DNA of 64,000 nt. Origin: Gracilaria domingensis. Taxonomy: Eukaryota; Rhodophyta; Florideophyceae; Gracilariales; Gracilariaceae. Location of the stretch: contig VCMS01000184.1 of the NCBI GenBank assembly GCA_022539475.1, forward strand, positions 48,084 to 112,083, in the 5' to 3' direction. The notes beneath the pieces are model-generated. The model had not been told where the DNA came from. It did no database searches and was given only the letters and a program-made list of their open reading frames with translations. The position numbers were made by a program, and so were the translations under genes. This document shows positions 1 to 64,000 of the stretch, one piece after another. Each line of letters begins with the position of its first letter. Within the stretch, counting starts at the first letter, position 1.

Positions 1-3000
1 AACATCGGGTCGGTGTCAAGGAACTTCTGAACCCAGCAAGCGACACCCCATTTCGCTTGATTCGCTCAGCTACGCGTAATCGATCCGGGAAGCCTAAGAA
101 GGCCTCCACAAAGAAGCTCTCTGGTAAGTCAATGCTCCAGGAGCACGCCCGAAAGTATAACGTAATGGAGGAGCTCGCGAATGCCCCGACCGGGCTCACA
201 TTCGGTCAACTTATTCGCGGGGACGCCGATGCGGCCAAGAAAGATCTGCGTCGAATCATCTCTGGCCGTGCAACGACCAGAAAGGTCAATGCGACCCAGG
301 TCGAGCGTGAAAACTCCCGTCTTAAGGTTGTGCCTATTACAGTCTATGGGACCATGACCCAAGCCCTTTTGGACTCTGGCGCTGTCCCGAATCTAATGTC
401 AGCAGAACTAGCGGACCATCTGCTACTGACACCGAACCCCACTGAAAGGACGATTAAAGTAGCTGATGGCAATGTTGCCCGCATTCGTGGTACTCTAGAG
501 GGCGTTCCTGTAAGGTTCGATGATCTCCGGGTATCCCTCGAGTTTCTTGTTATCGAGAAGCCCCCCTTCAATGTAATCATCGGGAACCCCACGCTAGAAA
601 AGCTGCATGCCTGTATCGATCTTGGTACACAAGAAGTCACCATGAGTTACAACAAGAAGCACGTCGTTATAGGACTCGACTCCGATCGTTCCGGATTAGA
701 AGCATTTGTCCCGTTGTCTGAGACAGATAGCGAAGATTTCACGTCAGACTCTGATGCTATCCCGTCTGACTCTGAAGATGAGTCGGAGGACTTTGCTAAC
801 CTCCCGCTTCCAAAGCAGCGAACCCCTGGTGGCGCCGAAGTGACCTTAGTGGCAGTAATGGAAAGGGATGGGGACGCAGGATCCCAGGATGGCGAAGAGG
901 AGAACGATGATGAGGAAGAACCCGCCAATGTGACAGCGCAGCTCACCCGAGCCGGGCCGTCCGAAGGACCTCAAATATCTGACCAAGCCCGTCGACCAAC
1001 TCAGGATGAAGATTCCAACGGCCCTAACTTCACCTGGCGTACCATCGGGACTCAGATCCATCTGGATAGTTTGACCGCGGAGCGTGGGGAGAACCCTCAT
1101 GCAAATAATGTGCATATTGCAGGACCCGATGGCCCACAAATTTCTCCAGAGGGAGAAAGGGTGGCAGTCGGACCAGCACCGCGTCAGCAATCCCAGCTGA
1201 TCTCCCAGTATGATGATGACGAGGATCGACGAGTCGAAGACGCGGAGGAAGAAGTGCAGGCAGATCCCCCTGTCGAAGAAAGGTCCGGACCCAATCCCTC
1301 CTCCTTCCAGAGCGAGTCTACGGATACCAGCGTACAGCCAAAAGATGTGAATGTCGTGATTCCTACAAGTATTGCACCCAGGGCTAAAAACCGCAGCGAG
1401 GACAGTGAAGTCTGCTCTCCTGACGGTGGGCCCGTAGGCGAAAGCCCGACGGAGTTCCCAGGCGGTAGTAACGATGAGGATGACTCCTCACCGGAGGAAG
1501 TAGACCTCATTGGCTCACCACTCTACCGCGACCCTGTCCTTACTATCCCGATCAAAGACGAAGTAGTTCTGCTTCCTTTAGCCGAAGGCCAGTCAGTTAC
1601 TGACTTCTTGGACGTGCGGGTTCAATTGCGACATCCAGTACCGTCACCCGCGCATCCCCCTCATCTAGAAGCACAGAACTTACCGCTGGACCGCGTAGGA
1701 ATGCTGGAGGACGACGACTCCGGCGGTTTTGTCATAGCATTTGAAGAAGAACTACCTCCGGACGAAATCGACACCCAGATCCCGGGAGATGATGAACAAT
1801 CACAAGACCCAAGCCGCGACGAAGAAGTTGTAGCTGAGACTACGTGCCCAGCACAGGACATTGAGTATTCCCTGCAAGATCCAATTGCACAAGATTCACT
1901 TGGTCGCACACTCGACCGACGTAACTACCCCCCCGACACGAACAAGGAGGAGGTGATTCTAGAACGGATCTCTCATCTCCCAAGAGATAGACAGGTGGAC
2001 CTCCTCGCTGTTCTGGATAACTTGAATGTCATAGCATGGTCCTTGTATGATCTTAGGCCCTCTGATGTGCCGGTAACGCACAGGTTTGACCTCAGTGTCG
2101 AGACCCCAATTCATTCGAAGGTCCGAAGGCTACCCCCAAAGCATGACGACGTTGTTCGGAAAGAGGTCGACAAAATGTTGTCCGCCGGGATCATCAAGCC
2201 GTCCACCTCTCCTTGATCCTTCCCAGTTGTCATCGCACATAAGAAGGATGGAAAGCCCCGGTTCTGTGTCGACTATCGGGGTCTGAACCAGGTCATGACG
2301 CCCGACAGGTGGCCCCTACCAAACATGGAACAGATCTTTGATGATTTGGGTGGTTGTTCATTCTTCACGACCCTAGACCTTTTCTCCGGATACTGGCAGG
2401 TGCGCATGGCCCCTGACTGCAAAGAAATGACGACTTTCATTTGTCGCCAGGGAACCTTTCAGTTTGAAGTCATGCCTTTTGGTCTCATGAATGCCCCAGC
2501 TACGTTTCAAAGGATGATGAACGCGGTCCTTCATGGGGTAGAGTTTGCTCGCGTCTATATAGACGACGTTGTCATCTTCTCGAAAAGCCTGGAAGAACAT
2601 TTGTACCACCTAACCAGGGTACTCGAGATCCTTGCAAGTCATGGTCTGAAGATAAAAATATCCAAGTGTGATTTCGCACAGCCCCGTATCAAACTGCTTG
2701 GTCACGTCATCAACAAGGAAGGCACTTCGGTTGATCAAGACAAGATCGACGTCATCCAAAAGGCCCCCGAACCCTCGACGGCAACCGAGCTCCGAAGTTT
2801 TCTCGGTCTAGCCAGTTATTATCGAAGGTTCATAAAGGATTTCGCGGATACGTCAGCAGTGTTGCATGCTGCCACTACAGGGAAGGGAAAGCTAAATTTC
2901 ACCAATGAGATGAAGACCGCGTTTAATGATCTAAAGGGAAAGTTAGTATCCCCGCCGGTCTTGGCATTTCCCGACTTCGACAAGCCTTTTAGAGTTGAAA

Positions 3001-5095
3001 CTGATGCTTCTTCAGTCGCGCTTGGTGCCGTTCTATCACAAAAGAAAGAGGACGGAATGTATCACCCGATTCAATTTGCCAGTCGCACGCTTAACGCCGC
3101 CGAGCGAAAGTATTCTACTTGTGAAAAGGAGGCCCTAGCCGTGGTCTTTGCCTTGAAGAAGTTTCGCATGTATCTGCTCGGAGGTCACCCCTTTGAGCTT
3201 GTTACGGACCACCAAGCTTTAAAGTATGCATTCCAAAAGAAGGACATTCACGGGCGCCTAGCCCGATGGATGGACCTGCTGGCGGAATACGAGTTCGTTA
3301 TAGTCTATAGATCTGGCGACAAGAATCGGGCTGCCGACTATCTCTCTCGCTTTGCCGTTGGGGATCCACCGGTGCCGGATGATGACGTGTCTGTTGTACT
3401 GAATGCGACGAACGAAGTCTATGACTTGGAGCTCTTCTGCGCGCACATCAAGTTGTACCTTGCCGCCTTTTCTTTTCCTGAAGAAGACCCTAAGATCCGC
3501 GCTTTGATTAAGAGGAATGCGAAGAAGTTCTTCCTCTGGGAAGGTCTCCTCTATCGCCGTACCAAGAAAGGATTAAGAGTGGTACCCTCTGTAAGCAAGC
3601 GCCGTGGCATCCTCTCATCCTTTCATGATGACATAGGACATTGGGACTTGGAGGCTACTAAGGATCTGGTCCAGTTCCGATTCTGGTGGCCTGGAATGTA
3701 CCCCGACATCGTTTCATATGTTCGCAGTTGTGATGGGTGTCAGTTCACAACACCCCTGCTTAAGTACCGGCCAGGACAAAGAGCCCCATTGACTGGCCTA
3801 TTTCATACATTCTCTGTGGACTTCGCCGGTCCTCTTCCGGCTACCAGGAATGGCAACCGTTTTGCTCTGATTGGTGTAGAACACATAACAGGATGGCCTA
3901 TTGCCGCGGCCTACGGTAATCAGACCTCTACCACCGTCATTCACTTTGTTCGATCTCCGATCGTTTCCCCGTTTGGTCCCCCGCTGACGATCGTGTCCGA
4001 CAACTTCAGTTCCTTCAAAGCCAAGGCAGTCGAGGCATACATGGAAAGTAAGAAGATATCCCTCAAGCCAAGAAATCGATTGCCAAGACAATCTTCAATA
4101 AGGGACAAGAATGGGATGAAGCCCTCGAGCAGATACTTTACGGATACAGGAGGCGCCGGCTGGGTGGCGGGTTTTCTCCTTTTGAGCTCATGTATGGCAC
4201 TGTCCCACGGATGAGCTCAGACGACCTACCCCCGCTCATCGTAGATCCAACCCCCACTAATCGTCATCATGAACTACTGTCAAATTCCGCAGGCAGGGCT
4301 TCCAGAGTTCTATCTCAACCCAATCGACAAGACGACCCCAAGTCTGGGCACCGGTTCAACGTCGGTGATGAAGTCTTGGTGATACATGGGAAAGCTCTTA
4401 ACCCCAACGTGAAGTGGGCTGCCTTTCAGTCAAAATTCTACGGACCCTGTAAGGTGGTTAAAGCCAGGCACCCCCGATATGTCCTAGTGTCCCCTCATAA
4501 TCGCTACACTAGAGAAGGAGTTCACGCCCGCCGGCTCAAGCGGTATCACCGCCGACCAGTTCATCTGCAGGACGAGGTGGTAGCCACTATTACGGAAGGC
4601 GAGGACGCCCCTGCCCCATATCCCACGCAGATCACCGTAATGCCACTCCGCGTTGACTACAATATCCTCACTGCACCCCACCTCTCGTGTCACTTTATCA
4701 TTGGAGGGAAAAGCATACATTCATGGCTTAGCCCTTTGAACGTCTCTATCCAAGAGGTGGAAAGGGTTACCTGGACGCTGACGCATGCCTCACTCGCCCT
4801 GTTCTCAATCTCGGGCCCGTTCTTGAGTCGTAGAGGAGGATCCATCTTAAGAGCCTTATTTCGACGTGTGCACCAGAACTACGGAAGTAATATCGCGCCA
4901 GAATTCGTGGTATACCTTTACCACCATGCAGTCTCCTTGCATGGGCATCTCCCAGAGTCGCAACTCTACATACAAGAGACTCAGGACCATATATCGCACT
5001 ATGCTCGCACAGGAATCGCTCGGATACTCAGCTACACCCCCGACCCAGAGAAGCTAGCAGTACCCTTTCTCTTCCACTATACCACCGAGAATTAG
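1..5095 (+). pseudogene. Ty3/gypsy retrotransposon gag-pol polyprotein, degenerate, 5' end outside window
   Basis: The frame is open from base 3, so the window starts inside the element. In order: a retropepsin-like segment with the active-site motif LDSGA near 366-380; a long acidic linker; a reverse transcriptase with the YIDD box at 2556-2567 and MPFGLMNAPATFQ before it; an RNase H domain (ETDASS, TDHQALKYAF) at about 2985-3350; an integrase zinc finger (H-x4-H, then CDGC) at about 3620-3745; and an integrase core with two acidic residues (VDFAG, VSDNFSS). Two lesions are visible. An in-frame TGA at 2214-2216 falls where RTs of this family have a conserved Trp. Near 4060 the frame shifts and the segment expected to carry the third catalytic acid is missing. 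The frame to 5095 then carries the integrase C-terminus (SPFELMYGTVPR, FYGPCKVV) plus a tail of about 170 residues that I do not recognise. The element is non-autonomous as it stands. LTRs were not resolved. Confidence 0.93.
2214..2216 (+). other. in-frame TGA stop inside reverse transcriptase
   Basis: The reading frame is the same before and after this codon. RT homology resumes immediately (SFPVVIAHKKDGKPRF). Ty3/gypsy RTs usually have Trp at this position (SPWxSPVV), so a single TGG to TGA change explains the stop. Confidence 0.85.
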
Positions 5096-5133
5096 CTCAG
5101 TACTTTCGACGCCCGATGTAGCGTCGTTTGAGC

Positions 5134-5173
5134 TCGCGGGTGTGTGAGGAAGAAAAGAGGGGTGGAGGAAAAG
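5134..5173 (+). other. purine-rich tract, possible polypurine tract of the retroelement
   Basis: A run dominated by A and G (gaggaagaaaagaggggtgg and onward) lies just after the pol frame and is followed by TG at 5174. This is the position and composition expected of a polypurine tract before a 3' LTR. I could not find the matching LTR end or a second LTR, so the call is tentative. Confidence 0.3.
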
Positions 5174-5241
5174 TGAGCGGTGCATGCGCTGCGCCGCTCA
5201 TTTTTTTATTTTGAAGAGTACGCCGACACGCGCAGGGCGCA

Positions 5242-5634
5242 CTACTTCTGTAAGCGCGCCAGTAAAATTTCGAGGAGCGGCGCAATGATATGCGACGCAT
5301 CATTGCGGCGCCCCTCGCACACAAATATTATACCGCGAATTACGCCGCGCGTATACAGCGTCGGCGCCTGATTGATAAGGTCCATAAGGCGGCGCCGGTT
5401 CGCGTAAACGTCGAAATTCCCGGTAGAAACCTCTCGGAGAAACTGCTCCAATTCTCCGAGAAGCGCTTCCGAAAACCCAAACCCCACGACTTCCTGGGGC
5501 AGGGTGTGTTCGGCGTCCTGGACACTGGGGGCGGGGGCCGGTGCCGGAACCGCCTCCACGTCCACGAGAGGGCCGAGCCCAGGTAAGGACTCGTTGGCTG
5601 GCGATGGGACCGGGCTGGTGACGTGATCCTTCAT
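5242..5634 (-). CDS. hypothetical 130-residue protein antisense to the retroelement tail
   Basis: The frame opens with ATG at 5634. The N-terminus is Pro/Ala-rich (about residues 5-35), followed by a segment that looks like folded helical protein, with hydrophobic repeats such as LMDLINQAPTLYTRG and APLLEILLARL. Two other frames are open here because the DNA is GC-rich, so the ORF could be chance. The amino-acid composition argues for real or recently real coding sequence. No family is recognised. It runs opposite to gag-pol and could be an accessory ORF in the 3' part of the element or an unrelated gene. Confidence 0.4.
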   Translation of the reverse strand: MKDHVTSPVPSPANESLPGLGPLVDVEAVPAPAPAPSVQDAEHTLPQEVVGFGFSEALLGELEQFLREVSTGNFDVYANRRRLMDLINQAPTLYTRGVIRGIIFVCEGRRNDASHIIAPLLEILLARLQK

Positions 5635-5733
5635 GACGAAATGTAGTTGATAGTTTGACGAACGATAGAGATAGGAGCATAAGACGCACGAGACTCATTC
5701 TTATAGTCTAGATCATAGGTTAGTGTGCACCTG

Positions 5734-5797
5734 AATTTGCCATGACGGCAGGTCATGGCAAGTGTAATTGCCATGATGGCAGGTCATGGCAGTGTCA
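5734..5797. repeat. two direct copies of a ~30-bp palindromic element
   Basis: The core gccatgac-ggca-ggtcatggc occurs twice, about 31 bp apart, with C/T variation in the spacer. Each unit is an inverted repeat (GCCATGAC against GTCATGGC). A weaker half-match (gccagcatggcgg) follows. The array lies about 220 bp upstream of the TATA-like box at 6008, so a regulatory role is possible but unproven. Confidence 0.7.
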
Positions 5798-5901
5798 TTC
5801 GCCAGCATGGCGGTATAACACCTTGTCATAGGTACACGTGCATTCCACGACGAAGGCTGCGTGGCGTAGGCGCCCCCTGCGGTGGCAAATGCGCCAAACA
5901 T

Positions 5902-5940
5902 ATCTACCGTCTACACCCCTCATTGGGTAGGACGGTAGAT
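5902..5940. repeat. perfect 10-bp inverted repeat (hairpin)
   Basis: atctaccgtc at 5902-5911 is the exact reverse complement of gacggtagat at 5931-5940. The 19-base middle contains a second weaker pairing (CTACaCCC with GGGTAG). It lies upstream of the TATA-like box and could form a hairpin or cruciform, or bind a dimeric factor. Confidence 0.7.
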
Positions 5941-6007
5941 ACAACGCAGCCATTGGCCAAGCCAACCGTACCGACGATTCTCGCTGGGAATCGACGGTGC
6001 GGTTGTG

Positions 6008-6015
6008 CATAAAAG
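6008..6015 (+). promoter_or_regulatory. TATA-like box for the C2H2 gene
   Basis: cataaaag lies in a GC-rich setting and is followed by a long pyrimidine-rich stretch (6050-6560) that resembles a 5' untranslated leader. The next gene in the same direction is the zinc-finger gene whose first intron begins at 6633. The box could instead be the promoter of an unresolved LTR. Confidence 0.4.
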
Positions 6016-6631
6016 GGCCGGAGCAGTCGCCTCCGACTCAACTCCGGCCAGACCACTTCCCCTTCGACGACCTCCCCCCACCCTCACTCCTCATCTCTTT
6101 CCCCCTTCGTCGTCTCAACCTTCTTCCCCCCCATCCCCAATCTCTCTCGATCTCCCCCTTTGGCGGCTTGGTCTCAACGCCCACAACGTTCCCTGCTACT
6201 CACACAGCCCCCCCTCTGGGCTCGTCTCGTGTGAGTCGGCAAAGCGTCCGCACTACCCTACCGTTGGATTAGCCTTGTGCGGGCGTGCCTCTCTCTCCCG
6301 AAGTCCGTTCTTCTTGGTTCCCCGTCCCTCCTTCTTCTCCGTGGTGATTCTCTTTGTTGTCGTTGTTCTCGTCATCGATCTTTCCCGTTTCCATACCCCA
6401 CGGTTGTCTTTGTTGTTGCTTCCCTTCGTTCCTTCGTCGTTGTGCGGGCCTCTCCTGCCTGCATCTGTTCCCTTGCTTCTCTTGTCGGCCTTGGACTCAG
6501 GTTTCGCTGGTTCTTTCGCGTTGCGATTCCGTTCCTCACATAGTGTTGCTTTGCACCTGTTGTTGCTAGACACACTGTGTGATACGGCGTAAGGTTCCCA
6601 TTAACCTACGGCCCTGAGGCAATCGTTCAAG

Positions 6632-7132
6632 AGTAAGTTGTTCTCAGCTGCTCTTTTGGCATTTTGTGTGACTACTAACTTCTTGTTTGTTTCACATCAA
6701 GTGCCAACGTCTTTCGTCTCATCCAGCGAGTATTCGTCCGTGGTTGACCCGGACGAGCGTCTAGAAGAAGTCCCTGACCCCGTTTCGCAGATAAAGAAGT
6801 CGGCTGTGCAGCCTCTTGACGGGCCACGCGAGCGCCATATCTTTCGCGAAGCCACTCAGAAGGAGAAGCGCCGTCGTAACCCTCCGCCGCGTAAGCGAAT
6901 CTTCAAACGCTGTCGTTTCTGTGACATCCAGGTCCAGAGCCAGCGTCAGCCTGAAGTACATCAAGCCGGCCGTCGCCATCGCAGAGCTTTGCGCCGTGCA
7001 AACTACACCGAGCTGGACATTCACTGCAAGGCTTGCGACATCCGGTTCTCTGAAGCCCACGATCTGCGCGTCCACTACCGGAGCCGTCGTCATCGTGCGA
7101 CACTTAGAAAGAAGAACAATACTATCTTTTAG
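6632..7132 (+). CDS. two-finger C2H2 protein (split start codon, intron 6633-6701)
   Basis: The spliced product is about 143 residues. Two tandem fingers of the C-x2-C-x12-H-x5-H type occupy the C-terminal half: CRFCDIQVQSQRQPEVH...H and CKACDIRFSEAHDLRVH...H. The H-x5-H spacing and basic linkers (RRHRRALRR) resemble U1-like or JAZ-type fingers, which often bind RNA or double-stranded RNA; that role is inference. Just upstream is a textbook intron with donor GTAAGT at 6633, branch-like ctaact near 6674 and acceptor tttcacatcaag ending at 6701. Joining 6632 to 6702 makes A|TG, so the start codon is created by splicing. The exon upstream would be 5' UTR. Without splicing the frame could open at an alternative start inside the intron, which I consider less likely. 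Confidence 0.6.
   Translation, partial: SKLFSAALLAFCVTTNFLFVSHQVPTSFVSSSEYSSVVDPDERLEEVPDPVSQIKKSAVQPLDGPRERHIFREATQKEKRRRNPPPRKRIFKRCRFCDIQVQSQRQPEVHQAGRRHRRALRRANYTELDIHCKACDIRFSEAHDLRVHYRSRRHRATLRKKNNTIF
6633..6701 (+). other. 69-nt GT-AG intron that splits the ATG of the C2H2 gene
   Basis: Donor GTAAGTTG, branch-like actactaact, pyrimidine tract and acceptor catcaag are all present. Removal joins ...ttcaaga to tgccaacg, producing an ATG in frame with the zinc-finger ORF. Confidence 0.6.
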
Positions 7133-7173
7133 AGCACAGGTTTCTCTTTTCATTGTCCAGTTGTGACACATTT

Positions 7174-7521
7174 CTATTCATATCCTATTACATATATTAT
7201 CCTTGTTTGTTCTTCTTTATCTTTTTGTCTATCGTTCGGTATCCCTCCTCTGTTCTTGTGTTCGTGCTTGTGTTGTTTGGCTTCTGCCGCAAGCTTATAT
7301 TTGGCTAGTGCTTCTTCGTCCGATTGGACTGGTAATCTACGAGAGCAAACTTTATTTTTATCGTTTTTGCCCCCTTTGGCTGTAACCGCCGACGCCATCA
7401 CCAAAATGGCGTTTTCAATAACTTTAATCTCATCGTGCCCACTAATACTAACTTCAAAATTTTCCTTTGGAGAAACAGATGGCCACTCTAACTTTATATC
7501 TGTATTCTCTTTCTCCGGCAT
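7174..7521 (-). CDS. hypothetical 115-residue charged protein
   Basis: ATG at 7521 lies in a reasonable context (aacATGcc). The product is hydrophilic, rich in Lys and Glu, and has a basic His/Lys stretch (KQHKHEHKNRGG). It ends 41 bp from the end of the C2H2 gene, so the two would be convergent. No family is recognised. The overlapping plus-strand frame encodes a hydrophobic low-complexity sequence that looks less protein-like, which weakly favours the minus strand. Confidence 0.3.
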   Translation of the reverse strand: MPEKENTDIKLEWPSVSPKENFEVSISGHDEIKVIENAILVMASAVTAKGGKNDKNKVCSRRLPVQSDEEALAKYKLAAEAKQHKHEHKNRGGIPNDRQKDKEEQTRIIYVIGYE

Positions 7522-8129
7522 GTTGGTTCATTGCAGTTTATTTGAACGCGGCGTTTCTCAAGGGAAGTCGGCGAGGAATTGCTTTGACGCTGGGAAAGCA
7601 GAGGGCTCGAAGGGAAGCGTAGGACGCGATCAAGGAAAGTGCGCGCTCTCGTTCCCAACTTTTCATGACAATATTTTAAGATGGCTGCAGTCAGCGGCGT
7701 GATGTCTTCTCAGACAGATCAAGAAAATGCGGGCTGCCTGACAACTTCGATTGGCCAAAGGAGAGACCGTGAGCGATTCTGCGTCGGTAGTATGCTCATA
7801 TGAAGCGAATTGGTCTGTGAACATTATTGCTCTGCTTGGGCTCGCTTTCGGAAGTCAAAGACCGCAAGTATTGAGTCAGCTTCAACTACGGAGCAAATTT
7901 GAGTACGAGCAGTACTTCTATCTTTGCAAAATATTTAACAAACCTTCAGGCCAACCCACAACCTCTATATCTACTCACATCGGAAATGTCCGAAGTACAT
8001 AATGTTTTGATTCTATGAAAGTTCCGTATATTTGATAGCACTTCTCGCTGATGAGAACGTTGGTGCTGAAAGTAAAGCTAACTACTTACTGTTGTCTTTG
8101 GACTTTGGTTTTGTTTGAATGCAATGTGT

Positions 8130-8234
8130 TTTTGACGAAGGACTCGAACCTTTACATGATAGCATCAAAAGCTAATGCCTTACCAACGGCGAGAGAGTAC
8201 TGTAGAAGGACGCCCACTGACTCTCTCCTTCGTC
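8130..8234 (-). tRNA. tRNA-Gln(UUG)-like sequence, probably a pseudogene or atypical
   Basis: Read on the minus strand there is a D-arm (GCC-gttggtaa-GGC), an anticodon arm with loop TTTTGAT giving anticodon UUG and a 4-bp stem (TAGC/GCTA), and a perfect B-box (GGTTCGAGTCC). The core resembles bacterial or organellar tRNA-Gln. The expected acceptor strands (about 8199-8193 and 8136-8130) do not pair. A longer fold does pair at its ends: GACGAAGG near 8234 with CCTTCGTC near 8134, leaving an extra hairpin of about 35 nt before the D-arm, but that pairing competes with the T-stem. The best reading is a decayed or organelle-derived tRNA copy. A tRNA with an unusual insertion is a minor alternative. 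Confidence 0.4.
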
Positions 8235-8395
8235 GAGGACGACTTCCGTTTAGGAAGTGCGGTGCTTGTAGCCTGATTCGTATCATCCGATGCTCTTATC
8301 TTCTTCTGTCCACTCTTGTTCCGCTGCGTACTATTTCGCTTTCTCGGCGTTATACCCATGTTGTGGAGATAAACGGGGTAGTGAAACGAAATTGT

Positions 8396-8420
8396 TGGGG
8401 GAGGAGGGGGTGGGGGGGTG
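8396..8420 (+). other. G-run cluster (possible G-quadruplex)
   Basis: Runs of 5, 2, 5 and 7 G separated by single A or T bases lie in otherwise mixed sequence, about 180 bp from the 3' end of the minus-strand SET gene. Confidence 0.55.
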
Positions 8421-8602
8421 CATGGTTCAGATATTCCGGGAGACTCCGCAGTTCCTGCCTTTTAGGAATTTGAGGTGCCCAATGGGTCGCAAATATCTCC
8501 GTTACAAATAGATGAAGAGCTCCAGTGTACATGTTCAACGCGTATTGCAGGCAGCTGCAACATTCACAAGCATATTTACTTTCTATTCGGTACTGCACTC
8601 AT

Positions 8603-10280
8603 CTATTGCTCCAATGTCGGAGCCCAGTCCCAGGCGTACTGCTCTCCGTAGTTGAAATACAACTCTTCGCCCCTCTCAATATCTCTTACTGCTCTACAAC
8701 GAAGTAGAGCATAGTTAGAAAGGTCGGACTTAAACTGTATCAAGGACTTCGCTTCCACCATCTGCACATTGGCACTTCGAGTCCTGTTTGACCGGGGCTG
8801 CGATAAATCGGGATCCCCGGCATGATATCCGGCGTCGTTAATGTAGCCCCCGATACAAAAAGGCGCCGGGACAATGTATACTTCGCTCTCCTTTCTATCC
8901 TGAGCCTGTCCTGGTCTGTTCCTCAGGTGCAGAAACTCCGAACCAGTCACAGTGACCATCATAGAAAACAACTTGTACCGCACTGGAGTTGCTCCGAGAC
9001 AGCCACTTCCATACGTTAAGTGTCTTTCCTTCCGGTTCGTCAGATCCGTGTATACCAAAGTTCCATAAAAATGACAGATAGTTTCCCCAGCCAATATCTT
9101 ATGTTCCGTGAACACTCCCATACCAGCACGGGGATGTCGAATCTTAGAAGATGCTACATGTAAGCGATAGCGATTGGCTTCAACAGTCAACAGCATATGC
9201 ATATCCATTAGATTCAGAGCTCCTCGGTACTTCTCGTCCCAAAGATCTACAGTATGCTGTCCACAATTGTCGACAAACTCCCAGTCCTTCCAGTATCTTC
9301 CTAGGAACTGAGTAATATGTGCAGGCATCATTTGGTACTGGTGGTATCCAAATGGAGCCTCCCATTCAAGCCGACCTCGGTCCCGATGTGGAACCCGTTC
9401 ATAAGTCGTTGAAGCAGCATCCACCACCTCTTGTTCAACCACGATGTCATTCTTTCCCCCGCGAAGAAGTTCGGCCATAAGAGTCGTTATATGGTGCTTC
9501 GAATGGCTGAAACATGGCCTATTCTTCTCGCACCCCAAGAACTTCCTATGCTTTGTCAGCGATAGGCACGCCATACACGTAGAAATATTTCCCGCGAACA
9601 TGTCCATGACAAGATCACCCGGTCTTGTGAACCGACATATCAACTCTTTCATCAACTCCCTGGACTTCTGCTCCGGTCTTATGTACTGCCCACTTGGTAC
9701 TGAACTACCTGGCTCATTTACCTTCCATGTCAACCACTCCCCCGCTCTTGGTTTCGGCACCCGGTCAATTACATTCCTGTTAGCCGGGAAAGTAGAAGGA
9801 ATGAAATTGTTCTCCTCAAATGGAGTAAGACTGGCTTCCTCGGATGGTCGCAATCCACGCTTCACCCCATGAACGGCGTACTCCGTTACGGGCTGTATCC
9901 CAAACTTCCGTGGATTCCCGCCAACATTACTTCGATCCCGGATGAAGACCAGTGGATTCCCATCCACTTTAAACGAAGGCATGAGTTCTGGCTTACCTTC
10001 CCTTCCAGCGTCATCTTTCATACTCGCCGTTTCCAACAGTATTCAAGTCAGCCGTACTGATCATGTCATCCTCACTGAAGACATCGTGAGCACTATTCCG
10101 TTTGCTCCTCTTCCTTCGAGTGTCAAAGGGAGGGTCTGTTAGGACAAGCTGTCCCTCACCCCATAAAATCTCACTCTGATTCACAAATGTTTCATGTGTG
10201 TGCCTCAGGTCCTTCATGTCACAGTTGTACGCTACAAAGTATGACTTTCTCATCCCCTTCCACACCTTGTCCATATTCAT
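8603..10280 (-). CDS. beta-class amino DNA methyltransferase fused to a SET domain
   Basis: Two frames join if a 43-nt intron (10057-10015, donor GTACGG, acceptor AAG) is removed. The first exon carries LVLTDPPFDTRR (about 10110-10150), the catalytic DPP(Y/F/W) motif IV of N6-adenine/N4-cytosine DNA methyltransferases. Downstream, FTRPGDLVMDMFAGNIST is the AdoMet-binding motif I, so motif IV precedes I as in the beta class. The last ~190 residues are a SET domain: GMGVFTEHKILAGETICHFY, then INDAGYH, then DIERGEELYFNYG. SET proteins use AdoMet to methylate lysines, usually on histones. The fusion suggests a protein writing both DNA and protein marks; this is inference. The bacterial-type methylase half points to horizontal acquisition. 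ATG 10280 is the first in frame, but the frame stays open upstream to about 10402, into the 2.1-kb repeat, so the true N-terminus may lie in another exon. A frameshifted pseudogene is the alternative to the intron. Confidence 0.75.
10015..10057 (-). other. putative 43-nt intron in the methyltransferase-SET gene
   Basis: On the minus strand it runs from GTACGG to GAAAG. Its removal moves the reading from the motif IV frame to the motif I/SET frame with phase 1. A similar tiny intron (49 nt, GTACGT...AAG) occurs in the next minus-strand gene at 12953-12905. Confidence 0.5.
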
Positions 10281-10326
10281 TCGAAGGAGACTGAGGGGAT
10301 TAGGGGTCGTAGCATATATAATATAT

Positions 10327-12423
10327 GTGTTTACATTTCTACGCGGTACCTCACTGGCTAGACTAGCAAAGATTTTAAGTTCCCTAGACCGTCGTTATGG
10401 GACAGACAAAAAATTAACGAAAATGACAGAACGCAGTACCCGAACCATGTGTTAATAATCACATTTAAGGAATAAGAAAGACAATCCGACACAGAGCTTT
10501 TTAAAACTTATCGCAGAAAGTGTTAAAAAATTTAAGAAGGAAATTGAAATATTGAAGTGATGCAGATAGTATTTTGCAGGACAAAAATAGATATTAATAT
10601 ATATATTAAGGAGGTAGTTCTCATTGGACATAGTTCCTTATTGTTTTGAAGAGCGAAAAAGTTTTCGGGGAAGGAAATCTACTCTATGAACATCGAATCT
10701 GTCCCAAATATGGCCGAAGCATAACCAAAATGAGGTTGTTTAGCTCGAGAGTTTGTGAGCACGCCTATCTTGCCAAGAAAATCAATTTCTATTTAGGAAG
10801 ATATTGTAAAAATATGGCCAACGTATGGCGAAAATAGAGCCAACATATGGCCGAAATATGACCATTTACGAAAATATAAAAAGTTCGCCGCCACGACTTA
10901 CACGTTTTTACAAAAGTTTGATATGAACGCCTTCATTTCGGTCACTTTATGGCCAAAGTCTGCACAGATTCGATTTTAATAAGGATTATGACGATGAAAA
11001 TAATATCTCTAGTACGATTTAACTAATGAAGACAAGCCGCATAAAGGTTTCCATACATCATTGAATGATATTAACTATAAATGGTTTAAGCGAATTATTG
11101 CAATCGAAAGCGATATTAGCAGGAAAATATATTCCCCACGTATGACGTTCCGTCATTGAATATTCATGTACTTCTCTGTATGTAGACAAAGTTTTGTAGA
11201 TGTTCAAGGCATTCTCAATGGCTGGAAAGTATTAGAAAATTTTCTTTCAGCAAAATCTCAGTATATTCTGATGCAATGAGAACATGATGACGCACGACGG
11301 GAAATGAACAAAAGAAGCTCTCCGACTAGATACCAAAAACATTTGTGCAGTTCGGAGCACGTTTGATAGCTATCCTGAGGTTGAGGACCACTTTTCTTCT
11401 GATGAAAGAGCTGCAGCACAGATTCACCACCGCTCAACTCCATGATAACCATACTCTCTGGAACCATTGCTCTCACAGATACGGGTTCGTATGAGAGTCT
11501 TAACCTTATAATATCAAAAACTTTGAATGCAATTGGCCTTGCATCGTATCGGTTTTCGCGATTACGTGCGGAGTTCTTGTCACACTTTTTCACACGGTGA
11601 TTGAGAAAGTATTTTTCTCTCAGCTCTCATTCTCAATTTTTTGGATGGAAAATGGGCCAAGTTGTTATTTGGTGTAAGGTAGATCTCTGGTTCTTGATGT
11701 CGAGTCTCAAAACGCAGGAATATTTTGCATGCTGTTCGAAAAGCACTCCCTCCCCACGGAATGGTGACGAAATCAATCGGGTCAATATCGACAACAAGTT
11801 TCAGAGAGACTCCCGGCGTTTTTGGAAGAACAGAACTTCTGTTATAAGAAACTTTTCTTCGTACACAAGAACTGAGAGAGAATCCGTCCGTGAAAACGTT
11901 ATCAATAGAGTTTTGATATTGCTCAGTAGCGTCTTCCAAACTCAATCCGTTCGCAGATGGGGCTTGATACTGATAGTTATCCGAGTGCTCTATTCTCTGC
12001 AACAAATTAAACGACGCATACAAGAAAGAAATACAATGCGTGTCTGCATCGAAATCGTCAAGAATGCACGTTGGAACGCGGTATTCCGCTTCAGAGTCAT
12101 GTTGTAGAGCTGGACGGTTAACAACTGTCCTTCCTTCAGAACCAAATGTCGAACTAGATGCTGTTCGTGTACGATTCGAACTTGTACGGTTGGAACTTGT
12201 TGAGAGCGGGACGGGGTCGTTCCTCCTCTGCGAAAGATCATTTCTAGCTCGCGGCTTTCCAATTGTTTCCTCTTCTTTCTTTCCCTCGCTTCTCTCTGTC
12301 GACAGTTTCTCAGTGGAAAACGAATTCGAATGAAATGACGAAGGGTTCTCGTTCAATGTAGACTTTGGTTCCTTGTTACTGTTTCCTGCAAAAGTTAAGA
12401 TTGTATTCTGCGATGGTGCACAA
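10327..12423. repeat. 2.1-kb direct repeat, copy A
   Basis: It matches 14215-16312 with only scattered substitutions. The right-hand 1.6 kb is almost identical; the left 450 bp differs more, with a few substitutions and small indels. The repeat carries the 3' part of an unrecognised minus-strand gene, its downstream spacer, and at its left end the in-frame N-terminal extension of the methyltransferase-SET gene. The two copies lie in the same orientation about 3.9 kb apart. Confidence 0.95.
10331..11257. other. AT-rich spacer with repeated TATGGCC words
   Basis: No ORF with domain content is seen. Between about 10705 and 10955 the word tatggcc/tatggcg recurs about six times with gaaaat and aaat spacers. 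The same block is present in copy B (14590-14845). Confidence 0.5.
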
Positions 12424-13158
12424 AGCACAAGACCATCATTCAGGTCAGCACAGTTTCCGTTTTGCACGCATAGGACAACCACACCGCTTAGTGGCAACTT
12501 ATCGCAATGTTTCGCTATTCACTTGACAGCATTTTTTTCATACACGACTATTGCTGCATCGTTAGGAGTCTTCAGATTAGTGGTTTCTTCGAGTAAACGC
12601 AGCATCAGATCCTTCTCAAATTTCTTGTTACGGTCGCAAGGGCTAGAAATTGCGTCCTTCAGAAGCCGATGGGCTATAATTGCTATACATTGCACCAACT
12701 TTTCGTATGGTTTTGTAAACACGATGAACGCATTCTGAGGTTGTTCTGAACCATTTGCATCATTTTCGTTAATATCAGACCCCTCGATCCAAACGCCACC
12801 ATGGTTTTGCCGAAGTGTCATAGCTCTCCTCAACATCTTTCTTCGCGTTTCCGATTTTAACGCATTAGGAATCTGTTCATATCCGAATGGAACAATTCCG
12901 TATCCTTCCCGTTTATTTTTTCGAATAAAAACGGCTTGCTTCCTCTAACGTACCTGTCCCATTTCGAATGATGCTTTGAATGGTTGTTCTTTCAGGTATT
13001 GAAAACGTTCTAGTTTTCGTCCAACGATCGAGAACAGCCGCCCGGAGTCTAATCGTCTGCGTAGTCGAAAGCCCCATATTATCTGCGAGAAATACTTCCA
13101 GAGAAAAATGTTCAATACGAGATCCGACACGAGACTGAAGTCTTGTGCCTGATATCAT
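11258..13158 (-). CDS. unrecognised split gene (copy A, longer form)
   Basis: The first segment starts with ATG at 13158 and ends at a 49-nt intron (12953-12905: donor GTACGT, acceptor GGGAAG). Splicing joins it cleanly to a second segment beginning YGIVPFGYEQIPN. That frame runs to a TGA at 12516-12518, beyond which the same frame stays open to 11580. A 36-nt intron (GTGAAT...ACTAAG) would remove the stop; otherwise it is a nonsense mutation. A final segment in another frame runs from about 11593 to 11258. The middle part has a Ser/Arg/Glu-rich low-complexity stretch (PLSTSSNRTSSNRTRTASSS), then a more folded region (LVVDIDPIDFVTIPWGGSAF). The last segment has MVIMELSGGESVLQLFH. I do not recognise the family. 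Everything left of 12423 is duplicated in copy B. Confidence 0.5.
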
Positions 13159-13199
13159 ACTCCTTCCAGCATGAAACGTTTGTCAAACGTGTCGTAGCT

Positions 13200-14214
13200 A
13201 ATTTTGAAAATTGAAAAGATTTGCAACAAATCCTAAATATATTTTACTCATGTCGCCAATTTGTCACGCTCTTTGAGGATAATGGCTCTTGAGGTTTAAG
13301 TCATAAGCAATGTTTAACCGATTCAGATCAACCACAACTTTTGCAAGTCGAAAGGGCACACCAGAAGTTGACCCAAACATGTACTGCCTTGGAGCTCTTA
13401 TCAAGAACTTTCCCTTGATAAAGATCTCATGGTTGTTTTCTACTCTTCTTGACCAAGTTTAGTGGCGTATAAATTTTCCTGAAAAGACTGAAATGGTCAT
13501 TATCATTCCTCACCCTGGATGACAGCACTAAAAACTGCAGCTACCTCGCACGACGTTTTGTACCCCAAGCCCCCTTATATACGCTATCATCTTGCGTGGC
13601 GGGTTCACGAGCCTACCAATGGGGCTAGGAAACGCCTGTTCATTCCTCCAAACCCTTCAATCTCGAGTTTGCACATTGCATCGTACGCCCTGCTCCGCAG
13701 TGTCCAAGAACGCCATAAGGACAAGCACAGCCCATTCTACCGTTACGACCTGCCAAATAAGCCACTTACAGCGGCTGTCTTGGTTGCTTAGCAAATGACG
13801 GGTGTGGTAAGCCACCAATGGCGGGGTTGGGACGGCCAGCAGATTAGAAACCTGCCAAAAGTCTTCCCAGTCAATGTCACGAAAGAACGGGAGTCGAAGG
13901 TACAAGCCCCGTCGGTCTACGGCTTTCATATCGTGAAACTCTATCTGGTGCAAGCGGAATAGGTACAATTAAAAACGGAAAAATGTAATTAAAAAACGAG
14001 AAAAGTAGCTAAAACGCGATAAAAATGAAATTAGACCGAGAGGTAGATGGGTTTCCTCTCTTTTGATTGCATATTGCAAATAGGTCGTCGGTGACGGATG
14101 AGGTCGGGGGTTTTCGGGGGTTTGTACTGTGGTTTAAGCTGAGATTTGTTCTTTGACGAACTCTAAGGGTCCTATCTAGTGACTATAGTATAGGTCGCAC
14201 CATCTATAAAATAG
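13200..14214. other. spacer between the two 2.1-kb repeats
   Basis: A minus-strand stretch at about 13800-13968 reads as protein-like (KAVDRRGLYLRLPFFRDIDW) but is short and not recognised. A plus-strand fragment near 13600-13640 (SLPMGLGNAC) faintly resembles the reverse-transcriptase MPFGLxNAP box. No intact gene is seen. A dispersed repeat occupies 13963-14055. Confidence 0.35.
13963..14055. repeat. dispersed repeat, copy 1 (second copy at 19555-19690)
   Basis: Both copies share acaattaaaa, then gaaaatgtaattaaaaaa, agtagct, aaacgcgataaa and gaaatt(a/g)gacc(g/a)agaggtagatggg. The copy at 19.6 kb has about 40 extra bases between gataaa and gaaatt. Confidence 0.8.
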
Positions 14215-16312
14215 GTGTTTTCATTTCTACGCGGTACCTCACTGGCTAGACCACCAAAGATTTTAAGTTCCCTAGACCGTCGTTATGGGACAGATAAAAA
14301 ATTAACGAAAAGAACAGAACGCAGTACCCGAACCATGTTTTAATAATCACAGCGAAGGAATAAGAAGAAGGAACAGACACAGAGCTTTTTAAAACATATC
14401 GCAGAAAGGGTTAAAAAATTTAAGAAGGAAATTGAAATATTGAAGTGATGCAGATAGTATTTCGCAGGACAAAAATAGATATTAATATATATATTGAGGA
14501 GGTAGTTCTCATTGAACATAGTTCTTTATTGTTTTGAAGAGCGAAAAAGTTTTCCGGGGAAGGAAATCTACTCTATGAACATCGAATAGGGCCTAAATAT
14601 GGCCGAATGCTGACCAAAATGAGGTCGTTTAGCTCGACAGTTTTTGAGCACGCCTATCTTGCCAAGAAATTCAATTTGCATCTAGGAAGATATTGTAAAA
14701 ATATGGCCAACGTATGGCGAAAATAGAGCCAACATATGGCCGAAATATGACCATTTACGAAAATATAAAAAGTTCGCCGCCACGACTTACACGTTTTTAC
14801 AAAAGTTTGATATGAACGCCTTCATTTCGGTCACTTTATGGCCAAAGTCTGCACAGATTCGATTTTAATAAGGATTATGACGATGAAAATAATATCTCTA
14901 GTACGATTTAACTAATGAAGACAAGCCGCATAAAGGTTTCCATACATCATTGAATGATATTAACTATAAATGGTTTAAGCGAATTATTGCAATCGAAAGC
15001 GATATTAGCAGGAAAATATATTCCCCACGTATGACGTTCCGTCATTGAATATTCATGTACTTCTCTGTATGTAGACAAAGTTTTGTAGATGTTCAAGGCA
15101 TTCTCAATGGCTGGAAAGTATTAGAAAATTTTCTTTCAGCAAAATCTCAGTATATTCTGATGCAATGAGAACATGATGACGCACGACGGGAAATGAACAA
15201 AAGAAGCTCTCCGACTAGATACCAAAAACATTTGTGCAGTTCGGAGCACGTTTGATAGCTATCCTGAGGTTGAGGACCACTTTTCTTCTGATGAAAGAGC
15301 TGCAGCACAGATTCACCACCGCTCAACTCCATGATAACCATACTCTCTGGAACCATTGCTCTCACAGATACGGGTTCGTATGAGAGTCTTAACCTTATAA
15401 TATCAAAAACTTTGAATGCAATTGGCCTTGCATCGTATCGGTTTTCGCGATTACGTGCGGAGTTCTTGTCACACTTTTTCACACGGTGATTGAGAAAGTA
15501 TTTTTCTCTCAGCTCTCATTCTCAATTTTTTGGATGGAAAATGGGCCAAGTTGTTATTTGGTGTAAGGTAGATCTCTGGTTCTTGATGTCGAGTCTCAAA
15601 ACGCAGGAATATTTTGCATGCTGTTCGAAAAGCACTCCCTCCCCACGGAATGGTGACGAAATCAATCGGGTCAATATCGACAACAAGTTTCAGAGAGACT
15701 CCCGGCGTTTTTGGAAGAACAGAACTTCTGTTATAAGAAACTTTTCTTCGTACACAAGAACTGAGAGAGAATCCGTCCGTGAAAACGTTATCAATAGAGT
15801 TTTGATATTGCTCAGTAGCGTCTTCCAAACTCAATCCGTTCGCAGATGGGGCTTGATACTGATAGTTATCCGAGTGCTCTATTCTCTGCAACAAATTAAA
15901 CGACGCATACAAGAAAGAAATACAATGCGTGTCTGCATCGAAATCGTCAAGAATGCACGTTGGAACGCGGTATTCCGCTTCAGAGTCATGTTGTAGAGCT
16001 GGACGGTTAACAACTGTCCTTCCTTCAGAACCAAATGTCGAACTAGATGCTGTTCGTGTATGATTCGAACTTGTACGGTTGGAACTTGTTGAGAGCGGGA
16101 CGGGGTCGTTCCTCCTCTGCGAAAGATCATTTCTAGCTCGCGGCTTTCCAATTGTTTCCTCTTCTTTCTTTCCCTCGCTTCTCTCTGTCGACAGTTTCCC
16201 AGTGGAAAACGAATTCGAATGAAATGACGAAGGGTTCTCGTTCAATGTAGACTTTGGTTCCTTGTTACTGTTTCCTGCAAAAGTTAAGATTGTATTCTGC
16301 ATTGGTGCACAA
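14215..16312. repeat. 2.1-kb direct repeat, copy B
   Basis: It is collinear with 10327-12423 at an offset of 3888-3889 bp. At its left end (minus-strand reading) a short frame matching the methyltransferase N-terminal extension (ELKIF...LASEVPRRN) is kept, but the methyltransferase and SET domains are absent. At the right end the sequence departs from copy A at a shared ggtgcaca. Confidence 0.95.
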
Positions 16313-16422
16313 CTGACGTGGGAATTCTTCTTATTCAATGAATCACTTCGCTCCGAAGTAAAATCGCATGCAGTCCTTTTAGGTAGCACGTCGGTGCATA
16401 GGAAAACTGGCCTCCATTCCAA
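15147..16422 (-). pseudogene. unrecognised gene (copy B), truncated with a replaced 5' end
   Basis: It encodes the same product as copy A from TILTFAGNSNKEP onward, with about three amino-acid differences (for example E to G and R to H). The first ~45 residues differ because the repeat ends at 16312 and unrelated upstream sequence supplies them. The exons present upstream in copy A are missing. As in copy A, the last segment (15482-15147) is in another frame and would need splicing. It is probably a non-functional duplicate. Confidence 0.55.
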
Positions 16423-18316
16423 ACAGCTACAAACAAAGGAAATACTTGTAAGAATCTTCTGCTTTCCTGAACTGTTTGACCGAAACGGAAGACCTGCACT
16501 GACCTCCTGGAAGTTCCATTCCGACTGAGGCTGTGGTTTCGCCCGAAATTGACAAAGTGCAAATTCTGACTAAACGTGGCTAGAACTGCGGCCTTCTGCT
16601 TTCGCCATGATTTCTCATAACACGGGTTCCCGATGAAAAGAGATTTTCCAACAGAGAACTCGAAGGGTGATATGAGAGCGTCATCTCTTCCCTGGAGGGG
16701 CGAAGGAAAGTAACCGGGGCCCGGTAGAGACTTGCTCCCGTACAAGGCGCGGATACTAAAGATACTAAACCAAAACATGGAAGATCACCTAAGCACCGTG
16801 AGTCAACTTTTGGAATCTCATGCTTCTCACAAATTCTTGAACTCTTGAGATTGAATCGAAAAGAGTTGTAATTAAATGGAACCTTGATCTCCTCTATGTG
16901 CAATTCACCACCGGAAGGCCCATAGTTATATCTATATATATTGCAGCTCTTACACCTGGATAGACGTAACTGTTTTGGGCCCTTGCGGAGAATTACTGTT
17001 CGTGTAAGTGTTCAACGAAGGTCTCCGAAAATTAATGGAAATACAGTAAGCCCCCAATTTCAAACGTCTGATGGATATTATCTCATGCGTAGTTTCTGCC
17101 TACGGTTTGTGGATCGTTTCAAAATGTCTTAATGGCACTTCATCCGAGAGCCCTCGTTGTACTGTCGAGTAGGAGACCAATGCGGGAAACGAGTTGTCCG
17201 AAGCAGATTTATGTAACGTACTTGTATCTACTATCTACGTTTTAGAGTGAGAGCATTGAGCAAAAGCTCAAAAATATTGTTCAAACGATTTGGATCAGAA
17301 GAAACAACCTTAATAATAGTGGTTCTAACGCTTTCATATTGCAATTATTAGGTTGGGAAATCGGAACTTTGTAGCAGCGAGAAGGTGTATCGACTACAAG
17401 TGCTTCATCTTAAGTAAGTGACGCAAATCAGTAAAGCGTTAATAATAGTTTTTGACGTAGGGAGTCGCTGCTAGGTTCTGAGTTAGCACGTAGAATAGTT
17501 CATAGTATTCATAACGTTACAAGTATTGGGAAACCATCCAGTAAATTGCATCGCGCTCTATAAATGAGCAGCTCGAGAAGTATGAACTTGTATAAAAAAC
17601 TACATTTTCGCAAGAATCCTTGAATAAACCAAATGCTTTCTATCACGATCCATTGCGACGTACACATGGGATTGTCACCAAAATATTTAACCTGCACAAA
17701 ATATACTAAATATACTACCGTATATTTGTTTTGGAGTAGAGCGCCTCGGATTATTTTTCATACTTTGCCAACACGATGTTTTATTGTAAATCGCCGTTTA
17801 GCTGGGTACTTCTACAACGTATCAAGAAGGATGTACACTAGTCGCAAAATTTTGTTCAAATATTTCGAAGGGACAAAAGCTTTTTTACGTGATCCAGCCG
17901 GCAGCTTACCCGCAGGAAGCGGTGAGGGGAACCAAAGTACTATCGTAACTATCATCAAATAAATCCTTAGGCCATTGTATGAAATTATTGTGAAGATATT
18001 GGAAGCATCGGTGAAAAGACGGTATCCATCATAATACAATCCTTCACAGAATGAAGTAGAACTTACAAAACATTTACACGTAATGCGCAGATATTACGTA
18101 TCTTTTTCACAATTCCAGAGAAATGGTGCTCATGAGATCGGGAATTCTTTTTGTAAGCACAAGGTTCAGGATTCCAAACTTGCTTTTCTCAAAAGAGACA
18201 AGGAGGAATCCCATGCATATAGAATGACCAATATGTCTTCTTTACTTTCCGCCTCTTCAATATCTCATATTCGTAGAGGTTTCTGACGAAAGTAGTTCTT
18301 CCCACCTCTCGCACAA
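16313..18316. other. no gene recognised; AT-rich towards the right
   Basis: A 147-residue minus-strand frame at 16335-16778 overlaps the 5' end of the copy-B gene and contains some protein-like sequence (ISPFEFSVGKSLFIGNPCY), but I cannot assign it. From 16900 to 18300 I see only short ORFs. Confidence 0.4.
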
Positions 18317-19136
18317 ATGCCTTCGTTTCATGTTGACGGCGTGCCCGTGAATCTGCCTTTCGAACCCTACAGAGCACAGCTATCCCTTATGCACGCTGTA
18401 ATTTCTACTGGGAAGCAGAGCAAGAACGCTGTTGTAGAGTCTCCAACGAGGACGGGGAAAAGCACTGCGCTTCTATGCTCTTCCTTTGCTCTACAAGACT
18501 TTCTTTTCCGAAAGGGATACTTAAATGTCAAAAGGCCATTGAGCGTACCGAATCCTGGGAACAGATTGAGAGCATCAACGTCAAAAGGTTATTCTAATTC
18601 GTCCGACATATCTGGAGACAACTCGGACTCTGATTTTGAGGAACCTACGAGTTTTCGGGATACAACATGGCAGATATGCAACCGGAGCCAGGAAGGTTCT
18701 GATTCAGATCCGTGCTCTGAGCCGTTCGAGTATGCAGAAAATGAGAACTGTTTGACCTTTGTCCGTCCACAACTGGAAAAGAGATTCCAGAATGAAAGAG
18801 CATTGACGGAGTCACTCGCGTACTGTATGTAACTCGAACACATTCGCAAACTGCACAACTCGTCAGCGGGCTCCGGAAAACGGAGTACAGATCTGATAAA
18901 AGTTATTCTGGGTTCAAAGAAAGAGTATTGTATTCATCCGTTTGTACAGAATGCTGTCCACAAGAAACAACTTGGTCGAGCAATGCAGTCACGATCTGGA
19001 AAAAGGGGAAGCGGATACAACATAGTCTCCAAGCAACTTTCCGGACAGGAGATACTTGTCGAAGAGCCATGGGATACTGTGGATCTTAGAACACTCGGAA
19101 GGAAGACAAACGGCTGTCTTCTTTATGGGCCAATAT
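18317..19136 (+). pseudogene. decayed N-terminal copy of the FANCJ/RTEL1-like helicase
   Basis: Starting at ATG 18317 it parallels the gene at 46599: MPSFHVDGVPV against MPSFHVAGVPV, then a P-loop region, a Ser/Asp-rich insert (DNSDSDFEEPTSFRD) and SFRDTTWQ. The Walker A motif reads SPTRTGKST instead of SPTGTGKT, a change expected to impair ATP binding. After the stop at 18830 the homology goes on in other frames (YVTRTHSQTAQLVSGLRKT, then ILGSKKEYCIHP, then WDTVDLRTLGRKTNGC), with at least two frameshifts. It ends before the DEAH box, so most of the helicase is missing. Divergence from the intact copy is high, so this is an old duplicate or a relic of a related paralogue. Confidence 0.85.
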
Positions 19137-19689
19137 AGCATGATGCTAATGAAGCGGTTCGGAGCAGATTCATGAAGCATAGAAGTGATGAGCTCTTCAT
19201 GGTACGTGCATCAGCATGGTACTTGTTGGGAGTTAAATAAAAGTTGTAGTAAGGACTTTCTGGAGTTTGGCCGAGTTTTCAGAGACCGAATCAGCCTTCA
19301 ATGCTATCAAACTTGGTAGAGGGAGCACAACAATTAATACCTGAAGAATTTCGTAGGAGTGCAGGGCTTTTGATGCATTGAGCACGGCATTGAAGATGTT
19401 CGGAAACTCTTTGAGTTGAGATGCGATTGAGTGGCGTTAGTGTAGAGGAATGTTTTAGTAGTAATTAGAGTGGAGTGCAGCGGGACGCCGCTGAGAAGGT
19501 GAACAGGATACAGGGTGACACTGAGAAAGGTGTGGTGGATTGAGTTGCAAAAATCACAATTAAAAGCGGGAAAATGTAATTAAAAAAGGGGAGAAGTAGC
19601 TCAAACGCGATAAAGAATGGGCTGTAGCGACGAAACGAGTGCGATTTGCGGGCTGAAATTGGACCAAGAGGTAGATGGGATAGTTCTAT
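19137..19689. other. spacer with a dispersed repeat copy at 19555-19690
   Basis: The end of this stretch matches 13963-14055 (aaaatgtaattaaaaaa, agtagct, cgcgataaa, agaggtagatggg). No gene is seen. Confidence 0.6.
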
Positions 19690-19699
19690 ATATATTACC

Positions 19700-20770
19700 T
19701 AAAAATTAAGGTGCAGGGGGACCAAATTTTATTAAAAAATCAATGCTGAAATTTTACAAGGTGCTGATTTGCAGCTTGTCTGTGGCGTGCCAGGCACCTT
19801 GTTTTGTGGCTTCGAAGTTATGGTTAAGCTATTTGTCACTATGGCACTCTAAGGTTGGGGTTGACGATGCCACCGACGGGAACAAGATTGAGAATATTGC
19901 ATGGTGCTGCCGGGTTTGTAGGAGCACGTTGCGCTTGTCCAACTGCGGCTTCCGCCGGAACCCTCGTAGGCGCCACCTGCTCCTGCAGTCGCGATCGTGG
20001 GCTTCTACGCCCATGGCCATCCAACGAAGCCGTGTGGGGTCTTCTGATGAGCACGCCGTTCATTGAACAGCGCCGCTTCGTAAGCGTCGCGCACGACTGC
20101 ACCGTAAGCGCCGTGGACTCGCTGCTGTTCGGAAATGGCGCGCCGCTTGTGGGGGTGTGTCGGAGGCCTCGGATGGTGTTTGTTTAGCCACTGTTGCGTT
20201 TATTATCGACAAGTGCTGCTCTTGCTAGGTGGGTACCATTTGCGACGATGATAGCTTTCACCAGGATATGCTGGGCTGCATGGCACTCTACAACGGCTGT
20301 TCTAGCCCCCGTCCCTTTTTGTCCCAGCCAGCTGTGGCGCGTACTGGCCAGACGGTATTGCGCCTCGCCGCTGTGAGCAACAAAATTATGGTTTACGTTA
20401 AGTTGCGGTTGGACAGTGCAGAGTTGAGGAATGTGTAGTTGTAACGTGAAATAAAGGCTTGTGGACAATGATTAGGTTGTGCAGCACTTTTTCTGGCTCG
20501 TGCAGCTTGCAAGATTGGGGAGTGTCCGTGGTCTTTCGATCGGGCAATTTGCGGTGCCTGTGGAAGCACCTCGTCGTGTCTCGACAGGCACCTTGCTGCT
20601 GGCCTTTGCACCTTGCCGTGGCTGTACAGGCACCTTGCTGTTAGCTTGTGGACAAGATGTCGCGTCTCGACATGCACCTTGTGGTAGGCTTTCGCACCTT
20701 GTCGTGTCTCGACAGGCACCTTGCTGTTGGCCTTCGCACCTTGTTGTACAGGTAGCACCTTGATGAGATG
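19700..20770. repeat. CACCTTG-rich degenerate repeat region
   Basis: The opening (aaggtgc...caaggtgctgatttgc...ggcaccttg) matches the segment at 50555-50650. From 20558 to 20768 the word caccttg recurs about eight times in alternating settings (cgacaggcaccttgctg, ttcgcaccttg, tgtacaggcaccttg). Both caccttg and its complement caaggtg occur. ORFs through it are repeat-driven and not convincing genes. Confidence 0.75.
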
Positions 20771-21285
20771 TCCGTGTACGTTCGGTATGGATGCTGCTAA
20801 ATTGATGTCCGGTAGTGCAGTGAGCTGGCAGTACCCTACGGTCAGATGTAAGAAGGTGTTTGACATGCTGGGCCGAATTTGAAAAGAAAAGTTTGTGAAA
20901 TAGATTTGAAAATGCATTTTGGAGAAGTAAAATCGTTTTGCTGCAAAGTACACCTGTCGTATAACCCTTCTCTGAGTGAAGGGTATCGGGACATACAACT
21001 TGTAAACATCGTAACAGTATGCGAACGACTTCGAAGGGAAAGGATCCGCTACTGGTAAAAGTGGGGTTAAAGGTATGTGACAAGCAGAGAACTGTGTAAG
21101 AAGCGCTCCACCCGATGAAAATGGCGAAACGAAAGCGGAGAAAAAAGTTTAAGGGCGTTCAACTCGTTCGAGAACGAGACATACCTTGAATGTTTTCCTT
21201 CAGGGAAACTTGTATCGTGTCGCTATCGCGGATCCTGAGTTCGTTTTGAGCTCCTTTCGTGCGCCTTGAGTTTGTTGCAAGTTAT
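20771..21285. other. upstream region of the OrsD/recombinase/RecQ gene
   Basis: No ORF of note. A pyrimidine-rich tgttttccttcag at about 21190-21203 could be an intron acceptor for an upstream exon; this is not established. Confidence 0.35.
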
Positions 21286-24200
21286 ATGGATCAGCATTTG
21301 CAAGTCTCGAAGGCATTCAACCTTCCCGTCTGTGCTCCATGTGGATCGTGCATACAAATCAGGTGTGCAGCTAAGCATTTGGAGAATATTCACAAGTATT
21401 CTGAGGAAGCCGCACGACTTGCGGTGCAGAAGGTTCGGAGTATAATAAAGCAGGAGGGTGATGATGCGAAAGCGTTAGAAGCTCTTCAGCGTTACCGAGA
21501 TTATGATGCTAAAGTACAAAGTGGAGAACTTCTTCCTGTTTTGAAGGAACTGAAGGTGTACAAGGGCTTTCAGTGCTTGAGATGTGATTCGCATTTTGGA
21601 TTGATCAGATCTATAAAAGTACACTTTTTGCGTGCCCATTCTGATGTTGACATTGGTTTATTAGTGGGACGTGAACACTACCATGAGGTGTACGTCCAAA
21701 CAATTTTTAAGGGCCGTACAACGACAAAGTATTTTCCAGTGAGTATTGAAAGTGTACCCGGGAGAGAGTTGTATATCGGTGATGAAGAGGAGGGTACAGA
21801 AAATGTGGGTGACGACGAAGATGAAATGGATTTGCCGATGTTTGAAGGTGACAGAGAAGTAGAGCATCAAAGTCATATGCCGCCGGCATTGGATCTCACT
21901 TCGTCTATCATTGACAAAGGAGTTAGTTCGATTGATTCGGCCTTCAAAGTGACTAAAGGTCTGCGTGAAATCGGTCTGAGTAGCGAGGAAGCATATGAAA
22001 TATCAAGCATGGACAATAAGAAAACAGATACTGTGGAACATCACATTTGTGACCTTTTGGTTCGTTACGCCAGAAAAGCAAGAGATTGCAAAGAAATTGG
22101 TCCTACAGTTCTCAAAACAGTAGATGTTATTGAGACCGATAACAAGCGTTATAATCTCAACACAGAAGTTCAGCAACGAACCGTAAGAAAATACGCGTTT
22201 ACTTTAACTCGTGTTATTAGTACAGTCTTTAAAGCCAGCTTGAAGGAGATGGAAGAGGTTATACTTGGGAAAACACCCCTTATCCAGAAGGTCGTTCGTC
22301 TCTATGAGGAATGCAAGAGAGATCAGATTGCAAAGGAGTGGAGTGTGACTTCGCTGAATGTTGTCCTTGGCAGGTTACATGATGTGCTGAAGACTATTCT
22401 GTTGCAACGCGTTTGTTCGTCTGAAGGGGAACAGATAATGATCGAGAGAATTGGGCTTGTTATACTTGGAGGTTTTGACTACAATCAAAGAACGCGGAGG
22501 GCTAGAATTGCCTCACCGGAAGAAGCATCACATTTCGCCGCTGGAGTTCAATACTTTTTGCAAGTGTGTTGCGTTCTTGAGTTTTTGAAGCCACCATCCG
22601 GTTTTGGGCCAACATCACTAAGTGGAGGACGTGCTGAAACTGAGGAAGAAAGAACCAATGAGATCAAACGTTTTCTGGATGTAACTGTTGCGAGACCCAT
22701 ATGCTATGTTAGACTGCTGTTATGTGCGAGTAGAAATATTTCAAATATCGAGAGCAACTTCATTCGATTTGCACCATGCTTTGAACATAAACCTGGCTGC
22801 GGTGTGGTGAACAACATTGAAATACCACTTTGCAGCGAAGAACAAGGGTCGCTTTCAACGGCCATCAGGAATATGCAGAATAAGGCTATTGAGATTGCCA
22901 CGGAAGTATTGCTGAATGGATTCGCAGTTCCGGGAGATTTTTACGAAACGGCATGTGCATTGTACGAAGACATCCCCTGCCGTGATGCTGGTTTTTTCTT
23001 TGGAAAGCACAGTCAGTCTGATGGTCACTGTAAAAAATGGGTCAGAGCGATATTATCACATTTTGCAAACGCACAGACTTCGAAGTATGCCACGGGAAGT
23101 AATGGAAATGACGCACTCTTCGAAAAGGATAAGGAAATGAACTGGGTTGCTACGCCAAGATCGGAAACGTGGATGTCGGCCCTTGAAGAATATTTAAAGA
23201 TTCTTTACGTACTGTGTATAACAGTATGCGGTGGTCCACCACGAGGGACGGAGCTAGCGAATACGAGGTTGAAGAACAGTTCAACTGGTATGCGAAACAT
23301 ATACCTGTATCGACGCCGCCTTACCTTCTTCCACACATATTGGAAAGGAAAAGAGAAGCAGAGAGGGAAACCGATCGCAAGGTTTCCAGATCCCATCACT
23401 TCACTTCTTCTCTTCATAGCAATACTGTTACTGAAGCCGGTGGAATGGTCATTGCTAAAAGCGAAAGGAATCGATAATAATTTCTCCGACTTTTTGTTTT
23501 CCGTAAAGGGAAGGATGATCACAGTGGATGTACTGAATCAGTTTTTCCGAAACAGCATGCGGTTAAACGGAATTGATATTGGTATCCGGTTCTACCGCCA
23601 ATACCAAGTTGGTATTGTGAAACACTTTTTCGGGAACCTAAGAGGTATTGGTTTGGAACATAGTGAGGAGGAGGAACCCGAAGAGCGTGCGATGCATTAC
23701 CAAGCAGGACACACACCACTTACTGTTTATACAAGGTATGCAATTAGCGAATGCCGCTTTATACATCTCACTGACGCTGAAGCAACGGCATTTTTGTATG
23801 TGAGTGAGAAATGGCAGAGATTGCTGCAGCTTTTGTTGTCGCCTTCCCAGGACGCGTTGATAGAGCATCCTATAACGAAAAGTATTTTCAAAGTGAGCAT
23901 CGAAAAGACAAGAAGAATGACGGCGTTTATTGAGAGGGAAAAGGCAATGCTGTTAAACGTGGAGAAAAGGATGATAATAGGTACAGATTTGGTGTTCTTG
24001 AGGAAACGAAGTTTTGGTAATGACAGAGAGATAAGACGTGAAGGGAACCGTTTGACCCGAGAGAGCCCCAGTAAGAAGAGCAAATGTGTAAGAGCAAGAT
24101 GTGAAGCAATGGAAGATCTGGGGGAATCAAAGGGAGAAGTACAGTGTAACACTTTCTCGAGTCCTGTTACTTCGATCGGAAAGACGTTGCGCCTGGAAAC

Positions 24201-26097
24201 GACGATTAACACAAGTTCTGTGCTGTTAACAAGCCCAGAATTAATATTGAAGCAGCTTACTCGCTCTAAGACAGCGAAGTTCAAATCTCCAGAACAGAGA
24301 GCAGCAGTTCTAATATGTGCCTCTCAAGTTTTCTGCAGCGCAATGAATGTGTTAACGCTAGTTGTACTTCCAACGGGAGGGGGAAAGACAATGACATGGA
24401 TGCTTCCTGCCTTTGCTATACAGAAGAACGATCAGCGTGGATCAAAAGCGAGTGCAACCCTAGCAACAGATTCAGAATCCTGCCAAAACCAGAAGATAAT
24501 TATCGTCTTAGTGCCGCTTCTTATTCTCATCGAGGATGTTAAGAGGCGAGCGAGGCAATTGGGAATCACAGTTTCAGAATGGGAGGACAGATTCTGTCCG
24601 AGTACATCCGTGATAATTGCATCAATTGAAGTGGTGAACATTGAAGAATATTCAGAGTTTATAGCTGGAGCGAGTCAACAAGATAGACTTGGAGCGATTT
24701 TTATTGATGAGGTTCACCTGGTTGCACTTTGGAGTTCGTTTCGTCGTTTTTCTATGCTTCACAAAAAGTTACGGCCAAATGGAATTGAAGTTCCAGTAAT
24801 TGGTCTTTCTGCAACAATCCCAAGGAATTTAGAAGGCCCCGTTTGTCAAACCATTGGAGTAAGCTCCGAACGACAAGGTGTATTTGTGAAGATTAGAGCA
24901 ACAACGATGAGGACTAATATCGCTTACAAGGTCATTACTGAAGCTAACTATTGCTCGAAGAAGAGTATAATGTTGAACGATGGTCGCACCTCTGCGGAAG
25001 ACATATTTGCAGAACTTGATTTGGGAAGAAGTACAATACCGCCTGGAATGGAAACAAAGGGAAAGTATTCAACCGCAATATGTAATGATGAGGTGGAGCG
25101 GACAATATCGTCACTGATTCAGGAAAGGCACACTGTAGGACCAGATTCATTCGTGCATGATAGAACAGTTCGTGTGGTTGCATCCGAGCATTTACGCCTG
25201 CAGTCATGCAATGATAAGCTTATCGTTTACTGCCTGGAAAAGGCAGATGTGTCTAACATTATGGATATTTGTAATATTGTGCTTCCTCAAGCGAATTGCT
25301 TTGAGTATCATGGTGGAATGTCAGACTCAGAAAGAAAGCGAAACTTCTTGGAATGGCAACGTTGCGAGAAAGCGATCATGATATCCACTTGTGCGTTTGG
25401 ATCCGGTGTGGACTATGAAAGCGTTCGTGCCGTCATACATTGTGGAGGATCTCGAACTTTAATCGATTTTGTGCAGGAATCTGGTCGGGGAGGAAGAGAT
25501 GGAAAGCCCTGCTGTAGTACATTGATTTTTGATAAACGATATGTGCAAGCAAGAACTATGAACCGAGATGAGAAGGGGTATGCGGCATATCCGTACATGA
25601 AAGATGAGATGGAGGTCTTTCTGAAATATGGTTTAAACACTCGGGAATGTCGTCGTGCATTCATACAAAAGCATATGGATGAGCAATATGAGGGCAATTG
25701 CAGAAGTCAGAATCTCTCAGCGGAAGAAAAATGTGATATATGCATATCAAACAATGAATCGTTTACTGGCAACACTACAGTTAAACGGGAAGAGATTGAA
25801 GAGGAAACTGTTGGAAAGGGGTTCGAAGATGCAGAAGAAAGAACTAGTACACGTGAGAAACAGAGAGTTCTTAAACTTGCACATGAATTGAAAGAGCTAG
25901 AATGCATGGTGTGCCTTTCGAAAAGGAAGCAATCAAGAGTTGGTGATCACGGAAGTTGTTTGAGACTGCGGTGTTTCCGATGTATGCGAACGTGCTCGAG
26001 AGACGAACACTCATCTTCAAGTGTGAGGTGTACGAGCGAGCAACAGCGTTGCAAGATGTTATCGATGTGGCTTGCGCGGGACAGAAGATGTACATGA
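21286..26097 (+). CDS. OrsD-like zinc finger / tyrosine-recombinase-like / RecQ helicase protein
   Basis: The uninterrupted frame is about 1,600 residues. ATG at 21286 is preferred over an upstream GTG (21259); residue numbers here count from the GTG. Residues 25-45 and 106-127 are paired Cys/His fingers, the second following LKVYKGFQCLRC as in the OrsD family. Residues ~640-840 resemble a tyrosine recombinase: GGPPRGTEL (Arg 662), a Lys-rich strand, YRQYQVGIVKHF at the H-x-x-R position (its first His replaced by Arg), then QAGH (818) and TVYTRYA with a candidate nucleophile at Tyr 824 or 827. Residues ~1000-1480 are a RecQ-type helicase: PTGGGKT (K1043), DEVH (1150), GLSATIP and QESGRGGRDG (1406). 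Similar fusions are common in fungi, often in subtelomeric or repetitive DNA. The protein could be a mobile-element recombinase with its own helicase, or a genome-maintenance protein. The C-terminus is Cys-rich and may continue by splicing. Confidence 0.85.
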   Translation: MDQHLQVSKAFNLPVCAPCGSCIQIRCAAKHLENIHKYSEEAARLAVQKVRSIIKQEGDDAKALEALQRYRDYDAKVQSGELLPVLKELKVYKGFQCLRCDSHFGLIRSIKVHFLRAHSDVDIGLLVGREHYHEVYVQTIFKGRTTTKYFPVSIESVPGRELYIGDEEEGTENVGDDEDEMDLPMFEGDREVEHQSHMPPALDLTSSIIDKGVSSIDSAFKVTKGLREIGLSSEEAYEISSMDNKKTDTVEHHICDLLVRYARKARDCKEIGPTVLKTVDVIETDNKRYNLNTEVQQRTVRKYAFTLTRVISTVFKASLKEMEEVILGKTPLIQKVVRLYEECKRDQIAKEWSVTSLNVVLGRLHDVLKTILLQRVCSSEGEQIMIERIGLVILGGFDYNQRTRRARIASPEEASHFAAGVQYFLQVCCVLEFLKPPSGFGPTSLSGGRAETEEERTNEIKRFLDVTVARPICYVRLLLCASRNISNIESNFIRFAPCFEHKPGCGVVNNIEIPLCSEEQGSLSTAIRNMQNKAIEIATEVLLNGFAVPGDFYETACALYEDIPCRDAGFFFGKHSQSDGHCKKWVRAILSHFANAQTSKYATGSNGNDALFEKDKEMNWVATPRSETWMSALEEYLKILYVLCITVCGGPPRGTELANTRLKNSSTGMRNIYLYRRRLTFFHTYWKGKEKQRGKPIARFPDPITSLLLFIAILLLKPVEWSLLKAKGIDNNFSDFLFSVKGRMITVDVLNQFFRNSMRLNGIDIGIRFYRQYQVGIVKHFFGNLRGIGLEHSEEEEPEERAMHYQAGHTPLTVYTRYAISECRFIHLTDAEATAFLYVSEKWQRLLQLLLSPSQDALIEHPITKSIFKVSIEKTRRMTAFIEREKAMLLNVEKRMIIGTDLVFLRKRSFGNDREIRREGNRLTRESPSKKSKCVRARCEAMEDLGESKGEVQCNTFSSPVTSIGKTLRLETTINTSSVLLTSPELILKQLTRSKTAKFKSPEQRAAVLICASQVFCSAMNVLTLVVLPTGGGKTMTWMLPAFAIQKNDQRGSKASATLATDSESCQNQKIIIVLVPLLILIEDVKRRARQLGITVSEWEDRFCPSTSVIIASIEVVNIEEYSEFIAGASQQDRLGAIFIDEVHLVALWSSFRRFSMLHKKLRPNGIEVPVIGLSATIPRNLEGPVCQTIGVSSERQGVFVKIRATTMRTNIAYKVITEANYCSKKSIMLNDGRTSAEDIFAELDLGRSTIPPGMETKGKYSTAICNDEVERTISSLIQERHTVGPDSFVHDRTVRVVASEHLRLQSCNDKLIVYCLEKADVSNIMDICNIVLPQANCFEYHGGMSDSERKRNFLEWQRCEKAIMISTCAFGSGVDYESVRAVIHCGGSRTLIDFVQESGRGGRDGKPCCSTLIFDKRYVQARTMNRDEKGYAAYPYMKDEMEVFLKYGLNTRECRRAFIQKHMDEQYEGNCRSQNLSAEEKCDICISNNESFTGNTTVKREEIEEETVGKGFEDAEERTSTREKQRVLKLAHELKELECMVCLSKRKQSRVGDHGSCLRLRCFRCMRTCSRDEHSSSSVRCTSEQQRCKMLSMWLARDRRCT

Positions 26098-26620
26098 TTC
26101 ATCAACATTCGGACGGGCCTCTTGTCCGCGGGTATTCGTGAAAGATCTTTTCTTTTTGGTATGGCGTGGTAAGGACCGGGAGTTTCTTTTGAAGCAGTTT
26201 CCTCTTCTTCGGAATTTGAAGGACGATGTGGATGTTGGTCAGTGCATATGTGTTGGGAACGGAAGGGGAAGAGGGGCATCAAGATCTCAAATGGAAAAAT
26301 ATGTACAAGTAACTCGCGTTCTCCATGAAAGGTATGTCAGGCATGAATGAAAATACGGTTTGGGGGCTTGTGGATGAATCTAGAGGGACTGAAGCTGCAG
26401 CTGCGATGGGAAAGATACCGGAAGAGGCAGCAAAACACCCACAATCTTCATCCCAGACTCCCACAGCTTCAGGGGTCGGACCTAGTAGTATGGCCACATC
26501 ATGAGGTTTTGACGCGCGAAGCATGTGTTACCTGAAGGGTTGCTCCTTACTGTGACATGTCTGTAAATGGGATTGCAGACTATCGCTGGAGAGAAATGTT
26601 CATGTCCAGTCTGAATGAGC
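26098..26620 (+). other. possible C-terminal exons of the RecQ gene
   Basis: After the TGA at 26095-26097 a second frame (26072-26350) is open and protein-like (KDLFFLVWRGKDREFLLKQF). It ends near an AG|GTATGT donor-like site at 26333. From about 26380 another frame reads Ala/Gln/Ser-rich sequence ending MATS. Spliced extension of the helicase protein is plausible but not proved. Confidence 0.35.
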
Positions 26621-26653
26621 AACAGAGGGCAGATCTCGAGGATTAGATACGAG

Positions 26654-27416
26654 CAGATGAACGATGGGAAGGGTATGATGCATCGAGCAGAGGTTGATCT
26701 CATCTTTTCGTATCTTACTAGCCAATGTGTGTATGTGGAGTTTGGATCTGGCGGTTCTTCGGTGGCGTGTACAACAATCGTGAAAAGAGCTTATTACATC
26801 GATCACGACCGTAGAATATCTTCGGCTCTCCGGAACATGATGTCCAAGAACGGTATTCATCCAGCAGAAGGGGAAACAAGGTTTATTTGCGTCGATATAA
26901 ATCCCGAGTCTCGGGGATGGGGGACCATATCTCCCTTTGAACCTGGAAACTACGAACAGTGAAAGGAAATGTGGATATCATCGAGACCATTCCTGAAAAG
27001 AAGTTTGATAAAGTGCTAATTGACGGCCGTGCTCAGAAGTTTGACTTGATTTTTTTCGACTTCCACGCTCTGTTTACGTTCGATATTTCTATGCCGCTCT
27101 TATTAATTGACTGAAATGTTACATGCAACTGTGACTGCGTTTTGCTACGCTACGAATTGTCCAAAGGAATTGCATGCGCTCTTAGAGTTCTTCCATATCT
27201 CCATGACAACTCTCTGGTTTTCATCTACAACTGTTATACACGATTGGATCACTACTCTCAGGTTCTACAGCACTCTATCGAGGTCGGACGAATACTTGCC
27301 CAAAGCAACAACGATCCCACCCAGGGCCCCATTGATAAGCCTCAAGGTCTTATTGTGTTGCGTAGAAATCCTGACCTCGTTCTTCCGCTTTCTACTTTTG
27401 ACATCGATGCGTCGTA
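26654..27416 (+). pseudogene. SAM-dependent methyltransferase-like gene, interrupted
   Basis: The first segment starts near MMHRAEVDLIFSYL and has a Rossmann-like glycine motif (VYVEFGSGGSSVA) followed by YYIDHD, the usual AdoMet-binding pair. After GWGTISPFEPGNYEQ (stop 26960) the frame must shift by one to reach VDIIETIPEKKFDKVLIDGR. A phase-1 intron (27029-27166, GTGCTC...CCAAAG, 138 nt) would then join DGR to IACALRVLPYLHD, which continues to GLIVLRRNPD and a stop at 27415-27417. The layout resembles small uncharacterised methyltransferases of the FkbM or Methyltransf_24 kind. The frameshift suggests a decaying gene or a missed tiny intron. Substrate unknown. Confidence 0.5.
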
Positions 27417-27462
27417 AGAAAGAATAGACTGGAGAAACCCATTCCCAGACCCAGTAACGTCA

Positions 27463-27813
27463 GTGTTTCGGCGAACTACTTATACTACCGCCTTATTCTT
27501 TGACTGGGGCCGCTGGAAACGCGCCTATAATCCGTCACATTTACTGTCTTTTGTGGTTCATTTGCTCGTTCTTGCTGCCGTGTACGGAATTATATCTTTT
27601 GTGGTTCAGGACTACCGAATGTATAGGAGAGACAGCAGTACTGCATTGAAAGCTTCAAAACGATTGCGTGACCGTTCGCCTAACTCTGGCAGTCCTGAAA
27701 CCTTGTCAACCACCTCTCGGCCTAACTCGAACATCAAGCTCATAGAGACAGAAGTAACGAAAACCGCCAATGCGAGAAGGAAGAGAGCAAGCGCTGTTGC
27801 TCTCAAGGTGTAG
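27463..27813 (+). CDS. hypothetical protein with one transmembrane segment
   Basis: About 116 residues. A hydrophobic span (LLSFVVHLLVLAAVYGIISF, about residues 27-46) is followed by a basic Ser/Thr-rich tail with Arg/Lys clusters (ARRKRASAVALKV). The frame is also open upstream of the ATG (WRNPFPDPVTSVF), so it may be the last exon of the preceding gene. No family is recognised. Confidence 0.35.
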   Translation: MFRRTTYTTALFFDWGRWKRAYNPSHLLSFVVHLLVLAAVYGIISFVVQDYRMYRRDSSTALKASKRLRDRSPNSGSPETLSTTSRPNSNIKLIETEVTKTANARRKRASAVALKV

Positions 27814-29911
27814 ATGTAATTCAAATATTTCGGCTTGCGGGCACGAGGTTATCTTCGAGAATATTATGTAGACTGCATCCTTTTCGCCAGGGGGAAGTAG
27901 TTGTTATTAGTCGTAATATATGAAAGTGGCATTAACATGTGTTGGCCTTTGTAGCGAGCGTTCTGCAATAGTATTAATAAGAATATTAATAAGAAAACTA
28001 CGGCAAGAGCAGTAGCGCCCTCTAACCTATAAATAGAAAGAAAGAAAAAGACAGAGAGTACGAAGGAAAGCCAAATCGAGCGGAAGGGCTCTTTGTATCA
28101 GCAACACAGAGGAGGAAATGTAAATGGCGGGTCACTTCAATTTCGGAAAGAATCCTCATGAGAATGTAATGCAGCATTTCAAAACTCGTCATAAATGGAC
28201 GTCGCACGACTACTGCTCGCAAAAGCAATAGCGAACGTCATTAAGCATCATCTGTACAGGTGATGCTTTCGAATGTAGTCTATGACAAAAGTAGGTGTCA
28301 TGAAGGCAATACTGTGGCCTCTTTTCAAATGTTGCCTGCACGCAGAGAGCATAAAACAAAAGGAAACAGATTAGTCGCTGTTCATTTACATGGTGCATCG
28401 TCGGGCTTTGGACCATTCCTGGCCTTGACGATAAACCTGGAACAGTTGGCAAGATTTATAGCCGATTGCCTCTGCCACGGGCCGGTGTTGACCATGGACA
28501 GAAGAGGATCTGAGCCGCACACCAAAAACGACTGCATACATTCTTCGACCAGGCCACAACGGCGGCACGGATTCGATTAGCGACGTCATAAGTCTGCCCA
28601 TAATGACTAGAGCGAGCCTCCAAATCATCCAAGACAATGTGATCCAATTCCCGAAGTGCCAGACGACACATCGCAAGCCGATGTCTCGCAGGAACTACGC
28701 TTGCCTTCTTGCAAGCATCATTGGCCAAAGAAAGGTAAGCTTATTGAAAACTGAGCAAATCCGGAGCTCTCTGGCTGGTCTTCTGTAACTATGGAAAAAC
28801 CACTGGGGAACTCCGGCGCTCTGCCTGGTCCTCTGTACTGTGTCTCAACCCTTTTATAAAGCTCCACACACGTGATACCCACACTGTCAGTATGACGTCT
28901 GAACCAGAACGAAGGTGCAAACTGATTCAGCGTTGTGTGGGAGACGAACGCACCAAACAGGCGCATGTGAGCGTGAGTAATGGGCGAAAACGAGCCGATC
29001 TGGAGCAGAAAGGCTGCGGGCATGTGAGCCGGCGGCGGGACAAGATAGTCTGTTCTGACTACCATGGGAATTGGAACGAGCTAACAGCAGCGAACGTGGG
29101 GCTGCGAAGGGGTGGCGCGGGCAGGGCGGTGGAGCCATCACTCGGAGGCTGAGCGGCGCGGTGCATCTTATGCTCGTCTGCGACCAAGCGGCGCCGGCGT
29201 ATCGTGCGCTCACAGTGTGCGCTAAAAAGCTTGGCGTCGGCGTGTTTTCGGTTGTCCAGCGCAGCGGCGTGCAGCGCACGTGGACTGCACGTGCAAGCAA
29301 ATGCAGAATGACGTGTGCCTGACGTGGTGCTTTTCTACACGCCACGTTGCATGCGCGTGTTCCTTTGTGCCGCACAGCCCTACACTCGCCTTACAGCCCT
29401 ACGCTCCGCACGGGCCAGATGCATACACGTACACGTACGTGTCTTCGCGCGTAGTGTGCGCCGCAGCGCCGCGCCTCCCTCGCGGCGAGCAACCGGCGGT
29501 CTGCGCTGACCGCGTTCCACAAGAGCGTCCGAAGGCACGACGGTGTGTACCAGAGGTATAAGGATACCAACGGTACCAACGTGCACCACTCCACTCCGCC
29601 GTGCCAGCCATTCCGCTCCGGCACAGCATCGCCTGCACCGCCTTGCCGCCGTGCCGCCTCCGCCGAACTTGTCTCCATGCCCTTCCCCCCCCAGCCCGCC
29701 GTTCCTGTTCCCGCAACCGGTCGCTCCGCCCGACGCGCTCCGTTCCGTCTGCTCCTCATCTCCGCCATCACCAGCGTCTTAACCAACTCGCTTTCCCTTC
29801 CTGCTATATCCCCATGACTGCTCCGCTGTTATCACCGTGTTCTCAGCGCACGCATCATGCGTTGCCAACTCTCCACCAACTTTGTGTGCCGTCGGTCACC
29901 TCTGCCTAACC
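27814..29911. other. mostly non-coding; CpG-rich island at about 29080-29800
   Basis: 27.8-28.9 kb holds only short overlapping ORFs with no domain. From 29080 the sequence becomes markedly GC- and CpG-rich (gtacacgtacacgtacgtg, cgccgcagcgccgcgcctcc), then pyrimidine-rich. This resembles a promoter and 5' leader of the ornithine decarboxylase remnant that follows. Confidence 0.45.
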
Positions 29912-30363
29912 TCAGCAGCTACTCGCCACTCTCATACATCGTACGCATTATGCCATATACGCCGCAGATCTATCTGTCGTTCTCAGGCAGGTCAATCTGT
30001 TTCGAACCTTGTTGCCAGATATCACCCCATACTACGCTGTCAAATGTAATCCTGATCCATTTCTTGTAAACTTTTTGGCTCGTATTGGAATATCCTTCGA
30101 TTGTGCATCGCGACAAGAAATTGACCTCGTTAAAGAAGCACTGCGCGCTCCACACGGTGGTCAAACGCTTGATCAACGCATGATATTTGCCAACCCCTAC
30201 ATGCTTGTTGAAGATATGAAATACGTACGTTCCTTGGGTGCATCTTTAATGACCTTTGACAGCGTCGATGAACTTGTGAAGATTCATGCTACATACTATG
30301 GGATAGTATCCCCACGCCAGACTGCTAATGCGCATTGCTGTTGACGATTCACATGAATACGCT
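29912..30363 (+). pseudogene. ornithine decarboxylase N-terminal fragment
   Basis: The frame reads YAIYAADLSVVL, then LLPDITPYYAVKCNPDP, GISFDCASRQEIDLV, MIFANPYMLVEDMKYV and MTFDSVDELVKIHA. These are the N-terminal barrel motifs of eukaryotic ornithine decarboxylase; the Lys of YAVKCN is the residue that binds pyridoxal phosphate. ODC makes putrescine from ornithine. Near 30320 a one-base shift leads to LMRIAVDDSHEYAM, which still matches ODC, and the match stops at 30363. The C-terminal half, with the substrate-site Cys and dimer contacts, is absent. The fragment runs directly into a helicase reading frame. Confidence 0.8.
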
Positions 30364-30365
30364 AT

Positions 30366-32213
30366 GTGACCGACGGAGTTCTCCTACGTGAAACGCTTAC
30401 CGACGGGTTCTCAGCGTTGAAGAGGCGTTATTCGCATGTGATTATCGACGAAGTTCATGAGCGTTCCGTTAACACTGACATTGTCTTAGGCGTTATCAAG
30501 GAAACGCTGGCACCTCCCATATCTCCAACGGAAAGCCAGAAAACGCATGCTGAGGTTTCTGGGCTCTTGAGAAGCAAGTTGGCCTTCAAAGTTGTGATTA
30601 TGTCGGCCACGACTGATGCGGAGAAGATCGCTCACTTCTTCCGGAATGGGACATGCTTAAATGTTAAACAGCTCGGTATCTCTGGTCGAATTTATAAGGT
30701 CAACATGATGTTTGCGACAGAGCCTGTTTCGGATTATGTTGACGGGGCCGTTGAAGCTGCGCTTCAGGTACATACTGGGTACTCAACGTCTGGTCTTATT
30801 CTTGTTTTCCTTCCTGGACAGGAAGATATTATGTCTGCAATTGGTCTCCTTAAAGCGAAGTTACGCCACCGGCTCAGTAAGGACCAAAGGAGGTCGGTCA
30901 TTATTCTTCCTTTATTCGCAGCTCAACCACCATCTGAACAGATACGGGCGATCGCAGACTTGCCTGAACAAATGCGTGCAACCCATGGAAAGATTTTTGC
31001 GACAAACATAGCAGAGACAAGTATTACTATTCCTGGGGTCAGCTACGTCGTTGATAGTGGCGTTGCGAAAATAAGAACACTTATCCCACACAACGGTTTG
31101 TACACAGAGGTGCTACGCGTGCAACCTATTAGCCAGGCGCAAGCGGAGCAGCGCAAAGGGAGAGCAGGACGCACAGGCCCAGGATATCTGTTTCGTTTGT
31201 ACACACAAGACCATTACAACAAGCTTGAAAAGTATCCCAAACCAGAAATTCTTCGCGTTGATGCCACTGCGACACAGCTTCAGATCATTGCTCTCACGCA
31301 TTTTGGACGTAAGAGGCCAGAGCAAAACCATCTGCGTTTCCCATTATTGGATAAAGTCCCTCGACACGCGCGTGAACGGGCCTTAGAAACTCTTTATTCT
31401 CTTGGTGCGCTTGACAAGAACATGAAACTTACAGAAACAGGAGAGCTGATGGCACGGATTCCAGCCACTCCAATGCTCGCGAGAAGTTTGTTGGAATCAC
31501 TGAGGTTAGGATGCGTTGATTCGATGCTTGCGACAGCAGCCATCCTCAGCGTGGAAGGATCCATTCTCTTTAGACCACCGAACAAAATTGACGAATCAAA
31601 AGCAGCGCATCGGCGTTTTGTGAGTTCTTTTGGAGACCTTTTGACGCTTGTGAATGCGCTTCATGCATACTTGCAACGCGCTCCCACAAGAAAGCAGGAG
31701 TTCTGCAAAGATCACTTTCTCAATTACCGTACTCTAGCATCTGCTGAGAATATCAGGAATCAGCTTTCAGTGGTCATGCAACACGCAGATATGGTTTCAT
31801 GGGGTCTAGCACATCCGTTCCCGAAAGGTGTCTTAGAGGAACTAGAAGATTCCAGTTCAGAGGACCTTGTGAGGAGGTGTTTGGTAGCTGGCTATTTTCG
31901 GCATGTTGCGAGAAGACGAAATGAGGATGGGAAATATGTCCCGATTGGAAATGCGAAGGGAATCGGTTCTCTTGAGCATGGAGCGGATATACATCCCAGT
32001 TCATCGTTCAGGACTTTTAAGCAGAAGGGGATTCCGACTCTCGTTGTATGCAATGAGTTGGTATGGACGACAAAGATATACTTACGAACAGTATGCAGTA
32101 TCGAGCATTCCTGGGTCCCTCTGCATAGCTGCAACTATTTCAAAGTTACGAACTTCGGTGTAGAAGATCAACCCGGTATTCGACAAACTCTACACTCTGG
32201 AACCCATAGCTGA
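30366..32213 (+). pseudogene. DEAH-box RNA helicase lacking its N-terminal motif I
   Basis: The open frame (615 residues) starts at motif Ib (RYVTDGVLLRE) and continues with DEVH (motif II), MSATTDAEKIA (III), VFLPGQEDI (IV), FATNIAETSITIPGVSYVVD (V) and QRKGRAGRTGPGYLFRLY (VI). The winged-helix/HA2 and OB-fold regions follow, ending with IHPSSSFR...ELVWTTKIYLRTV, so the C-terminus is complete. Such proteins remodel RNA in splicing or ribosome biogenesis; the nearest look is DHX33/DHX35-like. The Walker A motif (GxTGSGKS) is not found upstream as far as 29000. Instead the frame abuts the ODC fragment at 30363. It is therefore a truncated copy, even though its remaining frame is free of stops. 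Confidence 0.8.
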
Positions 32214-33039
32214 CCTCAGTTGACATGAAAACGATCACTGATGATTCGCAGACGTGTTATGAATGCAAGAAAAAGCTTCGACGTTAGGTCTGGTCAACGT
32301 CTTTGTCAAGATATGTTAGATTTGTCTTTCCTACTGTTACAGTTATCTGTATCTGTCTACGTTTGATGGAGTGTAGTTGAGATAACCCTCTTCTTGCTGG
32401 AGTAACATCTTCGCGCCGCGAACAGTCGTTGCGACTCGAGAAAAATCCTTCGAACTTAACGATACATAAACAGCTGGAAACATGTACCGAAGGGATATCC
32501 TTATACTCTTGGTTAAGAGCAAGTCTACCCTTTGGTAGAAACAAGTTCGTACCGTCGTAGTACGATAGACGGCTATCCATCGGCACCTATCGACGGTACA
32601 GTTGTGACTACAACAATACCTTTGGGAGAAGGATCAAGTTTTGATCCTGGTGTTTCCAAATTTTGAATTGGTGCGCCCTGCATATTTCGTTTCGATCACG
32701 TTTTAGCTTCCGTCTCCACCGTTCACATCGCGCTGCGTATGCCCGTTGGCAGTGCCACCTTGGCTCCTTGCACAGGATCTATCTCTCGTTGAAACCATAT
32801 AACTTCCTGGGTCAAAGAGCTTACGAATACTCGCGACACATTCCGGACCCGGCTCCATCTTGCTACCACTTTTGCTCCTCCTTGCAAGACTTGTCTTTCG
32901 CCGAGCCGTTCGAACGTGTTCTTTTTCATATCCGCTAATCGCAGCCAAAGGCTCGAAACAACGTCTGTCACGAAGTGAATGGAAACTGATTTATGCGAGT
33001 GCGAAAAGGATATTTTGCTGTTTAACCGCTTTTGATATC
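32214..33039. other. intergenic, no gene recognised
   Basis: Short ORFs only. It precedes the nucleoporin gene and should contain its promoter; no clear TATA box is seen. Confidence 0.5.
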
Positions 33040-36000
33040 ATGCCGGGCGCAGATAACTTGGTGATTCAAAGAGGGGCAATTCTAGACCTTGAAAGGCTGT
33101 GCAGTGCAATCCAGAGTGCTTCATTAAAGGATCCTTTTGCACCTGCTGACGGTATTCAAGTAGAAGTAATAGCAGAATTACGGGCCTGTCGACCACAAAT
33201 TGCAAATCCTCTAGATCCTTCAATCGACCAGTTACCAAGCCCAGAAGCGAGGTCTCGTTTGTTGAGTATTGGTGAGGGGAATGTTATACTGCATGATGAC
33301 GCCAGCGGTGCAAATACAACTCAACCCACTTCGTCCATGCGGCTGGGGGCTGATCTTGTGGCTGTAGCTATCGCCTTATCTGATGAACTTGAAATCAACG
33401 AGTTGGATGCTGCTGTTTTGCTTTTTGATGCCCGCATGAGGGCTTCACATCGTCCAGATCACGATGTTGTCGCTGCGACCAAGGAGCTATACGCTCTCCA
33501 TCGACGCCAACGAGTTCAATACTCGCAAGAGATTATTCGGGCTGCCCTCATAACACCATCAAATGTCCCCCAAAACGAAGAGAGTTTTGTATCTCTGTTG
33601 ATGAGAGAGAGAGATGTTCTTGTGGTCGAACATCAAGTCTTCGCAAATCTTGTTATGCGGCTCCACGAAGGAATTCAGGCGGTGAAAACGAGTACTACGT
33701 CAACCAGGGATCCGAAGGGACTGTACTATGGAGAGTATCTGCTTCTCGCTGAGACGATCTTCCTCCTTGCGTATACGGAGCAGCTTACGAGCGCCGAAGC
33801 TCTAGCTCTTCGGAAGCTAGTGGACATCGCTGAGAGTTTCCATTCAAGAGTTATCGAAAGAGATCGCGGACATTCGAAGTCGGGACGGATTGGAGTTTCC
33901 GTTCCTTCTTCGCATGATGCAAAGCAAAACTGGAACTCCTCACCATCAGAGCTTGTCTCTCGTGAGGCAGTAGAAGCAGGAGGGGTGTGCAATCTGTTGC
34001 TCCTAGCATGGATGTGTGCTCTAGATCGATCAAGATATCATGATATGTACGATCCAAGAACCGGACAGAAGGGTGTGAACTGCCTGCTAAAGGATTTATC
34101 TTTTATTCCAAGAACCAGTGGAATGCCGGTCGTTGGCGACGATGATCAGGAGGTACGGAACATGCCGAAACGAATTGCAGCAGTTGAACTTGTAGCAGCT
34201 GTATTCCGACTGGCAGTCGCTGCACCCGACGGAGAGGAAGCAGTTGGAACTTTCTTACGAGTAAGTGCATATGCTGGCGCTCTTTCCTTTGTATCACGGG
34301 ATGTGTCGTCTTGGATTGAGAAGCGAGGAGGTTCTCTATCCCCAGATGTTGATCTCTACGCGGATGTTATGGAAGACTTGTCTCTTGATATAGCTGAAGC
34401 CACACATCTTGTGGGTGCTGTAATACAATTTTCGCAAAACGAAGTCTACGCCGCGGCATCAGAAGCGGCTTATGCGTCTTTGGACGGATCAGATATGACT
34501 CTACCTCAAAGACCGAGTCAAACGTTAGGCGATAATCGTCAAATGTTTAACTCTTTGGGCACCGAGAGACCTTCCTCTCTGAGAAAGCCTGATCCTTTGC
34601 AGAGTACTCCGGGTGTAACAGAACAGAGATTAGCGTCGAGGCGATCTTCATTCAGTGGGAAACCTCCAAGGCAACCTACGGCAACCACTCCCGGCCACCC
34701 TTCTTCACTAAGAGATGTTTTTACGCTTGCACCCGCCACAAGGCAAGAAGAGAATTCGCAATGTAGAAAAGGAAGAGAAAGCGATGAGCATAATTCGAAA
34801 TCCAACGTTACCACTTCAGAGAATTTGATCGCTTCTTTGGCTACTTTTGTGGCACGATGTGTTGCTCTGGCCCCGTCAAAACTTGCAAATGATTCCATTG
34901 GTGGTGGTTTGAGATATTGGGTAGGAATTGGGCAAACGAACCTGGGCTTCATTTCGAAAATTGGAGACGCAGTCACTGATTTATGGGATGCATCCATGAG
35001 GAATGCCTACGCGACAGGAGGTGTAGGAGCAGCATTTCGGGAGGCTCTTGAGAGCTTTCTTTTGCTTTTGAGGAACACCTCTCTGAAGAATGGATCGCCA
35101 ACGCATGCTGCCGCAGCGTTACGCTACCTGTGTCAGGGTGGTCATCCAGTAGTATCTCTGGAACGTACCGCAGATGCTATGTCATACATACATGGGCAAA
35201 TGATTCGCGCAACCTCAGGGAGTCAAAAGGAACTAGATGACGCTGAATCGGAGGCGTTGGGTGGCATACTTGAAGTCGTTTCGAACGCAGCAGAAGCAGT
35301 AGGTTCCCAATCAGGTGTTTTGCCGATTCTTGGAGATGCAGGGAAAGAACTTCCCATGCGTATGGGTGCTCTAGTATCTCTAGATATTCCTGTGAGACTA
35401 AAAGCGACTTTACTGTCCGCACTAAGAGCTATAGGGAATAGGACTGTAATATCTTTGGTACTCAAGAACTTGGCAAGGGATAAGGCTGCATTGCTTCGCA
35501 GATTTATAAGAAGCACAGAATCTCAAACGGGGAATTATGTTGTTACATTGAAAGTATTGGAGATGACGAACGAGTCATTGTTGTGGAATGAGGATGAAGT
35601 CCCAGAAACAGCAGTTGAATCGATTATTATGTGGTTTGTAATCGAGGAAGTTTTGATGTTCTGGAGCCGAAGAAAGTATGCTGAAGAAGCTCAGAGATGG
35701 AAGTTAATTCATGAAGCAACTAACTTGATCATATCTTCAATCAAACGGGCTCCATCGTCTAAGTCGTCAAGGCTTTTGGCTCGGTTGCTAACGCCAGCAC
35801 CAGGAACCGGAGCTGCCTCATATGCGTTGAAGGCTCTTTTCCATGCATCCGGGCTCATGAGAACAAGCGACGAGTTTGGGAGCTCTATCTTAGATGAATC
35901 GTTGACTCAATCGATTCGAGGCTATCACAAGATTTCTGGAAGGGCATGCCTGAACCACGCAGCAGAGTTGGGCATGGGCGATTCTTTCAGAGAGACGCAA

Positions 36001-39000
36001 AAAGCCGCTCGAACTGCCTCTGTCCTTAACAGAATGTTGTTGTCTGTTCCTCCCGGGCGACTAATGATGCCTGGTGTGGTGGTTGCACCAGCTTTACACT
36101 CCTTCTGTATGTGGCTCTGTTCTGGCAATGTTGGCAAGAGCAGCCCAGGAATCGTATCAAATTGGCATCGCGCTCACAAGGGACGCAGCAGATATGAAGG
36201 GAACTGCCTCGCAGTTACGATCATCGTTAGCTGATTTGATTTCTCAGTGAAGCAGGGAGGTAACTGATATCAACCATACCGAAGATTACGAATCCATCGA
36301 GCAAACAGCTCCGATTGTGCATTCTGCCCTTCGCGTTGTTGAGGCTACGCTTGGTACTGATGGTGGTGGAGCTCCGGGTCTCTTTCTACTAGGATTACAA
36401 TCCGATAATTCGAGTCGATATACCTGCGCTGAGTATGGCGTTCTAGGAGCTTTGATAGAGTTGATCGCTGGCTCAAAGGACACAAGGAATGCAATGGATT
36501 CGAAGTCGGCAGCAACTGCTGCCACCTTTCTGGAGCGACTAGCCGCGAACACTACGAAGCATACGTCTCTGGCTGTTCTAGAGCACATACGTGAGATCGG
36601 GGAGGAGAATGTTGGCATCAGAGGGGCTGGATTTGGGGACGAAATGCTTTACCGTATCATGGAACGTCATGGGAATTCTGAACCGCGAAAACATCGGGAA
36701 GATCTCAACTGGTCTGCGTTAAGCGAAGTAATGTCGAGCTGTTTGAGATTAAGTGCGCTTCAGGCCCGTCTCTTCCCGCGATATGAACTCGAGAAGATAG
36801 CGAATCACATGAGAAGCATGGATAATTTGGCTTCAGAAAGTCGAATGACGAGCGCATTGTGGGAGTCCAGGTTGTGCTTGCCCTCTCCGTTAGAACTTCT
36901 CCGGGCTCTTGCCGCCGTGGCCTCTTCAGGAGAACTTCAAGGCGCGTTTGAGGGCTTGAAAGCCTGGTATCTTCTCCTTGGAACACGAATTTTGTGCCAT
37001 GAGATTCACTCCGGGTATTCATCAGTTCCGTTGCTTCTGGAGGTGGTGTCAGTCTTGTTGCTTGATGCGATTGCTAGCACAGATTCTAACAGAGGTATGT
37101 CGAAACTTGTTCGCAATGATGGTGGCGAAGTTGCTGCATCTGCAGTGCTGTTATGTGTGAAGCGGCTTAGGGATTGCGCAAATTCCGGCCCACAGGATAC
37201 TCCACACTTGATTGGCGATGTACAATACGGTTCTTTACTGAACGGTATTGTTCGCGCGATATCCGGTACCATTGGTGTTGTTGCGAACGCAGTTAAAGCT
37301 AGAACTGCCCTGTACGGGGCGTTTGTGATCTGCGGGCCACTAGCACAGACGACTGGATCCGAGGACGTTCTCGCTAGTTCACTTGGAGGACGTTTCGGGC
37401 AACAGCATGTAAGCGGAACAGAGGGAATAATATCTGCTGCGTGCAAAGATGCTGTGTCTGCGCCCACACCGGCTTCTCGATGTGTGGCTATTACCGTGGT
37501 ATCAGTCACAACTGCATTAGATCCTGTTCGCGCAATTCCAGCACTCGGGACTCAGAATCGCCTGAGTTGTGTTATTCAGTACTCTCTCTTGAATACAGAA
37601 GTTCAGAATGCGATGTTGCAGGCATTTGCTGGCCCATATGTGCCTGATTTGCAAAAGCACAACGAAGATTACGCTGCTGTCGCCTCCGTAGATTCTGCGT
37701 TGTGCCTTGTACATTCTGTGGCCGCATCTGGAAGTGGTGCTGGACTGATTGTTGATTCGGGTTGTACGGAAGCATTGGGATCCATGTTGCGAATGATAGC
37801 AAGTCGAGATGGGCAGAAGTTTCTATCTTTGGGAAATGATTTCGACCTCAGAGTATCTGATGAAGGCGTGCAAGCTTCAAAGACAGAACAGGAAAAGGGT
37901 AATCAAGACTTTGACGAGATGACGGATACTTTCCTTTCTCAAAAGACCCACGAAAAGCCACGTTACAATCCTAGATCCATTGTTTCCACGTTGGTTGCTG
38001 TCACGAAAACGGTTGCCGCTGTCGTCTGCTGCGGTGGGCCTACTATTTATGAAGGAACGGTGTCTGCCATAGGTGAAGGTTTGAACGTGTATCTGGGGCT
38101 TTTGAAGACAAATTGAATAGCAACGAAGGATCATTTGCAGATTGCAAGTTGTTTGGGAATGATGCTGTCAAGAATACCAGAACATGTGATTCAAACTGCG
38201 ACAGCTGGAAGTTTGCTCCGTTTTGCTTTGGCTGCAACGCTGTCAGCCATAATTCCTGGTAGTTCCAAAACGAGTCGTCCGGGTGGATCATCTTCTCTCC
38301 TCAGCGATGGTGTAGCTCTTTTGAAGCCAGCCAATGCAAAAGAAGCGCGACGTTTGCGTGTGCTACATCCAGAAGGTGGCTCACTGTACGAAAGGGATTT
38401 GATTGTGATTCGAGCTCTTTGTATGAAGAATGTTCTTGCGGCTCTGAGAGACCCGGTCCACGTTCTGCAACTATTTACTCCCGAGATGAACGAAACATTG
38501 ACTCTTGGAAGCCTAAGAAGCTTGCAGAATGATTCTTATCCTGAAAATGCGGGGAAGCTATCGGACGTTTATCGTATATGCAGAACCATGTTGCAAGAAT
38601 TTTAACGTTCAGTTGATGAAGGCTCCCTCTTGGAGATGAACTTAAATGGAGGCGCAGGGTCTTTATTGTCATCAAAGAAGCTTCAAGAAATTGCAGCCTT
38701 CTGTCGAGAACAGTACAAGGTTGAAGCAGAAGCAACCAAACTCTTAGTTATTCAAGACTGCTTGAGAAAAGCGGTTCTGCTCGTCAATGAGCACGCTGAA
38801 GCTTGTATTAGAGCCTTCGAGAGCTGCTTGCTAATTTTACGAGAATATGTTCGCTGCGCTCAAGAGACTGTTCGAGGGAGAATATCTCCTGGACAAATGG
38901 AGCCCGAACTACTGCTTGATGAGGAGAACACAAGCTTCTCAAGCAACGTTATGAGCTTTACCGCTGCGCAGCGGCTCTTGGAGGATGCCAAAGGCGGCCT

Positions 39001-39118
39001 TGTTTCTCTGTGCAAAGAACTTGAGACCTTGAAGGACAGTGCCTGGTGTGGGCGTGATTCTAGTTTTGCAAAACAGGTATGTCGTCAGATAAGGACTGCC
39101 TGTATCGATCATCAATAG
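33040..39118 (+). CDS. Nup205/Nup192-like inner-ring nucleoporin
   Basis: ATG at 33040 (tatcATGccg) opens a very large alpha-helical protein of about 2,000 residues, the normal length of the Nup205/Nup192 family, which scaffolds the inner ring of the nuclear pore. The N-terminus has the family-like LSDELEINELDAAVLLFDAR. The far C-terminus has VLQLFTPEMNETL and DEGSLLEMN, matching FTPSLSETV and NEGSLMEL of animal Nup205. The frame changes once near 36065-36140 and has in-frame stops at 36250 (TGA), 38114 (TGA) and 38603 (TAA). Each can be removed by a tiny GT-AG intron: about 46 nt ending at gcaccag (36110), 42 nt ending at 36254, 54 nt ending near 38139 (GTGTAT...TTTGCAG) and 39 nt ending near 38613 (GTATAT...GTTCAG). 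I infer an intact spliced gene, though exact boundaries are uncertain. A low-complexity Ser/Arg/Pro linker spans about 34500-34800. Confidence 0.8.
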
Positions 39119-39509
39119 GATATAACATGCACTAGGAGAGGAACACTTTCTCTTCAATGGGACATAAAAGATAAGACGCTTATCCTCTTTGTGGTAGACG
39201 CACTACTACAATACAGTTTTATTGTTTTCTTCCAGAACAGCGATGATCGAACGTCATAAGGATACATCGAGTGGCGTCATTAAGATACTCCGAGTGACGA
39301 CACTCATAATGATATTATTCGTGGATGTCGGCGAAATACTGGTGAGAGATTCATTCCAGCGGCCGGGGTAGACCTGGTGGCGACACCGCACGATTTAGTT
39401 AGGATGTTAGAAACATTAACAACATCAGTCGTCCACGAAAACCAAAAAGATAACACAGTGAACATGAAAAGGTTCCCTGCCCCATGCGACTTCTCCTTAC
39501 GTTAGTACC
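39119..39509. other. short intergenic stretch between convergent genes
   Basis: No ORF. It should hold the 3' ends of both genes. It includes direct repeats of the type ataagacgcttatcctctt and cataaggatac; no polyadenylation signal is clear. Confidence 0.4.
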
Positions 39510-40446
39510 TCAATATCTTTTGTACACTATAAAACATCTAGGAGTCTTTCTAGATTGCTGAGATGGCCCACCACCCTTACCGTCTTCTTCGCTCGATACT
39601 AGTTCAAATTGATCCAATAAGCTTTTGAAATGCAAGGAGTTTCCGATACTCCTTTTCGCTCTTCGTTTGTAGCTGCTTGACGGTTCATCATCCGCTAGAC
39701 TCGTACGACCTAAAGCCGATTCGGCGGTTGGAGTTCTCACATGTACCTGATTGCCTATGTCCCTGAAGTCGTCAAGAGATAAGTCCTGATCGCCAATAAT
39801 ATCTTGATCAAATCTTTAGAAACCGAGTTTCGCGGTTCCTTTCTCGAGTACCTGTATGACTTATCAACTCTGTCTTGAGCTTCCTCTTCGGTTCGATTCT
39901 CCTCGCGGGTTTTCCCGACTGCACTTCGGGTCGGTAGCCTCCCTCGTGCAGAAGCCACTTGAGCAGTCCCTCCATCTACTGCGGCCAAATTTTCATGAGA
40001 CACTCTCGCTTGTTGAGACAACTCCTCCCTTGCATTCACTGCGGGTTCCGCCAGTTCTTTAAAACTCCCAATCGGAAGAGGTGTGGGCACTCTTCGCTGC
40101 GGGTCTCCTCCTTTAACGAAAGCTGGTGCCCTCGGTAACCTCCGACCAGTTCTAGAACTTGATCCTGATCTGTATCGCGACCTCCTTGATCCGAATGAGA
40201 CCTTTGTCCAGCCTGAGGGATTATCTGCGGACGAACTTCACGAACTTCAAACTGGACATCATCTTCAAGTTTTACACCTCTTGGAGTCTGTCCGTGTTTC
40301 GGAGACAGTCCCAGGAAAGCATGTCCCACAAGGCTGTCTTCCTTATCCATCGATGAAGTCCAACTTTTGTTGTCCGATTGTCTAGTGTCTGGGAGAGAAT
40401 CTTCTATGAATGGTTTACCTCTTGAAGACTTTCGACGTAAGCGCAA
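39510..40446 (-). CDS. disordered C-terminal exons of the large minus-strand gene
   Basis: Three frames cover this stretch. The first (40446-40036) continues the Arg/Ser-rich style of the upstream ORF (RLRRKSSRGKPFIEDS). Near 40195 a better frame starts (RSRYRSGSSSRTGRRLPRAP) and runs to 39755. A third (39740-39510) is Ser/Lys-rich. All are hydrophilic and look like disordered tail sequence joined by short introns. They could also be a separate small gene. Confidence 0.4.
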
Positions 40447-43400
40447 TGATGATGGCCCGACATTTCTGCATTATCCTTTCCATGAGTCGCATCAGCACTA
40501 GAGAGCTGGTCTCCACTTCGACTTCGAAGCGACTCTGATATTCGTGGTGCGGACGTTGGAGACTTGAGCGACTTTCGACGAAGTAGTCGCGGGCTCAAAA
40601 CTTGTGATGAAGACTCAGAATCAAGGTCATCCAAGTCTGACGTTTTGTCCTTCATCGCTGGCTTCAACCCTATGTCCATAGACCTTCTTCGAGCCAGTCT
40701 AGGTGCATCACCTTCTTCAACAGGAATACCAGCACTGGGACGACTTGTAAAGGAGCCCTTTCTTCGCAGAACCTGTCGCCCTTCATCAAGATCGGGGTGC
40801 AGGTCAGGTTTCAGAACCGGTGCATTGGAAGAAGGGGAGAAATGTAGGGACATCTTTTTCTCAGCTGGAACAGAATCCACGTCTACCAAAACATCATCTT
40901 CATCCGTGACATTGATGACTTCCTCTTCTTCTTCGAGATCTTCTCCGTCAATGACAACGCCCTTTTCCTTACCATCAGTTGACGAGGTCATGCTCTCCTC
41001 GATGGAACATGGCAACGAGGTAACTCCCTGGACTTCGACATTATTTTGAGTTTCTTCTTCCGACAAAGCGGGGAACTCATGGTCCTCATCTTCCCCATGT
41101 GCTGCCTCTTCCTTCCCTAGTATCTCAGCAGATGACTGAGACGAGTCGCTCAATACCTTCTCTGGTGCTCGGTCGGACTCGGGAACCTCCAGTTTGCATT
41201 CTTGCGTTTCAGATTGCGCTTTAGAAGCTGATATATCTTCAGAGTTGCTCTCGATTATACGTATTACATCATCTGTTTCCGGAACGTCGCCCTTCTCCTC
41301 CTCTTCAGAATTAATGTCTGCGTCCTTTTTGCGAGGATCCTGGTCCTCGTCTTCTGACACAAACACCTCTTCTTCGTCTTCTGCCTCTTCGGCCTCAAGC
41401 TCATCTTCGTAAACGAATCCGTCATCATCGTCCATATCATTTTCTTCCTCCTCTGCAGCTTTTTCTAGTTCTGTTTCCTCACCTCCTTCGATTTCTGTGT
41501 TGGCAAAGGCTTCCAAAGTTCTGCAGTATAGTTCTATCTCCCCTGTCGGAACTTGCTTTGGAAGCGGAGGAAACCATAGCTCAACTTGATTGGATTCGGT
41601 TCCTTCGAGCTCATCGATATGATGTCGCCTCATTGTCATGAAGCTCTGCGATTGTGCTGTAAAGGATTGCATCTGAGACGCGCCTTTCTTATTCAGAGCA
41701 TTGAAGTGAGCCTTAAGCAGGTTCTTTACCCCTTCCTGCACATTTTCACTCCAGTCATGTTTCAAACGATCAAGACCTCGTACCACTCGGCCTGGAGGAG
41801 GAGGCACAATTTGCAAAACGCTAGCATTCTTGTCCCTTGCCCTGATATACACTTCTAGCAATCGCATCCCCCAAATACGTGTTTCTCGATTTCCGTGCTT
41901 CAACATGGACTCTGCTCGAGGAAATACCTGCTTCATAAGGAACTCATTAAGCTGTACACCCCGCTGCTTTGTCAGTCCACGTTTTCGAGGTATTACAGAA
42001 GAGTATATTGCAACATTCAAAATCGTACACAAAACCCACATCGCAAGGGCATTCAAAGTACGCCAGGGAGATCCGATTAAGCGATTGACTGCTTCCCACA
42101 ACAGTTCAATATGCTAAAATGCAATTACTCGAGCTCCACTGGAACGACCGCGGAGTGCATTCATCATGCAGGCCTTCAGGTATTCGATACAGGCTCTTTG
42201 CACGACAAAATCAACATACTTGCCGATGCCCAAACTAGCCGTAACAAAATGGCAAAGCACTTGCCATCCTCGTTCCTCATAATTGAGCCGAGCATTTGAG
42301 GTGTCATCTCCATGAAATGAACACGAACCCCCCTCAGCAAAAATGGTTTGTATCTTTCGGGTCATTTCAGCATCTTCTTCTTTTCCGGACTCCTCGCCAT
42401 CTTGTTGAGGTTCATTGGAATTGGAATCATTACGCGATGTGCTCCGAGAAATAGGAAGGCTCATAGAGCGCGAGAAGTCTACACCTGGAGTGGGATTTGA
42501 CGAAACATGCACAAGTGGCATTGACTCATTTTTCATTACATTTCCATCTGAGGAACCGTTCTGGGTTTCGTAGACACCGGTATGATTTGATGTAGCGGTA
42601 CACGACGAAGCGCCAGTCGCATCATTACCAGGCAGCACGTGCTGTTCGGGCAATAAAGCGAACGATCGCTGTGCCAGGAAAAGAACATCTAAGGATGCGG
42701 CAAAAATCTCAAATCCTGCTAATTGCACACGACTGTCCCCATGGTCCTGCATCGCAAGGCATGTACCAAAAATTTCCCCAAGCTTGGCGCCAACATATTC
42801 ACGATGTCGTTGCTTTCGGGCACAGGCATGTAAACATCTGACGCACAAAACTGCGTGTTCAACAAAGGCATCAATTTTCTCTCCCATAAAGCTCGGCCCC
42901 GCTCTCCTGGACGCGGCTCTTGCTAACGCATCAAAGAGGTCAAAACAACTTGCAAGTACGACATGTAAATAAAATGATTGTTCCGTTGAATCCGAACTGG
43001 GTGGTCCTCCTGAAAGATGCATTCTCCGCGCGAAAGAACTTGTGTTGGACTTTGAGCCACTCGGAAACCCATTTGCTATTCTTTGACTCCCGTGTTTTGG
43101 ATCCTCCAAGGCCTTTAGAGAACTTAACGCCAAGTCAAGCCTTTTAGGTACATTTGAAGCGACAAGTTCAGCCACGACCTCCAAAGACACGTCAGTCCTA
43201 GTCTGCAATTGTTCACTTTGGTCACCAAGACCCTTAATAAGAGACGCCAGGTCGCTTGCCATGAGATCTTCCGCGACGGTCTCATGAAGGATATCCAATA
43301 AATCAAATGTTTCCTCCTGGCGTGTTTGAGGTGCCCACTGCAAAACAGCTCTGTATATTCCGAGAAAAGTCGCTTCATGAGGAGCAATAGGCACTGCAGG

Positions 43401-44843
43401 AAGATCATACACGGATGAGTTACATTCGTTCTGCAAGCCCTTGATAGTCACACACAATAAACGTAACATTCCCTTTGGTGGTGCTGAATGTGACATACGG
43501 TCAACACACCAACCGAGAACAGCTCTTACTGGAGCCGAGCGAACTACATCGCTGGCCGTGCTTGCAGGAAGGAGCTTCACTGCCGACCAAAAACAGCGAA
43601 ACAATTCATTAAGAATTTCAGTCACGACAAGGATTTGAGACGACAGTTGACCAAATTCGAAGGGGTGCTCTGTACCATTGCCACTGGCTGCCGCTTCATG
43701 ATAACTGACATCAATGAGACTACTCATCAGTAAACCGGATATCGCCTCTCCTAAAGCATTGACCAAGCTAAGAGAAATATCGATGCTGCGGTCCTCTTCG
43801 TCTTCTGTAGGTTCCATATGCTGAAAAATTCCATGCATAACTTGAATTAAACGTCTTAACGTGGGCCTGTCAAAGATTTCAACGCGTTTCCTCCTCATGT
43901 CAAGAATATGCTGGAAAACCTGGCTGTTTACCGGGGGTCACATATTCTTCTTTGGTAATTTCCAGTTCTCTATTGCATTCGTCTTCATCATCCTTGTATT
44001 GAAACTGCGGTCTCGGTGTCTCAAAGAGAAGAGTGGGAATGTAATCTTTCAACACATGCAAATGGTCTCCAAAATTCTTAACTTGACAGCCCTTTGCAGC
44101 CCGAACAGGGGCTTTGGAAACTGCGTCCCAAGCATGAAGCGCTGTTCGCTTGAGTAAAAGAGGTGTTCTTGCATTGCCATTCTCAGTGGCGAGAATGCTC
44201 ATTAGTCTTGACAAAAATGATGACGGCACCCTTGCATCTGAGCTCAAAATATTCAATGCCAAGTACATAATACGCAAGGTCTGAGCCACAGCTGTTGTCA
44301 TTAGTTCGTCAGCTGCTTCCTCGGCATCCTTGTCGTCATGCAAGTAGTCCTCTTCATGAAACCCATCTAGGAGGACTGGAAGCAGTGTTCCTTCGTATAT
44401 GTTGAGGAGTACCGTGTGGTCTGTGAGAGAGAAAGGGCCGCAGCATATGTCAATCAAGCGCTCGAAACAATGTTCCATAGAATCGTAGAGAAAGACGCCG
44501 CCGCTGCTCATTCACGTGCCCCAAATGGTAAGCAAGCCGGATATGAGCGAAGGACTTGATTCAGTATAACAGCGATATGACTCGCAATCGCACACGCAAG
44601 CTGTTCACAAACAAACGCGAGCATTCGTCCCGATGCTAGTTTAACAGCTAATGAATTTGATTTTGTAAGAAAACTTACAGGCATTGTCACCAGATCTTCA
44701 AGCATACAAAGAAGCTCTGTCCTGAGGTCAAGAAACTCCTCACTACGCTTTGGGATATCGGAACAATCTCGAAAGCCTTTTTTCCCTGAGCGAGAAGAAG
44801 CATGAGCATCCTGAACAAGACCAATTATTCCATCATTTGACAT
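40404..44843 (-). CDS. large unrecognised helical-repeat-like protein with acidic and Ser-rich tail
   Basis: ATG at 44843 begins the chain. Segments are 44843-44508, 44511-43900, 43898-42114 and 42101-40404; the last two share a frame, separated by a TAG at 42114-42116. The first ~1,000 residues are rich in Leu/Ala helices (LMSILATENGNARTPLLLKR, RVQLAGFEIFAASLDVLFLA), as in HEAT/ARM solenoids. The last ~400 residues are strongly acidic (EEEENDMDDDDGFVYEDELE), then basic Ser-rich with repeated RRKS/RRRS patches. That suggests a scaffold protein with a phosphorylatable tail, but I cannot name a family. Frame changes near 43900 and 44508 need short introns; KEEYVTPGKQP next to a GTAAAC donor is one candidate. 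It is convergent with the nucleoporin gene. Confidence 0.6.
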
Positions 44844-46598
44844 TGGTATGTGCTCAATCCTTCCCGTTTGGCACCTATTCGGTAATTACGAATGTGCCTC
44901 CCTCATGCACCGACTGGAAATAAATGGTTGCCGAGGTTCAAAAGTGCCGGCCCAATTTTTCGCATGGCATTCGAAGTAAAACTGTAATATTGTTTGAAAA
45001 GTTCCTAATTTAAACATTTTGTAGGGAATATTTTTGAAGTTCTTTATCAAAAGCACCAAATCGATTATTCTGCGTCACGCAGATTTGGGAACCAGATTGA
45101 AGGGGGTGACGACACTGTTTATACATTGTGTGTCCAGTGTGATCCATAATTAGGTTTACATCATGCGCAGCTAAGCAGGTGATGCGGCAGCAGGCACATG
45201 CGTCACTCGTACACTCTGTCGCAATGCACCGTCCTGCATACAGTACGCAGGAACGCGTTACGCGTAACTAGTCAATGATATGGAGATGCACTCCTGCAAA
45301 ACGCTCACAAGAAAGCCTACAACTGATTGTGCGCAATTGTATGCTCAGATACTGTGGTATCGTTATCACAGAAGAAGGCAGTCACCATAGCCAGTTGCCC
45401 GTACTTCATTTGGTAAGGATTATATGATTAATTCATATATGCTGAGAGCGCTAATCAGATGACGCATTGTTATTGTAATCACGTAATAAGAATCACAAAT
45501 TGTGACTCCTATGCTGTGTAACACACGACAGTCATATCCAAATAATGAAGCAAAAACATTTTTCGAGCCGTGTCTGAAGTGCAAGCAACGGCAATTAGAT
45601 GTGAAAATAAATGAAGCACTGTAACCAAAGAATCGGCCAGTTTTCGTTGACAAAACATCCAAATTTATGATACTGGTATAACACACAGCTCATCTGGCAT
45701 AGAAACATATTTGCACTTCGGACGTTAAATAGACGTGCCACTGTAAAAGACTTAGACACACTAAGCGTACCAATACTTTCATACATATGCGGAAACCATC
45801 CGATTCTATGAATATAATTTTAGCCATACTAGAGAACATTTCAAGCGGTTCAAATGACATGAGGCAAACTAAGTAAGAGCATGTTATGGAAATGTGTAAT
45901 GTTGTGTTGTACGCGCTCCTGACCTTATATAATTGTATTTCACTCATCATGAGCAGTAGTACACCTTTTAACCTAGGTCTGTATGCCAGGTTCTAATCAT
46001 CATGTTAGAATTGTGACGTTCTTAGCTTTGCACCAGTATGAGTGTATCGTCATGATAAAATAAGCTTGTTGCTGAATGATTAGAAGCATCATTGTAGTAG
46101 TCTCTCCCTACTAAGAGACAAAAGCTCTTGGGTAAAATGATGCACGTCACAGTACGTGACTCGTTACTGCGCAGCATGGCATGCTTTGGTGAGATGTTAT
46201 CGATATTGACAAGGTTTTAAGTATATGATATGTATCTCTACTGGGCGTAGATGGTTCTCGCCAAGAGTAAGAACCTCGTTCTATAGGCCTGATCAAAATC
46301 TTGTCATCGTAATAATGGAAGGTGGATCTATTCATATCGATTATAAGAATGTAACAAGGTCGGTTCAGGTAACAAAACAACTACCTCTATTTTTCTGGCC
46401 ATCAGCGTATCAAAATGCCTGGGAATGTTGGCATGCACTCCCTATGACTATAAAGCAGTGATACACCAAAGTGTTGATTACTCCTTTTGCCATTCATGAT
46501 TCAACAAGCACAGCCTGCTGAGATCGTAACCATAGACACGTTCCCACACCTGATCTGACTGTCCTTAGTTGCCGTTTTGAGTGGTGACAGCCGCTACC
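44844..46598. other. 1.7-kb intergenic region, no gene seen
   Basis: AT-rich to mixed sequence with only short ORFs on both strands. It lies between two divergently transcribed genes, so it likely contains both promoters. I see no TATA box I would defend. Confidence 0.5.
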
Positions 46599-49010
46599 AT
46601 GCCATCCTTTCACGTTGCTGGAGTTCCTGTTCTCTTTCCTTACGAGCCATACAGAGCGCAACTTGCCGTGATGCACACTGCAGTATCAGCTGTTAAGGAT
46701 GGAAAACATGCAGTCATTGAGAGTCCCACTGGAACAGGAAAAACTTTGGCTCTACTCTGTTCTTCTTTAGCAGTGCAAAAGTACATAAACGAAAGAAAGT
46801 ACTTAACTGCTAATAAAGAAAATGTGAGCGTGAACGTCAAGGAACTAATCTCTCCACAATATACTGCCACAATTGAGAGGCGAAGAACGTCGAAGTTCAT
46901 CGACGACGACGACAGCGACTTCGAGCAGCCGAACGATTTTAGGGACACATTCTGGCAGCATTTTGTACCAGATCTCAGTTCCAATTCGAACTCGATTTGT
47001 TCTGATCATGATTGTGATGAAGTAGGCGGTGATGCGAGACGTGAAGGACCGAATGTCCTCCACAATCTTGATGAAAACCGAGCTACAGGGGTTCGCATCT
47101 TCTACGTATCCAAAACACACTCCCAGATATCTCATTTGGTATCAGAATTACGTAAAACTAGCTACCAACCGAAGATCACAATCTTGGGATCTCGAGCAGA
47201 GTATTGTGTCAACAAGGCTGTAAGATTCTCAGGTCGTCGGGATGATCTCTGTCGTGTGTTTCGTAATCGAGGGAAATGTCATTTCGCTTCTGGTGTCAAC
47301 AAGCTGGCACTTCTGCAGACCGCAGGAAATGAAGTTTGGGATATCGAGGAGGCAGTGACGCTGGGAAAGCGTCATGGTGGATGCCCATATTACTCGAGCC
47401 AAAAACTTTACCCACGGGCTGAACTTGTGTTCTGTCCTTACAATTTTGTCTTGGATCGAAGATGTAGGACAGCCAGAAACATTGACGTTAGCAATGATAT
47501 AATCATCTTCGATGAGGCGCACAACTTAGATGGCATGGCACGAGAGTTCTCTAGCGCAGAACTAGATGTTCGAACTGCTACTGAACTTGCACAAGACGCA
47601 ATTGTAATGGTTGACACACTCACGCTTGTGACTCCATTTCATAAGTGTTTACGAAATATTGCCGGAATGTTGCATTCATTTGTTACTATAAGCGAGCGTG
47701 TTCTCGCCTCGGAATCTGTACACGATACTGAGAATGGTGACGAAGCCCTTGTAAATGGCAGTGTCATATTGAAGTACATGGCAGATGTGAAAATATCGAA
47801 GAGTGCTGTCAAGGACTGGGAAAGAGCAGTCAACTACCTGTGTACACACGAAAGTGGCGAGAGTGTGATGCTACTCCAAAGAAATAATGATGGAACACGC
47901 CGCAAATCGCAGAAGAGAAAGATATCAGAAGGCGAATCATCACATCCGTTGACAAGGACACACAACTCGCGCGAAGTTATTCGCAGATTGATAGGCATCG
48001 CTGCAGATATTGTCAATGCCTTGCTATACTTATGCCGCGACCCCAGTTGTTTCACGATGAGCGTTTCTCGGGTTCGGACCGAGACCCATACAGGAGTAAC
48101 GCTACTGCTTCTATGCATGACCTCTGCTCTTTGTTTTAGAGACGTGTCGGACATTGCTCGAACCGTAATCCTGGCATCCGGGACTTTAAAGCCAGTCACA
48201 GCTTTTTGTCAAGAGCTAGGCACTCACTTTCCATTTGTGAAAAGTGTTCCGCATGTTGTGGATGTTCGAAAACAGCTATTTGTAGCGTTTACGGGCAACG
48301 GATCTTCCAACACAACGCTAACTGCAACATCAAGGGCTTCCGGAACGGACACCTTTCAGAACTGTTTGGGAGAGACGCTGATCGACTACGTTCGAATCAT
48401 CCCACATGGAGTGATTGTGTTCCTTCCAAGCTACAGTATTTTGGAAGAAATGCAGCGTCACTGGCAAGAAAGCGGAACTTGGTGGCATTTGTTAAACACC
48501 AAAGAAAGTGTCGTTGTGGAGCCGAGAAAAAGGGGACCGCAGTTTGACTGTGTGTTGAAGAGTTACTTTGAGGCATCCAAAGGAAACGGTGGAGCTCTGT
48601 TATTTGCTGTGTTTCGAGGGAAACTGTCAGAAGGAGTTGACTTTTGCGATACATCTTGCAGAGCAGTGATACTAATTGGGATACCGTTACCATTTACACA
48701 AGAGGTAAGGATTCGGTGCAAGATGGAATGGAACAACCGCATGATCAGGGATCAGTATAGAAGGGTATCTCAGTCAGGACAAGATTGGTACCTCAATCAG
48801 GGGTTCAAGGCCGTTAATCAAGCATTAGGAAGGGTTCTTCGACATCGTCATGACTATGGAGCTGTAATCTGTCTCGATAGAAGATATCTGGACAAGCACA
48901 TGCAGCAGAGGCTTCCAGATTGGGCACTAAGAGGCGTTCAAGTAGCTTCCGACACTCATGAAACGTTATTAGGTAGGTTGAAAGACTTTTTTAAGGCCAT
49001 GAGCTCTTAG
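46599..49010 (+). CDS. FANCJ/BRIP1- or RTEL1-like Fe-S superfamily 2 DNA helicase
   Basis: An uninterrupted frame of 803 residues. ATG 46599 (gctaccATGcc) is chosen over an upstream GTG because the pseudogene at 18317 starts at the same MPSFHV. Motifs: Q-region VLFPYEPYRAQLAVM, Walker A ESPTGTGKT, motif Ia YVSKTHSQISHLVSELRKT. Four Fe-S Cys are visible (EYC, DDLC, GKC, GGC) before PYYSSQKL and FCPYNFVLD. Then DEAH (IIFDEAHNLD), a Ser/Lys-rich insert, LASGTLKP, VFLPSYSILEEM, GALLFAVFRGKLSEGVDF and the QALGRVLRHRHDYGAVICLD motif VI. Family members unwind DNA 5' to 3' at interstrand crosslinks, G-quadruplexes and telomeres. FCPYN favours FANCJ over RTEL1. No BRCA1- or PCNA-binding tail is seen; the protein ends soon after the helicase core. 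DDX11 is a less likely alternative. Confidence 0.9.
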   Translation: MPSFHVAGVPVLFPYEPYRAQLAVMHTAVSAVKDGKHAVIESPTGTGKTLALLCSSLAVQKYINERKYLTANKENVSVNVKELISPQYTATIERRRTSKFIDDDDSDFEQPNDFRDTFWQHFVPDLSSNSNSICSDHDCDEVGGDARREGPNVLHNLDENRATGVRIFYVSKTHSQISHLVSELRKTSYQPKITILGSRAEYCVNKAVRFSGRRDDLCRVFRNRGKCHFASGVNKLALLQTAGNEVWDIEEAVTLGKRHGGCPYYSSQKLYPRAELVFCPYNFVLDRRCRTARNIDVSNDIIIFDEAHNLDGMAREFSSAELDVRTATELAQDAIVMVDTLTLVTPFHKCLRNIAGMLHSFVTISERVLASESVHDTENGDEALVNGSVILKYMADVKISKSAVKDWERAVNYLCTHESGESVMLLQRNNDGTRRKSQKRKISEGESSHPLTRTHNSREVIRRLIGIAADIVNALLYLCRDPSCFTMSVSRVRTETHTGVTLLLLCMTSALCFRDVSDIARTVILASGTLKPVTAFCQELGTHFPFVKSVPHVVDVRKQLFVAFTGNGSSNTTLTATSRASGTDTFQNCLGETLIDYVRIIPHGVIVFLPSYSILEEMQRHWQESGTWWHLLNTKESVVVEPRKRGPQFDCVLKSYFEASKGNGGALLFAVFRGKLSEGVDFCDTSCRAVILIGIPLPFTQEVRIRCKMEWNNRMIRDQYRRVSQSGQDWYLNQGFKAVNQALGRVLRHRHDYGAVICLDRRYLDKHMQQRLPDWALRGVQVASDTHETLLGRLKDFFKAMSS

Positions 49011-50550
49011 TAATGCACATGATATGAAGCTCTGTTCGCAATAATACATAAATTAGGCGCTTGAGAAATGATTTCAGTCACAGCGCATTATATACATTTG
49101 AATCGTTAGTTTGATTGGTCAATGTTCATAAAAAGATTGGCATGGAAGACCAGAAAATGTGTTGGAAAGATTTCAGCAGTGGTTATTAGAAGTGGTCCGA
49201 GCTTGGCGGCCGTTTTGAAGTCATTGTTTTGTTTTCGGACTCCACCCCACGACCGCACGTATTTAAATGACGTAGCATAGCACAAAATTAATTATGAACA
49301 GGCAAGCAAACATGGATAGAAGACAGACAGTAACAAGCGTCACCTTCGCAACGACATTAAATTCGTTCATGTCATTTTGTGGAAGTCAGTACTCTGTGTC
49401 GTACATTATTATTATCCGTTGTTCGGAAATTGTCTGGGTAGATTTCTGTACATATTTTCCACCAACTTACCGAGATAGGAAACTAAGTTAGAAAAGTTTA
49501 GTCTTAAAGAAACAAACAATTTACGAGAAGGTTACCTTCAAGAGCATAACAGGCGTATGAGGAAAATATGCAGCATAGATGTAAAGGTTAAAGGTAATTC
49601 TGCGATCCGTTTCAATAAAACATCCACGAACAAGTTACAAAAAAATGGTTACTAGAGGACAAAATAATTTGAATTTTCGTATTTATGGTGAAGGTACTAC
49701 CTATCGGCCGAGAAAAACATGCCTCGTACAATTTTAGGCGTCGTAAAAGATTCGACCACTTCAAAAACGGTTGCTATTCCACAATACATTGTATCAGAAA
49801 TTATGTCAATCTCGTCTTAATTTTGGCATATTAATTTCAAAGCGCAGTTAGAATGCTCCCATATGACATAAAAACTACAGATTATATAGGTGTTACTGAA
49901 GCCAGACAGTGTTGTAAATATTATAATTCAACAGTTGACTGCGTCGCAGTAATATTGCACAAAGAATCGAAATGGTGAAAAACTATGCGAAATTTAGATA
50001 CTTTCAAATTAGTACTGAACCCAATTAAAATATGCGGCATACAAATTGGCGCTTGAAGAATTGTATAGAATTCTTAAACAAATATAAAGGTTAGCGAGTG
50101 AAACGGACCTAAGAGATAATTAAATAAGTAATAAGGCATTACAAACCACATACTATAATATAATTCAACTGTGCATTCAGATTCAATTCAACATTGACTC
50201 GAGAACTGAAAAATTAACATTCTGAGGACCACTCTAATCATTGACTGTAAGCTATCAAAATGTTGGCAGCACTCGTGCCTAAACTAAATGTATCAAATGA
50301 TCTACGGCGTATGGCACAAGAAGAAAAAAAGGTTAAACTGAAAAAAAAATTAGAACAACCTCGTAAAAGGTACAAAACGAAGCTCAAAGCCCAAACCGTT
50401 TACTAAATTGACACTTTTGCGCTACAAAATGAGCGTAAAATTACAAATGTAAGAAAATGAAATGTTAAAAAGAATTGGGTTAACAATATAGATTTACGAT
50501 AGTGTTTTCCCTCATTTTTGAGCGCTTAATGCCTATGTCTATTACCTGAG
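49011..50550. other. AT-rich non-coding region
   Basis: Strongly AT-rich with long A runs and no ORF above about 65 codons. I see no RNA gene or repeat here. Confidence 0.55.
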
Positions 50551-50554
50551 ATTT

Positions 50555-50770
50555 AAGGTGCAATGTGCCCAAAATGCATCAAAAAATCATGGTACAAAAC
50601 TGTCAAGGTGCCGATTTGCACCTTGGGCTGGCCATGTTGGGCACCTTGTGCAATCCGTGTAATGCACCTTCTGAAACAACAAGGTGCCACGGCGAAACGT
50701 GTAACAGCGCCTGTGCTGCTTCTGCACTCTTGCTGGACTTGTAACGCGGCTAAACGCGTAGAGTGAAGGT
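50555..50770. repeat. CACCTTG repeat, second locus
   Basis: It aligns with 19695-19810: aaggtgc, an A-rich spacer, then caaggtgc(t/c)gatttgcacctt and gggcaccttg. The words caccttg and caaggtg occur several times and can pair with each other. Confidence 0.75.
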
Positions 50771-51030
50771 GGAATACGTGTAAGAAAGGCACTCCAAAGA
50801 GTTTCGGAAACGTGTCGGGTGGGGATCTATTTATTAAAGAATATGCGATTTTGACCCCTTTTCGGCAGGTTTTTGGAAAGATGGAACATATGGTGTGTTG
50901 TAGTCGAGTGGTGGGACTGAAGGTCTCGCTATCTACTCTATCAAGGAGAGAAAGGCACTAGGAAGACGTACACAGGGATTGGCGCTGTGGCGTGACAATG
51001 TAACGAACTTATGAGCGATAGAGTTTTGTT

Positions 51031-51068
51031 GGGGGATTTTAGGGGGGAATTAGGGGGGAATTAGGGGG
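51031..51068 (+). other. four-run G-quadruplex motif
   Basis: G-runs of 5, 6, 6 and 5 are separated by loops of 6, 5 and 5 bases (atttta, aatta, aatta). The last three runs come from a short tandem repeat aggggggaatt. It stands out because the surrounding kilobase is AT-rich. Confidence 0.8.
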
Positions 51069-51226
51069 TTCTAAAAACTATAGATGAAAGGATTAAGTGC
51101 GAAATGTATTGCTTCTTGTAACTTATGTTCGTTGATTCTACTGGTTCTTTTCATTTCAATTCCACAGTCTTTTATCTCCTCTTAAAACCACTTAAGCTGG
51201 TTCCTTCAAATCCAGGACAGACAGCG

Positions 51227-51600
51227 CACCGCCCGTCCTCGCGCACTCAAACCGCCCTTCCTCCCTCTGTAGCACCTGTCTTTTAACAAAACCACGCGCC
51301 CTACAGAAAGCGCACCGCCCTTCCTCCCTCTGTAGCACCTGTCTTTTAACAAAACCACGTGCCCTACAGACAGCGCACCGCCCTTCCTCCCTCTGTAGCA
51401 CCTGTCTTTTAACAAAACCACGCGCCCTACAGACAGCGCACCGCCCTTCCTCCTTCTGTAGCACCTGTCTTTTAACAAAACCACGCGCCCTACAGACAGC
51501 GCACCGCCCTTCCTCCCTCTGTAGCACCTGTCTTTTAACAAAACCACGCGCCCTACAGACAGCGCACCGCCTTTCCTCCCTCTGTAGCACCTTTCTTTTG
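51227..51600. repeat. 63-bp minisatellite, about 6 units
   Basis: Each unit reads ccttcctccctctgtagcac, then ctgtcttttaacaaaaccac, then gcgccctacagacagcgcac and cgc. The period is exactly 63 bp (unit starts near 51258, 51321, 51384, 51447, 51510, 51573), with only one or two substitutions per unit. Because 63 is a multiple of three, two minus-strand frames stay open through the array and give 21-residue repeats (for example QREEGRCAVCRARGFV). That openness is a product of the period, not evidence for a gene. Confidence 0.95.
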
Positions 51601-52650
51601 ACAGACAGACGAAAGGGGGCCTTAGAGGTCTTGTATCCATGTTGAAAGTTAAGAGTGATGCTCAGAATCTTATCTCAACCGTTCGTATCGAGCTTCAACC
51701 ACCTGTATGGATTAGTGCATCATGTTGGATTCCGTATATGACAAAATAGCTTTCAAAATGGAATTTGCTTCCGCATGCGTCTCCTAGTCCAATCTGGTAT
51801 ACTACGTGGGAAGTACTAGTACTACGTATGCCGGTGCCACATTGGCAGAATACAGTACTACCAATGTACAGCCAGATTCTTATAGTAAGTTTATGGCAGC
51901 TTCAAATCTCGTTTAACAAATTAAAATAATGCGAAGAACTTGTATTGCTAATTTACTTTAGACTTTGGTTTGAATTGAAGTGTTCTTGATTTAGCTCTAA
52001 CACTAAGCAAGATACTTTAGATGCTCGTTATTTCTTCAGTTTGGGTGCAGCTGAGGGGAGATGAAAAGAGTTGCAGTTCCATGACAGCGGAAACACTTTT
52101 ATCGTGGTCTGACCCACTCAAAACACATCTAACACCTTAGCAGTAGCTCTGGAGTACCAGCAGATATAGAGTTTCGTAGTATTCGTAGTCCTGAACCAAT
52201 AAAAAGAAAGGTTTTGGATGGTTCAAAACTATTGCACCCGACTCGCTTGCACTCGCACAACGCAAGTTGCTGTGTGTTGTGTAAGAAATCCTCCTACATC
52301 AAATCCATTATCGCCCTCGATGAATACTTCTCTTGCAACGGAAACAGACATCGATTGTATCGACTGTCTGGAACGAGCTTAACTGGCTTCGTTTGCACTT
52401 TATCTTGAGCTAGAGACAATGCGACCTTTCTATTTGGTATGTTTCTTTTTCCGTGCTTTCTCCGAATTTGCCGTCTGTGGAATTATAAATGTAAATGAGA
52501 ATGGACTTCTTCTGCCAACCGTTGTATATCTTCAAAAGGTTCTAAATATTTGGGAGCAGACTCTTAAACTCGTCTAGGCTTCAACTTCAAGTTTTTTTTG
52601 TAAAAAGCATAACTTGTTCTCCTGGTTTGAGAATGTATGTCCCGTCTCTT
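51601..52650. other. no gene recognised
   Basis: Mixed AT-rich sequence with short ORFs only. Confidence 0.5.
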
Positions 52651-54050
52651 TCAGTCTAACTGAAGTATTACAATTTGATTTTCATCATTTATCGAATAGC
52701 GAGCAATAGTTGTGTCGCATTTCACATCCTTTATGAATTTCTCTGTGACATCCGGTGTTATTACGGATTCATTTGATAAAAACATGTCCTCAATGTCTAA
52801 ACTGTTTACTCCATATTCCAATAAGAAGGTGTCTGGCAAGTTCCTTCCTTAAAATGATTATCATTATCAAATTCTGCTCGAGGTGAATATTTATCCCAGT
52901 GTTTTTGTGAATAGCTTATGTAGCAGCGAAGCATTGTAATGTTCTGAAAGCTCTTTCATGTTGTGCGTCTGTTTGCGGGTAGAAATCTGTTGACAAATTC
53001 AGGGTTTTTCTAATTTCTTTACCAGTTTGATCCAAAAATGTCAAGTAAACGTAGGGTCTCTGTCTGACATTGTTTTTTTGGTATTCCATGATTTTTATAA
53101 ATTTTCTAAAAGAAGGCTTCAGCGGTTGCTTTGGCCTTTAAATTATCCTTTAACGCAGTAAAATGCGTTCGTTCTGATAATTCATCCTCGACAATTAAAA
53201 TGCCTGAATATCCTTCGCCTGTTCTTGGTTGTCTAAATATAAAATTCATGGATAAAACCTCCCATTTCTTACTCAGTGGAGGATATGGTCTGATTAGTCC
53301 AAATTGTTTCGGGCTCAAAGTTTTACAAGCTGGCAATCATAAAATTTCCCAGCGAAACTCTCAAGTTCCATTTTCCTACTTAAGAATTTATCATTGTTAT
53401 ATACTTCTTCTAGCTTCTTCAAAGTTCTTTTGTGCCGTGCATTATCATAATATTCATTAGGTTTCTAATCATAATTTACGATACATGATGAGTGTTCTTA
53501 TCTTTTCTTGAAAGAGCAATAGCCACGGAATTAAGCTTCACTTTCAAATATAAAGTTCATAATCAAACTGTTGCAGAAATTCAACCCAACTTGTTTTCTT
53601 GACAAACGTATCTGGGTTTCAGGGGTTTTAAGCGGGTTTGATCCCTAACTATTGTAAGTTTGGAGCCATGCGAATATGCTCTTCAAGTTTTGAATGCATG
53701 TATAGTGGCTAGTAGTCCTTTCGTTTGTTGAGTATTATAGTTCAGCCGGGTCTAATTTTCTGCACGCATATGCGACTTAAAAGCATCCTTTCTCGTCTAT
53801 CTGGGTAATGATTTCACCTATTACAGTTATTGATTCATCAAATGTTAATTCATATGATAATGAAGGATCAGCACATCTAAGTATTGGGGTGTTGCTTAAT
53901 TCTTCTTTCAATCTCTGAAAAGCTTTTTCTTCCTTTTCTTACCAATGAAAATATTTGATTTTCTTCGTCAAATACGTCATTGTCGCAAGGCAAATTCTTT
54001 TACGAATCTTCTATATTAGTTACTAGTCCCTAAAAGCTTTCGACCTCCAT
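52651..54050 (-). mobile_element. eroded AT-rich Ty3/gypsy remnant
   Basis: On the minus strand, sequence near 53970-53800 reads like the RT/RNase H junction (KAFQRLKEELSNTPILRCAD, then YELTFDESI). Downstream, at 53336-53106, is an integrase core fragment (WEVLSMNFIF, ILIVEDELSERTHFTALKDN) with the order expected for gypsy pol. Stops and frame changes are frequent and the DNA is very AT-rich, unlike the gypsy copy at 1-5095, so this is an older or differently mutated lineage. No LTRs were found. Confidence 0.7.
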
Positions 54051-54911
54051 GACATTAACCAGTTTTCTCCAATCTTGTATTGCTATTGTTTTTTTTGGCT
54101 TTGTCCCTATCGTCTGTGTTCTCGTTTGGCTAGTTAGCAGTCCAAAAATGCTGGTTTCAAAATTCTAGTTTCAAAATGCTAGTTCTTTATATGTTAAATT
54201 GCACTTTCTGTAGTTTCCATTCGGAGGAAAAACTAGAGAGAACTACGACTAATGAATGATTCTGAGGCATGCTGAAGTATGCTATGTTTTTGATACTAGA
54301 CATCTAAAACTAGCAAGTATGAAAGATGGCAGAACCGTACTTCCAGTCCTCCACTTTTGCCAGTGCTCTAGGTGAGTGAGCCCATTCGGGTGGTCCACCA
54401 ACGGACCACATGGTAAGCCCAGAGAAAGGACCAGTCTGGACCGAACGCAGCCAGCCTCCGAGAATACTACGGCTGGAACATTCATTTCCTGCAGTACCCT
54501 GTGAGCACCACCACCGCAACCGCATATCCTCAAAACACCATGATCAAACCCAGAACTCATCTTCACAACTTCTTCATCGGCTGTTGCATGTAACTTCTTC
54601 CTTCGCACAGTCCACATACCTCAATCGCATCACCACAGAAGCCGTAAACGGACACAAAGTTAGTATCCATACTCAAAACAACCAAGAAACGTCTCTTCGA
54701 TACATGAACCTCTTATCTCTCATTCTCTTTCAGTCCCAATCACCGTCCACACACTTTCATCGCGGCACCGCACAGAAACACACACTGAAACACAGTTAAT
54801 ACCCATAGCGCACACACAAACCTTTCAATGCGATATCTTCCTACCTTTTCAAATCCTCCAGTTCACGTATCCAAACACACCTTCACGTCCCTATTCAAGA
54901 ATCAAGACCCC

Positions 54912-55243
54912 GCAAGAAGCAGTAATGAAACACAAAGTTAGCAATCAGATAATACACTCGAACTTCTTCTCGATTCATTCGTGTTACATACGTCTCCATG
55001 TCTTCCAGTCCGCTAATGCGACACATTCATCCTTCACTGCTTCACGATCCATGTTTCCTAGAGTTTTGACCCATGTTGAATAGGAAAGTGAACGTTCGCG
55101 TTCCTATTCAACATGGATCGAAATTATGCAAGCAGTAATTGGACACACAGTTAGTACATATACAACAAAGGTAAAACTCTCCTCGTTAAGATATTGTTAC
55201 ATACCTCTCCATGTCTTCCAGTCCTGATAATGCGACACCTTCA
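54912..55243. repeat. two degenerate ~215-bp tandem units
   Basis: Unit 1 begins gcaagaagcagtaatg near 54912; unit 2 begins gcaagcagtaattgg near 55129. Both contain gaaacacaaagttagca / ggacacacagttagtac, then gttacatac(g/c)tctccatg, tcttccagtcc and aatgcgacac. Confidence 0.7.
55071..55116. repeat. perfect 16-bp inverted repeat with 14-base loop
   Basis: ccatgttgaataggaa (55071-55086) is the exact reverse complement of ttcctattcaacatgg (55101-55116). The loop is agtgaacgttcgcg. It lies within a proposed exon and would form a stable RNA hairpin. Confidence 0.9.
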
Positions 55244-55355
55244 CGGTCTACCAGTCCACCATCTACCCTCAACGCCCCCCCTCTGCCATAGTTTCCAAGC
55301 CAATTCAATGGACCACCCAAAGTTCACTAAGCCAGAACTAAAGCCAAACCCAGCT

Positions 55356-55961
55356 GTTAGTCATTAGAACCTCGCTAGTTAAGTTCTACAAGCTCACAAG
55401 TGAGAATTGTAGTACATTTCTCACTCGAATCGCTTCTTAGAGCGTAATTAGTGACGTACCTTACGAGCGCGCACATGCGTTCCTCAAACCTTTGATCGCT
55501 CTCCGCAAATCGCTCACGTCAAAAGGGGTCAGCAAGAACTAGATCCCATGACAAGCGTAGATAGAGTGTGAACCGTACCAGTATGTCACTCGCATGATCT
55601 GCATAATAGTCTTTCGCTCGTTATTCGTACATTGCTCGAATCGAACTAGGTCAGCAACAAATAAGATCGCACTAAGAGTCGACACCGTTACGTGTTTCAC
55701 GTACCTGTATGGAACTCGCATGTTCTGGAAGATATTGTGTCGCAGAGAATTGCCATGATCAGAGCTCGCATTGCACTGGTCAGGCCCGTGCCATGGCACT
55801 TTCTTGACTTCTCCAGTGCAGCACTATCTCCGTCTAGTGTAGAGTTCACGCCGGCCGCAAAGTATGGTCTCAAAAATTTAGGAATGTTTTCAGTTTTTCA
55901 TATTTCCTTCCCTCCTCGACGTACCAATATCATATCGTGATGTACGTAAATCGTCACGTGC
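55356..55961. other. region between the exon-like array and the transposase remnant
   Basis: No gene recognised. Short words such as ctcactcgaatcgctt and acgtacct recur, which may be further decayed units of the array. Confidence 0.35.
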
Positions 55962-58900
55962 ATGGCGCCGATTCGAGTCTCCCTATATTCTGTCCCACAC
56001 GGTACGGAAACAATTTTTTTACAAGTTGCAACACTGCACCTTAGACCTCCGCTCCTCACCTCCAACGTTCCAACCAACCGCCTCATCCCTCCCCGCCCTA
56101 CTGCATCATGTACATATGTTGCTTCCCCCACTGCGCGTTTTATACAGACTCTATCGTTTCCCTCGCACAACATCAGAAACGTTGCAGGCACCGGCATGAC
56201 CAAAACTCTTTTCTCACTCCTGCAGCGCCCCGCGGTTCCCTCTTCCCCCCCGAACGAAACGTCGCCGACTGAGCACTACCAAACCCTTCTCTCTTCTCCC
56301 TCCAACCGCCCCTCCGATAATGTAGCACTCGCCACTGACGAACAGTATGAAGAACAGCAGCTCACTCTCTCCATACGTTCTTCTGACGCAGCACATCTCG
56401 CTACATCACACCCCCACTCAATTCTCAGTCCCTCTCCGTAGGTTCAGGTCATCCCCTCTCTCCGCCCGCTTCAAGTGATAACATTCACAATCTCGTCACA
56501 TACATTTCCTCCATCGCCACGAAACTCGGAAAGCGGTCCGCAGACGAGCTTATCAACTTTCTCAGGCAGTCCAACTTTCCCCCCTCTGTTCCAAACCTCC
56601 ATCATCTCTGCTTCTGAGTGTCTCAAACTACACTCCAAAATCTTTGAAAACACCATGAGCTCCATCGGCTTCACGTCCACCACCATTCACGATAACGACC
56701 GTCAGTGCTCTGCTACCCTCTATGTCACGGACCCCATTGAAGTCCTTCAACAACAACTTCGGCTAGCATCCCATGAGAACGCCTTCTTTCACCCAATTCA
56801 CCACGCCTCCCGCACAGGAACCGACGCATTTGCGCATTCCATGGCCTCCAAACTCGGACATGAGATCGTTCCCGCTGTGAAAAAGCATATCGCACATTCT
56901 GCAAACCCAGGAGTCATCTGGCATGATACCACCACTACTGGTATAGACTCCTTCATCGGCATGCTTCAACTCTACTCCAATAAGTCCTCAACCACGCTAA
57001 AAAGCTCCTCTGTCACATCATACCCCCTCCATATCACGTTTCTCAACTTCAAGGACTCTTTCTGCAGAAAATATATCACACACCACCACACTCTCGTTGG
57101 CTACATTCCCACTTCCTTTACATCCTTCTTCCCCGATTCTTCCTCCACCGACACCGATTCTTTGGAAATTGGCCCGTTTTCGTCGACCATAACTCGCGTT
57201 GTGCGCATGGAGCTCGTCCAGAAGTCCTTGGAAACTATACTCAAACCTCTGTACGACATATGCGAAAAAGACTTTCCCCTTCAGATACGCCAAGGGAGTC
57301 GTTCGTCATTGCCATCCCATCATCGCTAACTATAGCGCTGACATTCCCGAAGCAAAGGACATTCTCGCTGTCCTCTACGGCACGAAACCAAACAAGCCCT
57401 GTCACAGATGCCTTATCCCTCGTTCACAACTCAACGTCTATCAAGCCATTCTCAAGGAGCGAACAGTATCCCACACCTCTGAAACGAGAAAGAAACACCA
57501 AGATCTACTTGCCGGCGCTTAACAGGCTCTGCTCTCCAGCAGACCTCGAGTGGAAAGGACCCTGAAAAATGAAGCTGTTGAACTACTCCAAACCACCTCC
57601 TTATCCACTTACAAGTCCTTTCTCGAATCATTCCCTATGCTCAATGTCTCCGAGCTGCTCACTCCTTACTCAATCTTTTCCTTCGAGCCCCTTCATAATT
57701 TTCATCTCGGAATCTCCAAGCTCATCAAACTCGCCTCGATTGAACGCCTCAAGTCGGATTCGCTTCACACTTCTGTTGGTTCTAAGGGAAACCCGAGGTC
57801 TTTCAAGACCGTTCGAACTTTATTCTCAGCCACGCCAACGCCATTCTCGCCAAAATTGAGCGCTCCTATCCAGCATCTGGACTTCACATCGACTTCTCCA
57901 CATCCGAAAAGGAAAACCTCTCAACGGTTTCTTCACGACAGACGGCATCAACCGTATGTTGGAAGCTAGGGACTACCGTTCTCTTGACATGGTCTTCCAT
58001 TTCATTTGCGCTTTCTTTGACGGCTGTTGTGGCGAGGAATCCTCCGCCCTATTACCACCGTGTTCACATCCTACGCTTACGTCGTCAACAACGTCCTTCG
58101 CTACAATACCACTCCATAATGGACGGAGCTCGCATAGCTGCGTTGGAAACTATGATCAAGAACTTCAAGTTTCACACAGTCTCCATTCTCGGCCCGTACC
58201 AAGCCTCTGACTTTCGTACTCTTAAGTTCCACCTCCTTGACCACATCATTCCAGGCATACGGCGATACGGAGGCCTACACTTCGGCGATGCAGGCGTGTA
58301 CGAACATGGTCATCTTCTCTTCAAGAACCACTATCGTCGAACTTCTCGAAGGCGAACTACAGCTCAAAAGGAAACGGTGAACGCCATTCAAGAGTCACAA
58401 GACTATTTGCAATCCCTTTCGGTCAGAAGTCACTTCTCTTTCTCCTCCAACTCTCGCAGCCCTTCCATCAACCGCATTCCGGCCATGGTTCGCAACAGTA
58501 ACTCCTTCTAACTCTTTGACATCATCACAGCTGACAAGTACCTACGATCGCATCCACAGGTATCTTCTTCGGCACTGGCAGAACCTTTCTCGACAACCAC
58601 ACTGCAGTTCATCAACCAAATATCTCGCGACGCTCTCACCTCCTTCCGCACCCTTTTTATAGAAACTGTTCAACAGCTGAAGAATCCTCACGACATCAAA
58701 CTCATGGTCGTTAATTCTGCATACGTTATTAGCGGCTTCTGCCCTATCTCGATGATTACGATCGGGATCTTCGATGCATAATACTGAGGAAGCTCGATGT
58801 ACCACTATGTGAACACATCTTCGCTACGACCTCCTTCGGACTTTCCAGGTTGCCTAAGTTCTCCACGGGTCTCGTGCACGGAGCACCCCCTCCAACTGTA

Positions 58901-59310
58901 CGTTTTCCACAGCGTGAATATGCAAAGTATTTGCATTGCTTTGCGTCCAGGACAAGACCTTAGACAACTCTGGATCAGAGCTCGCTTTCGTTCGTTTCGT
59001 CGAAGTGACAGAGCCCTTGGACAACGCTGATGAAACTCTGAACTGTATATCACTGCGTTGGGCCACCGAAGACGAGCATGATTATACCGTGCATCCAAGT
59101 ACGTCAAGGATGAAACCTCGTTCTGCTACGGTCTCTCCTTGGTTCGGGCTTATCCCGTTCTCCTCAATCAAAGGCTCCATACACGTCATTCGCCAAAACT
59201 ACCCTGCCCGTCCATTTTTCCGTGCCCTTCATTGGGAATTCCATCGTTTCTACATTAAGAGATTCTATCGTAACCCTCGAGCCCACATTCATCATACTCG
59301 TACTACGTAA
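55962..59310 (+). pseudogene. Plavaka/KDZ-like DNA transposase, multiply frameshifted
   Basis: Homology is spread over at least five frames. Segments in order: GKRSADELINFL (about 56520); YPLHITFLNFKD...HHHTLVGYIPTSF (about 57020-57130), as in the family's YPVYLTIGN...LLAYLP block; RYAKGVVRHCHPIIANYSAD and CHRCLIPRSQL (57270-57430); FEPLHNFHLGISKLIKL (about 57680); SDFRTLKFHLLDHIIPGIRR and AGVYEHGHLLFK (58200-58330); and a C-terminus with LNCISLRWATEDE and LIPFSSIKGSIHVIR (59030-59200). These match large DDE transposases of the Plavaka/KDZ type, related to CACTA. A cut-and-paste function is inferred from the family. With this many shifts it is inactive unless short introns explain some of them. 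Terminal inverted repeats were not identified. Confidence 0.65.
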
Positions 59311-59338
59311 CATTCTTAACATAAATTGTTCATGTACT

Positions 59339-60161
59339 TCAGATATTCTCCTCCTCGTCTTCCATCCCGTGCTCATCGTCCACGCCTCCCCCGTCTTGTT
59401 CCCCACTTTGTTCCCTGACATTCGGATTACAATCGATCACATTAGTATCTCGGATTTCATCGATTGCTCTTATAGGGGAGTATACCCTATCCCGTTGGTC
59501 ACAATACCAAATATAGCAATCCAATACGGCTCCGAGATGTTCCCTAATCTCTTCCATGAATACATCTTCTCGAACAGCTAGATATAGCTTCTCTTTAGAC
59601 GGTATCCAGTATGCGAGTTCCCACACGGTCATGATTTCCATGGGGTGGATCTTGAGCTTTTGAGTCGTTCCTGAACTCCGTTCCAAACTTCTGCTCCATT
59701 TTCATTCGTACAGCCATCAGTATAACTTCCAACGCCTGTGCAACATACTTTTCGAAAAGGGTGGAGAACAACACCTGCCTTTTACCGCCCCGCCCTCCTT
59801 CAAACTCTGTAGCTCGAATAACTGACGCGATCCAAGCGTCTAGACGCGCCAACTGCACTATTGTGCCATCGACTGGGTCCTTGTCTCCCGCATTTCTCAA
59901 ATCCTTTTGGTTCACATCGTAACCCAGAAACCTCCGTAAGACCTGTAGGCCTCGAAAGTTTCTAAACAGCAAGTCTTGCGGCTTGCTCTCTTCGCCACGG
60001 ATTTTGAACGCGGAAAATGATATGTCCTCTTTTTTCGATGTTCTCCATGTGGAGAGAATCTCACACCCTTTTGCATCTAGTGGCAGAAGCTTTTCCCGTA
60101 GTTCCTCCGCTTGTTTTAGGTATATGCTCCTCTCCCTCTTATGTGATGGTGTCTTCACCAC
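59339..60161 (-). pseudogene. unrecognised minus-strand ORFs convergent with the transposase (3' part)
   Basis: The frame from ATG 60161 gives a helical sequence (KQAEELREKLLPLDAKGCEI, LQVLRRFLGYDVNQKDLRNA) to about 59686. There a one-base shift leads into TTQKLKIHPMEIMTVWELAY and continues to an acidic C-terminus (DDEHGMEDEEENI) ending at 59339. The junction shares KFGTEFR/TTQ, so this was one gene. No known family. It abuts the transposase in the opposite direction and may be a second gene of the same element. Confidence 0.5.
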
Positions 60162-60494
60162 ATGTCATACCTTAGCCCGATCAACAACTTCTCCTTCGCA
60201 TGGCGTTTCCGAACCCCCACCGCATCGCTCAAGGCCTGCTTCAACCTCTTCCGTAAGCACATGTCGCTGGTCAGCTGTCTGATGCAGTCTTCTTCCATCT
60301 TCATCTTCCGGATTGATTACCAACCAGGTTTCATTATCCCCGTCTCCACGATTTGCATCAGCAAGTTATGACCCGTACCACGAAACCGATGGAGGATACG
60401 CTCTCATCTCCATCGCGACCTCCATTGGACAGCGTGGAACAATCTCTTTCCCATCAACGACCGGAAACTGTACTCAATCTCAGGTCCGAGTGTC

Positions 60495-61025
60495 TCACTT
60501 CGATTCCCCCAGTTTCTCGCCGGTGAACTCATCTCGAAGCAGAATTCCCTTGTCTACGCCTTTCGCGTATCGCAGTATGGATTCGTATACTGTCTTCGCT
60601 ACCTCTAGATACGCGTCGTTCACATCAATCTCGTATCTTTTCCTTTCCCTGTGCGAATCACGCTCCCTCTGTGTTGCTCCTCGCCTCAGTCCCTCTCGAA
60701 GTGATTGTATTAGAAGATCTTGTTCCTTCACCTTTAGCTCTAGTTCCGTCACGCGTTTCTGTGGTATTCTTACGCTCATCTTCAGACTTTCATTATCCTC
60801 TGTTACTCGAAAGAGATCCGCGTTCAAGTCTCCAATCTTGTCCAACAGCTTGTAGCGTGGGGTTACGCTTTCATCTTTTTCACCTTCTTCGTCTACACCA
60901 GCAAGAGCACGAGATGGAAGCGTAGGGTTAATTTTCCAGCGACCTGCCACATTACGACCCCTTTCGTTCCATGTCTCTCTTGATAATTCTACCCCACCTC
61001 TGTCCGTTCCTACGCATCTCGCCAA
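60495..61025 (-). CDS. unrecognised coiled-coil ORF, probably the same gene as 59339-60161
   Basis: 176 residues. A predicted coiled coil spans about residues 60-125 (LLDKIGDLNADLFRVTEDNE, VTELELKVKEQDLLIQSLRE), followed by a basic Arg/Glu-rich stretch and YLEVAKTVYESILRYAKGVD. Further minus-strand frames upstream (61856-61599, 61701-61441) are basic and low-complexity and may be the 5' exons. No family is recognised. Confidence 0.45.
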   Translation of the reverse strand: MARCVGTDRGGVELSRETWNERGRNVAGRWKINPTLPSRALAGVDEEGEKDESVTPRYKLLDKIGDLNADLFRVTEDNESLKMSVRIPQKRVTELELKVKEQDLLIQSLREGLRRGATQRERDSHRERKRYEIDVNDAYLEVAKTVYESILRYAKGVDKGILLRDEFTGEKLGESK

Positions 61026-61109
61026 AGGAATCGAGGTCGAACCCTTCCTTCTTATTTGGTTGAACCTTTTCTGCGATTGTACGACCGTACGAAGAGCAGG
61101 CTGTATCTC

Positions 61110-61373
61110 CTCTACTTCTTCCTCGTTCGTACTACGTTCGGGATGAATGGAATCGTTTCCATTCCAGAAACTCTTCCTCGACGGTGCGGGCGCACGTATA
61201 GAGGAATGTATATTATCGACTTCTTCCTCGTCACTAGCACGATCGGCATGAAAGGAATTCTTCCGATTTTTGATCTCCTTTCGCGATGTTGCCAGTGCAC
61301 GTACATTGGGCTGTACATCATCGGCCTTTTCTTCGTCCCTACTACTTTGAGGTTAAATGGAATCGTTTTGTAA
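61110..61373. repeat. 105-bp degenerate tandem repeat (about 2.5 units)
   Basis: Units begin cttcctcgttcgtact, cttcttcctcgtcact and ccttttcttcgtccct. Each contains gaatggaatcgttt / gaaaggaattcttcc and a cgtac-at motif. The period is near 105 bp, so it encodes a 35-residue repeat on either strand; on the minus strand each unit contains IPF(I/M)P(N/I)V followed by RTRKK-like basic residues. Confidence 0.65.
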
Positions 61374-61856
61374 TGCGCCCATCCTACAGGTGAAATTGCT
61401 CTTTCATTTCTGTCCAACTCTTCTTCGATGACATTGTTTCTCAAATTTCTTGTCCGTGTTCCTTTCGCTCTCGTACGTCTCTCGCCACCATTCTCTTCCA
61501 CATTCGCTCATCGATTATTCTTGGCACTTCCTCTGCAGCATGTGTTGGGGAACCCCCTCCCACTGAGCTGTGATGTGGTAACACTACTTTGCTCTCTGTC
61601 ACTTCCGTTGGGGTCGTACTAACACCCAGCTTCGGTTTCGGTTTTGCCTTCGAAGCCCGGAGTGCTGATTTCGACCCAGACTTCTTTCCAGTAAGCTCCA
61701 CACGGCGAGCTCGTCGTCGAGTACTTCTTCGGGTCGGGCAGGCGGAGGGTTCTTGCGCTTAGCGACGCCAATACAATATCGCAGGATTCTTTGGGATCCC
61801 TTCGTCTCCCGGTCGTCTGCGTTGCTGAACCTTTGTGGAGCCATGATTGCCTTCAA

Positions 61857-62390
61857 AATCGCGTGAAAAGGAAGGGATTATGTTCGGATTATAGATTGAG
61901 GAAACGAAGCTTCTGGAGTTCTGCTCGTACTACGAGTAGTGTGGGTTAAAAAAGCGGAAGGGGGCGAGCTTGTGAACCCTTTGCAGCAGATGATGGAGAC
62001 TTCAGTCGTTCTTGAGCCTGAGTGAGCTGGTCATTCCTGTTGCAGACATTCATACAATTTTCCACATTTCAATGGCCGTATTTTTCATTGGCTATGTTCT
62101 ATGTGCCAGGTCCGTCTGACGGGTCCTTCATGATGAAGGTCGGCTGTTCCTTGGTCAACTCGGGGTGTGAGGTGTTTAATTCTGAGGTGTTGCTTTTGAG
62201 GTGGTAGCTCTGGCGCTGTGGAGTATTCTTAGTAGCTCTTTGCTTAGCACGACAATGTGTCCTTGTGCCACGTTGTCGATTCCTGCAACAATAGGTTTAC
62301 TGGAATGATGAATGCATTCAATAAATGAGCAGTAGTTATGAAATACACTACAACAGTTTGTAATACGTCAAACTATAAAGCATGGGAGAA
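61857..62390. other. no gene recognised
   Basis: Short ORFs only, between the coiled-coil ORFs and the SET pseudogene. Confidence 0.45.
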
Positions 62391-63183
62391 TTACAATACT
62401 TCCCATGAACAGCTGGGTCCATAGTCTACGTACACTTCTTCTTGTTCATGAATATCCCTTGTAGCCATCACCAACAGTTGTCTATAGCTTGCCAGTGTAC
62501 CCAATGTGGTAGCTTGATGCTCGGAGGGGTGTCGAATAATAGTGTTTGGTAAGCGGCCTTGGTAAGGCTCCATCTCGGCCAATCTTCTCCGTTCCCATCC
62601 CGGTACGAAGCATCATTGATGTAGCACGCTATACAGAAAGGAGCGGGTACTACCCAGGAATTGCAGTATTGATTTCGGAATCATACTGAGGAAGCGTGCT
62701 GTACATCTGCCTTTCAGCTTCACTTCCTGCAATACTCTTGAACGAGAAACGGTGGCAACCGAGCACTCCGTTCCGTATTCCATCTGTTTTGGCATTGCGT
62801 CGGTTATGTCATGATATACCAATGTCCATAGAAGTACCCGACAACCTCTCCTTCCGAGAACGATCTACTATTGAACACTCCATCTTCACTTATGGAGTGT
62901 TCGATGTTTGATTCTTCCTGTACAACATAACCTGCTGCTTCAGTGGCGAGCAAAGTTGTACATCCATCGTCTCCAATGCGCCTTGGAGATTCAGAGGCCA
63001 CTCGTGACCGGTTTCTCCTTTTGCTGAGCGATGAGACTCGTTCTGAAAACGTTGCGATGTAGGAATTGATATGAAACGGGAAACTTGGTATCGCGGGAAT
63101 CCTTTCCGTGCGGTCATATACGCGAGGTTCTTTGCTTCCTTCGGGGATTTGTCTGTACTAATACGAGGCTTGTACGACATCAT
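62391..63183 (-). pseudogene. second SET-domain gene, frameshifted
   Basis: On the minus strand the order is: AAGYVVQEES; GVFNSRSFSEGEVVGYFYG (62860-62825); a one-base shift, then TLVYHDITDAMPKQMEYG; a further shift, then VVPAPFCIACYINDASYRDG (about 62660-62600); and a last shift into LLVMATRDIHEQEEVYVDYG (about 62480-62415). This parallels the SET domain at 8603-9170 almost block by block (HFYGTLVYTDLTN, IVPAPFCIGGYINDAGYH, DIERGEELYFNYG). No methyltransferase motifs were found upstream, to the window end. At least three frame changes point to a pseudogene, though some could be short introns. Confidence 0.75.
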
Positions 63184-64000
63184 TACTGACAGTTGACGGT
63201 TATTCTTGCGTTGAACTCGTTACCCAACCTTCCTCGCATACATCACTAGCATTGTGTTCAGCATGAGCGAAGCACTGCTTACCTTCACATAATAAGCGTC
63301 AGGGCTCTTCCATGATGCACGCCAAGGCACCGGAAATGTTCCACTATAGGATCAACACAACGTCCCGGGATTTGAGAACTGGCAATGAGTTCCTTTAGCA
63401 GTGTCGGTTTTATTGGTGGTGACTGAAGAGTGTATTTGGGACGTTATTTAGTCCCAAGGAGTTTCAAGCCTAGATGCGGAACTGATTGATAATGGAGTAC
63501 TGGGGTAATGTTCGTGAGAAGTAGTTGAATTTTTGTAGTTCAGCATACTTTGCTCCCTGTGGTTCCATTCCGGTTGTAGAGCTATGGTTTGAGAGAAAAG
63601 GTGTTGTGTTCTTTCGGGGTTGTTCAAGTGTGCGTACGAGAGGGAATGAATTGGATGGGTGTGGGGGTGACAAAGACGGAAGCTTTTTGCAACACAGAAC
63701 CTTTTGATTTGTGCAAGGTAGAATTTTAGGGAATGTCCTAGTAGAAATTAAATTGAGGCAGGGGAGCCCATTGAGGCATCATTTCTGTTCCAGGCTTAAC
63801 TTAATCTTTGTTAGAGTCATCATGTCTGTTCAGTATACATAAGATGGCGTTCCGTGGGTACGAGTTGCATTGTCTCTAGGGATTATGGGAACGGTACAGT
63901 GTACATGAGCCTTACTAATTTCATAACATGATGCATAGGACTGTTGTATGTTTTTGAGGAACGAGAGCGTTGTGTCTAAATGGAAGTCGTGAGGTGGAAG
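63184..64000. other. no gene recognised at the window end
   Basis: Short ORFs only. The upstream part of the SET pseudogene might lie here but no motif is visible. Confidence 0.4.

Follow-up and report, generated by a model that had tools for sequence, protein, structure and literature searches.

The genome of the red alga Gracilaria domingensis contains a gene that, judged from its sequence, very likely encodes a beta-type amino methylase followed by a SET domain in a single polypeptide. The gene lies on the minus strand at 8.6-10.3 kb of the window, by which we mean the whole 64,000-nt stretch analysed here (contig VCMS01000184.1, positions 48,084 to 112,083). A strongly diverged and decayed second copy with the same domain order lies near the other end of the window, and the features are collected in Table 1.

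Methylase and SET matches in one open reading frame

An open-reading-frame search identified an uninterrupted frame of 479 codons at 8603-10042 on the minus strand. The longest open frame in 500 first-order Markov simulations of positions 8500-10500 was 231 codons, compared with the 479 observed. The frame matched two Pfam families, N6_N4_Mtase (PF01555) at an E-value of 3.8e-10 (40.5 bits against a curated cut-off of 26.7; residues 118-175) and SET (PF00856) at an E-value of 1.1e-7 (32.7 bits against a curated cut-off of 22.4; residues 307-466). The SET match covered the full profile (positions 1-105 of 105), and the PF01555 match spanned only profile positions 160-213 of 221, which correspond to the AdoMet-binding half.

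A methylase-SET protein had been proposed in a first-pass annotation, which recommended a search against these two profiles. Both matched above their curated cut-offs, N6_N4_Mtase included, and the matches within one frame, together with the colinear decayed paralogue, support the proposed architecture. The same annotation had treated everything from motif IV to the SET domain as a single reading. Motif I (VMDMFAGN) and the SET motifs GMGVF, YINDAGYH and GEELYFNYG do share this frame, but the motif IV TDPPF is in a separate one (10011-10394).

The linker (residues 206-295) showed no match to any Pfam family at E up to 1, and at the same threshold no chromodomain was found in the 479-residue frame, a SET domain standing in its place. 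AlphaFold2 prediction of the frame as a single sequence gave no usable model (mean pLDDT 28.3).

Table 1. Features of the fused gene, its decayed paralogue and the neighbouring duplication (window coordinates)
Feature	Position	Strand	Basis
479-codon open frame: methylase motifs X, I and II (AdoMet side), linker, SET domain, stop	8603..10042	-	ORF call, Pfam, simulation
N6_N4_Mtase match: motif X, motif I VMDMFAGNIST, following Glu; residues 118-175	9518..9691	-	PF01555; PDB; phrog_67
Linker between methylase and SET domains, ~90 residues (206-295)	9158..9427	-	
SET domain, residues 307-466	8645..9124	-	PF00856; PDB relatives
Upstream coding segment from first in-frame ATG (10280), 89 codons, with motif IV LVLTDPPF	10014..10280	-	Open frame 10011-10394; codon usage; phage alignment
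Zone of most plausible reading-frame change from motif IV to the rest: short intron or one-base slip	9992..10057	-	
Decayed paralogue: motif X-I-II remnant ending near 63230, SET remnant at about 62911-62400, stops and frame changes	62400..63401	-	tblastn; frame-tolerant alignment
Segment duplicated at 14193-16312 (97.8%); ends 25 nt upstream of the ATG; TATA-like stretch (by eye)	10305..12423	.	

A decayed paralogue with the same domain order

We compared the frame with the window by tblastn and found a second place at 63340-62400 on the minus strand (E 4e-8). The frame-tolerant alignment of this paralogue scored 320, while 12 base shuffles averaged 41 and never exceeded 48. Since such an alignment chooses frames to fit the query, its parts were also scored separately against 62 strand-segments of the window. 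The results showed that the motif X-I-II part scored 89 at the paralogue (next best 47) and the SET part 203 (next best 59). The linker scored 61 at its colinear place and also 61 in an unrelated segment, and is not significant alone.

The paralogue could be followed over residues 130-472, which each of three stricter frameshift penalties placed at 63401-62400. The first alignment had also suggested residues 26-110, a similarity that was absent under the stricter penalties and in the separate-part test, where residues 1-110 (the TRD side) were not found in the paralogue. Similarity upstream of 63401, a region that stops with the window at 64000, appeared at the laxest penalty only and fell short of significance. 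Nor did the paralogue yield the upstream 89-residue half with motif IV, which scored 26 where shuffles averaged 32.

The distance from the end of the X-I-II part (63230) to the start of the SET part (62911) is 319 nt in the paralogue and 322 nt in the intact copy. Identity between the two copies is about a third (113 of 351 aligned columns at a penalty of 12, and 36% in another alignment), both figures being inflated by the choice of frames. The conserved methylase-SET order and near-equal spacing indicate that the fusion predates the duplication, and hence the divergence that has left the two copies about a third identical. Together with the absence of a break between the domains in the intact frame, the colinear, diverged paralogue argues that the fusion is not a chance reading.

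Under the three stricter penalties, the alignment of residues 130-472 required 7-10 frame changes and 4-5 stops in the paralogue and none in the intact copy. This amounts to 12-14 disabling events in the 343 aligned residues of the paralogue; the sole interruption of the intact copy lies upstream. At equal rates of decay, one or none of 13 events would fall in the intact copy with P = 1.7e-3, a rough value because the events were counted from alignments. This imbalance suggests that selection acts on the intact copy.

Methylase motifs and the upstream motif IV segment

PDB matches of the frame included DpnA chains (2.6e-6) and CcrM (3.3e-5). Two DNA cytosine-N4 methyltransferase entries, 8s9m and 8s9n, which we take to be of bdelloid origin, reached E-values of only 0.67-0.75, compared with 2.6e-6 for the bacterial DpnA. 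The methylase part was matched by phrog_67 at 1e-13. NCBIfam amino-methylase models matched weakly, as in the case of CcrM (E 3.5e-5, but 22.9 bits against a cut-off of 830).

We then aligned the protein with six phage methylases (L003-L008), taken from eight loci (L001-L008) that were picked among the best 30 of the 57 phage records matching by tblastn; the two loci not used were L001, whose annotation gives split frames, and L002. Motifs IV, X and I and the Glu after beta-2 aligned with the phage enzymes, and the motif I Asp and the following Glu were retained. The canonical motif I is FxGxG. The intact copy reads FAGNIS and the paralogue YSGNIS instead, and five of the six phage methylases carry MGSG and one SGSG at this position. 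With FAGNIS instead of FxGxG, the methylase site may be altered. The predicted target of the methylase half is adenine N6 or cytosine N4 in DNA.

In beta-class amino methylases, motif IV lies upstream of motif I. The candidate motif IV, LVLTDPPF, is located at about 10139-10125, upstream of motif I as in that class but in a different frame (ORF 10011-10394), and aligns with DPPY in four of the six phage methylases and DLPY in two. Seven matches to [DNS]PP[FYW] occur in the six-frame translation of the window, and by eye only LVLTDPPF follows a hydrophobic strand without a nearby stop. Codon usage of the upstream segment was like that of four long genes of the window in its own frame only (0.022, versus -0.65 and -0.62). 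The segment gave a weak match to PF10237 (E 0.0061), its 16.7 bits falling short of the 23.2-bit cut-off, and no PDB match at E up to 10.

The reading frame changes once between this segment and the 479-codon frame, the single interruption in about 545 codons of the gene. The first-pass annotation had bridged it by a 43-nt intron with splice positions 10057-10015. Our search (donors at 10140-10006, acceptors down to about 9900, introns of at least 25 nt) returned 17 GT-AG joins that restore a continuous frame, some with donors or acceptors outside 9992-10057. The 43-nt intron is just one of these and a one-base slip restores the frame equally, so that particular splice is not singled out. By eye, no model intron for comparison was established in the other genes of the window. 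Joining the segments raised the PF01555 score from 40.5 to 44.4-44.6 bits, with the matched stretch still short of motif IV. A short intron or a one-base slip is a plausible connection between motif IV and the motif I frame.

The SET half

A profile made from the two copies of the SET half had its best PDB relatives in KMT5A/SETD8 (1e-5) and KMT2A (1.4e-4), matches consisting of two weak stretches in the alignments shown; as a single sequence, the SET half reached an E-value of only 0.0048. The usual SET core motif is NHS/NHC, and its Asn and the C-terminal Tyr have catalytic roles. Both residues are present here and the His is absent, NDA occurring in place of NHS/NHC, so the SET site may be altered. 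IND-A and the Tyr-Gly of the C-terminal motif are retained in both copies (NYG in the intact copy, DYG in the paralogue). Being common to both copies, the departures FAGNIS/YSGNIS and NDA look like old family traits, not recent damage.

Search for relatives

A tblastn search at E up to 0.01 matched 57 records in the phage collection (50,697 in all) and 802 in the plasmid collection (72,556 in all); no match covered 80% of the query. The best 30 of the 57 phage matches and the best 30 of the 802 plasmid matches all fell in the methylase part, and none of them reached the SET part. The SET half, searched at E up to 1, gave one phage match at chance level (E 0.5) and no plasmid match. Short peptide patterns were used for four scans of IMG/VR (1, 2, 2 and 43 pattern matches) and two scans of prokaryotic genome contigs (3 and 21), and tblastn confirmed no relative in either collection. 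Such scans reach mainly close relatives and these collections are prokaryotic and viral, so absence from them says little about eukaryotes.

Homologues with the same fusion, a check raised by the first-pass annotation, are thus represented by the decayed paralogue inside the window; no relative with both domains was confirmed outside it in these mostly prokaryotic and viral collections. The literature matches listed (titles and abstract openings) included no published fusion of an amino DNA methylase with a SET domain, and an earlier description is possible.

Mobile DNA and duplications around the gene

The window contains a Ty3-type element at 6-5095 and a Plavaka transposase match at 56442-57326, about 5 kb from the decayed copy. 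The gene had been described as sitting among mobile DNA, which is correct for the window. The flanks of the two copies (10500-7000 versus 64000-59800; for the decayed copy the upstream flank is truncated where the window stops) showed no significant similarity and so gave no sign of carriage by a mobile element. Positions 5000-20000 contained nine inverted pairs of 14-23 nt, and the two that bracket the whole gene, 14 nt at 93%, were unconvincing. By eye, the 2.1-kb repeat showed no target-site duplication, and the surroundings of the fused gene offered no convincing element boundary. The duplicated segment at 10305-12423 may hold the promoter of the fused gene. Elsewhere in the window, a partial, diverged helicase copy lies at 18.3-19.8 kb, and a nucleoporin-like gene carries in-frame stops.

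Proposed activity and alternative explanations

The best explanation, which we consider to have an even chance of being right, is a eukaryotic nuclear gene in which a beta-type amino DNA methylase of bacterial or phage type is joined through the linker to a SET domain, both marks being made by one enzyme. Motif IV, either joined by a short intron or split off by a one-base slip, would complete the methylase half, which would add 6mA or 4mC. For the SET domain the substrate would be a lysine in a chromatin protein at that site, and through the covalent joining one enzyme would place DNA and lysine marks on the same stretch. The chances of this two-mark mechanism are about even at best. Its purpose would most plausibly be the silencing or delimiting of repeats, as the bdelloid N4CMT couples DNA methylation to histone marks. 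A broader and more tentative proposal, which we rate a little below even, is a eukaryotic family that predates the split of the two copies and whose single polypeptide writes DNA amino-methyl and chromatin lysine marks at the same place.

The main rival, and a serious one, is incipient decay of the gene at 8.6-10.3 kb: the frame break would be disabling, and the most that the gene could still produce would be a SET protein from an internal start, without a DNA methylase. In its favour, the search of the paralogue did not recover the motif IV half, and the window contains other broken copies (the paralogue, the helicase copy and the nucleoporin-like gene). However, the upstream segment retains coding-like codon usage and an intact LVLTDPPF, and one interruption in about 545 codons contrasts with the 12-14 events of the sister copy; we regard decay as unlikely. 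Less probable again is a protein with one writer only, in which the methylase part does not methylate and serves as a DNA- or AdoMet-binding platform guiding the SET enzyme, or the reverse. Noncatalytic Rossmann domains serve as targeting modules in other systems, and the departure from FxGxG appears old and common to both copies, but motif IV still reads TDPPF, and the Asp of motif I and the Glu after it are retained.

A transposon might also have captured both domains to manage its own silencing. SET and TET/JBP genes are reported inside transposons (PMC12730594), and the Plavaka match lies close to the decayed copy; the dissimilar flanks, the short and imperfect inverted pairs and the lack of a visible target-site duplication at the 2.1-kb repeat make such cargo improbable. 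The substrate of the methylase half could be RNA or protein rather than DNA, since enzymes acting on RNA and on protein are found among the amino methylases whose catalytic motifs are related (PMC8885841). The profile and PDB matches are nevertheless DNA methylases, and the permuted order is that of DNA beta-class enzymes if the motif IV join holds, so that we think this more improbable still. Duplications and broken copies in the region could in principle point to two unrelated genes run together by chance or misassembly. The domains are not separated by a frame break, though, and their order and near-identical spacing recur in the strongly diverged second copy; with the open-frame simulations, this largely refutes a chance reading or run-together genes, which we find hardly credible.

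Comparison with known systems

In eukaryotes, DNA and histone marks are usually connected by distinct writers that recruit one another. Plant SUVH proteins use a SET domain to tie histone methylation to the methylation state of DNA. SETDB1 and SUVH recognize DNA or methyl-DNA (through MBD or SRA) and, unlike the fusion here, are not known to contain a DNA methylase. If the two-mark explanation is true, fusing the writers would join the DNA and histone layers covalently, in a single enzyme built from a bacterial-type methylase, and the connection could be tested in one protein. It would also be another instance of eukaryotic chromatin acquiring an amino methylase of bacterial type, this time bearing a writer instead of a reader.

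Bacterial and phage beta-class enzymes (DpnA, CcrM and MboIIA) resemble the present protein in their aligned motifs and in the order IV then X-I-II, if motif IV is joined, and differ in that FAGNIS occupies motif I and about 280 C-terminal residues are added here. HarbingerS and MuDR (Phytophthora) transposons carry SET genes, and Plavaka is among those with TET/JBP genes (PMC12730594). The likeness to these cases is a SET domain outside the usual host chromatin genes and near mobile DNA; the relevant passages of that paper mention no methylase fusion, and the present gene has no recognized element boundary.

The bdelloid rotifer N4CMT consists of a permuted bacterial-type N6_N4_Mtase with a C-terminal chromodomain and is stated to lack homologues in eukaryotes (PMC8885841). 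Both are eukaryotic genes that combine a bacterial-type N6_N4_Mtase with a C-terminal chromatin domain, which is a chromodomain reader in the rotifer and of the SET writer type here. The first-pass annotation had drawn this same contrast, in agreement with that source. SETDB1, like the proposed enzyme, couples DNA methylation state to histone methylation via a SET domain, and its bdelloid variants prefer 4mC-DNA (PMC8885841).

Gene pairs and duplications around the methylase-SET gene

Besides the gene that fuses an amino DNA methylase to a SET domain and its decayed paralogue, the same window holds a second intact/broken gene pair, made up of a partial, diverged copy of a DEAD_2-type helicase and, about 27 kb away, an intact copy of 809 codons. 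This helicase gene is CHL1/DDX11-like. The 2.1-kb duplicated segment ends 25 nt ahead of the methylase ATG, and inspection of this repeat by eye showed no target-site duplication. The zinc finger-like frame is convergent with the methylase-SET gene.

Features of the window
Feature	Position	Details
Retroelement	6-5095	Matches to protease, RT, RNase H and integrase
Frame with CxxC...H motifs at intervals, U1-type zinc finger-like (by eye)	6605-7132, plus strand	
2.1-kb duplicated segment	10305-12423 and 14193-16312	97.8% identity
DEAD_2-type helicase, partial copy	18311-19808	
Intact frame, 1615 codons	21250-26097	OrsD domain and helicase (DEAD, Helicase_C)
Decarboxylase-like fragment (by eye), then DEAH-type helicase frame	29900-32213	
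Nup192/205-like gene	32803-39118	PF11894, 27.9 bits (cut-off 28.7)
Long reading	40404-44511, minus strand	
DEAD_2-type helicase, intact copy	46593-50655	
63-bp repeat	51192-51674	5.6 copies, 97% matches

Interrupted and possibly composite reading frames

The Nup192/205-like gene, which scored just under the profile cut-off, is interrupted by TGA and TAA codons in frame and by a frame change, and its reading nonetheless goes on. An in-frame TAG also lies within the long minus-strand reading. The interruptions of these two readings possibly reflect sequencing errors, decay or C-to-T change. In the Ty3-type retroelement, a TGA codon lies in frame after the protease region and before RT.

The helicase of the OrsD frame can be labelled RecQ-like. 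The front part of the DEAH-type helicase frame was not seen, and together with the decarboxylase-like fragment before it this frame looks as if two gene pieces had been joined. Translation of the 63-bp repeat gives a repeat protein with Cys at regular intervals.
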